This document shows positions 1-64,000 of a DNA stretch of 64,000 bases, in pieces. The DNA lies in the NCBI GenBank assembly GCA_040219235.1, contig JAVJSV010000016.1:248001-312000 (forward strand), written 5' to 3'. The notes beneath the pieces were generated by a model. It was not told the DNA's origin. It searched no databases and was given only the letters and a program-made list of their open reading frames with translations. Within the stretch, counting starts at the first letter, position 1. The number at the start of each line of letters is the position of its first letter. The stretch is from Rhodospirillaceae bacterium. GTDB taxonomy: Bacteria; Pseudomonadota; Alphaproteobacteria; Rhodospirillales; Rhodospirillaceae. Made by a program: the position numbers and the translations under genes.

Positions 1-410
1 GCGGTTGTTACCTCACCATGGAAGGGCCGCAGTTTTCGACCTTGGCAGAATCTAAACTCTACCAATCTTGGGGCTGTGACATTATTGGCATGACCAACAT
101 GCCGGAGGCCAAGTTAGCTCGCGAAGCTGAGATGTGTTACGCGACAGTTGGCATGGTGACCGACTATGACTGCTGGCACCCTGACCATGATGCTGTCACA
201 GTGGAACAGATTATTCAGACGCTGATGTCAAACGCTGATAACGCACGATCTCTGGTCAAGGCCGTTATCCCGCTGTTAACGGACCGCCAGGAAAACTGCG
301 CGGCGGGATGTCATACCGCACTTGAGCATTCCATTATTACATCACCCGATGCGCAAGACGCAGAAAAGATCAAAGCGCTTGGCCCAATACTTGAGCGGGT
401 ATTAGGATAA
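1..410 (+). CDS. mtnP: S-methyl-5'-thioadenosine phosphorylase, C-terminal part (cut by window start)
   Basis: This cytosolic enzyme splits 5'-methylthioadenosine into adenine and methylthioribose-1-phosphate. The reading frame is already open at base 3 and runs to the TAA at 408-410, so about 135 C-terminal residues are visible. They begin just before the family signature TMEGPQFST, which is followed by [20 protein letters not shown] and then D-Y-D-C-W, all typical of the MTAP subgroup of purine nucleoside phosphorylases. mtnA follows after a gap of about 16 bases and uses its product, so the two form an operon. The ATG at 18 is an internal methionine, not the start. Confidence 0.93.
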
Positions 411-426
411 ATCAGAAAGCGTGATT

Positions 427-1524
427 ATGAACGTCGATGGCAAATCATACAGGTCAATTTGGACAGCTGAAGACGATCGAACAGTCCGTATTATTGATCA
501 GACCAAACTGCCCTATGAATTTGTTATTGAAGAGCTAACGTCATTAGAAGATACGGCATTAGCGATTAAAGACATGCTAGTGCGCGGCGCTCCTCTCATT
601 GGTGCGACAGGCGCCTATGGTATGGCATTGGCCATGCGACAAGACCCTCGCGATGCAAACATTGATCGAGCGTTTGATTGTCTTATTGCGACACGTCCCA
701 CCGCCAGTAATCTTGCTTGGGCTTTAAAGCAGATGGCAGCGGCGCTCAGAGCTCAAACCAATTCAAACCGTGAAGTAATCGCGTATGCTTTAGCCGCACA
801 GATCTGTGAAGATGACATAGCAACGTGCCGTACTATCGGGCAACATGGCGCCGGAGTCATGTCGCAGATATGGCAGCAAAAGGGGAAGCCTGACTGTTTC
901 AATGTACTAACACATTGCAATGCCGGGTGGCTCGCGACCGTTGATTGGGGAACGGCATTGTCCGCAGTTTACGCGGCTCATGATGATGGAATGCCAGTCC
1001 ACGTGTGGGTTGATGAAACCCGACCCCGAAACCAAGGAGCGAGCTTAACGGCCTGGGAACTGGGTAAACATGGCGTCCCTCACACCCTCATCGTCGATAA
1101 CGCTGGCGGTTATCTCATGCAGCATGGGCAAGTCGATATGTGCATTGTCGGGACAGACCGAACCACTGCAACTGGCGATGTTTGCAATAAGGTGGGAACC
1201 TATCTGAAAGCGCTGGCAGCTCACGCTAACGACGTGCCATTTTATGTCGCATTACCTTACTCGACCATAGACTGGGGGGTCTCAGATGGGGTTCAGGAGA
1301 TTCCGATTGAAATACGTGCGCCGACCGAAGTAACTGAGATTAGGGGGGTGAATGCCACCGGTTTAGTCGAGACGGTGCGTATTGCCCCAGAGGGAACTAA
1401 GGCATTGAATGTCGCGTTTGATGTTACGCCAGCGCGCTATGTGACGGGACTCATTACAGAACGTGGCGTGTGCGAAGCATCGAAAGAGGGATTGCTCGGC
1501 CTTTATCCAGAAAGAATGGCATGA
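427..1524 (+). CDS. mtnA: S-methyl-5-thioribose-1-phosphate isomerase MtnA
   Basis: The enzyme converts methylthioribose-1-phosphate to methylthioribulose-1-phosphate. The 365-residue protein has the eIF2B-like isomerase fold with [16 protein letters not shown] near residues 53-68, the catalytic cysteine in LTHCNAGW near residue 164, [18 protein letters not shown] and the catalytic Asp region [18 protein letters not shown]. The ATG at 427 is preferred because AGAAAG lies about 9 bases upstream. A GTG two codons earlier (421) is also possible. The stop overlaps the ATG of the next gene (ATGA), indicating translational coupling. The Asp motif differs slightly from the common GADRI form but keeps D and the downstream GDV.NK.GTY. 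Confidence 0.93.
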
Positions 1525-2168
1525 GCAGCAATCATGAGTTAGAACTTCGGTGTGCGCTTATCGAAACCTGCCAAGAGATATCGAGAACAGGTTTATCTTT
1601 TGGCACATCGGGCAATGCCAGTGTGCGGCTTGATCGTAATTCTCTTCTCATCACACCAAGTGGTATGAGTTACCACACGCTAAAACCTCAAGACATCGTG
1701 ACACTAAAATTTGACGGTTCCTACGCAGGTCAGAGTCTTCCCTCATCTGAATGGCGTATTCATCGTGATATTCTCCAGGCGCGTTTAGACGTAAACGCTG
1801 TTGTCCATGTGCATTCACAATCGGCAACTGCGCTTGCCTGTCAGAACAGGTCGATCCCAGCGTTTCATTACATGGTTGCGGTTGTAGGCGGGAACTCAAT
1901 TCGATGCGGGGCTTATGCAACGTTTGGAACCCAGGAATTGTCAGACGCCACGCTTATTGCACTAGAGGCTCGTCAGGCATGTCTGATGGCAAACCATGGC
2001 CAAGTTGCACTTGGAACTGACTTACGGTCAGCATTCAACTTGGCAGGAGAGGTTGAAAACCTGGCAGCTATGTATCTGTTAAGTTGCCAAGGGCAAGAGC
2101 CAATACTTCTCAGCGATGGTGAAATGGCTATCGTGGCAGAGAAATTCAAAAGCTACGGACAGGGATAA
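1521..2168 (+). CDS. class II aldolase/adducin family protein, probable methylthioribulose-1-phosphate aldolase
   Basis: This 215-residue protein is a zinc-dependent class II aldolase. It has TSGNASVR near residue 30, ITPSGMSY, the acidic WRIHRDIL segment, the zinc ligands in VVHVHS and a third His in [10 protein letters not shown]. The ATG at 1521 overlaps the mtnA stop as ATGA; an earlier in-frame start at 1470 would lie deep inside mtnA and is rejected. After mtnP and mtnA the likely substrate is methylthioribulose-1-phosphate. It could be cleaved to dihydroxyacetone phosphate and a methylthio-aldehyde, as in the DHAP shunt of Rhodospirillum rubrum, or dehydrated as by MtnB. No MtnC, MtnD, MtnE or MtnW gene is visible, which favours the aldolase reading. 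The reaction is inferred from context. Confidence 0.8.
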
Positions 2169-2172
2169 AAAG

Positions 2173-2964
2173 CTAAGCCGTGGTTTCTGAATCGATTGCA
2201 CTTTCATGCCAATCGCACAGCAGGCGATGGGAAACCCAATTGAGAATCATATAAATTCCATAACCGGCAATGCTGAGTAAGACAAAACAGGCCAATGCCC
2301 GGGAAAGTTCAAGGCGATAACTGGCTTCCAGCAGGCGGGATGCTAAACCGGAACTTTCTCCGCTGGTCCCGGCCACCATTTCAGCAACAACCGTTCCAAT
2401 GAGAGCAAGCCCCCCGCTGATTCTGAGACCTCCCAAGAAATAGGGCAGCGCTGTGGGGATAAGGAGGTGCCGTAAAACCTGCCAGCGACTGGCATTGTAA
2501 AGCCTGAAGAGGTCTTTCAGGTTCTGATCCGCGCTTTTCAGCCCCAATAGCGTGTTCGAAATGATCGGAAAAACTGCGGCCATCCATGCCAAAATCAATA
2601 GCACGATAAAAACACTATCAACCCAAATGATGATAAATGGCGCCACGGTCACAATGGGTGTGACTTGAAGAAATACGGCGTAGGGAAACACCATACGTTC
2701 AAGCACCGCCGACTGAGCCATCGCAACGGCTAAGCCAACGCCGGTAACACAGGCCAACAAAAGCGCCAATACTGTAACTTGCAACGTAACAGCAAGCGCA
2801 GACAACAGGTCTGGCCCATCAATCCACAAAGCCAGTGCAATCGCACTAGGACCTGGCAGGATGTATTCGGGTATTTCCCTAAAGGTGACAGTGAGTTCCC
2901 AGAGACCAAGTACGATAATTCCAAATAAAATTGGCAAGACGGCGCGGTTAAAAAACCGGATCAT
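2173..2964 (-). CDS. ABC transporter permease, SsuC/TauC/ThiX type
   Basis: This 263-residue inner-membrane permease belongs to the binding-protein-dependent transport family used by nitrate, taurine, sulfonate and thiamine-precursor importers. About six hydrophobic segments are visible. The cytoplasmic EAA-type loop that contacts the ATPase lies around residues 160-185 (DLFRLYNASRWQVLRHLLIP). Its ATG overlaps the last bases of the ATPase gene (ATGA), so both belong to one minus-strand operon led by the binding protein. The stop lies only four bases from that of the convergent aldolase gene, with no obvious terminator between them. The ligand cannot be read from this subunit. Confidence 0.88.
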   Translation of the reverse strand: MIRFFNRAVLPILFGIIVLGLWELTVTFREIPEYILPGPSAIALALWIDGPDLLSALAVTLQVTVLALLLACVTGVGLAVAMAQSAVLERMVFPYAVFLQVTPIVTVAPFIIIWVDSVFIVLLILAWMAAVFPIISNTLLGLKSADQNLKDLFRLYNASRWQVLRHLLIPTALPYFLGGLRISGGLALIGTVVAEMVAGTSGESSGLASRLLEASYRLELSRALACFVLLSIAGYGIYMILNWVSHRLLCDWHESAIDSETTA

Positions 2965-3728
2965 ATCTGTGCCGCCATGGCATGCCTCAGATAATTTGAA
3001 ACGGATGCGCTGAAATCAGTAAAATTATGCTGATCGCGCAGCTCTGCATTTCGAGGATATGCAAAGGGTACAGCAACATCTGCAACGACGCGGCCTGGAC
3101 GAGGGGACATCACAATAACGCGCTCAGAGAGAAACGCCGCTTCGCGAATGCTGTGTGTAACAAAAACGACCGTCCATTTCTGATCTTCCCATAACCTTAA
3201 CAGATCTTCATTCAATTGGGCCCGCGTAAACTCGTCGAGCGCCGCAAAAGGCTCATCAAGCAGCAGAAGATTTGGCTCAGTTATGAGGGCTCTCGCGATA
3301 GAAACCCTCATTTTCATTCCACCGGACAATTCGCGTGGATAAGTTTGGTGAAACTCTTCTAATCCGACCCAAGCTAAGACGGTCTCGATACGGTCATGAT
3401 CACCGCGCGCCCACCCTTGAAGGCGCAAGGGTAGAGAAACATTTTCATAGACGGTGGCCCAAGGCATTAGGGTCGCTTCCTGAAACACGAACCCAACATC
3501 TCTTTTTTGGTCATGGTGTTGATGGTCAATGTGTCCTGATGTTGGTGTAATCAGGCCAGACATGAGACGCAGCAGAGTCGATTTCCCGCAACCCGAGGGG
3601 CCGACTAATGAGACAAACTCGCCGTGCTGTATTTTTAGGGTCGTTGGCGCGAGTGCAACTGTTCCAGACCGGTACGTCTTTTCGACCAGGTTTAGATTTA
3701 GCGAAAATTGAGAATCTGAAGCCGACAT
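2961..3728 (-). CDS. ABC transporter ATP-binding protein, SsuB/TauB/ThiZ type
   Basis: This 255-residue cytoplasmic ATPase powers the adjacent permease. It shows Walker A GPSGCGKST near residue 43, a Q-loop in VFQEATLMPW, the signature LSGGMKMRVSIARAL, Walker B LLLLDEPFAALDE and the switch His in VFVTHSIREA. The C-terminal SPRPGRVVADV stretch is typical of the nitrate/taurine/sulfonate import group. It starts six bases after the binding-protein stop and overlaps the permease start by four bases. Confidence 0.92.
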   Translation of the reverse strand: MSASDSQFSLNLNLVEKTYRSGTVALAPTTLKIQHGEFVSLVGPSGCGKSTLLRLMSGLITPTSGHIDHQHHDQKRDVGFVFQEATLMPWATVYENVSLPLRLQGWARGDHDRIETVLAWVGLEEFHQTYPRELSGGMKMRVSIARALITEPNLLLLDEPFAALDEFTRAQLNEDLLRLWEDQKWTVVFVTHSIREAAFLSERVIVMSPRPGRVVADVAVPFAYPRNAELRDQHNFTDFSASVSNYLRHAMAAQI

Positions 3729-3734
3729 AGAACG

Positions 3735-4766
3735 TTAGTCGGCACCTTGCCGAACAGCCTCCATGCCAACTTGCCGACCAACAAAACTTGGCGAGAAGGC
3801 TTTGGTGTAATCCAAATCAGCTGGGTAGACGTTGTCTTGAACCATTACGTCAAAAAAGGTCTTCCATCGTGCTGGTGTCATAGCGCCAATGCCATATTTT
3901 GCTGCGTCACCACTATCCACAAGACCATACCGTCTCAACATTTCGTGTCCATAATTCAGTAACTCATCCGTCATATCTGGGTTATCTTTTTTGATAAGGG
4001 CGTAAGCGGGTGAGGGGTCTGAATACAAAAAGCTGTACCAACCTCGAATACTAGCGTCGACAAAGCGTTGAACGAGGTCTGGATTACTGTTCACCAACCT
4101 CTGTGAGGTTTGGATGATAGCCGCATAACTGGCGTAGCCTGAGTCAGCCAGTAAAAAAACATTCGGTTCGATGCCTGTTTCTCGAATGATGAACGGTTCA
4201 CTTGTCAGATATCCCTGCTGAACAGCAGTTGGGTCTGCGAGAAAAGGGGCAATGTTAAATGTATACGGCGCGATTTGCTGATCCTCAAAGCCGTAGCGCA
4301 CTTTTAGAAAGCGCCAAAAGCCGATCCGCGTATCGGGAGAAATCATGATTTTTTCAGAACGCAAATCCGCTAATGATTTATGACCCCGTGCCGCATGTGA
4401 AATAAGAACGGCAGGATCCTTTTGAAACATCGCCGCGACAGCAACCACGGGAATGTCTTGGTAGGCAAAGTTAAGAGGAATGAAGGAATTGGGTGCCATA
4501 CTAAAGTCGAGCCTGCCTGCGGCAAGCAGTTGCGCATGATTAACCTGCGGGCCGCCTTGCCGGATGGTAACGTCAAGCCCAGCATCTTCGTATAGGCCGA
4601 GCGCCTGTGCTTGATAAAAGCCACCATGTTCCGCCTGAGCGCGCCAATCTGTGCCAAAGCTAATCTGATCAGCAGCGTATATTGGCAGGGAAGGGAAATA
4701 GGCGAGCAGTAAAGTCAACCCGATCAACGTCACTTTGGCGAGGGCCGACCGTCGCTCCCAAGTCAT
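3735..4766 (-). CDS. ABC transporter substrate-binding protein, NMT1/ThiY-like
   Basis: This 343-residue periplasmic binding protein has an N-terminal signal peptide (residues about 1-27, hydrophobic core VTLIGLTLLLAYF, cleavage near YAADQ). The mature protein begins with FGTDWRAQAEHGGFYQA and GLDVTIRQGGPQVN, typical of the NMT1/THI5-like group that binds pyrimidine- or thiamine-precursor-like ligands. The ATG at 4766 is chosen because it gives a proper signal peptide; a longer reading would overlap the upstream cyclase gene. It heads the transporter operon 20 bases after the cyclase stop. The ligand is unknown. Lying opposite the methylthioadenosine genes, a nucleobase or related heterocycle is a reasonable guess only. 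Confidence 0.85.
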   Translation of the reverse strand: MTWERRSALAKVTLIGLTLLLAYFPSLPIYAADQISFGTDWRAQAEHGGFYQAQALGLYEDAGLDVTIRQGGPQVNHAQLLAAGRLDFSMAPNSFIPLNFAYQDIPVVAVAAMFQKDPAVLISHAARGHKSLADLRSEKIMISPDTRIGFWRFLKVRYGFEDQQIAPYTFNIAPFLADPTAVQQGYLTSEPFIIRETGIEPNVFLLADSGYASYAAIIQTSQRLVNSNPDLVQRFVDASIRGWYSFLYSDPSPAYALIKKDNPDMTDELLNYGHEMLRRYGLVDSGDAAKYGIGAMTPARWKTFFDVMVQDNVYPADLDYTKAFSPSFVGRQVGMEAVRQGAD

Positions 4767-4785
4767 TTTTATCTCGCCTGATCCG

Positions 4786-5916
4786 TTAAATCTTGAAGGT
4801 ATTTCCACCGCCGCCCGTATTGCCACCACCCGCCGCAGGGGCTTTGGCTTTTGTGCCGCCGCCACTACTTCCACCAGCGCTCGGTGTTGAAGCCCCCTCA
4901 AGTGGGAAGACTTTAAACAACTCGGGCGGTTGAGCGATATTTTTCATGGGTAAACGCCCGACACTGACGAAGTGAGCCGGAACATTATTTTTTGCTTCTG
5001 ACTGGATCGCGTCGGAGACCATAATTCCATCCGCATCGGCCTTTGGCTCAATGCGGGCGGCAATATTCACACCATCACCAAACACATCGTTCCCGGTAAC
5101 CATAACTTCCCCCATATGGCAACCGATACGAACGTGAAACTGGTCATCAGGGGTTTTTGTTTTGTTGTAATCGCCAATCGCTTTCTGGATATCCATAGCG
5201 CACTGGACAGTATTGTTGGCTGAGCGGAACTTCACCATGAAGGCATCACCGATTGTCTTAATCACAGTGCCACGATTGCGGACAATTTGATTTCGCACGA
5301 TGTCGTTATGGATTTGCAGCTTTTTGTACATGCCAGCTTCATCGGCCCCCATGGCCTTACTAAAACCAACAATATCCGTCATCATAATCGCGGTCTTTTG
5401 TCGTTTGGGGTCTTTTGCCGTGCCAACTCCAAACGCGTCGTCAATTTCTTCAAGTTCAGAGTCGCTTTTTCTCAGTAAATTCAGGAGTTTAAGCGGGTTT
5501 ATGTAGGCCAACGCTGAACCAAGACCGACGGTGAGCAAGGTGGTGTATATGGCTTGGAGTACCTTAGACATCCCCCAGACCAAGATCACCGCGAACAAGA
5601 AGGCGAACCACATGGCCTTGCCCGTCATCAGCCAACCTTGCTCCGTTGTCTCAATCACATAAGCAGAGTCAGAGAACAAAGCATACGATTGAATAACGGA
5701 GTAGATGTACAGGCCAGCGACGGCGAGCGTTTTGATGGGATCATCAAAGTAGATACGAACGATAACCAAGCCAGCCAGAACACCAAGATACAGCAATAGG
5801 AACGTCGGTGATTGAATCTGAAGATCCATGGTCGCCGCGAACATATTGAAAAACCAATCGTTCAAGACCCCGCTGCTTTCAATGGTTTGAACAGCGACCT
5901 CTTCTTGACCTTCCAT
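4786..5916 (-). CDS. membrane-anchored class III adenylate cyclase
   Basis: This 376-residue protein probably makes cAMP from ATP at the inner membrane. Four hydrophobic segments lie near residues 38-54, 63-81, 100-117 and 121-139, followed by a cyclase domain from about 173 to 345. All expected catalytic residues are visible: the first metal Asp in MMTDIVGFSK, the second in KTIGDAFM, the adenine-selecting Lys of the same motif, an Asp in NDVFGDG, and Asn and Arg in GVNIAARIE. The last 35 residues are a low-complexity Gly/Ala/Ser/Lys tail ending NTFKI. No HAMP or PAS domain separates membrane and catalytic parts. It is followed on the same strand, 20 bases away, by the ABC importer genes. Confidence 0.88.
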   Translation of the reverse strand: MEGQEEVAVQTIESSGVLNDWFFNMFAATMDLQIQSPTFLLLYLGVLAGLVIVRIYFDDPIKTLAVAGLYIYSVIQSYALFSDSAYVIETTEQGWLMTGKAMWFAFLFAVILVWGMSKVLQAIYTTLLTVGLGSALAYINPLKLLNLLRKSDSELEEIDDAFGVGTAKDPKRQKTAIMMTDIVGFSKAMGADEAGMYKKLQIHNDIVRNQIVRNRGTVIKTIGDAFMVKFRSANNTVQCAMDIQKAIGDYNKTKTPDDQFHVRIGCHMGEVMVTGNDVFGDGVNIAARIEPKADADGIMVSDAIQSEAKNNVPAHFVSVGRLPMKNIAQPPELFKVFPLEGASTPSAGGSSGGGTKAKAPAAGGGNTGGGGNTFKI

Positions 5917-6142
5917 TAGATATCTTCCCCTTACCGCTCAAAAATCCGAAATAGAATTCAGACTGTGATTTCCACTTTAAAACCCCTGTCATGGGCCGAG
6001 TTGACCCGCAACGTTCTGAAATAGAAGCGATTTTGCGCGACGACGCAACACTGAACAGTGTATCTCAGAGGTTAATTCAATGCCACGCGGAAGACCCCAG
6101 ATGGAGACGTTCTGGTGATGGCTTTTAAGATGAGAGATTTGA

Positions 6143-7411
6143 ATGGCGAAACAAAAAATAAATCTAATCATTTCAATACCTTGGCTGCACTTTTCGCGGA
6201 CAGTGTTTGTTTTTCTGATGCTTGGGTTCAGTCCTTTTGCCTCCGCGCAAGAAATAGCCCCCGAGATTGAAAAAGAATCATTCGATGAATGGCTTGAAGC
6301 CGTCTCAAACGAAGCAAAGTCATTAGGGCTCAAAGACTCCGTTGTCGATGAAGCCCTCGAGGGCGTTGAGCCAGTTCCCAGAGTCATTGAATTGGACCGC
6401 CAACAGCCGGAATTTACTCAGAGTTTTTGGGCGTATCTCGATGGACGAGTGTCAGAAAACCGTATTTCAGAGGGAAAGAGACTGTTATCGGAGCATGCCC
6501 AGCTTCTGCGAGAGATTGAACTGAAACACGGTGTCCAAGCTAGATTCTTAATCGCCTTTTGGGGACTTGAAACAAACTTTGGTAAGTTCCTTGGCGGTTT
6601 TCCGGTCATAGAGTCCCTTGCGACACTGGCTTACGACGATCGCAGGAGTGCATTTTTCAGGTCTGAATTGTTTGACGCGCTTCGAATCTTAAATGGTGGT
6701 CATATTGAGCGGAAAAACATGATGGGGTCTTGGGCCGGAGCTATGGGACAGCCTCAATTCATGCCATCGACCTTTACCCGTCACGCGATTGATGAAAATG
6801 GCGATGGCCGCATCGATATATGGGGCTCTCTGCCCGATGTCTTTGGCTCGGCTGCCAATTACCTCAGTAACGTCGGCTGGAATAATGAATATACCTGGGG
6901 CAGGGAAGTAAGCTTGCCATCTGATTTCGATCTGGACCTTGTGGATCTCAGCAAAAAGCGACCTTTGGCCGCATGGCAAGAGGCCGGTGTAAGACGGATT
7001 GATGGGCGAGACTTGCCTCAAGCCGACATTACAGGGGCTCTTGTTCTGCCTGCTGGGCATAAAGGCCCCGCTTTTCTGGTCTACGGCAATTTTGATGCCA
7101 TCATGAATTGGAACAGGTCTTTACTTTACGCGATTTCTGTCGGTCATCTTGCTGACCGTCTCATAGGTATGGGGCCTCTAAAGTCGGACAGACACACGGA
7201 GCGCCCGCTTTCCCGTGACCAAGTACTTGAATTGCAGGCTATTCTAAATAGGCTGGGCCATGAGTCAGGTGAACCTGATGGTCAAGTTGGCCCCAGAACA
7301 CGAAGTGCAGTCCAAGCCTTCCAAAAAGAAAATGGTTTACCTGCCGATGGCTACCCGGATGGCTTTGTCTTTGAAACCATTCTGTCTAAGGCTGATATAC
7401 CCCCTGGTTGA
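6143..7411 (+). CDS. lytic murein transglycosylase, MltB family, with peptidoglycan-binding domain
   Basis: This 422-residue envelope enzyme cleaves the glycan strand of peptidoglycan to 1,6-anhydro products. An N-terminal signal/anchor segment (about residues 17-36, ending FASAQE) is followed by an SLT/MltB domain with the catalytic Glu in FWGLETNFGKF, then MGSWAGAMGQPQFMPSTF and DENGDGRIDIW. A PG_binding_1 domain occupies roughly the last 65 residues (QLQAILNRLG-type start through AVQAFQKENGLPADG). There is no lipobox, so it is soluble periplasmic or anchored by the uncleaved segment. It begins a plus-strand run of wall genes (rlpA, dac). Confidence 0.92.
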   Translation: MAKQKINLIISIPWLHFSRTVFVFLMLGFSPFASAQEIAPEIEKESFDEWLEAVSNEAKSLGLKDSVVDEALEGVEPVPRVIELDRQQPEFTQSFWAYLDGRVSENRISEGKRLLSEHAQLLREIELKHGVQARFLIAFWGLETNFGKFLGGFPVIESLATLAYDDRRSAFFRSELFDALRILNGGHIERKNMMGSWAGAMGQPQFMPSTFTRHAIDENGDGRIDIWGSLPDVFGSAANYLSNVGWNNEYTWGREVSLPSDFDLDLVDLSKKRPLAAWQEAGVRRIDGRDLPQADITGALVLPAGHKGPAFLVYGNFDAIMNWNRSLLYAISVGHLADRLIGMGPLKSDRHTERPLSRDQVLELQAILNRLGHESGEPDGQVGPRTRSAVQAFQKENGLPADGYPDGFVFETILSKADIPPG

Positions 7412-7491
7412 ACTATGAGCAATTGTTGCGGATAGATGATTAGCCTCATAAAATACGATATACTGTGTCATTGGGTCGAGGAATATACCAT

Positions 7492-8484
7492 ATGCTGAGT
7501 TCAACTGGGCAAACGCGGCTTGTCGCCCTGACTATGATGAGTGTGCTGCTCGCTGGATGCGCTGGTCGACCGCAGCAGACTCAGAGCGTTGACCAAGATT
7601 TTCCATCATATATGGAGCTTGGTCGCGATACCCGCGGTAATCTGGTCACGAGCTACAAAATCGGTAATCCCTATCAGGTTGCTGGAACTTGGTACTATCC
7701 CGCCGAAGACTATGGGTATCGGGAGGAAGGCATTGCCTCGTGGTATGGACCGGGCTTTAACGGCAAACGTACGGCCAACGGCGAAGTTTACGATATGAAT
7801 GCCCTGACGGCAGCTCATAAAACTCTGCCGATACCAAGCGTCGTACAAGTCACGAACCTAGAAAATGGGCGAACGATAAAGCTCAGGATTAATGATCGCG
7901 GCCCTTTCGTTGAAGGACGAATTATCGACCTATCAAAACGAGCGGCGCAATTGCTGGACGTCGAGCGGGCTGGCATAGCACGGGTGCGTGTAGAACTTGT
8001 TCCGGAAGATTCTTTGACCCTGCGGAACATCGCCCTTGATGCAGGAGGCCAGCCAACTCTTTCAGAAATGCCTGGCGTGATAGCCTCTCCTCGTGTTGCT
8101 GTCGTTTCGGAAGCCTTAGCCCCCCCCTCAGTATTGTCGGCACCACTATCGTCAGCACCAGCACCTCCAACTGCAATTGCCTCAACGGCTTTGCCGCCTC
8201 CAGTCACTCCACAGCCAATTGGCACGGCCGGTATAGCAACCGCCAGTACAATAGAGAGTGGCGTCTTCATACAAGCAGGCGCCTTTGCGGATGTAAGCAA
8301 TGCCCGGCGCCTTGAAGCGCAGCTCTCCAGCATGGGAGAGGTTAGCGTTGCCATGGCTGATATTGAAGGTAGCGTGTTCCATCGTGTGCGCATTGGTCCC
8401 TTGGCCAATCGCAGTGCTGCAGAACGGTTACTTTCTGATATGCTGGACCAAGGATTTGAAGGTGCCCGTATTGTTGAAGACTAA
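7492..8484 (+). CDS. rlpA: septal ring lytic transglycosylase RlpA family lipoprotein with SPOR domain
   Basis: This 330-residue outer-membrane lipoprotein acts on denuded glycan strands, usually at the septum. It has a lipoprotein signal ending LLAGC, a double-psi beta-barrel domain near residues 75-165 (GIASWYGPGFNGKRTANGE, AAHKTLPIPS, INDRGPF, IDLSKRAAQLL), a Pro/Ala/Ser-rich linker of about 70 residues and a C-terminal SPOR domain from about 255 (GVFIQAGAFAD). The ATG at 7492 is chosen because GAGG lies about 10 bases upstream and the lipobox is then at the usual place; a GTG at 7465 would add nine residues. Confidence 0.92.
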   Translation: MLSSTGQTRLVALTMMSVLLAGCAGRPQQTQSVDQDFPSYMELGRDTRGNLVTSYKIGNPYQVAGTWYYPAEDYGYREEGIASWYGPGFNGKRTANGEVYDMNALTAAHKTLPIPSVVQVTNLENGRTIKLRINDRGPFVEGRIIDLSKRAAQLLDVERAGIARVRVELVPEDSLTLRNIALDAGGQPTLSEMPGVIASPRVAVVSEALAPPSVLSAPLSSAPAPPTAIASTALPPPVTPQPIGTAGIATASTIESGVFIQAGAFADVSNARRLEAQLSSMGEVSVAMADIEGSVFHRVRIGPLANRSAAERLLSDMLDQGFEGARIVED

Positions 8485-8543
8485 GTGATCTTGCCATCCT
8501 TGTACTTGCCATGCTTGGGCCGCATTGTGAGGCATACAATTGA

Positions 8544-9716
8544 ATGATGACCCTAAATATGAAGAATTCTATCGCGAAACTCTTTGCTGTTTTTATATGT
8601 ATCGTTGTGTCTGCGCCAGCAGCCAATGCAATCGATATTGCAGCCCGAGAATTCATACTCGTTGATTTTCAAACGGGGACGGTGCTGAACAGTCAAAACA
8701 GTGATGAGGCTATGCCACCGTCGTCGATGTCCAAATTGATGACCGCCTATATGGTTTTTGAAGCCATTCATTCAGGCGCTTTGTCCTTAGATGACGAATT
8801 TATGGTTAGCGAGAACGCCTGGCGCGAGGGCGGAGCTGCCTCTGGTGGCTCAACAATGTTTCTGGAGCCAAACTCTCGGGTGCGAGTAGAAGATCTTCTG
8901 CGAGGGATCGTCATTCAATCCGGCAATGACGCCTGCATTGTCGTGGCAGAAAATATGTCTGGTAGTGAAGAGGCTTTCGCTCAACAAATGACGGAGCGAG
9001 CCAAAGAACTGGGGATCACGGGCAGTAACTTTACCAACGCCACGGGATTACCAGACCCCAATCACTACATGACTGCAGATGACCTTGCTTTGCTAGCGCG
9101 ACGCATCATCACTGACTTTCCGGAATATTACTCACTCTATGCAGAGACCGAGTTTAGCTACAACGATATTAAGCAATTTAATCGCAATCCCCTGCTTTAT
9201 CGACCGGGTGGTGCAGATGGCCTAAAGACCGGCCATACGGACATTGCAGGCTACGGTTTAACAGCTTCTGCAATGCGTGATGGCCGCAGGCTTATTTTAG
9301 TGGCAAACGGGATGGCCAGCACTCAAGCTCGCTCCGAAGAGACGGCTAAGCTGATGGATTGGGGCTTCCGGAATTTCACAAACAAGGACCTTTTCCGCGC
9401 AGGAGAGCAGGTCTCAGATGCCGAGGTCTGGTTGGGCTTAGAGCTTACAGTCCCATTGATTATTGAACAGGACGTGACGGTAACAATACCGCGTCAGGCA
9501 TGGCGGACACTTGAGGTGAAGGCCGTCTATGACGGACCGATCGCCGCACCAATTGAACAAGGCACGCAAATTGCGAAGCTTGTTATCAATGGTGAAGGTA
9601 TGGATCCTATCGAATATAATCTCGTCTCGGGTGCTTCAGTCAAACAGCTCGGTTTTGCGGGTCGTATACAAGCTGCCGCTTCACAGATTCTGTTCGGCTT
9701 TTCCAGCGCAAATTAA
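8544..9716 (+). CDS. D-alanyl-D-alanine carboxypeptidase (PBP5/6 family)
   Basis: This 390-residue periplasmic serine peptidase trims the terminal D-Ala of peptidoglycan pentapeptides. After a signal peptide (hydrophobic core AVFICIVVSAPAANA) the three active-site motifs of S11 peptidases are present: SxxK in PSSMSKLM near residue 62, SGN in QSGNDACIV and KTG in GLKTGHTDIAGYG. A C-terminal PBP5-type domain follows. The first ATG at 8544 is used, but 8547 or 8559 (MKNS) would also give a good signal peptide. tmk follows after 33 bases, an arrangement common in alphaproteobacteria. Confidence 0.92.
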   Translation: MMTLNMKNSIAKLFAVFICIVVSAPAANAIDIAAREFILVDFQTGTVLNSQNSDEAMPPSSMSKLMTAYMVFEAIHSGALSLDDEFMVSENAWREGGAASGGSTMFLEPNSRVRVEDLLRGIVIQSGNDACIVVAENMSGSEEAFAQQMTERAKELGITGSNFTNATGLPDPNHYMTADDLALLARRIITDFPEYYSLYAETEFSYNDIKQFNRNPLLYRPGGADGLKTGHTDIAGYGLTASAMRDGRRLILVANGMASTQARSEETAKLMDWGFRNFTNKDLFRAGEQVSDAEVWLGLELTVPLIIEQDVTVTIPRQAWRTLEVKAVYDGPIAAPIEQGTQIAKLVINGEGMDPIEYNLVSGASVKQLGFAGRIQAAASQILFGFSSAN

Positions 9717-9749
9717 AATCTGACTACGTCCAACAAGAAGGACACATCT

Positions 9750-10394
9750 GTGTCAGCAGGGTTATTTATTACGCTTGAAGGTGGCGAGGGGAGTGGTAAG
9801 TCGACCCAAGCGAAGCATCTTAAGCTGCGTCTAGAACAAGCTGGGCATGCCGTCGTGCAAACTCGTGAGCCCGGCGGCTCGGAAGGCGCTGAGGATATCA
9901 GAGCTCTGCTTGTCACCGGCGAGCCTGACCGCTGGGATGGGATGACAGAGGCGCTTCTTCTATTTGCTGCGAGACACGACCATTTAGAGCGCATTATTAA
10001 ACCAGCGCTAAAAGCCGGAAAAATTGTGCTCTGTGACCGTTTTACAGACTCAACCATGGCCTACCAAGGGTATGGTCATAATCTCGGGCGGGAAACTATT
10101 GAAAAGCTAAACGCAGTCGCACTCGACGGTTTTGGACCTGACCTGACTTTGATCCTTGATCTGCCTGTGGATACAGGCTTGTCACGGGCCATGTCTCGTG
10201 GCGATGGAGAACAGCGCTATGAAGATATGGATATCGCATTTCATCAGCGCCTGAGAGACGGCTTTCTTGATATCGCCAAACGTGAACCGGATCGATGCAA
10301 AGTGGTTGATGCCTCAGGGTCGGAAGAGGATGTTGCAGAAAAAATTTCAGGCGTCGTAATGCCGTTGTTGGCCACAGGCAAAGCCTGTGGCTAA
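9750..10394 (+). CDS. tmk: thymidylate kinase
   Basis: The enzyme phosphorylates dTMP to dTDP. The 214-residue protein has the P-loop EGGEGSGKST near residue 11, REPGGSEGAEDIR, the DRF/DRY-type motif LCDRFTDSTMAYQG and a LID region before QRYEDM. GTG is the start. Its last eight bases overlap the GTG start of holB, a widespread tmk-holB arrangement. Confidence 0.95.
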   Translation: MSAGLFITLEGGEGSGKSTQAKHLKLRLEQAGHAVVQTREPGGSEGAEDIRALLVTGEPDRWDGMTEALLLFAARHDHLERIIKPALKAGKIVLCDRFTDSTMAYQGYGHNLGRETIEKLNAVALDGFGPDLTLILDLPVDTGLSRAMSRGDGEQRYEDMDIAFHQRLRDGFLDIAKREPDRCKVVDASGSEEDVAEKISGVVMPLLATGKACG

Positions 10395-11508
10395 GAAACC
10401 GGCTAAAATTGAAGAAGACCTTGTCCCGCATCCGCGCGCGAATGCGTATTTCACCGGACACGATGCAGCCGAAGCCTCGTTTCTGGAGGCATGGTCCTCA
10501 GGACGATTGGCCCATGCCTGGCTGATTTGTGGGCCACGTGGGATCGGAAAAGCGACGTTCGCCTATCGCCTGGCGCGCTTTGCGCTCTCTCAGCCGACCG
10601 CTGGAGCATCAGAAAGCAGTCTATTTGGCGCTGCAGCACCGACTGAGATGTCCTTACAGATATCTAAGGAACATCCGGTCTTCAAGCGAATTGCGGCCTT
10701 GGGCCATGGCGATTTTCGCGCCATTGAGCGTGCGTGGACGGACAACAAGCAAAGCAAAAAAAAGGCATCCATCACCGTTGGCGAAGTCCGCGGCATTGGC
10801 AGCTTCTTAAGGTTAACGCCGGCAGAAGGTGGTTGGCGTGTAGTGATTATCGATGCCGCCGACGAGATGAACCGTAATGCGGAGAATGCGGTTCTGAAGG
10901 TACTTGAGGAGCCGCCAGAAAAAGCTCTTATTTTCCTGGTCGCGCACAATCCGGCCAGGCTTTTGCCGACTATTCGTTCCCGCTGCCGCAAAATTGATTT
11001 ATCGCCACTGCCGTCAAATACAGTCTTAGCCTTGGTAAATCGCTACCGACCGGACATCACAAGTAAGGATATTAAGGCATTGTCAGTCCTGGCAGATGGC
11101 TCGATTGGCCGCGCCATAGAATTGGCCGATGCTGGTGGATTAACCTTATTCCGAAATCTTATCGGTGTTCTAGCATCCATGCCTAAAATGGATATTGGGA
11201 TGGCCCATAGCTTGTCTGATGCTGCGTTGAAGGGGGACGGATTCCGCACCATTGCTGATCTATTAAGCTGGTGGCTGGCACGGATGGTGTCTGTGACAGC
11301 CCGGGAGGGATGGGCCCAGACAGAGGAAATCATACCTGGGGAACACGCCATTGCGGATCGCCTGTGCGCCTCGGCTGGCCTTGATCAATGGGTGGAGGTA
11401 TGGGAAAAGATCGCCCGCCTGTTCGAACGCGCTGACGCAGTGCATCTCGATAAAAAGCGGACCGTTCTCAACGCGCTTCTTGCCATCGAACAACGGGCTG
11501 CAAGTTAG
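10387..11508 (+). CDS. holB: DNA polymerase III delta' subunit
   Basis: This 373-residue clamp-loader subunit has an N-terminal AAA+ fold with a P-loop-like GPRGIGKATF near residue 47, the conserved GEVRGI segment preceding LRLTPAEGGWRVVIIDAADEMN, and the sensor region LEEPPEKALIFLVAHNPARLLPTIRSRCR broken over two motifs. The SRC arginine finger is present. It starts at GTG inside the end of tmk. metG follows after 38 bases. The C-terminal third is divergent, as is usual for delta'. Confidence 0.93.
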   Translation: MAKKPAKIEEDLVPHPRANAYFTGHDAAEASFLEAWSSGRLAHAWLICGPRGIGKATFAYRLARFALSQPTAGASESSLFGAAAPTEMSLQISKEHPVFKRIAALGHGDFRAIERAWTDNKQSKKKASITVGEVRGIGSFLRLTPAEGGWRVVIIDAADEMNRNAENAVLKVLEEPPEKALIFLVAHNPARLLPTIRSRCRKIDLSPLPSNTVLALVNRYRPDITSKDIKALSVLADGSIGRAIELADAGGLTLFRNLIGVLASMPKMDIGMAHSLSDAALKGDGFRTIADLLSWWLARMVSVTAREGWAQTEEIIPGEHAIADRLCASAGLDQWVEVWEKIARLFERADAVHLDKKRTVLNALLAIEQRAAS

Positions 11509-11546
11509 TCTTCAGATCCGAGCCATGGCATCGCGCCGGAGTTATT

Positions 11547-13133
11547 ATGTCAGCCGGATCAGATAAGACCTATTACGTTACGACGCCGATTTATTACGTT
11601 AATGACAAGCCGCATACCGGGCATGCGTACACAACCATAGCCTGCGATGTAATGGCGCGTTTTAAGCGACTGGACGGCTATGACGTTAAGTTCCTGACCG
11701 GAACCGATGAGCACGGCCAGAAGGTCGCAAAGGCAGCAGCCGAGAAGGGGGTGACACCACAGGCATTTACTGACGAAGTATCTCAGACCTTTAATGATCT
11801 GACCGATACGCTTGATGTCACCAACGATGATTTTATCCGTACGACGGAAGAGCGCCATACAAAAGCCTGCCAGGCGTTGTGGACACGGATTGCCGGGAAA
11901 ATCGCCCCGGACGGCAAACCCTGGATTGTTCTGGATACCTATGCGGGTTGGTACTCCGTGCGTGATGAGGCCTATCACACGGAAGACGAGTTAACGGCTG
12001 GTCCCGACGGCATCAAACTCGCCCCCAATGGTAATCCGGTCGAATGGGTCGAGGAAGAAAGCTACTTTTTCCGCCTGTCAGCTGCGGCGCCACTGCTCAT
12101 AGAGTATTACGACGCTCATCCCGATTTCATCGCCCCGAATAGCCGCCGCAACGAAGTGACCAGCTTTGTCAAAGGTGGGCTCAGGGATCTTTCCATCTCT
12201 CGCACAACGTTTGATTGGGGGGTGCCCGTTCCGGGTGATGATAAACATGTGATGTATGTGTGGATTGACGCGCTCACCAATTACCTGACGGCGACCGGCT
12301 ACCCTGATGAAAACGCCAAGGAATACAAAGCCTTCTGGCCTGCTGATCTGCATATGATTGGTAAGGATATTATCCGTTTTCACTGCGTCTATTGGCCTGC
12401 TTTTCTGCTCGCGGCCGATCTGCCACTGCCAAAGCGGATATTTGCCCATGGGTGGTGGACCATTGAAGGCCAGAAAATGTCCAAGTCCCTGGGCAATGCC
12501 ATTGATCCGAACGCTTTGATTGAAGATTACGGCTTGGATCAATTGCGTTACTTCCTGCTGCGGGAGGTTCCGTTTGGGAACGACGGCGATTTCTCCAAAG
12601 TCGCTTTGATCCAACGGGCAAATGGCGAATTGGCCAATGAATTCGGCAACTTATCCCAGCGTGTTCTGTCGATGATTCATAAGAACTGCGACGCAAAAGT
12701 CCCGAGCCCCGAAGAATTCAACGAAGATGACGCTGAAATCCTAGGCATGGCAGCGGCTCTGTTGGAGCCTGTGCGTGACGTGATCGACCGTCAGGCATTT
12801 CATGAGGCGCTCGAGATCATCTGGACCGTTGTCAGAGGCGCCAACGCCTATGTCGATCATCAGGCACCCTGGGTGCTGCGCAAGGAAAACCCCGCGCGTA
12901 TGGCGACAGTGTTGTACGTGCTGACGGACGTGATCCGCATGATCTCGTTGATTATGCAGCCGTTTACGCCCCATGCAGCCGAGGACATCCTCAATCAGCT
13001 ATCCATTCCAGACTCACAACGGGACTTTGAGGCGTTTGCGCCAGGTCATGCGCCGGTGCCGGGTGAGGATTTGCCGAAGCCAGAACCTGTGTTCCAAAAG
13101 CTGGAACTGCCCGAAGAGAACAAAACGGAGTAG
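11547..13133 (+). CDS. metG: methionyl-tRNA synthetase
   Basis: The enzyme charges tRNA-Met. The 528-residue protein contains the class I HIGH-type motif as PHTGHAY near residues 22-28, GTDEHGQKV, and KMSKSLGN near residues 309-316. The zinc-knuckle cysteine pairs of the long MetG form are missing from the connective region, and there is no C-terminal Trbp111 tRNA-binding domain. This places it in the short alphaproteobacterial MetG group. tatD begins four bases after the stop. Confidence 0.95.
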   Translation: MSAGSDKTYYVTTPIYYVNDKPHTGHAYTTIACDVMARFKRLDGYDVKFLTGTDEHGQKVAKAAAEKGVTPQAFTDEVSQTFNDLTDTLDVTNDDFIRTTEERHTKACQALWTRIAGKIAPDGKPWIVLDTYAGWYSVRDEAYHTEDELTAGPDGIKLAPNGNPVEWVEEESYFFRLSAAAPLLIEYYDAHPDFIAPNSRRNEVTSFVKGGLRDLSISRTTFDWGVPVPGDDKHVMYVWIDALTNYLTATGYPDENAKEYKAFWPADLHMIGKDIIRFHCVYWPAFLLAADLPLPKRIFAHGWWTIEGQKMSKSLGNAIDPNALIEDYGLDQLRYFLLREVPFGNDGDFSKVALIQRANGELANEFGNLSQRVLSMIHKNCDAKVPSPEEFNEDDAEILGMAAALLEPVRDVIDRQAFHEALEIIWTVVRGANAYVDHQAPWVLRKENPARMATVLYVLTDVIRMISLIMQPFTPHAAEDILNQLSIPDSQRDFEAFAPGHAPVPGEDLPKPEPVFQKLELPEENKTE

Positions 13134-13137
13134 GGGC

Positions 13138-13917
13138 ATGTTGGTCGACAGTCATTGCCATTTGGACTTTCCTGACTTTCAAGATGACTTAGAGGGCGTG
13201 GTCGGCCGCGCCAGGGAGGCTGGCGTAGGGCACTTCCTGACCATCTGCACCCATATCACTAAGTTTGATCAGGTTCGCGCGGTTGCGGCACGTTTTGATG
13301 ATATGCACTGCACCGTTGGGATTCACCCCCATGAAGCTGAACACGAACCGGAGGTTGATCAGGCGCGGCTTCTAGAGATCGCGACAAATGACCCAAAAGT
13401 CGTGGCGTTTGGTGAAACCGGCTTGGACTTCTTTTACGATCATAGTCCGCGTGAGATTCAAGAACGGCAGTTCCGCACGCATATTGCCGCAGCCCGTGAG
13501 GCCCAACTTCCGATCGTCATCCATACGCGCGATGCGGACCCGGAAATGACGCGTATTCTGGAAGAGGAAATGGCTTCTGGCGCGTTTCCGGGGGTGATAC
13601 ATTGCTTTAGCTCTGGCCCGGAACTTGCTGAAAAAGCAGTAGAATTAGGTCTTTATATTTCCCTGTCCGGCATCGTGACGTTCAAAAAAGCCGAAGACCT
13701 CCGTGAAACCGCCAGGCGTGTGCCTTTGGACAGACTGTTGGTCGAAACAGATTCTCCCTACCTGGCACCTGTGCCTAAGCGCGGTAAACGCAACGAGCCT
13801 GCCTTTGTGGCCCATACGGCCGCCTGCGTGGCTGAATTGCATGGCCTAACCGCCGCGGACTTAGCCACCAAAACCACTGAGAACTTCTTCACCCTATTCA
13901 GCAAAGCAAAAGCCTGA
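13138..13917 (+). CDS. tatD: TatD family metal-dependent hydrolase (putative DNase)
   Basis: This 259-residue amidohydrolase-fold protein shows the metal-binding signature VDSHCHLDFPDF at its start, VGIHPHEAEH, the Glu in AFGETGLDFFYD, IVIHTRDAD, VIHCFSSG and the final Asp in LVETDSPYLAP. The family shows 3'-5' exonuclease or D-tyrosyl-tRNA-type deacylase activity depending on the member; the substrate here is unproved. The ATG at 13138 is preceded by TAGGGGC and lies four bases after the metG stop. An earlier in-frame start at 12973 would overlap metG and is rejected. Confidence 0.92.
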   Translation: MLVDSHCHLDFPDFQDDLEGVVGRAREAGVGHFLTICTHITKFDQVRAVAARFDDMHCTVGIHPHEAEHEPEVDQARLLEIATNDPKVVAFGETGLDFFYDHSPREIQERQFRTHIAAAREAQLPIVIHTRDADPEMTRILEEEMASGAFPGVIHCFSSGPELAEKAVELGLYISLSGIVTFKKAEDLRETARRVPLDRLLVETDSPYLAPVPKRGKRNEPAFVAHTAACVAELHGLTAADLATKTTENFFTLFSKAKA

Positions 13918-13961
13918 TCTGACAAGGTGATATCGTAAGAAGTATTCTTGTAACTCTCTAA

Positions 13962-14942
13962 CTACTGATGATGAATACCGCAGACTTGGGTCATATTAAC
14001 CAGTGAATTAAAACTGGAGTTTTGGATGCCCTGTCCAACAATTGCTGTGTAGGTACTGCCTTGAATTAGCGGCTCAAAGATAAGGTTGGCATGTTGTTGA
14101 TTGTTGGACGGAATCCAATCTACTAGGTCTTCAAAAAATGACATAGGTGAGGCATAGGATGTGTTCGCGGTTGTCGCAATATTGACTACACCCTGCACGA
14201 CGCCAGTGCGAGAGTCAGTTATTGTGACTTGGTAGTCCCTATCACTATTTGCGTAGTTATGTAGAAAAACGAGTGTCGGATAGCCCGAGAGAACGGACGT
14301 ATGCACGTTGACGAGAGCTGAGTTGATGATTGAGTAATCGAACGTAGGGTCGAAAGTGCAAACGCTCATATTCTCAAAAAAGCCATTGGTTCCGTTGTAA
14401 ATGACGTGCTGGTAGCCAACGTAATTCCCTGCACTTGGACTTTTGACATAAAATGAGTACCCCGTGTCACCAGTCAACAACGAGCCGGCTCCTGCCTCAC
14501 TCAGTATCTCGTCCATCGAATATTGAGGCGACGCCTTGTCCGGAATATTGAACGTGGCAGTGCCATATGTGATGGCAGAAACAGAACCGACTACTGACAG
14601 ATCTATAGTGGTCGGCGCTCCGCTCATATTGATAAATCGGAAGTACGATAAGTTACCGTCAGATCCATCAAACGTCGGTGCAATGACCGTGTAAACTGTT
14701 CCGTTGAGAGCTTGTTCGCCCTCCCGGTTTCTCTCTGCGTTAGGGGGTGGGGCTAGCTGTAAGGCTTGCGGTGCATTGAACCCGGCTGGCGCACGGCCAG
14801 TCACATATTCTTCAGGCATTTGCACAACAGAGGTATCCGCAAGGGTGGCGTTTTCTAGAGCGAAAAAGCCAAACACGGATAGAGCAATGCTAAGGCTTGC
14901 GTATAATTTAACTTTAGAATTCAATGCCATAGCAGTACTCAT
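13962..14942 (-). CDS. hypothetical secreted protein with two similar beta-rich modules
   Basis: I do not recognise a family. The 326-residue reading from the ATG at 14942 has a signal peptide (KLYASLSIALSVFGFFAL, cleavage near TLA-DTS). A Pro/Ala-rich stretch precedes a beta-rich body. Two parts look related: SYFRFINMSGAPTTIDLSVV near residues 105-125 and LVFLHNYANSDRDYQVTITD near 240-260. Each is followed about 25 residues later by an S.YSM or S.PM motif and an acidic helix. Two longer start choices (14966, 14978) exist and no ribosome-binding site settles the matter. The gene lies between tatD and the MBL gene on the opposite strand, with AT-rich DNA upstream, and looks like an insertion into an otherwise conserved order. 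Confidence 0.65.
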   Translation of the reverse strand: MSTAMALNSKVKLYASLSIALSVFGFFALENATLADTSVVQMPEEYVTGRAPAGFNAPQALQLAPPPNAERNREGEQALNGTVYTVIAPTFDGSDGNLSYFRFINMSGAPTTIDLSVVGSVSAITYGTATFNIPDKASPQYSMDEILSEAGAGSLLTGDTGYSFYVKSPSAGNYVGYQHVIYNGTNGFFENMSVCTFDPTFDYSIINSALVNVHTSVLSGYPTLVFLHNYANSDRDYQVTITDSRTGVVQGVVNIATTANTSYASPMSFFEDLVDWIPSNNQQHANLIFEPLIQGSTYTAIVGQGIQNSSFNSLVNMTQVCGIHHQ

Positions 14943-15065
14943 CGTGGAATTAAGAGAGCAACCCATAATACAAATCATAAAATTTCATTTAGTGTAACTA
15001 GAAAATATAACAATTTTAACGAGCTAATTTCTACTTTGACCTAATTTTGAGCTTGGATTTAGCAT

Positions 15066-15893
15066 TTGCCAGCAGCCTCAGACCTCAGTGACCGCACTTC
15101 CCGCGACCTAACCGTAACGATCCTGGGCTGCGGTGGAGCAGGGGGCGTGCCCACGGTTTCAGGAGGGTGGGGCGCCTGCAACCCCACCAACCCGCGCAAT
15201 GACAGGCTGCGCGCCTCGGTGCTGGTTGAGCAGGGAGAGACACGCCTGCTCATTGATGCTTCGCCAGATTTACGCGCCCAATGCCTTATCAATAACATTA
15301 TAACGTTGGATGGCGTTCTGTTTACCCATGACCACGCGGACCATACCCATGGGCTCGATGATCTAAGGGAGATCAACCGTGTCATTCATGGCCCGCTGGA
15401 TATCTGGGCCGATCAAGACACCCTAAACGGTCTTATGAGCCGCTATGCTTATGCTTTTGAAGGTATACCCGAAGGGCAGCCTATTTTCCGCCCCTGGCTC
15501 TCACCACATCTGATTACAGCACCCAAAGCGTTCGACTGCGCCGGAGTAACAATAACGCCGTTCCTTCAGGATCATGGCTTTATGGACACGCTGGGCTTTC
15601 GCATCGGGAGTTTCGCGTACTCCACAGACTTGGTGCATCTGCCGGATGCCGCAAAGGATACGTTGCAAAACCTCGATCTTTGGGTTGTCGGAGCCCTGAC
15701 CAATGACAGTAACCATCAGACCCATGTCAGCTTGGACACGGCCTTTGAGTGGATCTCAGAACTGAAACCAAAACGCGCGATCATCACGCATATGGGGCCG
15801 AGCCTGGATTACGAGGCCGTAATGGCCAAATGCCCGGTTGGCGTTGAGCCCGCCTATGATGGATTAATGACGCAGATCAAGAGCGCGATATGA
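15066..15893 (+). CDS. MBL-fold metal-dependent hydrolase, PhnP-like
   Basis: This 275-residue metallo-beta-lactamase-fold phosphodiesterase-like protein begins with VTILGCGGAGGVP and contains the metal-binding motif FTHDHADHTHGLDD, a later His in LQDHGF, an Asp in YSTDLVHLP, and HMG near the end (IITHMGPSLDYE). In related genomes it follows tatD directly. Here an opposite-strand gene intervenes. The frame opens after a TAG at 15060-15062 and contains no ATG or GTG before the conserved core; the only usual start codon is TTG at 15066. The true start could also be lost or unusual. Confidence 0.82.
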   Translation: MPAASDLSDRTSRDLTVTILGCGGAGGVPTVSGGWGACNPTNPRNDRLRASVLVEQGETRLLIDASPDLRAQCLINNIITLDGVLFTHDHADHTHGLDDLREINRVIHGPLDIWADQDTLNGLMSRYAYAFEGIPEGQPIFRPWLSPHLITAPKAFDCAGVTITPFLQDHGFMDTLGFRIGSFAYSTDLVHLPDAAKDTLQNLDLWVVGALTNDSNHQTHVSLDTAFEWISELKPKRAIITHMGPSLDYEAVMAKCPVGVEPAYDGLMTQIKSAI

Positions 15894-15922
15894 GTGCCCT
15901 TAACCTTGCTGATAGGTCTTCT

Positions 15923-16400
15923 TCAGCGATTGAGACTGGACGGTTTGGAGATAAACCCCTTGCCATGCTTTCCGTCGCGTCCACCGAACCATAAAAACAA
16001 CCATTTGTACTTATTCGCGACCGCAATGTCTGAAAACAGAGTTGGGTAATAATTATAAAATCCATGGTTCAGGTAAGGGGTCATGGGAAGCACATGAAGC
16101 ATCGCCCCATTCACCTTGCAGTGGTGTGCGCATTCTCAAAAACAGAGCGCTGGTCAAAGATATGCTCACTGGTGCCATTGTTCACGACGAGATCAAACGT
16201 TTCGTCGAGCCCTTGATCCGCTGCCAGTGATTGATTGAGGTCGTAAATTTCGGCACCCAGGTGCGTGTTTACGTCGATGGCGAGATAGCGCTCAAAATTC
16301 AACCATCGAATATCTGACTTCCAAAGTCGAGAATACTTTTGTGGTCTTTCAGATTTTTTACCACTTCTGACGCCGCCAAGGCGGTTAAGGGATTAAACAT
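15923..16400 (-). pseudogene. frameshifted class I methyltransferase-like gene
   Basis: Read on the minus strand from the ATG at 16400, the first part (MFNPLTALAASE through ILDFGSQ) stops early. The protein continues in a second frame (RWLNFERYLAIDVN, then FDLVVNNGTSEHIFDQRSVF) and, after another shift near 16,125, in a third frame (VNGAMLHVLPMTPYLNHGFYN split here, then LFSDIAVANKYKW). The three pieces form one plausible protein resembling SAM-dependent methyltransferases of the kind with an NNGTSEH motif. At least two indels are needed, so the gene is broken unless the sequence is wrong. The family call is from memory of the motif. Confidence 0.7.
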
Positions 16401-16433
16401 GCTCTGCGTATCTCCGTCTGGGCGTTTGCCAGC

Positions 16434-16883
16434 TTAGTCTGATGAACTGAACATGGCGAATATCTCAGGCCCGGTCATGTTCTGCGTTTCATTGGCAAAG
16501 CTATAATAACTGGGTTTTTCATCGACAAAGACTTGCGTGGTAAAGGCGAGGGTGCCCTCGTCGCACTCAAATAAGCCAACAGGCATCATGTGTTCTTTCG
16601 TTTCTTTGATGCGATAGAACAAATGCGTGCCGCATTTCGCGCAAAAACCGCGCTCGGCCCAATCCGACGAACTAAAGACGGAGATATTCTCCTGGCCCGC
16701 AAATGAGACCTCTGTGCCACAGTTAATCTCGACGTAAGGTCCGCCACTCCAGCGTCGGCACATGCGGCAATGACACGCACCAACATGATTGCTGGCGGCC
16801 TTGGCGGTTATGCTGACAGCACCACACAGGCATTTGCCGTATTTTTCTGAAACGTCTGACATGGTGGTGATCTCCTGTGACAT
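16434..16883 (-). CDS. GFA family (glutathione-dependent formaldehyde-activating enzyme-like) zinc protein
   Basis: This 149-residue protein has the zinc cysteines of the GFA/CENP-V fold: CLCGAV, GACHCRMCRRWSGG and RGFCAKCGTHLFYR. The exact reaction of most family members is unknown, so formaldehyde detoxification should not be assumed. Two starts are possible, each with a good AGGAG-type site about eight bases upstream: the ATG at 16883 and one seven codons later at 16862. It stands alone on the minus strand, just downstream of AT-rich DNA leading to the dif site. Confidence 0.88.
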   Translation of the reverse strand: MSQEITTMSDVSEKYGKCLCGAVSITAKAASNHVGACHCRMCRRWSGGPYVEINCGTEVSFAGQENISVFSSSDWAERGFCAKCGTHLFYRIKETKEHMMPVGLFECDEGTLAFTTQVFVDEKPSYYSFANETQNMTGPEIFAMFSSSD

Positions 16884-17148
16884 AAAATTATTCTCCTAGT
16901 GCCGATATCATATCGTGCATTGGGATGTGCCGTAATTATAGAATTGTGATTCTGAATATTATTAATCTAAACAGAGACTTAGGAGCACTTTCATGACTAA
17001 AAACCTTAAGTCTATTGCTATAGCTAACGTATGATATAGAAATTCAAACTTGAACGGACCAAGCGTAATTTTAAGATAGATATACTTAGGGATCATGACG
17101 CTGCACACCCGAAAAAGCGCTAAAGCTGCCATATAAATAAACATCAAA
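16884..17148. other. AT-rich intergenic DNA between GFA gene and dif
   Basis: No convincing gene is seen. A short 61-codon minus-strand frame at 16962-17147 encodes a hydrophobic peptide, but the DNA is AT-rich, there is no ribosome-binding site, and the frame runs up to the dif site. It is left uncalled. Confidence 0.5.
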
Positions 17149-17176
17149 AATACCCATAATATACATTATGCGACAA
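17149..17176 (-). other. dif: chromosome dimer resolution site dif (left junction, attL)
   Basis: Read on the minus strand, the 28-bp site has the arrangement of bacterial dif. The XerC-binding arm is 17166-17176 and ends CGCATAA, the six-base centre TGTATA is 17160-17165, and the XerD-binding arm is 17149-17159, starting TTATG. The contiguous core GCATAATGTATATTATG is identical to the core of the Escherichia coli site as I know it. The outer positions of both arms differ. It sits where genes on both sides converge. The 29-bp repeat that bounds the inserted element starts exactly at the first base of the centre. Confidence 0.85.
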
Positions 17177-17188
17177 ATGGGTTTCAGA
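17160..17188 (+). repeat. 29-bp direct repeat, left copy (attL side)
   Basis: Identical over 29 bases to 21231-21259. It starts with TATACATTATGCGACAA (dif centre plus XerC arm on the plus strand) and extends 12 bases past the XerC arm. The bases just outside differ between copies (A versus T to the left, T versus A to the right), so the repeat is exact in length. Confidence 0.97.
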
Positions 17189-17201
17189 TGTTCTCAATAC
17201 G

Positions 17202-17232
17202 GGTCACTTCGCCTCTAACCAATTAAGTGACC
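17202..17232. repeat. inverted repeat at left end of element
   Basis: GGTCACTT (17202-17209) pairs with AAGTGACC (17225-17232) across a 15-base loop. It lies between attL and the first gene. It could be an operator for the adjacent HTH protein or part of a replication origin; the sequence does not decide. Confidence 0.6.
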
Positions 17233-17238
17233 TGATAC

Positions 17239-17252
17239 CCAGTTTTAACTGG
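17239..17252. promoter_or_regulatory. short palindrome upstream of HTH gene, possible operator
   Basis: CCAGTT and AACTGG are separated by TT. The palindrome is the second of three inverted repeats packed between attL and the first gene, 27 bases before its ATG. A role as a binding site of the HTH protein is inferred from position only. Confidence 0.4.
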
Positions 17253-17266
17253 TGCGCTCAAACAAA

Positions 17267-17293
17267 AGGACGACCGTCATGAACGGCCGTCCT
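17267..17293 (+). promoter_or_regulatory. hairpin covering the ribosome-binding site and start codon of the first element gene
   Basis: AGGACGACCGT (17267-17277) can pair with ACGGCCGTCCT (17283-17293), 11 positions with one mismatch. The five-base loop CATGA contains the ATG at 17279. The AAGGA ribosome-binding site (17266-17270) is in the 5' arm. In the mRNA this would limit initiation unless opened by a protein or by translation. The pairing is seen; the control is inferred. Confidence 0.65.
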
Positions 17294-17845
17294 CCAAACC
17301 CAGACCAGAACATCTGTCGTGTGACACTCGATCTTCCATGGGAGATCGCAGAAGTACTCGCTGAGCATGGACCACAGCTCATAGCCGTGATCCAGGAAGC
17401 TGTTGGGCAAAGGTCTAAAGAAACTGAGCGCTGTGCACAGGTCGCTGAAAAGGTTTCTGAGACCGCAGAAGCTAACAAAGCCCGTTGGGCCGCCCTCGCC
17501 GATATTTGCCATCGTGAGATCGACAGACGCTCTAACGGTCCAGGTCAGAAAGATTCAATCTTAAAGGCTTTGGCCTCTGAGCTTGGTCACGACTTTCAGT
17601 TCCTGAAATCTGTATGTCGCATTTACGGAACCAAAATTAAGAAAAACCTTAAGGCTGACCGCGATGCATCGGTCATCGAGCTTTACTTCGATGGTCTTTC
17701 AAACAGCCAAATTGCTGAAAAATTGGCAATAGCGCCTGGGTCCGTTTCTCGCATTCTCAGTGGTCAGAAGAAAAAAATAGCGGAAATTAGGGCCCAAAGA
17801 CCGCCTCCAGGCCGATCTGGTCCGGTGAACGGCGGTGTATCGTGA
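17279..17845 (+). CDS. helix-turn-helix DNA-binding protein of the element
   Basis: This 188-residue protein is not assigned to a named family. The N-terminal part (residues about 10-45, CRVTLDLPWEIAEVLAEHG) is followed by a predicted long helix rich in Glu and Ala. A clear helix-turn-helix lies near residues 140-165 (ELYFDGLSNSQIAEKLAIA, then SVSRILSG). The end is basic and proline-rich. Start choice: ATG 17279 with AAGGA eight bases upstream, lying in a hairpin loop; GTG 17252 is less likely. It overlaps the rep start by four bases (GTGA), so both are co-translated. A regulator or replication/integration accessory role is likely from its position. Confidence 0.75.
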   Translation: MNGRPPNPDQNICRVTLDLPWEIAEVLAEHGPQLIAVIQEAVGQRSKETERCAQVAEKVSETAEANKARWAALADICHREIDRRSNGPGQKDSILKALASELGHDFQFLKSVCRIYGTKIKKNLKADRDASVIELYFDGLSNSQIAEKLAIAPGSVSRILSGQKKKIAEIRAQRPPPGRSGPVNGGVS

Positions 17846-18813
17846 AACACCAGGTAAAGCCGGTCCCGGCGAATGAGGGACGCCAAGCCCCTTCCTTGCC
17901 GAGCAATGAAGGTTCTTTTCCGGAAAAACACAGAAAGTGTTCGACTGATCAGTCACCAAGTCGGGGTCGGGAGCGTATCGGCAGGAGCGGAAACGCGCCG
18001 GAGGCGCGTACCGCCCTGCCCGATAGCGACGGCCCCTCTTCTAGACTTGATAAGGGGACGATTTGTGACCTGAGGGATATCAAACCGCAGTATGAAGCAT
18101 TTCGGCTCCTGCTACGTGACTACGGTCAAGGATTAGTAGAAGCCACGATAACCGTAAATACGAGTTCTAGACCCAATACTGATCTAGTCGGTGACCCGCC
18201 AAAGAAAACGCCAGAACAGGTGCAGGAAAATAAAGCCCGCGCTTATCGAAGAGCCAAAACAGCTGTGCGGCAATCAATTATGGCGGCAAAGCTAGATCAC
18301 CTTTTGACACTTACGTATCGGGAAAACCAAACAGACCATGCGTTAGCGTGGAAACACTTTGGACGATTCATGCGCCTTGTCAGAAAGCATCATCCTAAAG
18401 GTTATCCGTTTGTGGCAGTTTTAGAGCGCCAGAAACGAGGTGCAATGCATGTCCATGCAGCAGTCCATGGTCGCCAGAATGTAAAACTTTTGAGGCGTTT
18501 ATGGCATCAAGCCATTGGTACAACGGATGGAAATATTGACGTTAAGTACTTCCGGGGAAAATTATCCACCCTCTCCCGCTATCTGAGTAAATACATCACT
18601 AAAGACTTGGATACTGAGCACACAGAAGGCCAGCACCGTTATAAACGTTCACGCGGAATAGAGGTCCCTGCCCTGATCGTCATGTTACCTTTCAACGTTG
18701 CAGTAGAAGCTGAAATAACTCAGCTTTTTCAAAGCTGCTCAGCCACTGTCGAGTACTTAGATAATCATCTTGATGACGAAGGCCCTAAGTGGCTTTGGGC
18801 TTGTAGTTGGTAA
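17842..18813 (+). CDS. HUH-family rolling-circle replication initiator (Rep), two-tyrosine type
   Basis: This 323-residue protein would nick one strand of the element and remain bound to the 5' end. Motif I is LDHLLTLTYRENQTD (residues about 151-165). The HUH metal motif is RGAMHVHAAVHG with H203 and H205. The catalytic motif is LSRYLSKYITK with tyrosines at 247 and 251, spaced as in the two-tyrosine initiators of phiX174-like phages. It resembles the phage G2P / ORF2-type replication proteins. The first 75 residues are low-complexity and the DNA there holds a 48-nt hairpin, so this part may serve as origin as much as protein. Start is GTG at 17842, overlapping the HTH gene. No relaxase or primase domain is fused. 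Confidence 0.85.
   Translation: MKHQVKPVPANEGRQAPSLPSNEGSFPEKHRKCSTDQSPSRGRERIGRSGNAPEARTALPDSDGPSSRLDKGTICDLRDIKPQYEAFRLLLRDYGQGLVEATITVNTSSRPNTDLVGDPPKKTPEQVQENKARAYRRAKTAVRQSIMAAKLDHLLTLTYRENQTDHALAWKHFGRFMRLVRKHHPKGYPFVAVLERQKRGAMHVHAAVHGRQNVKLLRRLWHQAIGTTDGNIDVKYFRGKLSTLSRYLSKYITKDLDTEHTEGQHRYKRSRGIEVPALIVMLPFNVAVEAEITQLFQSCSATVEYLDNHLDDEGPKWLWACSW
17977..18024. repeat. 48-nt imperfect hairpin inside rep, candidate rolling-circle origin
   Basis: Nested arms pair: ATCGGCAGG with CCTGCCCGAT (one-base bulge), GCGG with CCGC, then ACGCGCC (17993-17999) with GGCGCGT (18003-18009) across a GGA loop. About 20 base pairs form in total. It falls in the low-complexity N-terminal part of rep. Location of an origin within the initiator gene is known for phiX174-type phages. 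No nick site can be named from sequence alone. Confidence 0.55.
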
Positions 18814-18849
18814 TTGAATAACAACATCTATAAAACCCTCAATCCGTTA

Positions 18850-19515
18850 CTAAGTCTGGGTTCCGTATAACTTTTCTTCAATCTTTGCCAACTCTTCAAG
18901 AGTAATATTAGGGTTGTTTTTAGACATGGAGAGAAAGAGTTCGCCATGTCTAAGTATTACGTTAGCGAATGCGCCTTTTGTAAGACCTGAAGAACTTAGA
19001 CCGATATCCTTCCTGATGGCACGAATAAAGTCATCCATAAGATAGAGTGTCCTCGCATCTGGAACGCCTTTTTTCATGTGGTTTGACCAAGCAAAATATG
19101 TTTTTAGTACATTGCTTCCACCCCAAATGATCAACTTTTGCTGCCAATTTCTTAGGAATTTGACAAGTTCTTCATCTGCTACTGTCTCGTCAGTATTATT
19201 TTCCGTGTCAGTAGAATTGGTCGGAGCCATTAACTTGAAGAATTCAGTTAAGAATGCTTCATACATCTCAAGCTTGTCGGCTCTAAAATGTGATTCTATC
19301 TCTTTTTTTCGCTCGTAATATCTACCGAGCATTACTGTCAACGTGGCAGCAAATATAGTTGTAATAGCAGTTAATGCGCCAACAGCAAGTGTTTCATTGG
19401 TACTTGATAGAGCACCCCAGATACCAACTATCGCTTCATACACAAGCCATAGAATTCCGCCCATAATGGCTAGGAATAAAATGCTAGAAAAAAAGACCTT
19501 AGCTTTTTGCCTCAT
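18850..19515 (-). CDS. unknown membrane protein carried by the element, opposite orientation
   Basis: I do not recognise a named family. The 221-residue protein has two hydrophobic segments near residues 8-35 (VFFSSILFLAIMGGILWLVY) and 42-66 (LAVGALTAITTIFAATLTVM). A charged stalk (GRYYERKKEIESHFRADK) and a soluble, mostly helical domain of about 140 residues follow. ATG at 19515 gives a normal membrane start; a TTG at 19551 would add 12 residues. The DNA is more AT-rich than rep and the gene points against all others in the element, as cargo genes often do. A role in immunity to related phages or in host defence is possible but unproved. Confidence 0.7.
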   Translation of the reverse strand: MRQKAKVFFSSILFLAIMGGILWLVYEAIVGIWGALSSTNETLAVGALTAITTIFAATLTVMLGRYYERKKEIESHFRADKLEMYEAFLTEFFKLMAPTNSTDTENNTDETVADEELVKFLRNWQQKLIIWGGSNVLKTYFAWSNHMKKGVPDARTLYLMDDFIRAIRKDIGLSSSGLTKGAFANVILRHGELFLSMSKNNPNITLEELAKIEEKLYGTQT

Positions 19516-19664
19516 AAGTTTCAGATGCCAAATGTAATGAATGATCAGCAAATCTACTTTAGATAGTAATTAACGCATAGCGCTATTATTCATTAATATA
19601 TTTTTTAGTAGACTTTGATAATCTACTAGGTCATGGTATTTCAAATACTACTGATTGGCTGGTT

Positions 19665-20042
19665 ATGACAGAACGACTCACCGATAAAGAACTACACGAT
19701 AAAATACAGAGTTCGATTAAGGACTTTTCCGGTTTCACACCAAGCCTGGAAACCGCTATTGGCGCACTTTTTATCGGAAAGGCCATGGGTTGGGAGGTGC
19801 TCTACCTTATCCATAGCCAAGCCACGATACGCAAATACGAAAAAATTCTTGGCATTAGATACAAAGATCAGATGGACGCGAGCACCGAATTGTCACGCAA
19901 GAGTTATGTGTGGGGATGGACTAAAAAATTTAATGCTTTTTGGAACGTCGTCCGCGGTCAAGAGAAACGAGTGGATAGGACCAGACTCGAAGAAAAACCG
20001 GTCGATGAGTCTGATATTCACGAGGAAGGAAACAAAAAATGA
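19665..20042 (+). CDS. small hypothetical protein of the element
   Basis: I do not recognise this 125-residue protein. It has a mixed N-terminal half with a hydrophobic patch (AIGALFIGKAMGWEVLYLIH), a Lys/Arg/Trp-rich middle (SYVWGWTKKFNAFWNVVRG) and a charged C-terminal tail. No clear signal peptide or membrane segment is seen. The ribosome-binding site is weak. Its stop overlaps the start of the next gene (ATGA), so the two are coupled and probably act together. Confidence 0.65.
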   Translation: MTERLTDKELHDKIQSSIKDFSGFTPSLETAIGALFIGKAMGWEVLYLIHSQATIRKYEKILGIRYKDQMDASTELSRKSYVWGWTKKFNAFWNVVRGQEKRVDRTRLEEKPVDESDIHEEGNKK

Positions 20043-20449
20043 GCATCAGGTACTTCGTGGCTTTTTATAACTGGGATGACCCAGAGGTAAACAACGAACA
20101 TACGCCCGACACTTTTCAAGATGAAGGACCGCAAGAATCTGAGGTTGCTAGAGCTCGTGTTGAAAAAGAGGCATTTAACTTGCTCTCACAGTGCCAAGAA
20201 ATATGGAGCGTTGGTTTGCTCGAATTATTGATTTCACCAAACGGCTATGACGAAGCGGAGGAGACGGGAACGGTTACATCACTTGAAAAACACTATGATT
20301 TTAACGGCGATTTTAAAGAATTAAAAATTCGCTTGAGCAAGGAGATCAACGCATACCTATCTCGTCGATCCCGAACAGAAGAGATGCGGCTAACAATAAG
20401 AGATACAAGATTTCCTAAATATGAAACGGCTCAGATCGAAATGACCTGA
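20039..20449 (+). CDS. small acidic hypothetical protein of the element
   Basis: This 136-residue protein is unknown to me. The first half is acidic (PDTFQDEGPQESEVA), followed by a predicted helix and a mixed alpha/beta second half ending in a basic stretch. It overlaps the gene before it by four bases. Its stop codon lies in the loop-and-arm region of a hairpin at 20426-20454, which may end the transcript. A toxin-antitoxin pair with the upstream gene is conceivable from size and coupling, but no known toxin motif is present. Confidence 0.65.
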   Translation: MSIRYFVAFYNWDDPEVNNEHTPDTFQDEGPQESEVARARVEKEAFNLLSQCQEIWSVGLLELLISPNGYDEAEETGTVTSLEKHYDFNGDFKELKIRLSKEINAYLSRRSRTEEMRLTIRDTRFPKYETAQIEMT

Positions 20450-20454
20450 GCCGT
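20426..20454 (+). terminator. hairpin over the stop codon of the 20039 gene, possible terminator
   Basis: ACGGCTCAG (20426-20434) pairs with CTGAGCCGT (20446-20454), nine base pairs with an 11-base loop. The TGA stop lies at the loop/arm border. There is no long T-run afterwards, so it may be a weak terminator or an RNA-stabilising structure. Confidence 0.5.
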
Positions 20455-20473
20455 CTGCATTTGAGATAACCGT

Positions 20474-20493
20474 AAAGCTGTTGGAGCAGCTTT
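20474..20493 (+). repeat. second hairpin before the last element gene
   Basis: AAAGCTG (20474-20480) pairs with CAGCTTT (20487-20493), loop TTGGAG. It lies between the preceding hairpin and the AGGAGG ribosome-binding site (20505-20510) of the next gene. A control element for that gene or an intrinsic pause site are both possible. Confidence 0.4.
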
Positions 20494-20520
20494 CACCGAG
20501 GCATAGGAGGTGCCATATCG

Positions 20521-21183
20521 ATGACGTCATCTAATGATGGTAATGATAATGACTCAGGTGGACCTGAGCAACTACCGCAAGTCCGTCGAGACAAAACAAA
20601 TCCTGTCCATGATATCCAAGCTTCGATAGCTGGCGAGGAAAGCGTCGATGTGTGGCGTCAAGCCTGTGCTGTATTTCAAGGCAACCCTTCAAGGCAGATA
20701 TTGGTTTTTGGCTTAACTCACTCAGACGGTCTAGAGCCGTTTATGGAAGAGTTCGCTTTTGCGATCGCAAAAAAAGTCGTCGCGATACAGGACAACAAAT
20801 TGCCTTTGCCCCCAGAGCCAAAGAGCTTTGCAGAAGCCTCAGATAACAAACAGATCAACAGGATAAAGAGCCGCAACTTGGTTACAGGATTGTTGTTCGC
20901 TTCCTTTGTTCGTCGTTGGAAAAAAAGCGGTCTTGAAGAGGTGATTGCACTCACCAATCTCGCCCAGCTTTATTCACGCCCAAAATCAGAAATCAAACTG
21001 CTAATCAAATACGCTGCAAGTCTTCGATGGAAGCGCATCGAACAAATGAGGGCGACGCTAGTGCCGAAATGGGAAGCCCAAGGTTGGACAGCCCGGGAGA
21101 TCGGTCGACGGTTAAACGTGACACGGCAATATGCCAAGCGATTGATGAACGAGCTTAAATGGGAAATGGAGGAAGCAAAGTGA
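20521..21183 (+). CDS. helix-turn-helix protein at the right end of the element
   Basis: This 220-residue protein is unassigned. The N-terminal 25 residues are low-complexity (Asp/Asn/Gly/Ser). The middle is mostly helical. The C-terminus carries a helix-turn-helix (WTAREIGRRLNVTRQYAKRL, residues about 190-209). It has the best ribosome-binding site of the element, AGGAGG ten bases before the ATG. It ends 47 bases before the right repeat. Its place beside attR would suit a protein helping Xer recombination or excision, or a repressor; this is inference. Confidence 0.75.
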   Translation: MTSSNDGNDNDSGGPEQLPQVRRDKTNPVHDIQASIAGEESVDVWRQACAVFQGNPSRQILVFGLTHSDGLEPFMEEFAFAIAKKVVAIQDNKLPLPPEPKSFAEASDNKQINRIKSRNLVTGLLFASFVRRWKKSGLEEVIALTNLAQLYSRPKSEIKLLIKYAASLRWKRIEQMRATLVPKWEAQGWTAREIGRRLNVTRQYAKRLMNELKWEMEEAK

Positions 21184-21230
21184 ATACCTACCCTCACCTG
21201 CTTAGTTATGAAACTGAGCGGTCAAGATTT

Positions 21231-21259
21231 TATACATTATGCGACAAATGGGTTTCAGA
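21231..21259 (+). repeat. 29-bp direct repeat, right copy (attR side)
   Basis: Identical to 17160-17188. Here the dif centre (21231-21236) and XerC arm (21237-21247) are intact, but the position of the XerD arm (21220-21230, GGTCAAGATTT on the plus strand) does not match the dif consensus. Such a half-poor site is expected at one junction of an element that supplies only a XerC-competent attachment site. Confidence 0.95.
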
Positions 21260-21290
21260 AATGAAGCAATCGTAAGGGGCTGGATTTGGA

Positions 21291-22034
21291 TTAAGAGAAT
21301 ATCAAAAGACCTAAAGCAATCAGGAGGCCAAGGCCGATCTGAACAGCAGCTAAGATCGAGCGTGTGTTCCCCCGGCCAAATCTCTCCCGTAATTGCTGCA
21401 AATGCGCCTTCCTGATTTCCTTAAGGTCAACGACATACTGGGCTTGAGCGATCGCGACAAAGGCCCTCAACCCAGATCGGGCCTGATCAGGATCAAGGGC
21501 CTGGCTTCTGTAATCCTTAAGGGTATCTGCGAGTTCCCTCAGAAAAACGACACCCTCTGGCTTGCCTTTGGGAAATTCAGCCTCCCCAACAAAACAGATC
21601 AATGATTGAATTGATGCTCTGGGAAAAAGGTCCTGGGCAATCCGGATATGCAGTTTGTTCTGCATAATTGGATTCTGAAATTTGAACTTAAAACGACCAA
21701 GTTTCTGGGTCCAACGCCCCTCACCAGCCTGACCAAAAATTGCGCCCGCGTAATTCTTAGTCTCGATTATCACGAGATGACCTGCGATGAGGACAGCATG
21801 GTCGATCTGAGTGAGACGATCATTTTCATCCTGAAGATAGGCATCATCGACACATTCAAACCCGTGGCGCTTAATTACCGACTTAACGAGACGCTCGCCA
21901 AACCACCCTTTAATTTTTGGTTTGAGATATTGAGCAATGCCCGATCCGATGAGCATGAACGGAATAAGCCAGAAGAGGTTTTGAAGCGCGGCAAACAAGG
22001 GCGCAAAAATAGTCACAAAAACCCCACCACACAT
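21291..22034 (-). CDS. NERD domain-containing membrane protein
   Basis: This 247-residue protein has an N-terminal hydrophobic segment (about residues 8-30), a nuclease-related NERD domain and a C-terminal hydrophobic segment (about 225-245). Putative catalytic residues of the PD-(D/E)xK-like fold are visible: E47 in WFGERLV, D78 in TQIDHAVL and the E-x-K pair in IIETKNYAG (91 and 93). ATG 22034 is the longest start; a GTG at 22016 has GGTGGGG just upstream and may be the real one. It is the first chromosomal gene right of the element. NERD proteins are often linked to DNA processing, but the function is unknown. Confidence 0.82.
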   Translation of the reverse strand: MCGGVFVTIFAPLFAALQNLFWLIPFMLIGSGIAQYLKPKIKGWFGERLVKSVIKRHGFECVDDAYLQDENDRLTQIDHAVLIAGHLVIIETKNYAGAIFGQAGEGRWTQKLGRFKFKFQNPIMQNKLHIRIAQDLFPRASIQSLICFVGEAEFPKGKPEGVVFLRELADTLKDYRSQALDPDQARSGLRAFVAIAQAQYVVDLKEIRKAHLQQLRERFGRGNTRSILAAVQIGLGLLIALGLLIFS

Positions 22035-22181
22035 AATTGTATGATGGGGAGAATAAACCTAAAAAGAGGTTCGGCAAGCAAGAGAGCGCGAGGTAAATCT
22101 CGTTGGAGGCATTACCAAGTGCCCTGCTCCATTTGATTTGCTAGTCTCAAAAAACCAGCTTAATCACATTGGAAATTTGCT

Positions 22182-22553
22182 ATGTCCCTCGGTGCTTTCT
22201 CGCTCAGCCTTTCGGTCAAAGATCTCGCTGCGTCGAAAGACTTTTATGCCAAGCTCGGGTTCAGCCCGTTTGGCGGCGATGAAGCCCAAGGCTGGTTGAT
22301 TATGAAATCGGATAGCTGCGTAATCGGTTTATTCCAGGGCATGTTTGAAAAGAACATGCTGACGTTTAATCCGGGCTGGGGCGAAAATGCACAGCCTCTC
22401 GGTAACTTTACCGATGTGCGTGACCTTCAGAAGCAACTTAAAGCCGCTGGAATTGCTTTAGAAACGGAAGCCGATGAAACCACATCAGGCCCGGCCAGTT
22501 TTGTGGTTCATGACCCTGATGGAAACCCAATATTGGTGGATCAGCACGTTTAA
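22182..22553 (+). CDS. VOC family protein (glyoxalase/bleomycin resistance-like)
   Basis: This 123-residue protein has the paired beta-alpha-beta-beta-beta modules of the vicinal oxygen chelate fold. The start is [20 protein letters not shown] and the end [17 protein letters not shown] carries the usual DPDGN.I motif. It stands alone between the NERD and SRAP genes. The substrate is unknown; members include lactoylglutathione lyases, extradiol dioxygenases and antibiotic-binding proteins. Confidence 0.87.
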
Positions 22554-22593
22554 GTCGGACTGAACTCGACGCTCTCAAACGTTGTTCTCGTCC

Positions 22594-23277
22594 TTATACC
22601 GCCAAACTGAGTTGGTTTTTATCGACCGCCTTGGGCCGGTCAAACAACGACTTGGCCACTGGCTCGATCACCAGATCATCCCAGTCATAGGGCTTGCAGA
22701 TGTTCCGAAGATCCGCAGGGCCCGCTTCAGCTGACAACCACGTTTTAAGGCTCGCATCGTTTAATATGACGGGCATGCGGTCGTGAATTTCAGCCGCCAC
22801 TTCATTTGGCTCGGTTGTGACCACCACAAAATGACACTGTTTGGTCTTAGAGTTGAACGTGTGCAGGCCGGCGATGGCCATAAAGCAGCTAGCGCTATCA
22901 TTTTTTCGCGAGATCTTCCACGGGGTGCGGGTGCCGTCAACCGCCCTCTTCCACTCGTAGTATCCAGATACCGGCACCGCACAGCGTCGCGATTGGAACG
23001 CATCACTGAACATAGGCATCACATCCAAGGTTTCGCATCTGGCGTTTGTGACCGGGGTGATCCGGCCCTTAGAACTGGGAAAGCCCCAAATTGCCAAATC
23101 TAGAAACCGGCCGCCTACTCCTTGGCGAAGTATCGGGTGGACGGCGTTTGACCGGATGACCGCAGAGGGGGTGAAGGCCGGATGAGTTCCGGTATCAGGG
23201 CTATCGGCATCAGAATGAAGGCCGTAATACTCCCGCACTTCCTGCCAGGTTTTATAAGCGGCCAATGCAACGCACAT
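22594..23277 (-). CDS. SOS response-associated peptidase-like protein (SRAP, YedK/HMCES family)
   Basis: This 227-residue protein belongs to the family that crosslinks to abasic sites in single-stranded DNA through Cys2. Cys2 is present after the initiator Met, the Asn in TPVTNARCETLD, the Glu in GYYEW and the His in HDRMPVIL. The usual MCGR start is replaced by MCVAL, and the first 30 residues are more divergent than normal. Activity is still plausible because the four key residues are kept. No SOS box was recognised upstream by eye. Confidence 0.88.
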   Translation of the reverse strand: MCVALAAYKTWQEVREYYGLHSDADSPDTGTHPAFTPSAVIRSNAVHPILRQGVGGRFLDLAIWGFPSSKGRITPVTNARCETLDVMPMFSDAFQSRRCAVPVSGYYEWKRAVDGTRTPWKISRKNDSASCFMAIAGLHTFNSKTKQCHFVVVTTEPNEVAAEIHDRMPVILNDASLKTWLSAEAGPADLRNICKPYDWDDLVIEPVAKSLFDRPKAVDKNQLSLAV

Positions 23278-23325
23278 GGTGTTTCAGATTCTTTCCGGTG
23301 CGGGCCGGGTAAATGGCATATCCGA

Positions 23326-26300
23326 TTACGGCAAGCAGGCCGCACTCCAGCAGATCACGACACGCCCGGGAGAGCCGGCTGCTCCGATCGCTCCGCCCGT
23401 CGCTGCAGTTCCACGATCTGTATCTCCGCTGTTACCTGGTGTAGCACCGTTGCCAGTGTTCTGTGATGTGGAAGTAAGATCAGAACCTAAAAATCCAGAA
23501 CCACCACCGCCGCCACCTACGTTATTACATGGGGCCGTTCCGCAGTTAACATCCTTACCGCCGCCGCCGCCGCCGGTGTAGCCGCCGCCGCCGCCGCCGC
23601 CGCCAGTCGTAGCCGCTCTAAGTCCACCGCGACCGCCATTGCCGTAACCATTACCAGCCGGACCGCCAGTGCCGTCTGCGGCCTCGCCATCACCACCGTT
23701 GGCTCCTCCTGCTGTCACTCCTTGACCAGCACTACCACCACAAGCACCACCTGTGCCGCCGCCAGCTTGAGTACCAGATAAGGGATCACATGGCCCGACC
23801 GCTGGTGTTGTTCCACCATTGCGGACTTCACCTGTGGTGCCGCCTCCTCCATATCCAATTGTCGAATTGGTGCGAGCAGAGCCGCCTCCACCGCCACCGC
23901 CAGCAACTGCGATGAGCGTGGTAGATCCATTGTCAAACTCAACGGCAGAACCGCCGCCACCACCACCGGGCGCATTATCGTTTGTTCCAACTTGACCTGC
24001 GCCTGCAGCGCTAATTATGAGGTCGTGGCCAGAAATACTAGCAGCGCTCACTGTGGATAAACGACCCGACACGTAACCCCCACCACCTCCAGCTTTACCA
24101 TCAACGCCTGTCCCTGCGTTTTGTCTTCCACCGCTGCCACCGGCGCCCCAAACCTTAATCTGCACTTCAGTAATATCCAGGGGCAAATTAATGGTATCAG
24201 ACGTTTCTGCAGATCCGGTGCCATCCCAGACGCACTTGAACGGGTCCGGTGGGACTGAGGTGTCTTCATTGCCCGGGCAGATATCCGCCGCAAGGCTTTT
24301 GAACGGTGATTTAAAGCCAACGAAACGCCCATCGGTTATGGCGTAGTTTTCAGCGGGGGTGTGAGAGTCCGTAGCGGTTGCACTGGCAAAGTTATCTTCA
24401 TCTAGGCGCAGCTGGAGATCCAAACCGGTTGAATCGTTAGCCACGCGCGCATTGAAACTGCTGGCGATGTTCGAGCTGCCCCGGGCCGCATCCCATAACC
24501 GCATTTCCGAAAGTAAAATCCGCCCGCCGGTGTTGTTGACGATGGCAACGGTTTCAGTGGCAGTCGCAATGTCTGTGCCGGGCAGAATGTCGCAGGCCAC
24601 AGTATCTGCGGTGCCGGTTAACGAGCCAAAGGCGTAAAGGCTTCTGTCAGAGCCCGAATTACAGTTGAAAGATTGATGCCGCCAGAATGTGGTGCCGTAG
24701 GTCTGGCTGGTGGCAACTTTGCTGCCGGTTGATGTGTCGAAATCAACGAACGAGAACTCAAACTCTGAATTGACGACGTCTGCCTGAATAAGAGATTCAC
24801 TAGAAGAAACTCCATCATCAACCGAAAAGAGAGAGGTCGTCCCTGCGTTTGTATCCCGCAGATAAAGCCAGCCCTCGCCGGTAAAACTGGTTTCACTAGC
24901 GAAATTAGCCAACGGGGCAGTCGTGTTTGCCAACTGGCCACCGTTGTCCAGTTCCAGCGCAATGCCGCCCTTGGCAACGAGCAAATTATCGAGCCTGCTG
25001 ACGGCGCCGGCTGCTGCCGTGTGGAGAAAGATAACCTGATTGGGCGTCGAGAGATCAGACGTATCTGTGGTGAAAACTGTCGCTTGATTGGAGGTATCTC
25101 CAACTTCCGTGATGCGTGCCCATAAATTATCACCGTCGTCAAAGCATTCCAGCTCATAGGTTTCACCCAGCGTAAGTGTGTAAGTACCCGCACTTGTTGC
25201 CAGGGTGCCAGAGCTATCATTGATTTCGATGGTCTGCGCATTGGCGGGCAACCCATCACTAAAGAATTCGCAGGTGATGCCATCAGTATAGTTGGTTGTG
25301 CTGCCGGCACGCGTGGTTCGATCTGCCCGGGTGATAATCGAAAAGCCGGTGCTTGTTGCAGCCGCTGTCGGCGTCCACTCAATTCTGTTGTAGAGCGGCG
25401 TCACATCCGGTGTGAATATCGTCGATGAGGTGGAGAGCTCAACATCGGCGGTGACGGTTAAGGTTCCACCACCGAGCGAGGAGGACCCGCCGCCGCCTCC
25501 ACCGTTATTCGTGACAACCAAATCAGAGGTGACCGAGGTCCCGCCAAAGCCTTCTTCAACGAACTCGAGTTCACTTTTTTCATTTTCTGCAAAACGCTCG
25601 CATTCAGTCTGAAAGTCAGCGGATGAAGATAACAATACTTTATCGTCGAAATGGCTCGTCCCTCCGCCATCATCTTCAAAGGGTCCGGTATCAATAAAAT
25701 TTGCAGTCGGAATTGTGCAGCCAGCTCCGTTGGCGCAGTTGTCACTTTCTTCTGTGCTCGTTGGGTTACTTTTTACATTGCCGTTGCTGTCAAAAGCTCC
25801 GAGCCCATTTTGGCCCTGACTCACGAGTGCATATAGATATGTAGAGCCTGGCGTTGTTTCACCCGCAAACAATGTGCCCGCATTTACAGATCCGGTGGGA
25901 ACACCGTCTAATTCGTGGCACGCTCCTATAGGACCGGCACTAACCGCATATACAATCTGGTTGCCGTAGGGGTCTGTTGCATCTTCTTCGCTCAATCCAA
26001 GTGTCTGCCACGGCACAGTGCCGACATTGTTTGTTGTGTTGTTACAGGCCCCAATGGAAACGCCGTCGCCGGCCGCGCCTGAGGCCGGGCATGGCAACAG
26101 ATAACTCGCATCCCGAATAGCGTGCAGAACAATCGCATCTCGTATTTTTTGAAGTTTGGTGCTGTTCCCCTGAATGTTCCTGATCTCCGGGCGGGGGCCG
26201 ACTACATCTAGCAGCATCGCACCCGCCACAGCCGCGGCGAGCGCGGCAGTTGCGACCACAGTGATCAGAAGAATAACGCCTGACTCGTCGTCTCGCGCAC

Positions 26301-26352
26301 CTCTGAAAATATTGATTAGATACTTCTGCAAGCGGCCTAACACGAAAGTCAT
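23326..26352 (-). CDS. large prepilin-like protein with LamG-type and glycine-rich domains
   Basis: This 1008-residue protein starts with a class III (prepilin-type) signal: basic leader, then ESG|VILLITVVATAALAAAV with probable cleavage after Gly25. Residues 60-150 have the LPCPAS...VPWQTLGL...DPYGNQIVYAV pattern common in pseudopilins. Two beta-rich parts follow (about 300-460 and 465-690), the second resembling a concanavalin/LamG fold. From about 735 (ITEVQIKVWGAGGSGG) to the end it is a glycine-rich repeat domain with several runs of six to eight Gly. It is probably exported or assembled on the cell surface through a type II or type IV pilus system not in this window. Adhesion is a reasonable inference. 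Confidence 0.75.
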   Translation of the reverse strand: MTFVLGRLQKYLINIFRGARDDESGVILLITVVATAALAAAVAGAMLLDVVGPRPEIRNIQGNSTKLQKIRDAIVLHAIRDASYLLPCPASGAAGDGVSIGACNNTTNNVGTVPWQTLGLSEEDATDPYGNQIVYAVSAGPIGACHELDGVPTGSVNAGTLFAGETTPGSTYLYALVSQGQNGLGAFDSNGNVKSNPTSTEESDNCANGAGCTIPTANFIDTGPFEDDGGGTSHFDDKVLLSSSADFQTECERFAENEKSELEFVEEGFGGTSVTSDLVVTNNGGGGGGSSSLGGGTLTVTADVELSTSSTIFTPDVTPLYNRIEWTPTAAATSTGFSIITRADRTTRAGSTTNYTDGITCEFFSDGLPANAQTIEINDSSGTLATSAGTYTLTLGETYELECFDDGDNLWARITEVGDTSNQATVFTTDTSDLSTPNQVIFLHTAAAGAVSRLDNLLVAKGGIALELDNGGQLANTTAPLANFASETSFTGEGWLYLRDTNAGTTSLFSVDDGVSSSESLIQADVVNSEFEFSFVDFDTSTGSKVATSQTYGTTFWRHQSFNCNSGSDRSLYAFGSLTGTADTVACDILPGTDIATATETVAIVNNTGGRILLSEMRLWDAARGSSNIASSFNARVANDSTGLDLQLRLDEDNFASATATDSHTPAENYAITDGRFVGFKSPFKSLAADICPGNEDTSVPPDPFKCVWDGTGSAETSDTINLPLDITEVQIKVWGAGGSGGRQNAGTGVDGKAGGGGGYVSGRLSTVSAASISGHDLIISAAGAGQVGTNDNAPGGGGGGSAVEFDNGSTTLIAVAGGGGGGGSARTNSTIGYGGGGTTGEVRNGGTTPAVGPCDPLSGTQAGGGTGGACGGSAGQGVTAGGANGGDGEAADGTGGPAGNGYGNGGRGGLRAATTGGGGGGGGYTGGGGGGKDVNCGTAPCNNVGGGGGGSGFLGSDLTSTSQNTGNGATPGNSGDTDRGTAATGGAIGAAGSPGRVVICWSAACLP
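23558..23602. repeat. two CCG triplet runs encoding polyglycine
   Basis: Six CCG units at 23558-23575 and seven at 23582-23602 (GGC or GCG-type repeats on the coding minus strand). They fall in the glycine-rich domain of the prepilin-like gene. Triplet gain or loss would change the number of Gly residues and keep the frame. Confidence 0.85.
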
Positions 26353-26497
26353 CCCCCGTTGCCAACTGCAACTATGGTATTAGCCTGTGCATATCAGCGT
26401 AAAATATAACACTGTCAGGTTATCCAAAGTTATTCGGGCCTCACATACCGATACGTTACTACTGATAGACGAGGAACGCTATAATCTAGCGTTGAGC

Positions 26498-26517
26498 GGA
26501 TAAGTCTTTGCTTATCC
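26498..26517 (+). terminator. hairpin with T-run in the leader before mazG
   Basis: GGATAAG (26498-26504) pairs with CTTATCC (26511-26517) with a TCTTTG loop, followed after four bases by TTTTT. It looks like an intrinsic terminator, but no gene on the plus strand ends upstream. It may be an attenuator in the mazG leader or a remnant. Confidence 0.45.
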
Positions 26518-26572
26518 CTGGTTTTTATACAATTTATTGATCCCAATGCCTGCACAAGGTAAGTCCTTAGCT

Positions 26573-27388
26573 ATGGAAAAACGACCGTCTGTTAGCGATT
26601 TACTCGATATTATGGCGCAACTCAGGCATCCGGACACCGGTTGTCCGTGGGATGTTGAGCAGGATTTTAAATCTATAGCGCCCTACACCATCGAAGAAGC
26701 TTACGAGGTGGCCGACGCGATTGCGCGTGGCGACATGCCCTCCTTGAAAGATGAACTGGGCGATTTGCTGTTCCAGGCCGTGTTTCATGCCCGTATGGCC
26801 GAAGAGCAGAAACTCTTTGACTTCGGCGATGTTGTCGAGGCGGTGTGTCGCAAGATGATCCGGCGGCATCCCCATGTCTTTGCGGATGCAGTGATTAGGG
26901 ATTCAGACGCCCAGACGGAGTCCTGGGAGGCCATCAAAGCTAAAGAGCGGGCCGACAAAAAAGCGGCTGATTCTGGTCACAGTGCGCCAAGCATTCTCGA
27001 CGATGTTCCGACGGCCCTGCCCGCACTGAAGCGCGCGGAAAAACTTCAGAAACGCGCTGCGCGGGTTGGGTTTGATTGGCCCGATGCGACGCCTGTGTTT
27101 GATAAAATCCGAGAAGAACTCGACGAACTCGAAGCTGAAGTGAAGGCCGGAGCAACGCCGCAGCGTGTTGAGGATGAATTAGGTGACCTGCTCTTTGCTG
27201 TGGTCAATCTTGCACGCAAGGTAAATGTTGAGCCTGGCTCTGCATTGCGCCAGACCAACCTGAAATTCGAACGGCGTTTTCACTTTATTGAAGGCATGCT
27301 AGCCGAACAGGGCAAAATGCCTCAAGATGCGACCTTGGATGAAATGGAAACCCTCTGGCAGCGCGCCAAAACGGAAGCGGTTAAATGA
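26573..27388 (+). CDS. mazG: nucleoside triphosphate pyrophosphohydrolase MazG
   Basis: The enzyme hydrolyses (d)NTPs to NMP and pyrophosphate. The 271-residue protein carries two MazG domains. The first has CPWDVEQDFKSI and the metal-binding EEAYEVADAI / DELGDLLFQAVFHARM motifs. The second repeats EELDELEAEV and EDELGDLLFAVVNLAR. ATG 26573 gives the usual short leader (MEKRPSVSDLL) with AAGG upstream; ATG 26546 and TTG 26537 are earlier but have no ribosome-binding site. It overlaps the lipoprotein gene by four bases. In many relatives it follows hflX on the same strand, whereas here it is on the opposite strand beyond an IMPase-like gene. Confidence 0.92.
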   Translation: MEKRPSVSDLLDIMAQLRHPDTGCPWDVEQDFKSIAPYTIEEAYEVADAIARGDMPSLKDELGDLLFQAVFHARMAEEQKLFDFGDVVEAVCRKMIRRHPHVFADAVIRDSDAQTESWEAIKAKERADKKAADSGHSAPSILDDVPTALPALKRAEKLQKRAARVGFDWPDATPVFDKIREELDELEAEVKAGATPQRVEDELGDLLFAVVNLARKVNVEPGSALRQTNLKFERRFHFIEGMLAEQGKMPQDATLDEMETLWQRAKTEAVK

Positions 27389-28029
27389 CGGTGTTTGTAA
27401 AAAACGTGAAGCGCTTCATTGCAGTGGTGATGGTGCTCCCTCTGGCATCCTGCTTCGTGCCGGATGAATACAGCGCCGAAATTCGCCTGACTAAAAGTGG
27501 CGGCTATGGCATTTCCTATGTCGGCCAACTTACGTGGGCTCCTCTTTATGGCCAACTGACCCGCGGAGAGATCGATAGAGAAGCCGCCTCGGAACAGGCT
27601 GCGGCCTTTCTGGCCGGTTTAAAAGCAGATCGCTATTTTGAGTCGGTCACCAGCCTTGGCTCTGGTCGCTATCAAGTGCGGTATGATCGTCAGGGTCAAT
27701 TTACAGAAACACAGCTATTAAGTTTTGTGCGGCGGAACGCACGCATTTTCCAAATTCGCGCAGGGGAAGACGGCACAGTTAACTTCTTTGGTACGGGGGC
27801 TGGGAAAAACCAGGCGGACCAACTTGAGGCCATTGGGTTAAGAACAAAAGGTCTTGTGCGCGTCGTCACCGATGCTGAGGTTTTGAGTCATAACGCTATG
27901 TCGGTCCGGCGAGCACCGACGCCTGGATACACAATCTATGATTGGAATATGACCTCGTTCCGTCAGCCGGTGCCTAAGCTAACTTTACAACTGACGGCCA
28001 AGAGTTTGCCAACATCGCCCGGTGTCTAA
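27385..28029 (+). CDS. hypothetical lipoprotein co-transcribed with mazG
   Basis: This 214-residue protein has a lipoprotein signal peptide (basic N-terminus, hydrophobic FIAVVMVLP, lipobox LASC with Cys at residue 23). I do not recognise the mature domain. It is a mixed alpha/beta sequence with DRYFESVTSLGSGRYQVRYD and TGLVRVVTDAEVLSHNA-like strands. ATG overlaps the mazG TGA. Similar small lipoproteins are often found in alphaproteobacterial envelopes without known role. Confidence 0.78.
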   Translation: MTVFVKNVKRFIAVVMVLPLASCFVPDEYSAEIRLTKSGGYGISYVGQLTWAPLYGQLTRGEIDREAASEQAAAFLAGLKADRYFESVTSLGSGRYQVRYDRQGQFTETQLLSFVRRNARIFQIRAGEDGTVNFFGTGAGKNQADQLEAIGLRTKGLVRVVTDAEVLSHNAMSVRRAPTPGYTIYDWNMTSFRQPVPKLTLQLTAKSLPTSPGV

Positions 28030-28051
28030 TCATGTTAGGCTAGGTTTTCTC

Positions 28052-28867
28052 CTAAGTTTTAGACTCATCGGCTAAAGCCCGTACGGTGTTCCAAATCTCT
28101 CGTGACGGTGCACTGAGAACACCTCGATGTTTCCATTCTGTTGGCTTGTAGGCTGTTCCATCTAGCAGGGCTGAATGACCACCTGCCTCCTGATGGATAA
28201 GAACGCCTGCCGCGTGATCCCACGGCATCAACCTGCTGAAACTCGAGACATGCGTCGTACCGGTGGCAACGCCCCAGTATACGTGAGCCGCGCTGCCGAT
28301 CAGCGTGGTTGAGCCAAAGTCGGAGACAGCGGATCGAAAGGCTCGATGGTACAACGCTGCTGTCATCGACGACACGTCAGCAGGCGACTCCGTCATCGCA
28401 ACGGTCACGTTCTGAGAGTCCACCCAAGCGCCCTGCCCTTGCGCGGCCCAAAGGGTTTTAGATTCAAGTGGATTATGAATCCAGCCCATGACGGTCTCGC
28501 CATTCTGCATTAGGGCTATGATCACACCAAATGCGGGCTTACCTGCAACAAAGTTTGCGGTGCCATCAATTGGGTCAATGACCCAGGTCAGCCCTGGGCG
28601 GGTTAAGCGCTCTAACACAGAGGGGTCAGCTGCAACGGCTTCTTCACCAACTACGGCAGACCCTGGCAACAATTCTTTTAAACCCGCTGTCAGATGCAGC
28701 TCAGCTTCTTCATCAGCAATGGTGACCAAATCACCTGGACTGGATTTGGTCTTAATCTGATCTTCGGAAAGAGTCTGGTAACGTGGCAGAATTGTCTTTT
28801 CAGAAACCGATCTCAGCAGCTCATCAACGGCGTTTCGATGATGAAGAAGGTCTACTACAGCCGTCAC
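28052..28867 (-). CDS. inositol monophosphatase family protein
   Basis: This 271-residue Mg-dependent phosphatase has the metal-binding Glu in VVGEEAV, DPIDGTANF near residue 97 and the late motif PWDHAAGVLI near 220. Possible substrates are inositol-1-phosphate, histidinol phosphate or 3'-phosphoadenosine-type nucleotides; the sequence does not decide. The start codon GTG at 28867 overlaps the hflX stop by four bases, so it is translated from the hfq-hflX transcript. Confidence 0.88.
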   Translation of the reverse strand: MTAVVDLLHHRNAVDELLRSVSEKTILPRYQTLSEDQIKTKSSPGDLVTIADEEAELHLTAGLKELLPGSAVVGEEAVAADPSVLERLTRPGLTWVIDPIDGTANFVAGKPAFGVIIALMQNGETVMGWIHNPLESKTLWAAQGQGAWVDSQNVTVAMTESPADVSSMTAALYHRAFRSAVSDFGSTTLIGSAAHVYWGVATGTTHVSSFSRLMPWDHAAGVLIHQEAGGHSALLDGTAYKPTEWKHRGVLSAPSREIWNTVRALADESKT

Positions 28868-30186
28868 AGAACTCGCACAGCGTTGTTGGCCGAGAGCCGG
28901 TCCGCATCTGCGTGATCAAGAAGAACCGTTAGGGTTGTTTCATCATCACCGTCTTTACGAGCGATAACTTCTCCTTTGCGATACAGCCAGGCGAGGGTTT
29001 TGCCATCGGCGACGGGTACCGCAACGCCAAGCTCACGACGCCCGCTCGATATAATGCGATCAATCGCGGCCAATACATCATCCGTCCCCTCACCGGTTAA
29101 ACCAGACACAAACAACGGCGCAGACGTGCTTTTTTCTTCGGTTTCGATCAGGCTGCGGGCAGAAGCATTAACTAAGTCAACCTTATTCAAAACTTCAAGA
29201 ATGGGGTGATCATCGCTCGATACAATATCCATGCGGGACAAGACTTCTTCCACATCCCGCTTTTGATCTTCGCTTTCTGCATGAGAGATATCGCGTACAT
29301 GCACAATAACATCTGCCTCAGTGACTTCTTCCAGGGTTGCCCTAAACGCGGCGACCAACTCGTGCGGCAGATCAGAAACAAATCCCACCGTGTCAGACAA
29401 AATCACACGACGACCTGAGGGTAAGACAACGGCGCGCATGGTTGGGTCCAATGTCGCAAACAGTTGATCCTTGGCATAGACTTGAGCATTTGTGAGTGTG
29501 TTGAAAAGTGTCGACTTACCAGCGTTGGTATAGCCAACCAAGGCAACAATCGGATACGGCACCCGTTTGCGCGCTGCCCGGTGCAGGTCACGTGTGCGTA
29601 CAACTTTCTCGAGTTCTTTTTTGAGACGCGTGATCCGATCCCCAATAAGTCGCCGGTCAATTTCGATTTGGGTTTCACCAGGGCCACCAAGAAACCCAGA
29701 ACCACCGCGTTGGCGCTCCAAGTGAGTCCAACTGCGGACCAGGCGGCTTTTCTGATAGGTCAGATGCGCCAGTTCCACCTGAAGTTGACCTTCGCGGGTT
29801 CTCGCCCGCTCGCCAAAGATCTCTAGGATCAATCCAGTCCGATCAATAACTTTGGTTTTCCAGGCGCGCTCTAGGTTACGTTGTTGACCCGGCGACAGAC
29901 TGTGGTCGGCAATAACAAGGTCAACTTCCAAACCCTCTATTAGATCAGCAAAGCGCTCAACCACGCCTTTGCCGAACAACGTCGAAGGGCGCGGTTTTGA
30001 GACAGCCAAGTGTTCAGCGTGAACAATCTCCAAGTTAATTGCGAGCGCGAGACCGCAGGCTTCATCCAGACGCGCCCGCGCATCCTCAGCGCCCGCTCCT
30101 TTTGAAAAATCTGGATGAAGGATGATGGTCCGTGTTTTAGCAATCTCAGTTGAGTAGGTGTCTGACTTTTGATCGTTTGTGGTCAC
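28864..30186 (-). CDS. hflX: ribosome-associated GTPase HflX
   Basis: This 440-residue GTPase splits stalled ribosomes under stress. An N-terminal HflX domain (STLFGKGVVE near residue 68, GPGETQIEIDRRLI near 170) is followed by a coiled linker and a G domain: G1 GYTNAGKST near 217, DTVGF, and NKVDLVNA. It lies 14 bases after hfq in the conserved hfq-hflX pair. The C-terminal 60 residues form the usual small beta domain. Confidence 0.95.
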   Translation of the reverse strand: MTTNDQKSDTYSTEIAKTRTIILHPDFSKGAGAEDARARLDEACGLALAINLEIVHAEHLAVSKPRPSTLFGKGVVERFADLIEGLEVDLVIADHSLSPGQQRNLERAWKTKVIDRTGLILEIFGERARTREGQLQVELAHLTYQKSRLVRSWTHLERQRGGSGFLGGPGETQIEIDRRLIGDRITRLKKELEKVVRTRDLHRAARKRVPYPIVALVGYTNAGKSTLFNTLTNAQVYAKDQLFATLDPTMRAVVLPSGRRVILSDTVGFVSDLPHELVAAFRATLEEVTEADVIVHVRDISHAESEDQKRDVEEVLSRMDIVSSDDHPILEVLNKVDLVNASARSLIETEEKSTSAPLFVSGLTGEGTDDVLAAIDRIISSGRRELGVAVPVADGKTLAWLYRKGEVIARKDGDDETTLTVLLDHADADRLSANNAVRVL

Positions 30187-30200
30187 TTAAATCTGCAAGC

Positions 30201-30473
30201 CTATTCGGCTGCCTCTTCTGACTTGCCGGTCTCGTCGTCGGTCTCAGGTTCAAATAACTGAAGAGGACCAGACGGCATTACGGTCGATATGGCGTGTTTA
30301 TAAACAAGTTGGGTGTGTCCATCCCGTCGCAGAAGCATCGAGAAGTTATCAAACCATGTAACAATTCCCTGAAGTTTGACGCCATTGATCAAAAATACAG
30401 TGACTGGGATCTTATTCTTGCGAATTGTGTTGAGAAAGACGTCCTGAACGTTTTGTGATTTTTCGCCAGACAT
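30201..30473 (-). CDS. hfq: RNA chaperone Hfq
   Basis: This 90-residue protein has both Sm motifs: [20 protein letters not shown] with [13 protein letters not shown] after it, and the YKHAIST motif near residue 60. The acidic C-terminal tail ([14 protein letters not shown]) is short. It binds small RNAs and mRNAs. It precedes hflX in the same operon. The 120 bases upstream, up to the HAD gene, show no clear terminator. Confidence 0.97.
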
Positions 30474-30592
30474 TGTTAAGCCCTTGTTTTAATTTATTTA
30501 TTGTCCAGTGGCGTTGTCGCTGCACGGACTTGCCCCCGTATCTAGAAGGTTTCGCGCGATCGGGTCAACCACAGTTGGAACCCAAGTATACT

Positions 30593-31270
30593 CTACCTTG
30601 GGTTAAGAGAGCTGAGAATCAAGTATTTCAAGGCTTTTAAGTCGGCAACGCGATGGTCTGGAGATGAGTCTGGATAGCCATCTCCGACCAATATTGTGGT
30701 GCAATTTGCAGCACGCCCACAGGCCACATCGATATCATTATCCCCGATAAACCAGATGTTTGGGTTGGGCCTGAGGTTTGCTGGCCGCAGGGCATCATAC
30801 ACCGGATCCGTTGCTGGTTTGTCCTGGGCGCTATCACCGGAACCGATCACAGCTCCAAAGTTATTTTGCCAACCGAAGTGAGTGACTTCTGTTCTCAGGT
30901 AGTGTCCCGTCTTGTTGCTGACCAAAGCCATATAAACAGGCTGAAGATTTAACGAGACCAGTAATTCTTCAGCGCATTCCTTTTCTTTAATGCGTTCAAG
31001 GTGCAACGTGCCATAAGACTTAAGATAAATGTCCCGGGCCGCTTCCCAGTTATCGCCAAACTCTTTCGGAAAGGCATCGCGCGCAGACAGTCCTAACCAG
31101 TTTTCCCATTGTTCATAGGTCCAAGGAGTTCGCCCAAAAGCTTCAAGCGTATGGTTCATTGCTGCCGCTAATACCGGGTGCGTATCAACCAACGTGCCGT
31201 CCCAATCGAACAACAATGCTAAGGGTTTAGGTAAGGGGTTAGGTGACGGCTGCACGTTGAGTTCACACAC
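30593..31270 (-). CDS. HAD family hydrolase, phosphoglycolate phosphatase-like
   Basis: This protein of about 225 residues has the HAD motifs in order: DWDGTLVDT near residue 18 (nucleophile first Asp), SNKTG, a Lys in DKPATDPVYD and GDNDIDVACGRAA. A helical cap follows motif I. GTG at 31270 overlaps the dat stop by eight bases; GTG at 31255 is also possible. Longer readings would run far into dat and are rejected. The substrate is a small phosphate ester that cannot be named. It sits between dat and hfq in the nitrogen-regulation block. Confidence 0.85.
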   Translation of the reverse strand: MCELNVQPSPNPLPKPLALLFDWDGTLVDTHPVLAAAMNHTLEAFGRTPWTYEQWENWLGLSARDAFPKEFGDNWEAARDIYLKSYGTLHLERIKEKECAEELLVSLNLQPVYMALVSNKTGHYLRTEVTHFGWQNNFGAVIGSGDSAQDKPATDPVYDALRPANLRPNPNIWFIGDNDIDVACGRAANCTTILVGDGYPDSSPDHRVADLKALKYLILSSLNPR

Positions 31271-32144
31271 CCGACCAACTGGTAACGCGATCCAATGTAA
31301 ATAAAAAAGACTGATAGCGATCTCGCAGGTCGCGGGCGATTTCACCAGGATGACCATTGGCCACGATGCTGTCATCAATTTGAACCACAGGGAGCACGAA
31401 GGTGGTCGTCCCTGTTAAGAAAACCTCTCGTGCTTGCAGGACGTCGGCAAGGGTGAAGACAGCTTCTTTGACTGGATAGCCGGCTTCTTCGGCCAGTTGC
31501 ATGACGCGCAATCTGGTTACCCCACCCAGAATCTCAGGCCCAAGGGGCCGTGTCACTAAAACGCCCTCTTTATCGACGATCCACACATTGGCAGCACTGG
31601 CTTCCGTAACCGTGCCATCTGGGTCAATCAAAAGCGCCTCAAACGCTTTGGCCTGTTTTGCTGCTTGTTTTGTGAGAACATTGGGCAGCAGACCGACAGA
31701 CTTGATATCCCGCCGTTTCCATCGCAGGTCGTCTTGAACCGTAAGGGAGACCCCCTGCTCTGCCTGAGCATTACTTGGCCCCAGGCCATGGCGGACGGTC
31801 ATCACAACTGAGCATTTTACGTGATCACCCGGAAATGGGTGATTGCGCGGTGCCGTTCCACGATTGATCTGTATATAAAGTATGCCGTTCGTCACTTTAT
31901 TGCGCCGCAGGATTTCCCGGCTCACAACAGTCAGTGCCCGTGTAGAGGGAGGGTTGGGAAAGAGCAGTTCTGCCATAGACCGTTCCAGACGGTCCATGTG
32001 CGGTTTGAAATCAACAGCGCAGCCGTTCCATATGGCGACAACTTCATACACGCCATCAGCGAATTGGAAACCACGATCTTCAATGGAGACAGACGCGCTA
32101 TTTTGCGGTTCGTATCTTCCGTTTACATAAGCGAGACGAGTCAT
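31263..32144 (-). CDS. dat: D-amino-acid transaminase (class IV aminotransferase)
   Basis: This 293-residue PLP enzyme probably exchanges amino groups between D-amino acids and 2-oxo acids. It begins YVNGRYEP and EDRGFQFADGVYEVV, has the PLP lysine in IKSVGLLPNVLTKQAAK near residue 150 and ends with LTGTTTFVLPV. The position directly after trkA is typical for alphaproteobacteria. A branched-chain or aminodeoxychorismate function cannot be fully excluded. Confidence 0.88.
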   Translation of the reverse strand: MTRLAYVNGRYEPQNSASVSIEDRGFQFADGVYEVVAIWNGCAVDFKPHMDRLERSMAELLFPNPPSTRALTVVSREILRRNKVTNGILYIQINRGTAPRNHPFPGDHVKCSVVMTVRHGLGPSNAQAEQGVSLTVQDDLRWKRRDIKSVGLLPNVLTKQAAKQAKAFEALLIDPDGTVTEASAANVWIVDKEGVLVTRPLGPEILGGVTRLRVMQLAEEAGYPVKEAVFTLADVLQAREVFLTGTTTFVLPVVQIDDSIVANGHPGEIARDLRDRYQSFLFTLDRVTSWSGV

Positions 32145-32150
32145 AGCGTT

Positions 32151-33527
32151 CTAAAAATATTCCAGCTGAACGGAAAATAGTTTCTCGATCCTTCTAACAG
32201 CTTCAGTCGCCGCAAAGAGAATGATGCGATCACCACCTTCGACCACAGTTTGCGGGCGTGGCACGATGATTTGACCATCCCGAATAATGGCACCAAATCT
32301 CGCCTTACCCGGAAGATCAACGTCCTTCAGCGGCTTACCAACAAGCGTTGACGTTTCCATAGCGTCTGCGACGATAAGTTCACCAAAGTTTTCCTGTACG
32401 GAATACGCCGCATGCACCCTCCCCCGCCGCACGTGAGACAGGATTTGAGAGACAGTAATTGAGCGAGGATTTACAACAACATCAATGCCAAGCGGCCCCA
32501 TTAAAGGGTTATAGGTCGACTTATTTACCAATGTAATAACGCGCTGTGCTCCGAATTTCTTAGCCAGAAGCGAAGACAATACGTTGGTCTCATCATCTTC
32601 AGTAACGGCAATAACCGTTTCCGCTTTATCGACACCTGCCTCGTAAAGAATTTCAGGTTCCAGAATACTCCCGTTCAGCACGACAGTATTCTTAAGGTGA
32701 GAGGAAATGACCGATGCTCTATTTTTGTTTAACTCAATAATTTTGAGATTGATTTCAGGGTGGGCACGCTCCAATTCCTGAGCCAGAAAAAGGCCAATGT
32801 TACCGCCGCCAAAAATAACTGCGCGTCTTGTTTCTGGCTCCTCATGACCAAAAGCAGCCATGGCGCGCTCACATTGATCAGAAGCCACCACAAAATACAC
32901 ATCATCTCCGGGGAACATTTCGTCCTCGGCGTGCGGTATGATTGACGTATCGCCGCGCTTAATCCCGACAACGATGATTTGCATTTCAGGAAACAAACTT
33001 GTGAGCTGTCGGAGCGGTGTGTTGATCAGCGGGGTGTCTTCGGTCATGCGCACACCGATCAGTCGCACTTTATCGTCGGCTAAGGGAATAACGTCCATAG
33101 CGCCAGGAACTTCCAGGCGGCGTGTGACGGCTCGTGCAATCTCAATTTCAGGGGAAATCACGACATCGATTGGAAGGTTGTCCCGAGAAAAGAGGCTGGA
33201 CCACATCGGCGCGAGATAACTTTGACTGCGAATGCGTGCAATCTTTGTCGGCACTTCAAACAAAGAGTGGGCCACCTGGCAGGCGACCATATTCACTTCA
33301 TCCATCAGGGTGACAGCAATAATCATGTCAGCATCTTTGATACCGGCTCGTTCCAGAACATCTGGATGAGCGGCATGGCCCACCATGCCCTTCACATCAA
33401 GAGATTCTGATAACTGTCGAATGAGTTCGGGGCTGCGGTCTACAACCGTAACATCGTTTGCTTCAGTTGCGAGATAACGGGCAATGTTAGAGCCAACTTC
33501 GCCAGCACCACAAATGACCACTTTCAT
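32151..33527 (-). CDS. trkA: Trk potassium uptake system regulatory protein TrkA
   Basis: This 458-residue cytoplasmic protein has two NAD-binding Rossmann (TrkA-N) domains, starting VVICGAGEVGSNIARYLA and AVIFGGGNIGLFLAQELE (near residue 235), each followed by a TrkA-C ligand domain. It gates a TrkH/TrkG channel, for which no gene is present in the window. Its ATG overlaps the ntrX stop by four bases. The link of trkA to ntrX is standard in the class. Confidence 0.95.
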   Translation of the reverse strand: MKVVICGAGEVGSNIARYLATEANDVTVVDRSPELIRQLSESLDVKGMVGHAAHPDVLERAGIKDADMIIAVTLMDEVNMVACQVAHSLFEVPTKIARIRSQSYLAPMWSSLFSRDNLPIDVVISPEIEIARAVTRRLEVPGAMDVIPLADDKVRLIGVRMTEDTPLINTPLRQLTSLFPEMQIIVVGIKRGDTSIIPHAEDEMFPGDDVYFVVASDQCERAMAAFGHEEPETRRAVIFGGGNIGLFLAQELERAHPEINLKIIELNKNRASVISSHLKNTVVLNGSILEPEILYEAGVDKAETVIAVTEDDETNVLSSLLAKKFGAQRVITLVNKSTYNPLMGPLGIDVVVNPRSITVSQILSHVRRGRVHAAYSVQENFGELIVADAMETSTLVGKPLKDVDLPGKARFGAIIRDGQIIVPRPQTVVEGGDRIILFAATEAVRRIEKLFSVQLEYF

Positions 33528-34963
33528 TGTTTGTCTCCGTCCTTGTGCTGGGTGTCACCTGACTCAGCTTCGGTGACGTTCACATCGCGGCGGAGGCGCA
33601 CCTCGGTCGTAACCCCAAGAGACTTAAGTTTGCGGTGCAATGCGGAGCGTTCCATGCCAACAAATTCTGCGGTTCTGGATATATTTCCGCCATACCGGAT
33701 GACTTGCGCCATAAGGTATTCCCGTTCAAACATTTCGCGCGCTTCTCTTAACGGCAACATCATGATTTCGTCGGAACGTTCCAGGCGCAGCATTTGTGGT
33801 GCGTCAGTTGACAGATCAGCCGGCAACATATCCGCACGAATGGCATCGTCCGATGTCCCTGGAGCCATAATAAGCAACCAGTCAATGACGTTGCGAAGCT
33901 GGCGTGCATTTCCAGGCCACGGGTGTGTTTGCAAGGCGGCAATAGCGTCTTCAGCTAAACTGCGAGGAGGAATACCTGCCGTGTGAGCGCCTTTCTCCAT
34001 AAAATATCGAGCCAGTGCGGGAATATCTTCTCTTCTGTCCGATAACGACGGGACTTCAATAGGGACGACAGCCAATCGATAATAGAGTTCTTCGCGAAAC
34101 CGTCCTTCTTTTATTTCGCGCTTTAGATCTCTGTTCGTGGTGGCAATAACCCGCACATCGACTTCAACTGCCCCTTGTCCATTCCCGCGCTCCAAGCGTT
34201 GGTCTTGTAAAATTCTTATAATGCGGCTTTGGGTTTCAAGCGGCATATCCGCGACTTCATCAAGAAGAAGTGTCCCGCCGTCTGCTTGATCAAACAGTCC
34301 GCCACCCGTGTCACCCGCTCCAGCACCAAACAGAAACTCGTTCAGGCGATCAGGTTGCAAAGATGCACAATTGACAACAACGAACGGGGCAGCAGATCTC
34401 TTTGAGTTTCTATGGATGAGTCGCGCTACAATTTCTTTGCCTGCGCCTGCAGCGCCGGTGATTAAGACCCGTGATCCCGTCGGACCAACGCGCTCTATTG
34501 TACGACTAAGATGAGCGATTGCATTGCATTTACCAATAAGGTCTTCGGGTTTTCCAGCCCGCGTTTTTAGTTCAATGTTTTCGCGGCGAAGTTTGGCTGA
34601 CTCTATGGCACGTTCAACGAACAGCAAAAGCCGGTCAGATTGGAACGGTTTTTCAATAAACTCATAAGCACCGAATTTCATAGCTTTAACAGCCGTTTCA
34701 ATGGTGCCGTGTCCACTAATCATAATCACTTGAGTTTGTGGACGGAGCGTTTTTATAGCTTTGAGCAAATCCATTCCATCCATGGAGCTGCCTTCCAACC
34801 ATATATCCAGCAATACGACTGCGGGAGACCGTGATCGTACTTCTGACAAGGCTTGATCAGCAGTGCTAGCCTGGCGGGTCGCATACCCTTCATCTTCAAG
34901 TATGCCCGATATCATGACCCGGATATCAGGCTCATCATCAACTATGAGAATATCTGCTGACAT
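33524..34963 (-). CDS. ntrX: nitrogen regulation response regulator NtrX
   Basis: This 479-residue regulator has a receiver domain (phosphoacceptor Asp in VVLLDIWLEGSSMDG), an AAA+ domain (Walker A-like GAAGAGKEI, Walker B GGTLLLDEVAD) and a C-terminal Fis-type HTH (NISRTAEFVGMERSALHRKL). The sigma-54 contact loop GAFTGA is absent; the equivalent place reads FGAGAGDTGGGLFDQ. It therefore probably does not activate sigma-54 promoters directly. It follows ntrY by six bases. Confidence 0.95.
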   Translation of the reverse strand: MSADILIVDDEPDIRVMISGILEDEGYATRQASTADQALSEVRSRSPAVVLLDIWLEGSSMDGMDLLKAIKTLRPQTQVIMISGHGTIETAVKAMKFGAYEFIEKPFQSDRLLLFVERAIESAKLRRENIELKTRAGKPEDLIGKCNAIAHLSRTIERVGPTGSRVLITGAAGAGKEIVARLIHRNSKRSAAPFVVVNCASLQPDRLNEFLFGAGAGDTGGGLFDQADGGTLLLDEVADMPLETQSRIIRILQDQRLERGNGQGAVEVDVRVIATTNRDLKREIKEGRFREELYYRLAVVPIEVPSLSDRREDIPALARYFMEKGAHTAGIPPRSLAEDAIAALQTHPWPGNARQLRNVIDWLLIMAPGTSDDAIRADMLPADLSTDAPQMLRLERSDEIMMLPLREAREMFEREYLMAQVIRYGGNISRTAEFVGMERSALHRKLKSLGVTTEVRLRRDVNVTEAESGDTQHKDGDKQ

Positions 34964-34969
34964 ATTTAC

Positions 34970-37270
34970 TTAAGCACTTTCTGCAATTGAGGCTGAACTA
35001 GAGATAGGTGGACTCACCTTTTCATCTATTGGATTTTTCTTGCCCCTGTTTGCGGTGTCTATGACCAGCGGAAAGTGGAACACAATCCTGGCGCCACCAT
35101 TGGCCGCATCTTCCATTAACAACCGTCCCTTGTGATCCTCTACGATTTTCCAAACAATCGCCAAACCAAGTCCGGTGCCTTTCGCGCGGGTCGTTATATA
35201 GGGCTCAGTCAATCTCTGGCGGACCTCATCTTTAGGCAAACCGACACCGTTATCAGTAATCTCAAGGAAGCACGTATTATCATCAACCCCTATAGACACA
35301 TCGATCGTGCCTGCCCCCTTATCGCGTCTCCCACCGGTTTTTGCGTCAATGGCTTCAACAGCATTCTTTAACACGTTAGAGAGCGCCTGCCGGATTTGCG
35401 AAGCATCACAGTTAATCAGCACCGGGTCTTTAGGAGCCGCATAATTTATCGTAATGTGGGGATAGGCTGTCTTGGGCAACACAATTGCACCTGAAGTCAG
35501 TTCAACCAGATTTGTAACGGCCATGTTTGGCTGTGGCATACGTGCAAAGGATGAAAATTCATCGACCATTTGTCCGATGTCGCTAACGTGACGGATAATC
35601 GTATCCGTACAAAGTTCAAAAGCGCCCGTATCGTCTCCCACTTTAGAGAGGTAACGCTTTTTCAATCGCTCAGCGGAAAGTTGGATAGGTGTGAGAGGAT
35701 TCTTAATTTCATGCGCAATGCGTCGCGCCACATCTGCCCAAGCCGCTTTGCGCTGTGCGGTCTGAAGCTCGGTGATGTCGTCAAAGGTGAAGACAAATCC
35801 GAGAATTTCACCCTCATTTTGTTCTGCTGTTAGACGTACCAGAAAAACACGACTGTGCCCTTTAGCTGTGACCCTGGTTTCTTGCTCTATGGTCCGGTCC
35901 GGATACGATTTAACTTCCTCTATTAACGGGGCAAACTCTGGGACGTAATTTATCAATGGCTTGCCAACACTGTCTAACAAGGCGACGTTCAAAAGGTCGG
36001 AAGCGGCGCGATTTGGTAATGTTATGTTTCCATCTGGATCCAAACCGATAACGCCTGCAGTCACTCCAGATAAAACGGCTTCCGTAAAACGCCGACGCTC
36101 GTCCAATTGCGCATTTGCTTCCACGAGAGCCTCGCGCTGCGTGGCCAAACGACTGGTCATACGGTTAAAGGCGCGGCCCAAAGAGGCCACTTCATCACTC
36201 GCCGCTTTTTCCTCAACACGAACGGTGAAGTCTCCCTGACGCACCCGCTCAGAGGCAGAAATTAAATCCACAATTGGTTTTGCTAAACGCGTTGCCAGCG
36301 TCAATCCGAACCACACCGATGTCATTAGAAGCAGCAACGCCACAACAATAAAGAGCAGTGTAAAGCTAATCTCGATCTCAGAGCGGCGGCCTTCCAGCAT
36401 CAGATATTCATCTACCGCGTCTTGCGTACGGGAAACGCGGTTTAAAACCTTGGCATCTATGAACCGCCCGACATACAGGTAACTGCCAGGTAAGCCTTCC
36501 AGCCTCACCAGAGCGCGGACACGGTCTCCAGCCTCGCCGGTGACCACGCCGACCTCCCCCATGTTTGCCTGGGCGATAACGCGCATCGGAATTTGTTCAC
36601 CGGACTGCAGAGCAAAGGTGTATCCCGCTTTCGCAATCACCTGCATATCATCGCGGAAGATAACCGCCTCTGTTAGCCCCCTCAGTGCAGCTTGAGTTGA
36701 TAAAAAGCGATCTAAAACACCTTCCGATCGGTTGAGTTGTGGCCATTGACGATTGATATCACTGGCCACGGATAAAGCATCTGCGCGGATAACCTGGATG
36801 TGTTCAGCAAGGTAAGCTTCTGCGACTTCCGTTGACTCTACCAACGCGGTTCTCACGCGCTCACTGAACCAGCTTTCAACACCCAATGTGAATAAAAGTG
36901 CGGCGAAAATCATCATCACGATGGCAGGCGTTATAGCGACGACGCCAAACAGCAACGCCAATCTCACATGAAGGCGGCTTCCGCTGACCCCGGACCGGCG
37001 GTTACTCCATAACTTTGCAACGTGACGCGTAATTAAAACGCCAAGCGCTAATAATAAGAACAGGTCGATGTTCAGAAGAATCAGAACCGTATTTGCACTT
37101 GGTCCGCTCTCGCCCCAGGATGAGAGAGCTGCAAACGTCGCAACCCCAGAGACAATCGCCGCTAGCGATAGAATCATCACTAACGCGTTCACCAGTCTCA
37201 TACGGCGCGCCCACACAAAGAAGCGAAGCGTAAGCCGCCGCAAAGACAATGGGCGATGCACTATATCCAT
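34970..37270 (-). CDS. ntrY: sensor histidine kinase NtrY
   Basis: This 766-residue membrane kinase phosphorylates NtrX. It has hydrophobic segments in the first 150 residues and another near 310-335, a periplasmic region between, a HAMP domain (RLAKPIVDLISASERVR), a PAS domain, a HisKA domain with the phospho-His in [15 protein letters not shown] and a HATPase domain (NVLKNAVEAI, DNGVGLP, GTGLGLAIV). The C-terminal 35 residues are Ser-rich. It is part of the dusB-ntrBC-ntrYX run; 54 bases separate it from ntrC. Confidence 0.95.
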   Translation of the reverse strand: MDIVHRPLSLRRLTLRFFVWARRMRLVNALVMILSLAAIVSGVATFAALSSWGESGPSANTVLILLNIDLFLLLALGVLITRHVAKLWSNRRSGVSGSRLHVRLALLFGVVAITPAIVMMIFAALLFTLGVESWFSERVRTALVESTEVAEAYLAEHIQVIRADALSVASDINRQWPQLNRSEGVLDRFLSTQAALRGLTEAVIFRDDMQVIAKAGYTFALQSGEQIPMRVIAQANMGEVGVVTGEAGDRVRALVRLEGLPGSYLYVGRFIDAKVLNRVSRTQDAVDEYLMLEGRRSEIEISFTLLFIVVALLLLMTSVWFGLTLATRLAKPIVDLISASERVRQGDFTVRVEEKAASDEVASLGRAFNRMTSRLATQREALVEANAQLDERRRFTEAVLSGVTAGVIGLDPDGNITLPNRAASDLLNVALLDSVGKPLINYVPEFAPLIEEVKSYPDRTIEQETRVTAKGHSRVFLVRLTAEQNEGEILGFVFTFDDITELQTAQRKAAWADVARRIAHEIKNPLTPIQLSAERLKKRYLSKVGDDTGAFELCTDTIIRHVSDIGQMVDEFSSFARMPQPNMAVTNLVELTSGAIVLPKTAYPHITINYAAPKDPVLINCDASQIRQALSNVLKNAVEAIDAKTGGRRDKGAGTIDVSIGVDDNTCFLEITDNGVGLPKDEVRQRLTEPYITTRAKGTGLGLAIVWKIVEDHKGRLLMEDAANGGARIVFHFPLVIDTANRGKKNPIDEKVSPPISSSASIAESA

Positions 37271-37324
37271 ATGCCCTCGACCGCATGCAACACCGGTAAA
37301 ATTGACGACAATTCTGCCGGTTGA

Positions 37325-38764
37325 TTAACGAAGGCCACGGACAACATTGATATCCAATTCCTTGATTTTCTTCCGCAACGTGTTGCGGTTCAGTCCTAGG
37401 ACTCTCGCGGCCTTGAGTTGGTTACCCGCGGTCGCGTTTAAAGTTAAAGAAACCAATGGGCGTTCCATCTCATGGAGCATGCGATCATAAAGGCCTTCCG
37501 GAGGCAGCGCTCCGCCATGTTGTGAGAAGTAGCGTAGGAGATGTTTTTCAATCGCCTCACTAAGATTTTCCGATGCATCTTCATTATGAATAGCTTCAGT
37601 CGAAACCGTATTCAGTTCCATTTCCACGGCTTCTACACCGATTGTTTCTTCAGCATAAAGCGCGGCAAGCCTTTTAACCAAATTCTCAAGCTCTCTGACG
37701 TTGCCGGGCCAGCGATAAGCTTTCATCTTGTCGATCGCAGAGGGCTCTATCCTTTTCTCTGGCAGTCCCTCTTCTACAGCTTGATCGAGAAAATGCTGAA
37801 CCAATTCCGGAATATCTTCCACGCGCTGCCGTAAAGCTGGAAGCCTGACCGGCACAACGTTCAACCGGTAGTATAGGTCTTCTCGAAAAAGGCCCATTTT
37901 TATCATGTCGGCCAAGTTTCTATGAGTTGCCGCGATGATTCTCACATTTGCTTTAACAGAGGTCTGACCTCCGACACTGGTGTACTCGCCTTCCTGTAAG
38001 ACGCGCAGCAGTCGTGTTTGAGCTTCTGCGGGCATATCGCCAATCTCATCAAGAAACAACGTACCGCCAGCCGCCTGTTCAAATTTTCCAGATGTTCTTT
38101 GGGAAGCTCCTGTGAATGCCCCCTTTTCATGACCAAAGAGTTCGCTTTCAATCAACTCCCTCGGAATAGCCGCCATGTTAACAGCGACAAAGGGGCCAGA
38201 GCGCCGCTGTCCATAATCATGCAATGCGCGGGCGACTAGTTCTTTCCCAGTCCCAGACTCCCCTGTGATCATCACAGTCAGGTCAGATTTAATCAATCGG
38301 GCGACGGAACGGTAGACTTCTTGCATGGCTGGCGAACGGCCAATAAGGGGAAGGTCTTCTTCATCAGGCGTAGCCGTTCTTATTTGTGCGCCAACTGAAG
38401 TTGTATCCAGGGCACGTTTGACTACGGACACCAATTCGTCAAGATCGAAAGGCTTCGGTAGGTATTCAAAGGCGCCTCGCTCAGCAGCCTTCACAGCCGT
38501 TAATAAAGTGTTCTGAGCACTCATCACAATAATGCGTAGGTCGGGACGCTTTTTTCTGATGCGGGGGATCAAGTCCAGCCCATTTTCATCTGGCATAACG
38601 ACATCTGTGATCACGAGATCACCATCGCCGGCCTCAATCCAATTCCACAGCGTTGAGGCGTTATCGGTCGCGCGAACAGTATAACCCGCTCGCCCCAAAG
38701 CCTGATTAAGGACAGTGCGGATACCTGTGTCGTCATCAGCGATAAGAATAGAGGCTTCGGCCAT
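37325..38764 (-). CDS. ntrC: nitrogen regulation response regulator NtrC
   Basis: This 479-residue sigma-54 activator controls nitrogen-limitation genes. Receiver phospho-Asp lies in [13 protein letters not shown]. The AAA+ domain has GESGTGKE, the intact sigma-54 loop GAFTGA and [13 protein letters not shown]. The C-terminal Fis-type HTH is [20 protein letters not shown]. Its start is one base into the ntrB stop region, indicating coupling to the kinase. Confidence 0.96.
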
Positions 38765-39870
38765 CAGTCCTCCCCTTCGCTGAGTATTGGTAGCATAATC
38801 CGAAAGACCGTGCCGCGCCGGTCAGATTCAAACTCTATAACACCGCCATGGTCTGAAACAATTTTAGACACCAGCGCTAATCCTAAGCCGGTGCCATTTA
38901 ACTTGGTTGTGACAAAAGGGTCAAAAAGGTGCGCTTTTAAGTCTTCCGGCACACCTGAACCATTATCGGCAACAGAAACAACGAGTGGCAGTTGAAGTCG
39001 CTTGTTAGACCCAGCGACTTTCAAACGCACGCCCGGTTGGTATGATGTCGAGAGAGTGATCTCGCCACCTTGCTCAGGAGATGCTTCTGCCGCATTTTTT
39101 ATCAGATTAAGCAATACCTGAATCAACTGGTCTTTATTTCCGAAAACCGGCGGCAAGGAAGGATCATATTTTTCAACGTACTTGATCCCCTTCCCGAACC
39201 CATTTTCAGAAATGCGCCGTACATGTTCGAGAATCGTATGAATATTAACACCTTCGCGCGCAAGCGGACGGTCATCTGAAAAGACCTCCATGCGATCGAC
39301 CAAGGCAACAATGCGATCAGCCTCTGCACAAATCAGTTTTGTCAAAGTAACGTCATCTGGGTCAGCATTTTGCTCTAAAAGTTGTGCGGCACCGCGAATA
39401 CCCGACAATGGATTTTTAATCTCATGGGCCAGCAAGGTCGCCATAGCCGTTACAGAACGCACGCTGTTACGATTTTCTAACTGTTGGCCAATTTTTAGCG
39501 CGCGCGTGTGCTCTTGTAACGACACAACAACCACGTCTTCCCGGTCAATCAAGGGGGCTCCGTACGCCGACATCACGCGTATTCCGGTCTTCGGCGTGTC
39601 CAAAGTGAGTCCATACTCAGAAACAGGAGCACCATCTCTCAAGACCTGACCAATGAGAGCGTAAACAGCCCCATCAAAAGGCAACACTTCAGCGAGATCA
39701 TGCCCGATAAGGCCACTTGAACTGGTTTGAAAAAGCTGTTCAGCAGCTCCATTCGCATAACGAATTTGATAGGTGCGGTCGACCACAAGCGTTGCCGCTG
39801 CCAGCGCGGACAATACTTCGTCAGGTTGTATTGGGTACTCTAGCTTAATGACCGAGGAGAATTGCGCCAT
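38764..39870 (-). CDS. ntrB: nitrogen regulation sensor kinase NtrB
   Basis: This 368-residue cytoplasmic kinase/phosphatase partners NtrC and responds to PII. An N-terminal PAS domain ([19 protein letters not shown]) precedes HisKA with [20 protein letters not shown] and HATPase ([34 protein letters not shown]). No membrane segment is seen. It starts at the stop of dusB and is followed by ntrC. Confidence 0.95.
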
Positions 39871-40862
39871 CAGGCTGCTTCCGCGATGGTTAAATCATCC
39901 GCCTCAAACAGCTCAGTGATCAATTTGATAACGCGATCAGGATCAGACTCAGTATTGATGGCTGTCCGGAATTGATTTGCGCCATTGAGACCGTATGCAG
40001 ACCAAGCCAAATGTTTACGCGCGACGCGAACGCCTTTACCAGAACCGTAATGACTTAAGAGAGAGTCATAGTGAGACAACAAAGCCTCTCTGCGCTCCTC
40101 TCGTGTGGGGTCGGAAAGCTTTGATCCGGTTGCCAGGAAATGTGCGACTTGCGACGGAAACCAAGGCTTGCCGTAACAGCCTCGTCCAACCATCACACCA
40201 TCCGCCCCAGATTTTTCAAGCGCAACGACCGCGTCCTCTTCTGATGTAATGTCACCATTAACTATGACAGGTACAGTGACAGCATCTTTAACCGGTGCAA
40301 CGGCACCCCAATCCGCCGATCCGTTATACATTTGCATACGCGTACGACCATGCACTGTAATCAGTTGAATTCCAGCGGCTTCAGCTTTACGTGCAAGTGA
40401 CGGCGCATTTTGGTTGTCGTGATCCCACCCAAGGCGCATCTTCAGTGTGACAGGAACATCGACGGCCTCAACCACAGCTTCGATAATGCGTAAAGCGTGA
40501 TCTTCGTCCCTCATGAGGGCGGACCCTGCCCAGCCTTTAACAACTTTCTTTACGGGGCACCCCATATTGATATCGATGAGCATTGCGCCACGTTGCTGAT
40601 TCAGCAGAGCCGCTTCGGCCATCACATCTGGGTCACAGCCTGCAAGTTGCACAGCCATAGGGCCTTCGTCGTCACAAGAGGTGCTCATGCGTAAAGTATC
40701 GCGATGAGCACGAACCATTTGCTGACTGGCAATCATTTCAGAGAAGACTAACCCAGCGCCGAACCCGCGCACCAAAGCCCGAAACGGTTGATCTGACACT
40801 CCTGACATGGGGGCCAGAAGTACAGGGCTATCAAAAACAATGCCGCCGATGGCGAGGGCCAT
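39870..40862 (-). CDS. dusB: tRNA-dihydrouridine synthase DusB (NifR3)
   Basis: This 330-residue flavoenzyme reduces specific uridines of tRNA. It has the FMN-barrel start [16 protein letters not shown], the catalytic Cys in [30 protein letters not shown] and VIVNGDITS. It heads the ntrBC-ntrYX operon as in most alphaproteobacteria. The upstream region carries a short palindrome (40883-40899) 20 bases before the ATG. Confidence 0.95.
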
Positions 40863-40882
40863 GAGAATCCGATGATCAGAGG

Positions 40883-40899
40883 TGCCTAATTCTTAGGCA
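40883..40899. promoter_or_regulatory. palindrome upstream of dusB-ntrBC
   Basis: TGCCTAA and TTAGGCA are separated by TTC, 21 bases upstream of the dusB ATG. It is not a match to the NtrC consensus TGCACC-N5-GGTGCA. It could be an operator or leader hairpin. Confidence 0.4.
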
Positions 40900-41060
40900 T
40901 TTGCGACTCAAAAAGCTTATAAATCAAGATGTTTTATTACTGAAAAACATCACTAAATCACCTAACCCCATGAAATCTGCCATTTTGCAAGAACACGCTG
41001 TGATGCAAAAGGGCAACTCTGGTTGCTCATAATACCACATGCTATGGCACGTCTGACAAA

Positions 41061-42245
41061 ATGAATCCTGCCGAACGGAATCTCAGCCAAGCTATGACAA
41101 CGATTGCAGCCCTTATTGTCGCCGCTGGCCGTGGCACACGGTTTAGATCGGTTTTACCCAAGCAGTACGCAATGCTGGCTGGAAAGCCTGTGATACGGCA
41201 CGCGGTTGATGCGTTTAAAGCCAATTCTCAAATAGACTTCGTGGTAGCTGTTATTCACCCTGATGATCATCTCGAATATGCAACAGCGACCGACGGAGCT
41301 GAGATGCTTCCCCCTGTTTATGGGGGAGCGACCCGCCAAGAGTCCGTCAAGCGAGGACTAGAAGCGCTTGCCGAACTCAAACCCGATTTTGTTCTGGTCC
41401 ACGATGGGGCGCGACCAATCGTGAGCAATGAGATTAATGAACGGGTCATCGGCGCGCTTCTCAATGGTGCAGATGCTGTTTTACCTGTGCTGCCGATTGC
41501 TGAGACTTTGAAACGCATAGATGAAACGGGTCACGTCACAAATACCATTGATCGAACAAATGTAACTCGCGCGCAAACCCCTCAAGGGTTCAATTTTCAA
41601 AAGCTTTTCGACGCGCACCAGAAATACCAAGGCCAATCTCTGACCGATGATGCCGCCGTCTTAGAACAGGCTGGACTTCGCATCGCCACCGTTGCGGGAG
41701 ACCCACAAAACATCAAAATCACGGAGCAACACGACTTGTACGCAACAGCCCAACTCCTCATGGAAACACGCATCGGCTCAGGCTTCGATGTCCACCGGTT
41801 TGGCGAGGGTGATGGCGTGACCTTAGGCGGCGTTTTGATTCCAATGGATAAGTCGTTACTCGGTCATTCAGATGCCGATGTTGTACTTCATGCGGCGACA
41901 GACGCCATACTAGGGGCCTTAAGTGATGGCGATATTGGCGTTCATTTTCCACCTACGAATGTTGCATACAAAGATGCCTCTTCCGACCGCTTTTTAGCGT
42001 TTGCTATAGATCGTTTGGATCAGCGTGGAGGTTCGCTCGTCCATCTCGACATAACCGTCATCTGTGAAATCCCAAAGCTGTCCCCCCATCGCGATAAACT
42101 TCAGAAGTCCATTGCCGCCATTGCTCGTGTGCCCGTGTCACGGGTCAGCATTAAAGCCACAACAACTGAAGGGCTTGGATTTACCGGTCGTAAAGAGGGG
42201 ATTGCCTGTCAGGTAACCGCGACACTCAAAGTACCTGCAACTTGA
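41061..42245 (+). CDS. ispDF: bifunctional IspD/IspF: MEP cytidylyltransferase and MEcPP synthase
   Basis: This 394-residue fused enzyme performs two steps of the non-mevalonate isoprenoid pathway. The IspD half (to about residue 230) has ALIVAAGRGTRFRSVLPKQY, VLVHDGARPIV and AQTPQGF. The IspF half starts RIGSGFDVHRFGEG, with the metal ligands D-x-H there and HSDADVVLHAATDAILGA, DIGVHFPP and SIKATTTEGLGF. ATG 41061 and ATG 41094 (MTTIAALIVA) are both possible and neither has a strong ribosome-binding site. The fusion is known from alpha- and epsilonproteobacteria. It is divergent from dusB. Confidence 0.96.
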   Translation: MNPAERNLSQAMTTIAALIVAAGRGTRFRSVLPKQYAMLAGKPVIRHAVDAFKANSQIDFVVAVIHPDDHLEYATATDGAEMLPPVYGGATRQESVKRGLEALAELKPDFVLVHDGARPIVSNEINERVIGALLNGADAVLPVLPIAETLKRIDETGHVTNTIDRTNVTRAQTPQGFNFQKLFDAHQKYQGQSLTDDAAVLEQAGLRIATVAGDPQNIKITEQHDLYATAQLLMETRIGSGFDVHRFGEGDGVTLGGVLIPMDKSLLGHSDADVVLHAATDAILGALSDGDIGVHFPPTNVAYKDASSDRFLAFAIDRLDQRGGSLVHLDITVICEIPKLSPHRDKLQKSIAAIARVPVSRVSIKATTTEGLGFTGRKEGIACQVTATLKVPAT

Positions 42246-42252
42246 TCTTTGA

Positions 42253-42567
42253 TTACTGCGTTTGTTCGACAATCCAACTTAAATAAGCGGGTAACCCTCC
42301 CGACATATCGTAAGACACAACACATGGGATGTCATAGGAATGACAGTCCTTGAGACGTGACATTGCTGCGTCCCGCTGTCCAAGGGTCGTCTTAGCGATC
42401 AAAATAGTCTCTTTCGCTGACTCTATCTTATCATTCCATCGATACACGGATGTTGCGTTTTGAATAATGTTTACGCACGCCACCAGACGTTCGTTGACCA
42501 GTATTTCAGCCAAGGTCTTGGCTTCTGCTTCATCACTTGCTGTCGCGTAAATCATGCAGGTTTCCAT
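42253..42567 (-). CDS. cutA: divalent-cation tolerance protein CutA
   Basis: This 104-residue protein of the PII-like trimer fold has MIYATASDEAEAKTLAEILV, ACVNII, SVYRWNDKIES, ETILIAKT and a C-terminal YLSWIVEQT. Its stop lies eight bases from the convergent ispDF stop. The role in metal tolerance comes from E. coli; the biochemical role is unsettled. Confidence 0.93.
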   Translation of the reverse strand: METCMIYATASDEAEAKTLAEILVNERLVACVNIIQNATSVYRWNDKIESAKETILIAKTTLGQRDAAMSRLKDCHSYDIPCVVSYDMSGGLPAYLSWIVEQTQ

Positions 42568-42661
42568 GCGTTTTAACCTCTCAACAACGGTGCTATGGAT
42601 TTGTTAACCAGGACCCTACATTATAATTGTAAAAACAAGTCCAATGGACTGGGGATATCCC

Positions 42662-42916
42662 ATGGACGCTAAGTTACCAAAAGCACAACGCCTTTCTTTG
42701 GCGCAACGTAAGTGGCTGAACCGCGGGTTAACCCAACCCGGCGGAAAACTTCCGTTGTTTGACGAAAATGGCAAGAAAATCAGCCCGCAAGTTGTCAAAA
42801 AATGTGTCGAAGCGGGATGGGCTGAGCCATGGTTCTCAAACCAGCTTAAGCCCAACTGGCTGGTGTGTAAGCTCACGCCCGATGGACGCAGCATTTTAAA
42901 TCAATCGGACAACTAA
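42662..42916 (+). CDS. conserved small hypothetical protein
   Basis: The 84-residue reading from ATG 42662 has a basic helical N-terminus (AQRLSLAQRKWLNRGLTQPG), then KLPLFDENGKKISPQVVKKC and a Trp-rich region (AGWAEPWFSNQLKPNW) ending in LTPDGR. The pattern suggests a small winged-helix-like fold and I believe similar proteins occur in many alphaproteobacteria, but I cannot name a function. An ATG six codons earlier (42644) is also possible. Confidence 0.72.
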   Translation: MDAKLPKAQRLSLAQRKWLNRGLTQPGGKLPLFDENGKKISPQVVKKCVEAGWAEPWFSNQLKPNWLVCKLTPDGRSILNQSDN

Positions 42917-42920
42917 AAAA

Positions 42921-43472
42921 TTAGGCTTGCAGTTCCAGCGTTTCGCCACGGCTAGCAAGAACGTTTGAAGCGGCTACGGCCAGTTCTGCGTAGCGGGAAG
43001 TGGCTGTCACAAAGTCTTGGGGAAGTGGTGTCACGCGAGCAGTCTCAGTCTTGTTTTGAGCCGCTTCAGCATTTCGCCGGCTTGTGGCGAGATATGCAAA
43101 ATTCGCGTCTGAATTGGCGATAACCGATGCTGACTGATGATCTGGCGTTTTTTCAAGGCGAACAAATTGTTCCGCGCTAACTGCCGCTGGAGTTCCAGAC
43201 AGTGTTTCAGCAGACTTAAATGGTTTAGAGTTTGCCTGGTTTAGGCCAGCAAGCGTGCTTTCCGAAAGCAATGTCTTAAAAAGAGACTTGGTCTCTCTTT
43301 GAGAAGCTTGACTGTTTTGCTGCTGGCGCTGATCGTCTTGTTGGCGTTCGGCTTGACGTGCTGGAGCCACAGCAGGTTTCTTGGTCACTGGCCCTATAGG
43401 GGGCAGACCAATCTGCTGTATGCCAGAATAATCAGCTTGCACGAACACGGCGTTGCGTACTTTCTCAGCCAA
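42921..43472 (-). CDS. hypothetical protein, largely disordered
   Basis: This 183-residue protein is unknown to me. It is rich in Gln, Ala, Ser and Arg, with a QAERQQDDQRQQQNSQASQR stretch near residue 40. A possible helical C-terminus (YAELAVAASNVLASRGETLE) remains. No signal peptide or membrane segment is seen. The C-terminal AELAVAASNVLASRGETL part hints at flagellin/FlgN-like helical proteins, too weak to call. It sits between the small hypothetical gene and tRNA-Pro. Confidence 0.55.
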   Translation of the reverse strand: MAEKVRNAVFVQADYSGIQQIGLPPIGPVTKKPAVAPARQAERQQDDQRQQQNSQASQRETKSLFKTLLSESTLAGLNQANSKPFKSAETLSGTPAAVSAEQFVRLEKTPDHQSASVIANSDANFAYLATSRRNAEAAQNKTETARVTPLPQDFVTATSRYAELAVAASNVLASRGETLELQA

Positions 43473-43583
43473 AAAGAATGTTTACACTTTATAAACTTTT
43501 TGGGCGCCCGGCAACACTAACTGAATCACACCTCGTGCAAGACGTGAGTAAAAAGACCTAAGTTTCTGTTATTTATGGAAAAA

Positions 43584-43660
43584 TGGTCGGAGCGGCGGGA
43601 TTCGAACCCACGACCCCCACACCCCCAGTATGGTGCGCTACCTGACTGCGCTACGCTCCG
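43584..43660 (-). tRNA. tRNA-Pro, anticodon GGG
   Basis: Read on the minus strand, the 77-nt gene has acceptor arms CGGAGCG / CGCTCCG followed by an encoded CCA, a D-arm GCGC..GCGC, an anticodon stem CCATA / TGTGG with the loop CTGGGGG (anticodon GGG), a variable region and the T-arm with GGTTCGAATCC. It reads proline codons CCC and CCU. All four stems pair. Confidence 0.95.
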
Positions 43661-43774
43661 ACCGGCATAGCCTGGGTGAGTTTTATTTGGGGTGCCCCAG
43701 GCTAAGAGGCGCGGACTATAACGGCGCGCTTCGTTCAACACAATGAACAAGAATTAGGAATTAAACCAGCCGTA

Positions 43775-44200
43775 TTATCTGGCTGCCAGGGCCGTTCTTA
43801 ACGTATCGCGAAGACTTTTTAGGTCGGACAAAACGGCAGAGAGGTCAATGGAAGACGACCCAGAGCTTTTCGGTTCCCCCGCAGCCTTATCAGCCGGTGT
43901 TACCGGTCCGCCTTCTCCCTCAAGAACAGTCTTAAGACCATGGTCCTTGAACAGTTTTTGAACGCCCTTAATCGTCAGTCCGTCGTCATATAACAGAGCC
44001 CGAATCCGTTTGAGAAGAACGATGTCCTCCGGGCGGTAGTAGCGCCGCCCTCCACCCCGCTTGAGTGGTCGAACTTGGCTAAATTTTGATTCCCAAAATC
44101 GAAGAACGTGCTGTGGCACGTCCAGTTCTGAAGCGACTTCACTAATGGTTCTGAATGCGGCTTCTGACTTGCCCGACCGCGAGGCTGATGCATCGCTCAT
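43775..44200 (-). CDS. MerR family transcriptional regulator
   Basis: This 141-residue protein has a MerR winged HTH ([20 protein letters not shown], then [31 protein letters not shown]) followed by a short coiled region. There is no metal or drug-binding C-terminal domain. This short MerR type is constantly found next to ihfA in alphaproteobacteria. Its start overlaps the ihfA stop by four bases. Confidence 0.92.
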
Positions 44201-44577
44201 GTCTCTGAGGAGCTAAACCCGGCGGGGCCAACAGGTGGCTTTTGCGGTGCAGGTACGTCTTCGTCTTCGTCCGTCATCCCGGAAACGTCTTCACCACGAA
44301 TACGCGCCTTGAGTAATTGCGATGGCCGGAACACAAGAACTTTGCGCGGCAAAATTGGGACCTCGTCGCCCGTCTTCGGGTTGCGCCCGATCCGCTCACC
44401 TTTTTGACGAACAGAAAAACTACCAAACGAAGAAATTTTAACCGTTTCCGAATGGACAAGGGCTGTTGAAATTTCTGCGAGAACCATTTCGAGAAGTTCA
44501 GCGGACTCGTTACGCGACAAGCCAACTTCTTGATAGATTGATTCGCTCAATTGAGCGCGGGTCATGGTGCGGGTCAT
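44197..44577 (-). CDS. ihfA: integration host factor alpha subunit
   Basis: This 126-residue HU-family protein bends DNA as a heterodimer with IhfB. It has [34 protein letters not shown], the DNA-binding arm [20 protein letters not shown] and a C-terminal extension of about 25 residues rich in Asp and Pro. ATG 44577 or an ATG four codons later (MTRAQLSE, 44565) may be the start. A merR gene follows and fabH-plsX precede. Confidence 0.95.
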
Positions 44578-44697
44578 GTCGCACTGTCCCCCTATTCTGC
44601 GGTGCGCTGATCAATGACGTTAGCCCGGTTTTCGTAACCAGGTCAATACAGGTTTCTTTTCAATTGCAATGCGTTAGAGGCTGTTTCGGAGAGGCTA

Positions 44698-45672
44698 TCA
44701 AAGCCTGACGAGCGCGGACCCCCAGGTAAAGCCGCCGCCCATAGCCTCCATTAAAACCAGATGTCCCGGTTTGATCCGTCCATCATCGACCCCATCTGCC
44801 AACGCAAGCGGAATGGAGGCCGCAGAGGTATTGGCATGGCGGTCAACGGTCACAATGACTTTATCACTCGAGATCTTCAGCTTCTTCGCAGTTGAATCGA
44901 GAATCCGGCGGTTGGCTTGGTGGGGCACGAGCCAATCCACTTCATCTATACTGATTTCATTTGCGGATAAGGCTTCCTTCACGGCATCTGCCAGATTGAC
45001 GACCGCGTGGCGGAAGACTTCCCGTCCTTCCATCCGGACATGCCCGGTGGTTTGGGTGCTGGACGCACCACCATCCACATATAACAGGTCGTGGTGACGG
45101 CCATCAGAATGTAAATGGGTTGAGAGTACGCCCTGATCCTCGATGGTTCCCTGCCCCGTTTCCGCCGTCAGTGCGATCGCGCCAGCTCCATCGCCAAACA
45201 GCACACAGGTGGCGCGGTCATTCCAATCCAGAATACGAGAAAAGGTCTCCGCACCAATAAACAGGGCAGATTTAACCTGTCCACATTTCATAAAATTATC
45301 GACGGTTGCGAGGCCATAAACAAAGCCGGAACAGACCGCTTGAATATCGAAAGAAGGCACACCAGGCCGCCCCAGCGCCGCTTGGACCTTGGCGGCAGTT
45401 GCTGGAAAGGTGTTATCGGGCGTGGCCGTGGCAACGACGAAAAGATCGATATCCTCGCCCTTCAAGCCGGCGCGTTCCAAAGCCTGACGACCGGCGGCAA
45501 TGGCTAAGTCCGAGGTGTTTTCACCTTCGGCTGCAACATGCCGCTGTTTGATACCTGTTCTTTCCTGAATCCATTGGTCGGATGTATCTACTTTTTTGGC
45601 CAACTCATCGTTGGTAACGACGTTTGACGGCAGATAGGATCCTACGCCTCTGATCACGGATCTTATAGTCAT
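44698..45672 (-). CDS. fabH: 3-oxoacyl-ACP synthase III FabH
   Basis: This 324-residue enzyme condenses acetyl-CoA with malonyl-ACP to start fatty acid synthesis. The catalytic triad is visible: Cys in [13 protein letters not shown] (about 113), His in [11 protein letters not shown] (about 250) and Asn in [15 protein letters not shown] (about 280). It starts [17 protein letters not shown]. Its ATG overlaps plsX by four bases. Confidence 0.96.
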
Positions 45673-46724
45673 AGGGTCGTCGCTACCTGTTCAGGTTCAG
45701 CAACGTCGAAATTTAGGTGCGTCAGTTGCTCTCCGATACTGCTGTTCAGGTCGCGATCAACCATATCGACGGCCACGCCAATGGCATTGGCAAATCCAAG
45801 GGCGTCCGTTCCACCATGGCTTTTCACAGCCACCCCATTGAGCCCTACAAATAAAGCGCCGTTGTATTTTCGTGGGTCCGTGCGGGCCATCACTTGGCTG
45901 AGTACAGGCTTTATAAGCAAATAGCCAAGCTTCGCCATCATCGAACTCTTGAATGCTGACTTAAGAAACTGCGTGTAGAGCTTAGCCGTTCCTTCTGCTG
46001 TTTTTAAGGAGACGTTGCCGGTAAAACCGTCTGTGACCACCACATCAACCGTTCCAAGAGTAATATCGTCGCCCTCAACAAATCCTATAAAGTCCATATC
46101 CAGGTCTGACTCTCTTAGGAGTGCGGCCGCTTCCCGCAATACATCCGTGCCCTTCAAATCCTCGGACCCAATATTGAGCAAACCAACCCTAGGAATCTCT
46201 AATCCTGTGATTGCACGGGTGAAGCAGGCCCCCATCACGGCGAACTCGACCAAGTTGCGCACATCACATTGCGCGTTGGCCCCAAGATCCAACATCACAG
46301 TCTCGCCAACCTGATTGGGAAATAGTGAGCAAATGGCCGGTCGATCTATGCCTGGGAGTGTGCGCATGCTCAATTTCGCCATGGCCATCAGCGCGCCTGT
46401 ATTGCCGGCAGAGACAACGCCATCAGCTTCACCGGTCTTCACGGCGTTGATCGCGTTCCACATACTCGAATTACGGCCCTGGCGTATGGCCTGCGAGACC
46501 TTTTGCTCACCGGTGACAACATCATCGCAATGGCGAATGTCGCAACAGTCTTGAAGGAGGGCGTTTTCGTCGAGATATGGCTGAATTTCGTCGCTACGGC
46601 CAAAGAGGAGATAACGGGTGTTTGGATATCGCAGACGCGCCTCTGCTATGCCATTCATGACAATGGCTGGGGCGGCATCGCCACCCATAGCGTCCACAGA
46701 TAGGGTGATTTCTTTTGTCACCAA
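45669..46724 (-). CDS. plsX: phosphate acyltransferase PlsX
   Basis: This 351-residue enzyme makes acyl-phosphate from acyl-ACP for phospholipid synthesis. It has [31 protein letters not shown], the [11 protein letters not shown] motif and [18 protein letters not shown]. It is the second of rpmF-plsX-fabH, the common bacterial order, with 112 bases after rpmF. Confidence 0.96.
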
Positions 46725-46836
46725 CAGCCCCCGATCCCTTCACGGACGGCGCAAACAGCCCCACTTTGTGCGGGAAACGGGTTTATCCCGTTCAGCCATT
46801 AAGCCTGTAAATGCGCCTTTATTTGGCGCAAAGACC

Positions 46837-47025
46837 TTATAATACGGCGTCTGCGGGTTCTACCACATCACGGTCATTATAGGATCCACAAGCCTGACAG
46901 ACATGGTGAGGACGCTTCAGTTCCCCACAATTTGGGCATTCCTGATGAACGCTGACACTCAGCGCATCATGAGCGCGGCGCATATTCCGCTTGGATTTTG
47001 AGGTTTTCTTCTTAGGTACGGCCAT
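46837..47025 (-). CDS. rpmF: 50S ribosomal protein L32
   Basis: This 62-residue protein begins [20 protein letters not shown] and has the zinc CxxC pairs in [20 protein letters not shown]. It is a part of the large ribosomal subunit and leads the plsX-fabH cluster. Confidence 0.97.
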
Positions 47026-47148
47026 TGTTCTTACTTTCTAGGAATCTCGGGGTTTGGACCGCTCCGAGTAACCGGGCACCAAACGACGGCGTGTACATAC
47101 CCAATACAAGGCCCCGGGGCAAGACCTGAGAGCATTAGTCTCAAGTCT

Positions 47149-47679
47149 TCATTTGCCTTTTTTGAGACGAGATAAGGCGGCAAATGGGTTGGCTGGTGTT
47201 AAGTCCTCATCATCCGGGTCATTATCAGACCATTCTTGCTCATTAAAACTGGCTCCATCCGCTCTCGGATAAGGATTCAGATTCAGAATGAGGTATTCCG
47301 CAACCAAAGCGCCAAAGTCGATCTGCCCGTCCTCGATAGGCTCGGGAAGATCCTCATCGTCCGGGACGAGATCTATTTCTTTACCTAAATCCGAAGGCTT
47401 TAAAGTGTATGTTAACGCAATATCTGCCTCAACGGACTCGGTCACTGGATCTAATGTTACACTGCAGGCTTGGCTCACATCTGCCGATATATGTCCCTGA
47501 ACCGCGATCAGTGCACCGGCGCCTTTGGTGACGTGGAAGGACGCTTCTAAACGGCTGATGCTTAGAATACCGGCTTGTTCTGATAGAGCCACCTTCTCTG
47601 CATCGGTTGCGATGATGCGAACTTCCCTGCCTTTACCCGACAGCGAAGTAACTGGAAGCAGATGAGATAGGGTCGGCAT
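47149..47679 (-). CDS. YceD/DUF177 family protein
   Basis: This 176-residue protein has the DUF177 core: VTKGAGALIAVQGHISADVS, CSVTLDPVTESVEADIALTY, then an acidic DEDLPEPIEDGQIDFGALVA leading to LILNLNPYPR. A basic tail ends SRLKKGK. In bacteria it is next to rpmF and in plants a homologue helps 23S rRNA maturation. Five bases separate it from the preceding bc1 chaperone gene. Confidence 0.9.
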   Translation of the reverse strand: MPTLSHLLPVTSLSGKGREVRIIATDAEKVALSEQAGILSISRLEASFHVTKGAGALIAVQGHISADVSQACSVTLDPVTESVEADIALTYTLKPSDLGKEIDLVPDDEDLPEPIEDGQIDFGALVAEYLILNLNPYPRADGASFNEQEWSDNDPDDEDLTPANPFAALSRLKKGK

Positions 47680-47684
47680 CGAAA

Positions 47685-48239
47685 TTAAGCCGCAGGAGCC
47701 TGCAATTCTGCCACCGTAAAGCTGATGTCCCCCGTCAAAAGGCGGTCAATGTCTTGTGCATTCAGAGCTTGATCTAAGGTCAACGCATAGTCTGCCAAAC
47801 GTGAAACCTGCTCGGGGGACTGTTCAACAGAGCGATATACCGTCTCTTCAAAGGCGCTCATAAGTTGAACTCGGCCAGAGTCCATGCCCTCTTCCCAGGA
47901 CTCAGAGCGCCCATAAAATGCTTTTGCCATTTTCTTCACTTGTTTACCGACGCTTAAATCCCCGACCCCCATCTCACGCAGGTTCCGATCCATGTCAGAG
48001 AACATATGATTCAGAACCGATTGGCTCATCTCCGCTGCCGCTTTGCCGTTCCCGCGCAATCGACGTATCAATAGCATGATATGTAGTATGATGAGGTCGA
48101 AGCGCCCATCGACCGAATCAGGCACGCCAAACTGGGTAAAAAAAGCGGGGCTGCGGGCTTGTTCAACAGCTTGAACGTAGAGTCTATTTGAAACATCGTT
48201 GGCGCGACGCGCCTCCCGAAATCTGTCGAATAGTCCCAT
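47685..48239 (-). CDS. ubiquinol-cytochrome c chaperone family protein
   Basis: This 184-residue protein resembles CBP3/UQCC1-type assembly factors of the bc1 complex. It begins MGLFDRFREARRANDVSNRL and carries YVQAVEQARSPAFFTQFGVP, LIILHIMLLIRRLRG and MFSDMDRNLREMGVGDLSVG. ATG 48239 gives the normal start; a TTG at 48272 adds 11 residues. It pairs with the DUF177 gene, a usual alphaproteobacterial order. It is divergent from bamE. Confidence 0.9.
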   Translation of the reverse strand: MGLFDRFREARRANDVSNRLYVQAVEQARSPAFFTQFGVPDSVDGRFDLIILHIMLLIRRLRGNGKAAAEMSQSVLNHMFSDMDRNLREMGVGDLSVGKQVKKMAKAFYGRSESWEEGMDSGRVQLMSAFEETVYRSVEQSPEQVSRLADYALTLDQALNAQDIDRLLTGDISFTVAELQAPAA

Positions 48240-48371
48240 AATTCTGCCACTCTTCTCTGCGATGTCTGCCAAGGTGTTATTTGGCCCGGATCATGTTTGA
48301 AGTCAACGTGACACCCCACCAGATCATATCCCGTCTACCACCCTTCAAACTGTTCTGATATAAATCCGGCC

Positions 48372-48851
48372 ATGATGAAATTCAAAACACACTCCTTTGC
48401 TCTCAAGTCGGCCCTGGCTCTTGCTGTGTGCGCTATTGCTATGGCTCTTGGCGGCTGCGCTAAAGACATCAACGCCAGGGGCAATCTGCCGCCAGAAGAG
48501 GCCCTCGCCCAACTGATTCCGGGTCAGCAGACCAGGCAAGATGTGCAGCTGATTCTCGGCACCCCCTCTACAGTGTCCTTGGCTGGAGAAGAAACCTGGT
48601 ATTACATCAGCGCGCTCACCACGCAGTATGCCTTTTACTCCGTTGAAGAGCTTGAACGGGATATCTACGCGCTCAAATTCGATGAACGCGGTATTTTGCA
48701 AGAGGTTGGTAAGCTCGGGCTTCTAGATGGCGAAGACCTGCAGATTGTTCAGCGGGAAACGCCAACCATGGGACGTGATTTCAGCCTCATAGAACAGCTC
48801 ATTGGCAACCTTGGGCGCTTCGACCGTGGCGCACCTGAAGCCGGTCCGTAA
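48372..48851 (+). CDS. bamE: outer membrane protein assembly lipoprotein BamE
   Basis: This 159-residue lipoprotein of the Bam complex has a signal peptide ending ALGGC (Cys at about residue 29) and a BamE/SmpA domain: EALAQLIPGQQTRQDVQLIL, GTPSTVSLAGEETWYYIS and KFDERGIL. The C-terminal tail extends 40 residues. ATG 48372 or the adjacent ATG 48375 is the start. Confidence 0.92.
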   Translation: MMKFKTHSFALKSALALAVCAIAMALGGCAKDINARGNLPPEEALAQLIPGQQTRQDVQLILGTPSTVSLAGEETWYYISALTTQYAFYSVEELERDIYALKFDERGILQEVGKLGLLDGEDLQIVQRETPTMGRDFSLIEQLIGNLGRFDRGAPEAGP

Positions 48852-48869
48852 CACTAATTTACGCTCCTT

Positions 48870-49403
48870 TTAAGAACTGATCTTCGCGCGCTCAATCGCT
48901 TCACTAATGCTCTTGCGCGCGGCGTCAGCGTCCATCCAATCGCCAATCTTAACCCACTTCCCCGGCTCTAAGTCTTTGTAGTGCTCAAAAAAGTGCGCAA
49001 TCTGCTTCAGTGTGATCTCAGGCAGATGCTTATAGTTCGTCACACCGTCATATCGCTGTGTAAGATGAGCAGAGGGCACGGCGATCACCTTTTCATCAAT
49101 ACCTGAGTCATCTTCCATCATCAGCACACCAACGGGACGCACGTTGATGACACATCCAGGAACCAACTGCCGCGTATTACAGACCAAAACGTCGATGGGA
49201 TCACCGTCTTCCGACAAGGTGTGCGGCACGAAGCCATAGTTGCCTGGGTACGTCATCGGGGTATGAAGAAAGCGATCAACCACCAAAGTCCCGGCGTCTT
49301 TATCCAGTTCATATTTGATAGGTTGGGCTCCAACTGAAACCTCAATGATAACGTTCACGTCCTCTGGCGGCTTATGACCAATGGATATGGCTTCGATACG
49401 CAT
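48870..49403 (-). CDS. ppa: inorganic pyrophosphatase (soluble)
   Basis: This 177-residue family I pyrophosphatase has [20 protein letters not shown] with the metal-binding Asp residues, [14 protein letters not shown] and [19 protein letters not shown]. It is convergent with bamE with 18 bases between stops. It lies downstream of a membrane pyrophosphatase gene, so the region encodes both soluble and energy-conserving pyrophosphate hydrolysis. Confidence 0.96.
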
Positions 49404-49447
49404 TCAGAATTTCCTTGAGCAAAGATGAAATATTTATTGAGGATATA

Positions 49448-49478
49448 AAAAAGCCCCGGCTCTGTGCCGGGGCTTTTT
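49448..49478 (-). terminator. strong intrinsic terminator between hppA and ppa
   Basis: GCCCCGGC (49453-49460) pairs with GCCGGGGC (49466-49473) across TCTGT. It is flanked by A6 and T5, so it can act in both directions; on the minus strand it ends the hppA transcript 20 bases after its stop. Confidence 0.92.
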
Positions 49479-49497
49479 AACTTATATGCCTTGCGGA

Positions 49498-51579
49498 TTA
49501 ACCAGCAAGGATGGCCAGCAACAAAATGGCAACAATGTTGGCAATTTTGATCATCGGGTTGATGGCTGGACCAGCGGTATCTTTGTAGGGGTCACCAACG
49601 GTATCGCCCGTCACAGCCGCTTTGTGAGCTTCTGAGCCCTTACCGCCGTGGTTGCCATCTTCGATGTACTTCTTGGCATTATCCCAAGCGCCGCCGCCGG
49701 AGGTCATTGAGATGGCAACAAACAAGCCAGTCACAATGGTTCCCAACAACATAGCACCAAGTGCGATGAAGCCTTGGGCTTGGCCAGCCGTGAGGGCGAC
49801 CACAAAATACAAGGCGATAGGCGCCAAGATTGGCAGCAAAGAAGGAAGAACCATTTCTTTAATGGCTGCCTTGGTCAGCATATCAACCAATACACCGTAT
49901 TCAGGCTTTTCCGTGCCCTGCATGATGCCTGGCTTTTCTTTGAACTGACGGCGCACTTCAACCACAACAGCGCCCCCAGCACGGCCTACAGCTTGCATAC
50001 CCATTGACCCGAACAGGTATGGCAGCATGCCACCGATGAACAAGCCGATCACGACGTAGGGATCTTTCAGAGAGAAAGCGATCCCTGCAAGTTCTGGGAA
50101 GTAGAACTCAAGATCAGACGTGTAGGCTGCGAACAGCACTAAAGAGGCCAAACCGGCTGAGCCAATGGCATAGCCTTTGGTCACGGCTTTTGTGGTGTTA
50201 CCCACGGCATCCAGAGTATCTGTGATGTTTCGCACTTCTTCAGGCAACTCGGCCATTTCAGCGATGCCACCGGCGTTATCGGTAACCGGACCATAGGCAT
50301 CCAGGGCGACAACCATGCCGGCCAAAGCCAACATCGTCGTTGCTGAAATCGCGATGCCGAACAGGCCCGCTTGGATAAACGCCGCAATGATGGCTGCGGA
50401 GATCAAAAGCACAGGAAGCGCTGTCGATTCCATTGAAACCGCCAAGCCTTGAATGACGTTTGTGCCATGACCTGTTGTCGAGGCTGCGGCAACACTCTTC
50501 ACGGGGCGATAGTCTGTGCCCGTGTAGTATTCCGTAATCCAGATGATCAGGCCCGTGACGATCAAACCGATAAAGGCACACACAATCATCTGGGTACCCG
50601 TGATCACACGACCGTCATTCATCACAATATCTTCAGCAAACATGACGTTCGTGATGACAACGATCAGGACTGCAGAAATCACAGCACAGACGATGAAACC
50701 GCGATATAGCGCGGCCATCACTTTGCCGCCGTCCTTAACGCCGGCAAAAAACATGCCGACGATGGAACCGGCGATACAAACGCCGCCAATGACCAGCGGA
50801 TAGAGCATCGCAGTTGTTTGCGCTGCCCCATCAAAGAAGATGGTGCCGAGAAGCATGGTTGCGACAACGGTGACGGCATAGGTTTCGAACAAGTCAGCAG
50901 CCATACCCGCGCAGTCGCCGACGTTGTCACCAACGTTGTCAGCAATGGTTGCCGGGTTACGTGGATCATCTTCAGGGATGCCAGCTTCGACCTTACCGAC
51001 CAAGTCGGCTCCAACATCAGCACCTTTGGTAAAGATCCCGCCGCCGAGACGGGCAAAGATAGAGATCAGAGACGCCCCGAAGGACAAGGCGATCAGCGCT
51101 TCGATCAAGTGGCGTTCCCCAACACCCATGGCTTGAAGTGTGAAGTAATACCCGGCAACTGCAAGAAGGCCGAGACCAACCACAAGCATTCCGGTCACGC
51201 CGCCTGACTTAAAAGCAACATCGTGTGCGGCACTCATGCCGACAGACCGTGCAGCTTCTGCGGTTCGCACATTCGCGCGGACCGAGACATTCATGCCGAC
51301 ATAACCAGCTATGCCGGAGCAAACCGCCCCGATGACAAAACCGATGGCGGATAAGGCGCCAAGTGTTAAAGCCAGAATGATCGTTACGATCACGCCCACA
51401 ACTGCGACCGTCTTATACTGGCGATTGAGGTAAGCTGCTGCGCCTTCCTGAATGGCGGTGGCAATCTCGACCATGCGGTCTGTGCCAGTGCCAGTCTTCA
51501 TAAGGCTTTGGATAGCGAAAATTCCATAAGCGATAGCGATAACGCCGCTGCCCAGGACAATGTATTCGAGAGTGCTCAT
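49498..51579 (-). CDS. hppA: membrane-bound proton-translocating pyrophosphatase (K+-independent type)
   Basis: This 693-residue pump couples pyrophosphate hydrolysis to proton transport. About 16 hydrophobic segments are seen. Catalytic motifs are [36 protein letters not shown] and the C-terminal [18 protein letters not shown]. The K+-sensitivity determinant reads [16 protein letters not shown], with Lys and Thr at the diagnostic positions, which marks the K+-independent proton-pumping class. Confidence 0.96.
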
Positions 51580-51786
51580 ACCCGTTCCATTCGATTCGTT
51601 GATAAGACCCTATTTCAGGGCCACCCAACCGGCAAAAAAGCATTGCAGGTCAATGAGATACGTCTTTTCAGCGCTCCCCCGCCCGGGAAAGCGAACGGAA
51701 AGTGCCAGAATGGGCCTTGTCGTGCAACAACAGAGTCACAAAGAGTGAGGTAAACCCTGGGTTTGGCCTTCAGACAAGCGGTCTTT

Positions 51787-52269
51787 CTACTGCTCGAATA
51801 CGGTGATGAGCAAAACATCTGAGACCATTTCGCCATAAACTTGCTGCGCCGCCGCCACCATTTCACGCTTAATACCTCGCAAGTCGGGACGCCGATATCT
51901 GGCAAAATGGGTTTGGAAGTAGACGATAAGGCGCTCATTCAGAGCACTCTCCATACGCGGCATGCCATTTTCCACGGCCGAACGATTCCCTTGAGCAATC
52001 TCTATGCGTGCCGTGATGTAAATGCGTTTAGCAATTCGAGCGTCTAAAATGACGGGTATAACTAGGTCTTCCAATGGATAGAGGATGGGTGCTCTTTCCG
52101 GCGGGATAAACCCAGAATTGCCTTGAGACTCTTTGCCGCCCGCTTCGCCTTCAGCCACCTCTTCGGGTTCAGCAAAGGGATTGGGCACAATATCGAGCAC
52201 CATGAGCCCGGAAATCGCGCTTCCGGCCACCAACAGCATGATCGTAACAATGACAATAACGCGCTTCAT
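51787..52269 (-). CDS. FliL-like membrane protein
   Basis: This 160-residue protein has one N-terminal membrane segment (IVIVTIMLLVAGSAISGLMV) and an acidic linker. A C-terminal FliL-like domain follows: LEDLVIPVILDARIAKRIYI, ARIEIAQGNRS, MESALNERLIVYF and VSDVLLITVFEQ. FliL stabilises the flagellar stator, but no other flagellar gene is in the window, so a different partner is possible. It lies between thiL and hppA. Confidence 0.72.
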   Translation of the reverse strand: MKRVIVIVTIMLLVAGSAISGLMVLDIVPNPFAEPEEVAEGEAGGKESQGNSGFIPPERAPILYPLEDLVIPVILDARIAKRIYITARIEIAQGNRSAVENGMPRMESALNERLIVYFQTHFARYRRPDLRGIKREMVAAAQQVYGEMVSDVLLITVFEQ

Positions 52270-52321
52270 AAGTAATAGCCTGCACCTAAATTACTGTGGG
52301 GTAAACAGCCCATACGTGGCT

Positions 52322-53305
52322 CTAAACGTGCTGATATCCCTGCCGATGGAACTCTAAAGCTATACCGTTGTTATCGACCACATGAACACCAGTCCCTGTG
52401 GTGAACTCACCAATGCGGGACACACTAATGCCCGCCTGCTTTGCCACAGCTAGAATTTTATCATCTGCGTCTGACGGCGCGGCAAACAGTAATTCGTAAT
52501 CATCACCACCTGTGAGTATCGTCTCTATATGTTGATAGTTGATTAGCAAGTCAGTCCGAGCAGCCGAGGAAAGCGGAACAGCAGGTTGCAGAATATGACA
52601 GGCCAAACCAGAAGCTTGTGCAAGATGCGCGGCATCAGAAATCAATCCATCGGAAACATCGATACAAGCACTCGCAACACCAACAAGCGCCTTGCCAAGT
52701 GCAAGTCTTGGTTCAGGCACGCGATACCGGGCGATAATGTGACTTTGTTCCTTAGTGGATAAATGCTCCAGCTCGCCACGCGCCGCTAATAACCCAAGGG
52801 CTCCATCGCCAATTGTGCCAGAAACCCAAAGGTGATGACCGGCTTCAGCCCCATTCCGGCGCAAGACGCTTCCATCTTTCACTTTGCCAACGGCTGTTAT
52901 ACTGACGATGAATGGCCCTGGATGGCGGATGATATCGCCACCCATGAGGGGCACATCAAAATGCTCAACGTCGGTTGTTAAACCTTCGATAAAGTCTCTT
53001 AAAAACCCCTCAGACGTCTCCTGCCCTAAACATAACGCCATAAAAAAGCCGACCGATTCGGCCCCCATTGCCGCCAAGTCTGACAAGTTGGTGCGCAGTG
53101 CTTTGCGCGCCATATCTCCCGGCGGATCATCTGATAAAAAATGCACGCCTGCAGCCAAAGCATCTTTAGTGATGACCAAAACTTCACCCGAGGATACAGC
53201 TGGCAGAACCGCCGCATCATCCGTCAGCGCGAATGCTCCGGGCGCTTTGCGTGCGAGCGGCTTTAGCAGTGTATCAATTAGCGCGAATTCAGAGAGACCG
53301 GACAT
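52322..53305 (-). CDS. thiL: thiamine-monophosphate kinase ThiL
   Basis: This 327-residue kinase makes thiamine diphosphate. It has SEFALIDTLLKPLA, LTDDAAVLP, the MGGDIIRHPGPFIVSI motif, VSGTIGDGALGL, DVSDGLISDAAHLA and ILTGGDDYELLFAAP. ATG 53305 is chosen because GGAG lies about seven bases upstream and the domain begins there; a longer reading to 53389 would overlap nusB. The order nusB-thiL is conserved. Confidence 0.94.
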   Translation of the reverse strand: MSGLSEFALIDTLLKPLARKAPGAFALTDDAAVLPAVSSGEVLVITKDALAAGVHFLSDDPPGDMARKALRTNLSDLAAMGAESVGFFMALCLGQETSEGFLRDFIEGLTTDVEHFDVPLMGGDIIRHPGPFIVSITAVGKVKDGSVLRRNGAEAGHHLWVSGTIGDGALGLLAARGELEHLSTKEQSHIIARYRVPEPRLALGKALVGVASACIDVSDGLISDAAHLAQASGLACHILQPAVPLSSAARTDLLINYQHIETILTGGDDYELLFAAPSDADDKILAVAKQAGISVSRIGEFTTGTGVHVVDNNGIALEFHRQGYQHV

Positions 53306-53348
53306 TACAAACTCCGGGCGTGGGTTATGAAGTAAGTTATAGCTTGGG

Positions 53349-53876
53349 TCAGGATGCTGCCAGGTCTTGGCCGTGCAAAGCCCGAGCAATTTTATCTAGA
53401 ACGGCATTCACCATTTTAGGTTCCGTTCCACTATAAAATGCGTGTGTAATATCAACATATTCTGAGATGGTGACTTTCGCTGGCACCTCAATCGCCCCCA
53501 GCAGCTCTGCAATCGCGGCACGTAAAATAGAACGCACAATCAATTCCAAACGCTCTTTCGGCCAGCCCGCACTCAAATTGGCGTCAATCATATCATCGAT
53601 ATCGTCCTGCCGGGCAATCGCTTCTGACACAACACTTGTGAATGTCGCTTGATGCATCTCCGCGAGCTTAACAGGAGTTTCAACTTCAGTGTCCGGATCT
53701 TCCGAGATCGCAACTCCGCCCAACCGGCCATGCAAAAAGTCGCGGACCACTTTGGTATAATCCGCCTCACTTGACGCAACCTGGTACAGCGCCTGGACCG
53801 CAGCTAATCGCGCGGCGCTGCGCTCCTGTTTCAGATTGCCGGGGCGTTGGTCTCTGGTCCCATCAGATGCGGTCAC
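53349..53876 (-). CDS. nusB: transcription antitermination factor NusB
   Basis: This 175-residue RNA-binding protein has RSAARLAAVQALYQV, ERLELIVRSILRAAIAELLG, the ISEYVDITHAFY motif and NAVLDKIAR. It acts in rRNA antitermination. It starts four bases into the ribH stop (ATGA overlap) and precedes thiL. Confidence 0.95.
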   Translation of the reverse strand: MTASDGTRDQRPGNLKQERSAARLAAVQALYQVASSEADYTKVVRDFLHGRLGGVAISEDPDTEVETPVKLAEMHQATFTSVVSEAIARQDDIDDMIDANLSAGWPKERLELIVRSILRAAIAELLGAIEVPAKVTISEYVDITHAFYSGTEPKMVNAVLDKIARALHGQDLAAS

Positions 53877-54349
53877 GCTTCCACCCCGAGTTGTGCGCGA
53901 ACTTCAATCAATCGAAGACAAGCTTCAGCCGCCTTCCCACCGAAGTTTTTTCGCTTTACGTCTGCACGCTCCTCAGCCAGGGGCCGGGTCGGACATGTCA
54001 GAATACCGTTGCCAACTGGAAAACCATGAGCCAATGCAACGTCTTGGGTTCCGCGCATGGATTCCGTGCACACGTGCTCGTAGTGGTCGGTCTCGCCTTT
54101 AATGGCGCAGCCTAAAACAACGCCCCCGTCAAACATGCGGCCCGTGTCAGGATTCCCTTTGCCTTCAATTGCAAATTGCAGGGTTGCTGGAATCTCAAGG
54201 ATGCCCGGCACAACAATGCGATGAACCACACCGCCCGCGGCTTCAATGGCAGCGATAGCGCCTTGGGCAAGCTGATCAGAGATGTCTTCGTAAAAGCGCG
54301 CTTCGATCAGCACAATATTTGGTGTGTCAGTCATATCTATAATGTTCAA
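53873..54349 (-). CDS. ribH: 6,7-dimethyl-8-ribityllumazine synthase
   Basis: This 158-residue enzyme catalyses the penultimate riboflavin step. It has IVLIEARFYEDISDQLAQGA, VVPGILEIPATLQFAI, LGCAIKGETDHYEHVCTESM with the catalytic His, and FPVGNGILTC. ATG at 54349 overlaps ribB by four bases; ATG 54334 would also be possible. Confidence 0.95.
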   Translation of the reverse strand: MNIIDMTDTPNIVLIEARFYEDISDQLAQGAIAAIEAAGGVVHRIVVPGILEIPATLQFAIEGKGNPDTGRMFDGGVVLGCAIKGETDHYEHVCTESMRGTQDVALAHGFPVGNGILTCPTRPLAEERADVKRKNFGGKAAEACLRLIEVRAQLGVEA

Positions 54350-55458
54350 TCTTCCAGAGGAATGGCGCGTTGTTCGGTTACTTTCAGTCCATAACCGTCA
54401 AGTCCGATAATTGTGCGTGGCGTATTGCTGAGGAGGACCATGTCTTTGATTCCAAGATCAACAAGTATTTGTGCCCCAACACCATAATCGATAAGCCGCG
54501 CCGGTGGCTCATCACCATTCACCTGCGCTTTGATCCGTTCAGAGACGTCTGGAGATCCCATTTCTCTTAAAACAACTACCGCGCCATGACCATGGGCCGC
54601 TACGGCAGACATTGCCCGGTGCAACTCACCAGTCTTGGTGCTGTCCGCATCCCAAAACATATCACTGAGAACATTGACCTGATGCATCCGCACCAGAACA
54701 GGGTCTGGTCCGCTCAAGTTACCTTTAATCAACGCAAGGTGCTCAACCCCAGACAACAGATTTTTATAAATACGAAGCGTCCAACCGCTGCCAAACTTGG
54801 AATTAAATAGCCGCTCAGCCGTCATCTCAACGTACTTTTCCGTGCGGCGGCGATAAGCAATCAAATCAGCAATGGTCGCAATTTTAAGGCCATGTTTCTG
54901 TGCGAAGGGAATTAAGTCTGGCATGCGCGCCATATTGCCATCGTCGTTCATGATCTCGCAGATTACACCTGAGGCCGTTAGTCCCGCCATGCGGCTAATA
55001 TCAACTGCGGCTTCCGTATGACCGGCCCGCACCAACACACCGCCATCACGCGCCATCAAGGGGAAAACATGTCCCGGTGTTGCCAAGTCTGATTTGCCTT
55101 TCGTCGGATCAATAGCGACTGAAATCGTATGGGCACGGTCCGAGGCCGATATGCCCGTCGTCACCCCTTCCCGTGCCTCAATGCTAACCGTAAAAGCCGT
55201 CGCCAGCCGAGATTGGTTGTGCGCTTCCATCAACGGTAAATTGAGTTCTTCACAGCGTTGTTGCGACAACGCCAGACAAATCAAACCCCGGCCGAACTTT
55301 GCCATAAAATTAACGGCATCCGGCGTGGCCATTTGCGCTGGGATAATAAGATCACCCTCATTTTCACGATCTTCATCATCCACCAAGATGAACATCCGAC
55401 CGTTCCGGGCATCTTCAATGATGTCCTCAATTGGCGATAAGTATTTGGAATGTGGCAC
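54346..55458 (-). CDS. ribB: 3,4-dihydroxy-2-butanone-4-phosphate synthase with degenerate GTP cyclohydrolase II domain (RibBX)
   Basis: This 370-residue protein makes the four-carbon unit for riboflavin. The RibB half (to about 205) has LVDDEDRENEGDL, QSRLATAFTVSIEAR, TTGISASDRAHTI, ATPGHVFPL, GHTEAAVDI and CEIMNDDG. The second half has the RibA fold but not its active site. The region that should hold the three zinc cysteines reads VRMHQVNVLSDMFWDAD, without Cys. It is therefore of the RibBX kind known from proteobacteria and a working RibA must be encoded elsewhere. It lies in the ribD-ribE-ribB-ribH run. Confidence 0.95.
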   Translation of the reverse strand: MPHSKYLSPIEDIIEDARNGRMFILVDDEDRENEGDLIIPAQMATPDAVNFMAKFGRGLICLALSQQRCEELNLPLMEAHNQSRLATAFTVSIEAREGVTTGISASDRAHTISVAIDPTKGKSDLATPGHVFPLMARDGGVLVRAGHTEAAVDISRMAGLTASGVICEIMNDDGNMARMPDLIPFAQKHGLKIATIADLIAYRRRTEKYVEMTAERLFNSKFGSGWTLRIYKNLLSGVEHLALIKGNLSGPDPVLVRMHQVNVLSDMFWDADSTKTGELHRAMSAVAAHGHGAVVVLREMGSPDVSERIKAQVNGDEPPARLIDYGVGAQILVDLGIKDMVLLSNTPRTIIGLDGYGLKVTEQRAIPLED

Positions 55459-55466
55459 GGACGCTC

Positions 55467-56057
55467 TCAGGTTTGGTTTAGAAGGCGCGCAACATACCGC
55501 GCGAGCATATCGATTTCTATGTTCACGATATCGCCAGGTCTCAGTACCCCAAAAGTCGTAACAGCACAGGTATGGGGAATGATGTTTACGCCAAAGTTGT
55601 CTGGCCCCACTTCATTGACCGTTAATGAGACACCATCGACAGCTACCGAGCCTTTTTCAGCGATAAACCGGGCGAAATCCTTGGGAACTCTAAAAGTGAA
55701 CCTTACAGAGTCTCCGTCTTCACGCCTCTCAGCCACCTCGGCAACGCAATCAACATGGCCGGATACCAAGTGCCCGCCCATTTCATCACCCAATTTGAGG
55801 GACCGCTCAAGATTGATCCGCCGGCCAACCGACCACTGGCCCAGGGTCGTGCGATCCAAGCTCTCGCGGGACACATCCACCAAGAACATGTTGGCATCCA
55901 TTTCTACCGCCGTAAGGCAACATCCATTGCAGGCTATAGAAGCTCCAATGTCGACCGTTTTCAGATCATAGCTAGTCTTTATTTTTAGGCGAGCACCACC
56001 ATGATGCGCATCAACAGCAGCAACCTCACCCAAATCGGTAATGAGTCCTGTAAACAT
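55467..56057 (-). CDS. ribE: riboflavin synthase alpha chain
   Basis: This 196-residue enzyme dismutates two lumazines to riboflavin. It has two lumazine-binding repeats, each with its own hallmark: MFTGLITDLGEV and SIACNGCCLTAVE in the first, GHVDCVAEV and SVAVDGVSLTVNEV in the second. It is two bases after ribD. Confidence 0.95.
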   Translation of the reverse strand: MFTGLITDLGEVAAVDAHHGGARLKIKTSYDLKTVDIGASIACNGCCLTAVEMDANMFLVDVSRESLDRTTLGQWSVGRRINLERSLKLGDEMGGHLVSGHVDCVAEVAERREDGDSVRFTFRVPKDFARFIAEKGSVAVDGVSLTVNEVGPDNFGVNIIPHTCAVTTFGVLRPGDIVNIEIDMLARYVARLLNQT

Positions 56058-56059
56058 GA

Positions 56060-57184
56060 TTAAACAGTGGGCTCACGATCAAGAATTTCAAGAATATCCG
56101 GGCCAAAATAACGCGTTTCAACCCGCTGAAAACGCGGTGCATCTGACAGCTGGCTCAGTTCTAACCCTGCCATCGCTGGTTTGCCATCCCCCCCAATAAT
56201 CATCGGAGCTCTGATTGCATAAATGCGGTCGACCAAATTATCATGTAAAAATGAGGCCGCAATATGCCCACCGCCCTCAACCAGCACCCGGGTCAAACCC
56301 CGTTCTGCCAATACGGATGCTGCCGCGCGGGCAAAAGCATAATCGCTAGGATCAGCAGCGGTCAGGACAAAAACGCCATAGCTTTCTAGTATTCCGACCT
56401 TATCCGCATCCGCAGCTGCACTGGTCACCACCCATGTTGGTGTCTCGTGCGCTGTCTGCGCCAGCGTGCATTCTGGATCTATGCGTAAACGCCGGTCCAG
56501 AACAACGCGAACAGGCTGTAAACTCGCCTGGCCTTCATACCCTGGTAAACGACAGGTCAAACTCGGGTTGTCCGCAACAACTGTGCCTGATCCGACAACA
56601 ATCGCATCATGAGTAGAGCGCAGATAATGGCCATAGCGACGGGACGCTTCCCCAGAAATCCACTGACTTTCGCCACTCTTTAAGGCAATACGGCCATCCA
56701 GGCTGGTTGCCGACTTCAGCGCAATGAACGGCAGTCCGTGGCGCTTAGCTTTAAAAAATCCAGCATTACTTATTCGCGCCTTATCTTCTAAAACGCCGGT
56801 AATAACCTCTATGCCAGCGTCCTCAAGAGCAGCGAGTCCGCCCCCATCAACGCGGTCGTCAGGATCAGACGTTGCGACGACGACCCGCGCAACACCGGCA
56901 GCAATCAATGCGTCTGTGCAAGGTGGCGTTTTACCGTGATGACAGCAGGGCTCCAAAGTGACATAGGCTGTCGCGCCCCTGGCAGACTCGCCAGCGACAG
57001 ATAAGGCCGCAGTCTCCGCATGTGGCCTGCCACCCGGCTGAGTCCAACCCCGTCCAATAACAACCTCATTATTAACCAGGATGCACCCAACGCTGGGATT
57101 AGGGGCTGTCGTGCCCAAACCCCGCGATGCTAAATCGAGGGCATTTTGCATGAACGCCAAATCTTGCGCCGTAATGGCCGTCAT
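56060..57184 (-). CDS. ribD: bifunctional diaminohydroxyphosphoribosylaminopyrimidine deaminase / reductase
   Basis: This 374-residue enzyme carries out two riboflavin steps. The N-terminal cytidine deaminase-like domain has the zinc motif RPHAETAAL and EPCCHHGKTPPCTDALI. The C-terminal reductase domain has ALKSATSLDGRIALKSGESQ broken as ALKSATSLDGRIAL, RSTHDAIVVGSGTV and VLVEGGGHIAASFL. nrdR precedes it by 48 bases. Confidence 0.96.
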   Translation of the reverse strand: MTAITAQDLAFMQNALDLASRGLGTTAPNPSVGCILVNNEVVIGRGWTQPGGRPHAETAALSVAGESARGATAYVTLEPCCHHGKTPPCTDALIAAGVARVVVATSDPDDRVDGGGLAALEDAGIEVITGVLEDKARISNAGFFKAKRHGLPFIALKSATSLDGRIALKSGESQWISGEASRRYGHYLRSTHDAIVVGSGTVVADNPSLTCRLPGYEGQASLQPVRVVLDRRLRIDPECTLAQTAHETPTWVVTSAAADADKVGILESYGVFVLTAADPSDYAFARAAASVLAERGLTRVLVEGGGHIAASFLHDNLVDRIYAIRAPMIIGGDGKPAMAGLELSQLSDAPRFQRVETRYFGPDILEILDREPTV

Positions 57185-57232
57185 GTGTCTCCGTCCGCGA
57201 CAGCGGTCATGTCTCTAAACCCGCAGCAGCGG

Positions 57233-57700
57233 TCATTCGTGTTGTTCCTGATCATCAGAAATAGTCTCAACAAAGCTCTCGAAGTCTTTGGTTTCTCGAA
57301 AGTTTTTGTAAACCGAGGCAAATCGGATATAGGCCACTTTATCAAGACCTTCCAAGGCCTCCATGACCATTTCCCCGATAACGTCTGAGGGGATTTCGCT
57401 CTCCCCCATACTCTCCAAACGGCGCTGAATGCCGTTGACCACCCGTTCTATCCGTTCTTCTTCAACCGGTCGTTTGCGACAGGCGATGTGAAGCGACCGC
57501 GCCAGCTTATCGCGATCAAACGGAACTTTCTGACCATCCTTTTTGGTGATGACCAGATCTCTTAACTGAACCCGCTCAAACGTCGTAAAACGCGCAGCGC
57601 AGGCCGGACAAAAACGACGTCGGCGAATAGCCGCGTTATCTTCAGTCGGCCGTGAGTCTTTAACTTGGGTATCAACACCCCCGCAGTAGGGACAGCGCAT
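57233..57700 (-). CDS. nrdR: transcriptional repressor NrdR
   Basis: This 155-residue regulator of ribonucleotide reductase genes has a zinc ribbon (MRCPYCGG, then [16 protein letters not shown]) and an ATP-cone ([20 protein letters not shown]). It follows glyA on the same strand, as in most proteobacteria. Confidence 0.96.
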
Positions 57701-57721
57701 GGTTCCCCCTCCTCTAAGCCG

Positions 57722-59005
57722 TCATGAATAAATTGGGAATTTGCGGCACAGAGCTTCCGCGCGTCCCCTCACATCTGCTTCAACCGCAGCTGTATCGTCA
57801 GGATTGGCCGCCATGGCGTCCAAAACTTCACAAATCAGCTCGCCAACATGACGAAACTCATCAACCCCAAATCCACGAGTGGTGCCAGCCGGCGTGCCGA
57901 GACGAACGCCTGAAGTGACCATAGGTTTTTCACTGTCAAAGGGGATGCCGTTCTTGTTGCAGGTGATCCCGGCACGTTCTAGGGCCTTCTCAACCGCATT
58001 ACCCTTCAAGCCTTTGGGGCGAAGATCCACGAGCATGAGGTGCGTATCGGTGCCGCCAGACACAATATCCACGCCACCTTTAACCAAAGTCTCAGCCAAA
58101 GCTTTTGCATTTTCAACAACTTGGGTGGCATAGGCTTTAAATTCCGGCTTGAGCGCCTCACCGAAGGCAACGGCCTTGCCAGCGATCACATGCATCAGCG
58201 GACCACCTTGCAATCCTGGGAAAATGGCCGAATTCAGCTTTTTAGCCAGAACTTCGTTGTTGGATAAAATCATACCGCCGCGTGGGCCGCGCAGCGTTTT
58301 ATGGGTTGTTGTTGTGACCACGTCAGCAATGGGCAAGGGGCTGGGATGAATCCCTGCGGCAACCAATCCTGCGAAGTGGGCCATATCGACCATCAGATAG
58401 GCGCCAACACTATCAGCAATCTTGCGGAATTTTTCGAAGTCTATAATCCGGGGATACGCAGATCCCCCCGCCACAATCAGCTTTGGCTTATGCTCTTTGG
58501 CCAGGCTCTCGATCTCGTCGAAGTCCAGCAGGTAGTCTTGCCGGCGCACCCCATACTGAACAGCGTTAAACCACTTACCGGACATGTTTGGCGGCGCACC
58601 ATGGGTCAAATGACCACCTGCGTCCAAGGACATCCCCATAATGGTATCGCCGGGCTTAATGAGAGCGAGGAAGACGGCCTCATTAGCCTGCGCCCCGGCA
58701 TGGGGCTGAACATTGGCGTAACTGCAGTTAAACAAGGCTTTTGCCCGGTCTATCGCCAAGTTTTCAGCAATATCAACGGCTTCACAGCCGCCGTAATAGC
58801 GTTTTCCCGGATATCCCTCGGCATATTTGTTGGTCAGAACCGTACCGACAGCTTCCAGGACCGCCTTAGAAACAATGTTCTCAGACGCAATAAGCTCAAT
58901 TTGATCTTGCTGCCGCTTAAGTTCCTGGTTGATCGCGTCCATAACATCGGGATCGCTCTGGTTCAGAGACTCTCCAAAAAAGGACGGTTGGACGGCGTAG
59001 TTCAT
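57722..59005 (-). CDS. glyA: serine hydroxymethyltransferase
   Basis: This 427-residue PLP enzyme interconverts serine and glycine with tetrahydrofolate. It has [27 protein letters not shown], the PLP lysine in [15 protein letters not shown] (about residue 240) and [13 protein letters not shown]. rpiB precedes by 69 bases and nrdR follows. Confidence 0.97.
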
Positions 59006-59074
59006 CGCTCAATAACCTTTCTCATGCGTATGCCCTGGGGTTTTAGCCCAGATTAAAAGGAGCTTAGCCCCTGA

Positions 59075-59536
59075 TTAGACAAGCCCCAACTTCTCAACAC
59101 GCCGGGTGTGACGCCCCTCTGCAAACGGAGTGGCAAAAAACGTCTTTAAACAGGCTCGAGCCGTGTCCTCGTCCACAACGCGCGCGCCAATGGCCATGAC
59201 ATTGGCATTGTTATGCTCTCGCGCCATCTCAGCCGTCATTTCATTATGGACCAAAGCCGCTCTAACGCTCGGGATGCGATTTGCGGCGATGCTAATACCG
59301 ATGCCTGTGCCGCAGACCAGCACGCCTGCTTTAACCTTACCGCTATCAACCACCTCAGCCAGCGCGCGCCCGAAATCCGGGTAATCAACAGAATTCTCGT
59401 TGTCGGTTCCCAAATCAACGACGTGGAATCCCATATCCTTGAGATCATTTTTAAGGACTGTTTTAAGCGCAAATCCGGCGTGATCGCTTGCGATAGCGAC
59501 ACTTTCGCCCTTTGCTACAAAAGAACTGTCCGGCAT
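59075..59536 (-). CDS. rpiB: ribose-5-phosphate isomerase B
   Basis: This 153-residue isomerase starts VAIASDHAGFALKTVLKNDL, and has VLVCGTGIGISIAANRIPSV with the catalytic Cys and REHNNANVMAIGARVVDED. It acts in the pentose phosphate pathway. It lies upstream of glyA on the same strand, an order seen in many alphaproteobacteria. Confidence 0.95.
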   Translation of the reverse strand: MPDSSFVAKGESVAIASDHAGFALKTVLKNDLKDMGFHVVDLGTDNENSVDYPDFGRALAEVVDSGKVKAGVLVCGTGIGISIAANRIPSVRAALVHNEMTAEMAREHNNANVMAIGARVVDEDTARACLKTFFATPFAEGRHTRRVEKLGLV

Positions 59537-59674
59537 TTGGAATCCGCCCGGGAATAGGTCTGCGCACGGCGCAAACTTTGGTACTCAATTAATACGTCTC
59601 GGATACCACATATGGCAGAGCCTTGCCAATGGACCACAAGCCCTTTGGTTGAGCTTAGCGCACTGTGAAATGCG

Positions 59675-60184
59675 CTATTTACCCTTAAGCGTTGCCAAAA
59701 CGGGCGTATTGAGACCCAAGACCTCAAAAGCGGCCTCGCTGTGGGGCGGTGCACTCAGAAAAATAGCCGGATCATTCGAGATTCCATAGGGTTCAGACGG
59801 CAAGCCAAGAAAGTTCTTGTCAAAGTCACCGTCCATATCCTTGTCGTGATAAATCGCGATCGCATAAACGCCTGGGTGCTCAATGGGGATGCAGATGTTG
59901 GTTATCTCAGCTTCCGCAGGGGCTCGAACGCGCCCAATGCGTCCTAGCCTTTTTAGAAAACCTTCCGGATTATCATCATGCAGATCGACCGTGATTTGGC
60001 CCCGGGACTTCCTTACATTATGGACCTCAAGCGCGATTGAATACGTTTCGTTGCCATTGCACACCGCAATGATCGGCGTGGGTGTACCCTCTCTGGTTTC
60101 AGGTTCGGACTCTGCTACGGGCCCCCTAATCGGCAAGAGCAACATCACAGCAGAGAAGAAAATCATCGATTTCAGATATTGCAC
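59675..60184 (-). CDS. DUF2141 family secreted protein
   Basis: This 169-residue protein has a signal peptide (MQYLKSMIFFSAVMLLLPIR, cleavage near VAES) and the DUF2141 signature YAIAIYHDKDMDGDFDKNFL, then GLPSEPYGISND. GTG 60184 is chosen because GGGAGAAGG lies five bases upstream and it gives a proper signal peptide; a GTG at 60217 is earlier but weaker. The function is unknown. An Asp-rich loop hints at metal binding. Confidence 0.87.
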   Translation of the reverse strand: MQYLKSMIFFSAVMLLLPIRGPVAESEPETREGTPTPIIAVCNGNETYSIALEVHNVRKSRGQITVDLHDDNPEGFLKRLGRIGRVRAPAEAEITNICIPIEHPGVYAIAIYHDKDMDGDFDKNFLGLPSEPYGISNDPAIFLSAPPHSEAAFEVLGLNTPVLATLKGK

Positions 60185-60453
60185 GTCTACCTTCTCCCGA
60201 TCCGTATTAAAACGCACGCAACTTAAGACATGTAAACTCGAGACGTTATCAAAACATCTTCACCTCTAACCCTCAATCTACTATCAGAAAAAAGTTAACG
60301 CAGCCTGTTACCGTTATTTGGCACATCCTTCTTCAGAGTCGTTCAACATAATCAGCCAACATCCATCTTTGCTGCAATCAGCAATGGAGGCTCTGCCGAC
60401 TCAGTATCGTCTTCCCGGTACAACCAACATTTACTCACAACATGAGGTTTACC

Positions 60454-60762
60454 ATGAATATCCCGTATCTGCTCGAGATGACGGCAGTTAGTTTAATCGC
60501 ACTGCACACAATAGCGGTCGAAGCGCGGGATGTTGCGACGCCATACGCTCAGCTCTCTCAGGCATCATCGACACGTATCACCATTGGCCAGGCCATCTCC
60601 ATCGCCGAAAAAGAAGCCAACGGCGAGGCCGTTGAAGCCGAGCTGGAAAAAGAAGATGGCCGGATGGTTTACGACATCGACGTGTTAACGCCTTCTGGGA
60701 AGATGGAAGTTTTCATCGATCCAGAGACCGGCAGAGTATTGAGCGTCCACCCTGACGATTAG
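60454..60762 (+). CDS. PepSY domain-containing periplasmic protein
   Basis: This 102-residue protein has a signal peptide (MNIPYLLEMTAVSLIALHTI, cleavage near VEA) and one PepSY domain: ITIGQAISIAEKEANGEAVE, VYDIDVLTP and VFIDPETGRVLSVHPDD. ATG 60454 has GAGG six bases upstream, so an ATG four codons earlier is not needed. The hydrolase gene follows 15 bases later on the same strand. Confidence 0.88.
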   Translation: MNIPYLLEMTAVSLIALHTIAVEARDVATPYAQLSQASSTRITIGQAISIAEKEANGEAVEAELEKEDGRMVYDIDVLTPSGKMEVFIDPETGRVLSVHPDD

Positions 60763-60777
60763 AGAATTGAGTCAGTC

Positions 60778-61836
60778 ATGCTCAATCGGTTTACTCAAAG
60801 ACTATTTGCTCAATGCTTATGTTTTCTGCTGCCGTCCATACCATTGCACGCCGGTGTCATTGAAACACGCGACCTCACAGTTCTAAGCCTGAATGTGGCT
60901 GGCCTACCGTGGCCTGTCATGACGGAAAGACGGTTAGCCCTCGAACAGATCGGAGCGCAAATCGCGCTCTTGTCAAAAGCAGGACCAGCAATTGATATCG
61001 TGCTTGTTCAAGAAGGTTTTAATGATGGGGTACTCAATCTGAAAGAATCCTTAGGCTTCGCAGAGCATGTCGCTGGCCCGGCCAGGGCGCTACGGCATAA
61101 CTTAGGGAAAACAGAAACATCTGATGTAAGCCGAAAATGGTGGAAAGGGGAAGGCGTCGGCACATGGCTCGGCAGCGGTCTTCATATTTTCAGTGCACAT
61201 CCCATTATCGGTATAAAACGTCATGCATTTGGCAGCGCCGCCTGCGCTGGCTACGATTGTCTCGCCAATAAAGGCGCTCTAATGGCCCGCGTATTAATCC
61301 CGACTCTACCCACGCCGATCGACGTGATCACAACCCATCTCAATTCAACACGATCTGCACAAGTGCCAGAAATTGAAACCCATAAAGCGCATCAACGGCA
61401 AACGGCACAGCTTGCCGGTTTTTGGCGAAACAGCACCGTCGCTGAGTTCCCCACCATCCTCGCCGGGGATCTTAACGTGCGCAATTCACATGAGCGTTTC
61501 ATCCCCTTAGCAAAGCAATTCAAAGAGGCCACGTTTGTTAAGAATGAATGCGCCCTGAACCCGGTGACCGTCGATTGTCACTTACAGTTGCACACCCATA
61601 CACCATGGCTGAGCAGTCAGGACATCCATGCCTATAAGTCCGGAACAAAAGTCCGCATCTCAGTGCTTGAAGCCCGCAGCGTACTGAATGAGCCAATCAA
61701 CGGAAAAAAACTCTCTGACCATGATGGCTATCTGGTGCGGTATCAACTGATTTGGGTATCAGAACCGGCTATCGAGACCCTCGCTCTGAAATTCAATCGC
61801 AACGGCGAGTTTATCCCCGCTTCAGCAAGGCCATAA
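60778..61836 (+). CDS. secreted endonuclease/exonuclease/phosphatase family protein
   Basis: This 352-residue protein has a signal peptide (FAQCLCFLLPSIPLHAG) and the DNase I-like fold. Visible active-site motifs are LSLNVAGLPWP, the Glu in VLVQEGFND, TTHLNSTR, the Asp/Asn pair in ILAGDLNVRNS and the final LSDHDGYLV. Substrates in the family range from DNA to inositol phosphates and sphingomyelin. Its 3' end overlaps that of the convergent lptF gene by 26 bases. Confidence 0.88.
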   Translation: MLNRFTQRLFAQCLCFLLPSIPLHAGVIETRDLTVLSLNVAGLPWPVMTERRLALEQIGAQIALLSKAGPAIDIVLVQEGFNDGVLNLKESLGFAEHVAGPARALRHNLGKTETSDVSRKWWKGEGVGTWLGSGLHIFSAHPIIGIKRHAFGSAACAGYDCLANKGALMARVLIPTLPTPIDVITTHLNSTRSAQVPEIETHKAHQRQTAQLAGFWRNSTVAEFPTILAGDLNVRNSHERFIPLAKQFKEATFVKNECALNPVTVDCHLQLHTHTPWLSSQDIHAYKSGTKVRISVLEARSVLNEPINGKKLSDHDGYLVRYQLIWVSEPAIETLALKFNRNGEFIPASARP

Positions 61837-63049
61837 AACCGAAAGCACGAAAACGCCGCCGCAGCACGGTTTCGAATTCCTGAAACGGCGTTTGCCCCGA
61901 AGCTTGATCGGTCTTGATAAAAAGAAAGACAGAAAGTCCGAAGAAAATCGCGTAACTGCCCCATAAAAAAAGTCCGGCTGGTAACTGAGAGACAGCCGCG
62001 ACTTTCGTCCCGAACTCGATTGTTTTTTGATAGGCAAGAATGCCAATCAAGCCGAGTACAAGCCCCACGTATTTGTTTGAACGTGGCGACCCGATCGCCA
62101 GAGGGATTGCCAAAAAGGGCATGACCAATATTGAAAGCGCGTAAATAACGCGCCCATGAAATTCGGCGGCCAAAGCCGAAAAAGGAATGGTATCGGCCAA
62201 AATTAAAACCGCAGACTCAACCTCTCCCGGGTCAAAACCCATGGAACGCATCACCCCCCGTCCATAGGCGATCATCAATTCGTGCAATGTGAGTTCCAAC
62301 TCTTCGCTGCCTCGGTCCGGGTATGGAAGACTGCCATTGATTTCCAGGGGCAACTCTAGCTTTGTAAAGCCGACGCTGACTCTCTGAGCGCGCTGATCTT
62401 CCCATGACACCTGCTCCCCATCGAACAAAACGACTTTGCGGTCGCCACCTGCTGTCACCTCCATGATTTCGCCTCGACGCGCGGTAAGTGTTTCGACTTT
62501 GCCATCAGTGCGTTCGCGGTAACCAAAAAAACCGTAAAATTCCATGCCAGCATTTACGGACCGATCCACACGCACCGTAAAACCACTCGGTGTATCTATA
62601 AAAATGCCCTCGCCGATTCCCGCTTCAATTACGCCGTTTGTCACCTGATGATGAAGCGTGTGATAGACGTACCGCCCCAGAGGTTCGATATATCCGGTAA
62701 GCCCCAACCCCATAATGGTTACGGTTATGGCCAACATGCGCGCCGGAGCTGCGAGGCGAAACAAACTAAACCCACCGGAGAAAAAAGCATGGAGCTCAGA
62801 TTGTGTTGAAAGGCGCCGGAAGGTAATAAATACTCCAAGAAACAGCCCCAGCGGCAAAACGAGCCGTATATAGTTAGGAAATAGGCTGACAATCATCTGC
62901 AAAACAACAAAGGACGACACCCCAGAGCCCACGGTTAGGTTGAGGAGCTGCAGCATTTTTTCAAGCAGAAGAACAACAACGCTGATAAACAGCGTAATCA
63001 ACATAATTGGCACAATCTGCTTTAGAATGTAGAGGTCTATGCGTCCCAT
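61811..63049 (-). CDS. lptF: LPS export permease LptF (YjgP/YjgQ family)
   Basis: This 412-residue inner-membrane protein moves lipopolysaccharide from the membrane into the Lpt bridge. Six hydrophobic segments are seen, three before and three after a large periplasmic domain. The start DLYILKQIVPIMLITLFISV and RLVLPLGLFLGVFITFRRLS are typical. The gene stands alone; no lptG follows on the same strand. LptG or LptF identity is therefore not certain. Confidence 0.88.
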   Translation of the reverse strand: MGRIDLYILKQIVPIMLITLFISVVVLLLEKMLQLLNLTVGSGVSSFVVLQMIVSLFPNYIRLVLPLGLFLGVFITFRRLSTQSELHAFFSGGFSLFRLAAPARMLAITVTIMGLGLTGYIEPLGRYVYHTLHHQVTNGVIEAGIGEGIFIDTPSGFTVRVDRSVNAGMEFYGFFGYRERTDGKVETLTARRGEIMEVTAGGDRKVVLFDGEQVSWEDQRAQRVSVGFTKLELPLEINGSLPYPDRGSEELELTLHELMIAYGRGVMRSMGFDPGEVESAVLILADTIPFSALAAEFHGRVIYALSILVMPFLAIPLAIGSPRSNKYVGLVLGLIGILAYQKTIEFGTKVAAVSQLPAGLFLWGSYAIFFGLSVFLFIKTDQASGQTPFQEFETVLRRRFRAFGFMALLKRG

Positions 63050-63211
63050 GACGTCATCCTAGTGAAACCGGCTTCGTGAGGAAGACGGCGCAGAAACTAG
63101 GAAGCCTCTATCACGCATTTCTAGTTTGCATATGCGGCAATCACATCTCTGGCAAAGGTTTGCTGGTTTAAAACACGCCACTGTGAGATATTCGGCGACT
63201 GGGGGGAACAA

Positions 63212-64000
63212 ATGAATATGATTAAAGAAGTAAGAAGCGAAGAAATTCGCGTCGCTGTGATTGGCGTTGGAAACTGTGCGAGTTCTCTGATCCAGGGCAT
63301 ACATTACTATAAAGACCGTCCCTTAGATGACTGCTCCGGCGTCCTCCATGAAAAAATTGGACCCTACAGCATTTCAGATATCAAAATCGTTGCGGCGTTT
63401 GATATCGACGACCGCAAGGTCGGTCAGGATGTCACAACAGCAATCTTTGCACCACCTAATTGCACAACAGTATTTGCCCCAGACCTCCCGCCCAGTGGCG
63501 TTAAAGTCAGCATGGGGCGTCTGCTAGATGGTGTCGCGGATCATATGGCCGAGTATCAACCCGCCAGAACCTTTGTTCCGGCTGACCTGCCCGAGCCAAC
63601 TGAAGAGGATGTCGTCGCACTATTAAAATCCTCACGAACACAAGTCTTGATCAATTATCTTCCAGTTGGGTCTCAAGACGCCACAGAGTTCTATGCCCGA
63701 TGCGCCATAAAGGCCGGTGTCGGTTTCGTGAATTGTATTCCAGTCTTTATTGCGAGTAACCCTGAGTGGCGCGCCAAATTTGAAGCCCGCAAACTCCCGA
63801 TCATCGGCGATGACATTAAGGCCCAAGTTGGTGCCACCATTGTGCATCGTGTGCTGACTAATCTCTTTCACAAGCGCGGCGTCAAACTCGACCGTACCTA
63901 TCAAATCAACACCGGCGGCAACACAGACTTCTTGAATATGCTGAATCGCAAGCGTCTGGCCTCAAAGAAGATTTCCAAAACAGAGGCCGTTCAGTCAGTT
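63212..64000 (+). CDS. myo-inositol-1-phosphate synthase, N-terminal part (cut by window end)
   Basis: The frame from ATG 63212 is open to the window end (263 codons). It begins with the NAD-binding motif VAVIGVGNCASSLIQG, then IVAAFDIDDRKVG, VLINYLPVGSQDAT, FVNCIPVFIASNPEW, IIGDDIKAQVGATI and NTGGNTDFLNML, all typical of the actinobacterial/archaeal form of the synthase. It makes inositol-3-phosphate from glucose-6-phosphate. GGGG lies about ten bases upstream of the ATG. It is divergent from lptF. Confidence 0.93.
   Translation, partial: MNMIKEVRSEEIRVAVIGVGNCASSLIQGIHYYKDRPLDDCSGVLHEKIGPYSISDIKIVAAFDIDDRKVGQDVTTAIFAPPNCTTVFAPDLPPSGVKVSMGRLLDGVADHMAEYQPARTFVPADLPEPTEEDVVALLKSSRTQVLINYLPVGSQDATEFYARCAIKAGVGFVNCIPVFIASNPEWRAKFEARKLPIIGDDIKAQVGATIVHRVLTNLFHKRGVKLDRTYQINTGGNTDFLNMLNRKRLASKKISKTEAVQSV

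Follow-up and report, generated by a model that had tools for sequence, protein, structure and literature searches.

A 4-kb element at the dif site of a Rhodospirillaceae bacterium is probably a mobile element that exploits host Xer recombination

A 4-kb element at the chromosomal dif site of a Rhodospirillaceae bacterium is best explained as an integrative mobile element exploiting Xer (IMEX) with the TLCphi/GGI type of attachment site, a reading to which we assign a probability of roughly 0.85. The additional proposal, that a filamentous phage spreads it as a satellite, is held with less assurance, at somewhat better than even odds. The element lies in the window, that is, the whole stretch of 64,000 nucleotides analysed here (contig C16, positions 248001-312000 of a 3.97-Mb genome), and all positions below are those of the window. 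Insertion at dif, the anatomy of the junctions, the gene content and the relatives are read directly from DNA sequence.

The left copy of the element's terminal repeat lies within a genuine chromosomal dif. The sequence at this junction, AATACCCATAA-TATACA-TTATGCGACAA, consists of a XerD arm on the left (17149-17159), the central region TATACA (17160-17165) and a XerC arm on the right (17166-17176), and matches the dif of the family, so attL (17149-17176, forward strand) is an intact dif. This identity rests on a family-wide motif, an adjacent gene and GC skew. The motif CATAATATACATTATGCGACAAA was detected with ≤3 mismatches in 63/73 family genomes, nearly always as one copy each, and the reversed motif, used as a control, in 0/73. 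A gene for an MBL-fold hydrolase (PF12706) lies within ~3 kb of dif in most of these family genomes. Across 464 kb of the contig, GC skew is positive before the dif locus and negative after it, with the cumulative maximum at position 21366, ~100 bp beyond the right repeat. The host genome also encodes an FtsK gamma domain and two XerC/XerD-like recombinases, the best match at 328.6 bits, just under the XerD cut-off of 329.6, and the second at 233 bits.

As described in an earlier note on this DNA, the 29-bp direct repeat is perfect, has copies at 17160-17188 and 21231-21259 and starts with the initial base of the dif central region (TATACA). Both copies are on the forward strand, spaced 4071, and they are its only two occurrences in the 3.97-Mb genome with ≤3 mismatches allowed. 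The same note had judged the left XerD arm good and the right one poor, which a weight matrix built on the family's dif sites (58 others) bears out: the left arm scores 12.4 bits, a value reached by 3e-5 of window positions, and the right arm scores -20 bits, a chance-level value reached by 39% of window positions. At the right junction (attR, 21220-21247, forward strand), GGTCAAGATTT precedes TATACA, so that the degenerate XerD arm (21220-21230) is followed by an intact central region (21231-21236), identical to that of the left junction, and by a XerC arm (21237-21247); the XerC arms score 22.6 bits at both junctions. Repeat identity extends 11 bp beyond the XerC arm (17178-17188 and 21249-21259), exceeding what the recombination core needs, and the attP flank of the element may have originated from a dif of the same genus.

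Empty dif sites exist in relatives. In 4/6 genus-mates (G066, G067, G069 and G070), dif is empty and a SRAP gene (PF02586) lies ~70 bp from it; in G068 and G071, other genes intervene between dif and the SRAP gene. In the window, the interval between attR and the SRAP gene holds NERD-domain and glyoxalase-family genes (21291-22553), which were not found beside the dif of genus-mates. The intervening genes in the window, G068 and G071 indicate that the right side of dif is variable in the genus. The empty dif of G066 continues beyond its XerC arm (AAATGGGCTTTAGCTGTT) similarly to the window repeat. The element itself is more AT-rich than its surroundings, with 45% G+C compared with 51% for the rest of the window.

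All ORFs of the element are open. ORF1 (17279-17845, forward strand, 188 aa) and ORF6 (20521-21183, forward strand, 220 aa), the latter adjoining attR, each have a weak C-terminal helix-turn-helix (HTH), with matches below the curated cut-offs. ORF2 (17842-18813, forward strand, 323 aa, GTG start) is a Rep, an HUH rolling-circle initiator matching PF23343 (E = 1.6e-14) and phrog_3419 (E = 1.1e-50); its HVH motif lies at residues 203-205 and its tyrosines at Y247/Y251, and H203, H205, Y247 and Y251 are invariant in three relatives. ORF3 (18850-19551, reverse strand, 233 aa) has two predicted transmembrane (TM) helices near its N terminus and a SLATT-like match below cut-off; it is likely cargo and has no relative in the loci compared, in related elements or in plasmids. 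By locus comparison, ORF4 (19665-20042, forward strand, 125 aa) belongs to a family of no assigned function shared with integrase-bearing elements, and ORF5 (20039-20449, forward strand, 136 aa) has no relative among the loci compared. Profile searches detected no integrase, transposase, relaxase or virion gene in the element. The gene list of the earlier note, an HUH initiator, two HTH proteins and three further proteins (ORF3-ORF5) with neither integrase nor transposase, is thus upheld, with the HTH assignments below cut-offs. Against the FtsK gamma domain of the host, ORF6 and ORF1 do not outscore their shuffled versions, and promoter and terminator scans gave no more matches than shuffles. 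AlphaFold models built from two-sequence alignments were of too low quality to use (mean pLDDT 50 for ORF6 and 54 for ORF4). Given the position at dif, the lack of an integrase of its own and the Xer genes of the host, host Xer is the only plausible recombinase for the element.

Searches of 317 genomes of the order and 385 of the class placed the element among relatives, and the small sample at dif comprises two intact elements and one remnant. The second intact element, 4294 bp long, lies at the dif of another genus of the family (G045; JAIBCD010000080.1, Rhodospirillaceae bacterium SSF9). Its repeat of 18 bp, TATACATTATGCGACAAA, starts at the same base as the window repeat (the first of TATACA), and its genes are colinear with those of the window at 43% identity for ORF1, 56% for Rep, 45% for ORF4 and 35% for ORF6. 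The junctions of G045 repeat the same asymmetry: the left is an intact dif with a XerD arm of 8.6 bits, and the right keeps the XerC arm and central region with a XerD arm of -25.1 bits (chance level, 58-site matrix). ORF3 and ORF5 have no counterpart in G045, which carries other small proteins instead, two of them with predicted TM helices. The third case, G043, is a decayed copy in which a remnant of ORF1 (30% identical to window ORF1) and a broken Rep remain at 0.1-1.9 kb from dif. Scanning ~60 dif flanks of the family revealed no further element with exact repeats of the XerC half-site at its ends. ORF1 was seen only in these three dif loci among 15 loci compared, and ORF6 in 2/317 genomes of the order, both with dif elements (window and G045). 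In the genomes and loci compared, ORF1 and ORF6 thus lie only at dif, Rep and ORF4 also occur singly elsewhere, and the same gene set was not seen away from dif. Because the G045 element likewise lies at dif in another genus, both elements most likely borrow host Xer enzymes. Integration at dif by host Xer, the central claim of the earlier note, has good support from the family dif, the reversal of GC skew, the empty sites, the XerC/XerD-like and FtsK-gamma genes, and G045.

Xer-using phages differ in their attachment sites. A CTXphi-type attP is folded single-stranded DNA formed from two inverted dif-like sites ~90 bp apart, and in a VGJphi-type attP the XerD side of the central region differs from dif. 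A CTXphi-type junction was rejected, as no other dif-like site in the window scores near attL or attR and shuffled sequences fold as well as the left end, and a VGJphi-type junction was rejected, as TATACA is identical in both junctions. Judged by this anatomy, the window and G045 attachment sites are of the TLCphi/GGI type rather than the CTXphi or VGJphi type, so that the IMEX assignment of the earlier note stands and its CTX-type label does not. In TLCphi, a Vibrio cholerae satellite phage that, like the window element, sits at dif with its own replication module and no virion genes (PMC4246890, PMC5357621), attP combines a XerC site and central region near-identical to dif with a degenerate XerD site, and the reaction is XerD-first and reversible (PMC4246890). 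Recombination of the TLCphi type is also independent of FtsK. The attP of the window element is similar in keeping the XerC arm and central region beside a degenerate XerD arm. The difGGI site of the gonococcal genomic island (GGI) is arranged like TLCphi attP (PMC5357621), and this island shares with the window element a dif-homologous XerC arm and central region, with a degenerate site at one end and an intact dif at the other (PMC5357621, PMC9765430). However, GGI is 57 kb long and carries a type IV secretion system, whereas the window element is 4 kb long with a rolling-circle Rep. The window element differs from TLCphi in its alphaproteobacterial (Rhodospirillaceae-like) host, in having no XafT-like gene by profile and in an otherwise different gene set. 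XafT is presented in PMC9765430, where Midonet et al. 2019 are cited for it, as a XerD activator carried by TLCphi; no XafT-type domain was found in any element ORF with Pfam and NCBIfam profiles. Ebor, one of several single-stranded DNA prophages with XerCD/dif motifs, infects an alphaproteobacterium and has dif motifs flanking its integration site; unlike the window element, it is a microvirus with structural genes and lies in the cbbII operon (PMC11980548).

These features suggest how the element may persist and move. It would exist as a small circle replicated by rolling circle with its own Rep, with an attP between ORF6 and ORF1 made up of a XerC arm, a central region identical to that of dif and a degenerate XerD arm. 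Host XerC/XerD would recombine this attP with dif, producing an intact dif on the left and, on the right, a hybrid site that lacks a proper XerD arm. The left site should still be able to serve chromosome dimer resolution, and the degenerate right site should keep excision rare unless activated. ORF6, ORF1 or both are candidates for activating or controlling the right site, because they are found only in dif elements and flank attP; for an activator role they are candidates by position and by co-occurrence in two or three elements. A helper filamentous phage could then package the circle.

The earlier note had proposed a satellite or plasmid-like element, and the evidence leans towards a satellite because the nearest named kin of Rep are inoviruses and virion genes are absent. 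The best-scoring named relatives of Rep in phage and plasmid records are inoviruses. Three phage records match: one is an Inoviridae genome that carries coat, attachment and Zot genes, and the others are bajarodino viruses, the one inspected being Inoviridae. Inoviridae sp. ctiKU136 (MW202882) has a relative of Rep, 41% identical over 53% of Rep, and the best plasmid match is the inovirus-like pMsip02 (NC_012972), 33% identical over 78%; unlike the window element, both carry coat/capsid and Zot genes and lack ORF1, ORF4 and ORF6. In a tree of 11 Reps, those of the element and its relatives cluster with both inoviruses and with a Comamonas plasmid, and at 81/83 the grouping with inoviruses is only moderately supported. 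Reps of similar kind also occur in small cryptic plasmids, which is a ground for reading the element as a small rolling-circle plasmid, integrated at dif by host Xer and spread by mobilisation or transformation. That reading, which the lack of a virion gene in the element and of a resident Zot gene would also fit, is possible but on the whole doubtful: the best-scoring named Rep relatives are inoviruses, among 72,556 plasmids none has DNA in common with the element and none codes for a protein like ORF4, a search of plasmids with ORF3 gave no match, and no relaxase gene was identified. Phages gave no match to ORF1, ORF4 or ORF6, and IMG/VR scans with Rep, ORF6 and ORF4 gave none either. A scan of genome contigs returned no match with one Rep query and the G045 and G058 records with three. 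A search for Zot genes returned none from the host genome and a single one from the 73 family genomes (G009), so no helper is at hand. The G009 gene lies on a 5.3-kb contig (G009:C321, L164) that also carries coat, DUF2523 and Rep genes; its ends overlap by 25 bp, suggesting a circle, and it is probably an episomal inovirus in the same bacterial family. A literature search on inovirus satellites yielded no relevant paper.

An inovirus-like Rep at dif, a site that filamentous phages use for integration in other bacteria (PMC4246890, PMC7307601), could also mark what is left of a filamentous prophage, once autonomous and now defective, whose virion genes were lost in the window lineage. We regard this as improbable, as every ORF of the element is open and the G045 element of another genus, 35-56% identical, shares the colinear core and likewise lacks virion genes. 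This points to a gene set that has been maintained and not to a recent loss. The last alternative assigns insertion to the Rep (HUH) nuclease itself, with the dif location explained by its similarity to the nick site of Rep. HUH proteins are able to join DNA ends and the element has no integrase, yet two diverged elements both keep the XerC arm and have repeats that start precisely with the dif central region, and a related Rep in G058 lies between 51-bp repeats at tRNA-Ala, so the integration site does not follow Rep. This makes insertion by Rep very improbable, and an IMEX that uses host Xer remains the preferred reading.

Away from dif, five genomes from other genera or families also carry ORF4 (G065, G063, G617, G042 and G316). 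It accompanies a tyrosine integrase in G065, G063 and G617, adjoining tRNA-Val, tRNA-Ser and tRNA-Lys genes, respectively; in G042 it lies at tRNA-Pro between 42-bp repeats, together with Rep and an integrase that looks truncated, and in G316 with Rep and a serine recombinase. Window ORF4 is 69% identical to that of G065 compared with 45% to that of the G045 dif element, which points to module exchange. We tentatively propose, as a possibility that we consider unlikely as a whole, an ORF4-marked family of alphaproteobacterial filamentous-phage satellites, not described before, that would swap integration modules: a tyrosine integrase at tRNA genes, a serine recombinase, or none together with an ORF1/ORF6 pair controlling host Xer at dif, including a Xer activator unrelated to XafT. 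On the IMEX reading, Xer use of the TLCphi/GGI type would reach an alphaproteobacterial family whose element has a different gene set, and ORF1 and ORF6 would be two defined candidates for Xer control besides FtsK and XafT. Through the relatives that bear ORF4, similar small elements that have an integrase can be compared with those that have none, which makes the step from an own integrase to borrowed host enzymes testable.

The G617 element (L133, 6486-12554) is bounded by 46-bp repeats at tRNA-Lys and carries ORF4, the integrase, Rep and an HTH_17 gene; its cargo is a SIR2-domain gene that matches defence models. The G058 element (L040, 6328-10906) encodes an AlpA-like small protein, and no integrase, ORF1, ORF4 or ORF6 was seen in it; its public record is titled Candidatus Marinimicrobia, yet the genome is placed in the same family as the window. 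In G199 (L048, 10279-14346), a related Rep gene is followed by a gene for a NACHT-domain protein with an N-terminal hydrophobic stretch.

Follow-up and report, generated by a model that had tools for sequence, protein, structure and literature searches.

The window (the whole 64,000-nucleotide stretch analysed, positions 248001-312000 of the 594,810-bp contig C16) comes from a draft genome of 3,972,475 bases (3.97 Mb) in 21 contigs and contains a recombination site that reads on the minus strand as TTGTCGCATAA-TGTATA-TTATGGGTATT, the 11+6+11 layout of dif. The site occupies 265,149-265,176 of the contig and lies between a GFA-family gene and a gene for a helix-turn-helix protein, HTH1, and therefore outside any evident coding sequence. 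To its right a set of mostly plus-strand genes runs as far as a second, incomplete site, beyond which two further genes precede a chromosomal gene that we take to be SRAP/YedK-like. The initial annotation had named the first site a candidate chromosomal dif with a XerC arm, a six-base centre and a XerD arm on the minus strand and with no coding role, and this description was borne out. Its remark that coding strands change direction at the site holds directly beside the site and at the level of the replichores, as judged by GC skew and KOPS-like motifs, although the genes directly to the right of dif depart from it. Coordinates of all features are collected in the table.

Table. Features at and around dif, in window positions.
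Feature	Position	Strand	Evidence or remarks
Metallo-beta-lactamase-fold gene	15066-15893	+	Chromosomal, on the XerD side of dif; marks the ancestral dif locus; tblastn
GFA-family gene	16434-16883	-	
Complete dif and first attachment site of the element	17149-17176	-	XerC arm 17166-17176, centre 17160-17165, XerD arm 17149-17159; core match, profile, GC skew, KOPS, synteny
29-bp direct repeat, copy 1	17160-17188		Spans centre and XerC arm plus 12 bp of outer flank
Inverted repeat GGTCACTT(N15)AAGTGACC	17202-17232		In the gap between dif and the first gene; unique in the window; 0 in 100 shuffles
HTH1, helix-turn-helix protein	17279-17845	+	Weak HTH family matches; long helix and C-terminal HTH predicted
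Rep, rolling-circle replication initiator, REP_ORF2-G2P family	17842-18813	+	PF23343, 1.6e-14; phrog_3419, 1.1e-50
Cargo gene, possible SLATT-like membrane protein	18850-19551	-	PF18142, 0.0031; NF033635, 0.0013; weak, below cut-off
orf125, conserved core protein	19665-20042	+	42-45% identical in G079; structure predicted with low confidence (mean pLDDT 53.8)
orf136	20039-20449	+	Not found in the second element (G079)
HTH2, second helix-turn-helix protein	20521-21183	+	Adjoins the half-site; 36-37% identical in G079
Half dif site, other attachment end of the element	21220-21247	-	Perfect XerC arm 21237-21247, centre 21231-21236; degenerate XerD arm 21220-21230
29-bp direct repeat, copy 2	21231-21259		100% identical to copy 1
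NERD-domain gene	21291-22034		
Glyoxalase-like gene	22182-22553		
SRAP/YedK-like gene (presumed), chromosomal	22594-23277	-	XerC side; 5.4 kb from dif here

An exact match to the 18-bp core of the site, CGCATAATGTATATTATG, occurs once in the entire draft genome. Relaxing the search to three or fewer mismatches added four matches across the draft genome, among them the opposite-strand reading of dif itself and the incomplete site, and no superior core match emerged elsewhere; the chance expectation at this tolerance was 0.07 in 100 dinucleotide shuffles of the window. A profile made from the dif sites of 50 relatives, a sample that is not unbiased because the relatives were chosen by core match, gave 45.1 bits at dif, 17.1 bits at the incomplete site and 6.5 bits at the next place on contig C16. 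The core recurred at two or fewer mismatches in 52 of the 61 genomes searched (own genome included), mostly once per genome.

The site also sits where a terminus would be expected. Cumulative GC skew along contig C16 reaches its maximum at 269,366, 4.2 kb from dif, and the peak moves to 2.2 kb from dif once the bases of the intervening element described below are excluded from the sum; the published median is 7,277 bp (PMC2731167). The genome encodes XerD on contig C11 (328.7 bits, slightly below the curated cut-off of 329.6), XerC on contig C12 (315.7 bits, below the curated cut-off of 335.15) and an FtsK-gamma domain (98.2 bits). The motif GGGNAGGG, taken over from E. coli and presumed here to be KOPS-like, occurs on contig C16 32 times on the plus strand and three times on the minus strand to the left of dif, and twice on the plus and 42 times on the minus strand to the right. 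The best single switch point, with which 74 of the 79 motifs agree, falls in the interval 254,898-266,014, which holds dif and excludes the incomplete site (269,231). Relatives carry dif at the same gene junction, and the metallo-beta-lactamase-fold gene on its XerD side was found by tblastn in 39 of the 52 relatives' dif loci, many of which extend 1.5 kb to each side. Thus, we conclude that 17149-17176 on the minus strand is the chromosomal dif, the chromosome-dimer-resolution site of a Rhodospirillales bacterium, and that it locates the terminus of replication in this genome. Taken alone, this call is ordinary; as an account of the locus it is correct but incomplete, because the initial annotation overlooked a 29-bp repeat that makes dif an attachment site of an integrated element as well.

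Positions 17160-17188 recur, 100% identical over 29 bp, at 21231-21259, 4071 bp away. Through the second copy, the XerC arm and centre of the incomplete site match dif perfectly; its XerD arm, AAATCTTGACC, is degenerate, scoring -15.4 against 7.4 to 18.0 in the 50 relatives and lying inside the range of random 11-mers on the XerD columns (mean -21.0, 99th percentile -1.6). Chance repetition is ruled out, since the 17-bp half-site TTGTCGCATAATGTATA is present exactly twice in the genome, at dif and at the incomplete site, and the next match has two mismatches. The two Xer-type sites are in direct orientation and flank the element at dif. Identity between them continues for 12 bp beyond the XerC arm (17177-17188 and 21248-21259), an extension that is absent in the related element of genome G079 and that Xer exchange alone does not explain. 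A similar extension on the XerC-arm side was seen at locus L112 and one of only 1 bp at L080, and CCCAT or CCAT directly outside the XerC arm is common to several chromosomal dif sites.

The 4,071 bp between the sites have a GC content of 0.454, compared with 0.522 for the contig, and 9 of 1,182 windows of equal size were as low. The Rep protein retains HxH and YLxKY motifs that are conserved in three aligned relatives; no relatives were found among PDB sequences, and none was confirmed in IMG/VR. HTH1 is modelled with a long helix (residues 21-84) followed by a C-terminal HTH at a mean pLDDT of 80.7, and in a fold search against PDB and BFVD nothing reached E<=0.001, generic HTH domains being among the matches listed. 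We consider HTH1 a candidate regulator or Xer accessory factor, and the inverted repeat ahead of it may be an operator or a replication-origin hairpin. Homology between HTH1 and HTH2 was rejected (hhalign probability 2%). HTH1, orf125 and HTH2 had no relatives in the plasmid collection, and the cargo gene drew no PADLOC match. No Pfam integrase family was detected among the six element proteins of at least 125 aa, and the sole match to a PHROGs integration category joined the HTH region of HTH1 weakly (0.005) to a transposase family.

A second element of this kind was found in another genus. On contig JAIBCD010000080 of genome G079, a Rep 56-58% identical to the one described here lies between a half-site and dif that are 4,294 bp apart, with the element in the same orientation relative to dif. 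HTH1 (43% identical), orf125 and HTH2 are also present, whereas the cargo genes differ. The six centre bases are identical to those of dif in both elements, and the XerD arm of the G079 half-site, GGCCGCCCCGG, scored -32.2, again far from the range of the relatives' dif sites. In a third genus (G007), decayed pieces of HTH1 (30% identical) and Rep adjoin dif on the same side, and no distal half-site was detectable near them. Neither the Rep of G024 nor the more distant Rep of G205 has a dif-like half-site nearby, which implies that this family of Rep proteins has no strict link to dif. Nor was a half-site found near Rep in G089 or G142, but these two are uninformative, the contig being short in the former and the match weak in the latter. 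An HTH protein that adjoins dif in G052 was not accepted as a homologue of HTH1 (hhalign probability 27%).

These comparisons bear on two other accounts of the locus. The first holds that dif is a plain chromosomal site and that no mobile element is involved, the 21231 repeat being either a fossil or the product of an unrelated duplication. The evidence for dif is indeed independent of any element, and relatives of Rep are rare, being present in 5 of 73 family, 7 of 317 order and 1 of 385 class genomes with the own genome counted each time; yet the same succession of half-site, element and dif recurs with homologous genes in another genus, and the enclosed DNA combines low GC with a rolling-circle Rep, so that we regard this account as highly improbable. 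The second holds that the element is an immobile remnant of a small virus, a filamentous or other ssDNA phage, and not an autonomous plasmid-like or satellite element. The best phage match of Rep, an Inoviridae record (MW202882) at 40.7% identity over 53% of the query, and the decayed copy in G007 speak for such an origin. Against it, none of the six larger element proteins matched a capsid, coat or Zot family in Pfam and PHROGs searches, Zot (PF05707) has no match in the genome, for which reason a filamentous prophage was rejected, and the core genes have intact reading frames in the window, with the same core kept in G079. A virus remnant is therefore unlikely, if less so than a plain dif.

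The loci of other species in the genus argue for an insertion on the XerC side of dif. Relatives of the SRAP-like gene were found at all six same-genus dif loci, ending approximately 50 bp from the XerC arm in four of them and 1.4 and 3.3 kb away in the other two, whereas in the window the element, the NERD gene and the glyoxalase-like gene intervene between this gene and dif. The greater spacing here implies that DNA was inserted on that side. The NERD-domain and glyoxalase-like genes, which stand between the half-site and the SRAP-like gene, have no relatives in the six same-genus dif loci, which suggests another insertion, and the locus may thus have experienced more than one such event. 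No near-identical genome lacking the element was found, and the empty-site argument draws on other species of the genus.

Integrative mobile elements exploiting Xer (IMEXs) offer a framework for these observations. From the two sites, the repeat, the gene content, the second copy in another genus and the element-free ancestral locus in relatives, dif is very probably one end of an integrated 4.07-kb, integrase-less IMEX of the TLC-phage type that is recombined by the host Xer proteins, most likely in the TLC order. In the putative mechanism, the element as a circle would have an attachment site whose XerC arm and centre are perfect and in which no XerD arm is recognisable, and host XerC and XerD would recombine this circle with dif to yield a complete dif at one end and the half-site at the other; with a complete dif left at one end, the host retains a working site. 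XerD exchange would come first and XerC exchange second, and the reaction would be reversible, as in TLC phage. This order is favored because the centre is fully identical and the XerD arm alone is missing. Once excised, the element would replicate by rolling circle through its own Rep, and one of its HTH proteins might help to assemble or activate the recombination complex. By analogy with XafT in TLC, both HTH proteins are candidates for regulation or Xer activation. XafT carries DUF3653 (PF12375), for which no match was found in the six-frame translation of the genome.

The site anatomy fits either TLC phage or the gonococcal genomic island (GGI), and the small size and replication gene place the element nearer TLC. 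In favor of a route other than that of TLC, whether CTX- or VGJ-type integration through XerC alone or an FtsK-driven reaction as in the GGI, the XerC arm is the part of the half-site that is intact, and the GGI, which is described as FtsK-dependent, likewise joins an intact XerC arm and centre to a divergent XerD arm (PMC5357621); an FtsK-gamma domain is also encoded in this genome. CTX and VGJ sites, in contrast, are described as having no homology on the XerD side of the centre (PMC4246890), whereas all six centre bases are identical here. Since this identity holds in both elements, XerD exchange is not blocked, and we judge the non-TLC routes together to be rather improbable without being negligible. 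A CTX-like folded attachment site received no support from single-strand folding around dif (z of -1.18). More speculatively, and with more doubt than belief, the preferred TLC-type reading might be extended to a new Rhodospirillales family of satellites or plasmids that lack an integrase, replicate by rolling circle and reside at dif, with HTH1, Rep, orf125 and HTH2 as its core and with one HTH protein as a new type of Xer activation factor that is not related to XafT and enables XerD to work without a XerD arm.

Other dif-associated DNA was encountered in the wider survey. A scan for NTGTCGCATAATNTATA gave at least one match in 141 of 317 order genomes, and six of these had a pair on a single contig (G000, G079, G221, G222, G217, where the pair is in opposite orientation, and G052), the paired sites being ~11 kb apart in G221, G222, G217 and G052. 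The loci L111 (G221), L112 (G222) and L113 (G217), all from one genus, have ~11 kb between a half dif site and a complete dif; the interval in L111 contains podovirus-like tail and internal virion protein genes, and in L113 the half-site and dif are in opposite orientation. At L114 (G052), positions 3754-15040 hold a corticovirus-like provirus at dif with a P2 coat C-terminal domain, a packaging ATPase-like protein and an endolysin, and an HTH-type protein adjoins the complete dif. The exact half-site was further present on 17 IMG/VR contigs (L125-L141); on 13 of them the XerD-arm score did not reach the 99th percentile of random 11-mers. Chance may account for L131 and L137 at least, given their low GC and identical context, and the L131 site lies inside a reading frame. 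A common arrangement recurs on several of these contigs, in which genes for a resolvase, for an HTH-looking protein and for a small protein directly precede the half-site and a YqaJ gene follows it; on several, CCCAGTR or CCCTGTA occupies the outer XerD arm position. A weaker dif-like site, CGCATAATGCATATCATT, was noted at G000:C12:406992-407013, with a further tyrosine recombinase match ~2.5 kb away.

The attachment-site layout of the TLC type, in which the XerC arm and centre are kept and the XerD arm is lost, thus occurs in Alphaproteobacteria, here on small, putatively rolling-circle elements that have homologous cores in two genera. Activation of XerD by one of the element's HTH proteins, if it takes place, would represent a second way round FtsK control, unrelated to XafT, and would provide a small system for studying Xer action on a site without a XerD arm.

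Among known systems, the dif of Magnetospirillum magneticum AMB-1, published by Carnoy and Roten in 2009 and located near the GC-skew maximum, shares with the present site the XerC arm and centre TTGTCGCATAATGTATA and the inner XerD arm TTATGG, and differs in the outer XerD arm, CGACG as against GTATT here (PMC2731167). The TLC satellite phage of Vibrio cholerae resembles the element in being small, located at dif and integrase-less, with a replication module and, as described, no virion genes (PMC4246890). Its attachment site is reported to have a XerC arm and centre that are nearly those of dif and a XerD arm of very little similarity, and its exchange to proceed reversibly by XerD first and XerC second without FtsK (PMC4246890, PMC5357621); XafT is mentioned in PMC9765430. 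The element differs from TLC phage in its Rep of PF23343, in having no DUF3653 that we could find and in its alphaproteobacterial host. The GGI is similar in its intact XerC arm and centre, its divergent XerD arm and the host dif kept at the other end, and dissimilar in its 57-kb size, type IV secretion system and reported dependence on FtsK (PMC5357621, PMC9765430). Escherichia gokushovirus prophages and Jorvik-like phages, like the element, are integrase-less and reside at dif or dif-like sites, host Xer being required for the former and proposed for Jorvik (PMC7062461, PMC10589892), but these phages encode virions and no virion gene was recognised in the element. The literature searched yielded no described Rhodospirillales or rolling-circle element at dif and no description of this gene set; in its mode of attachment, the element joins the known class of IMEXs with a TLC-like site.
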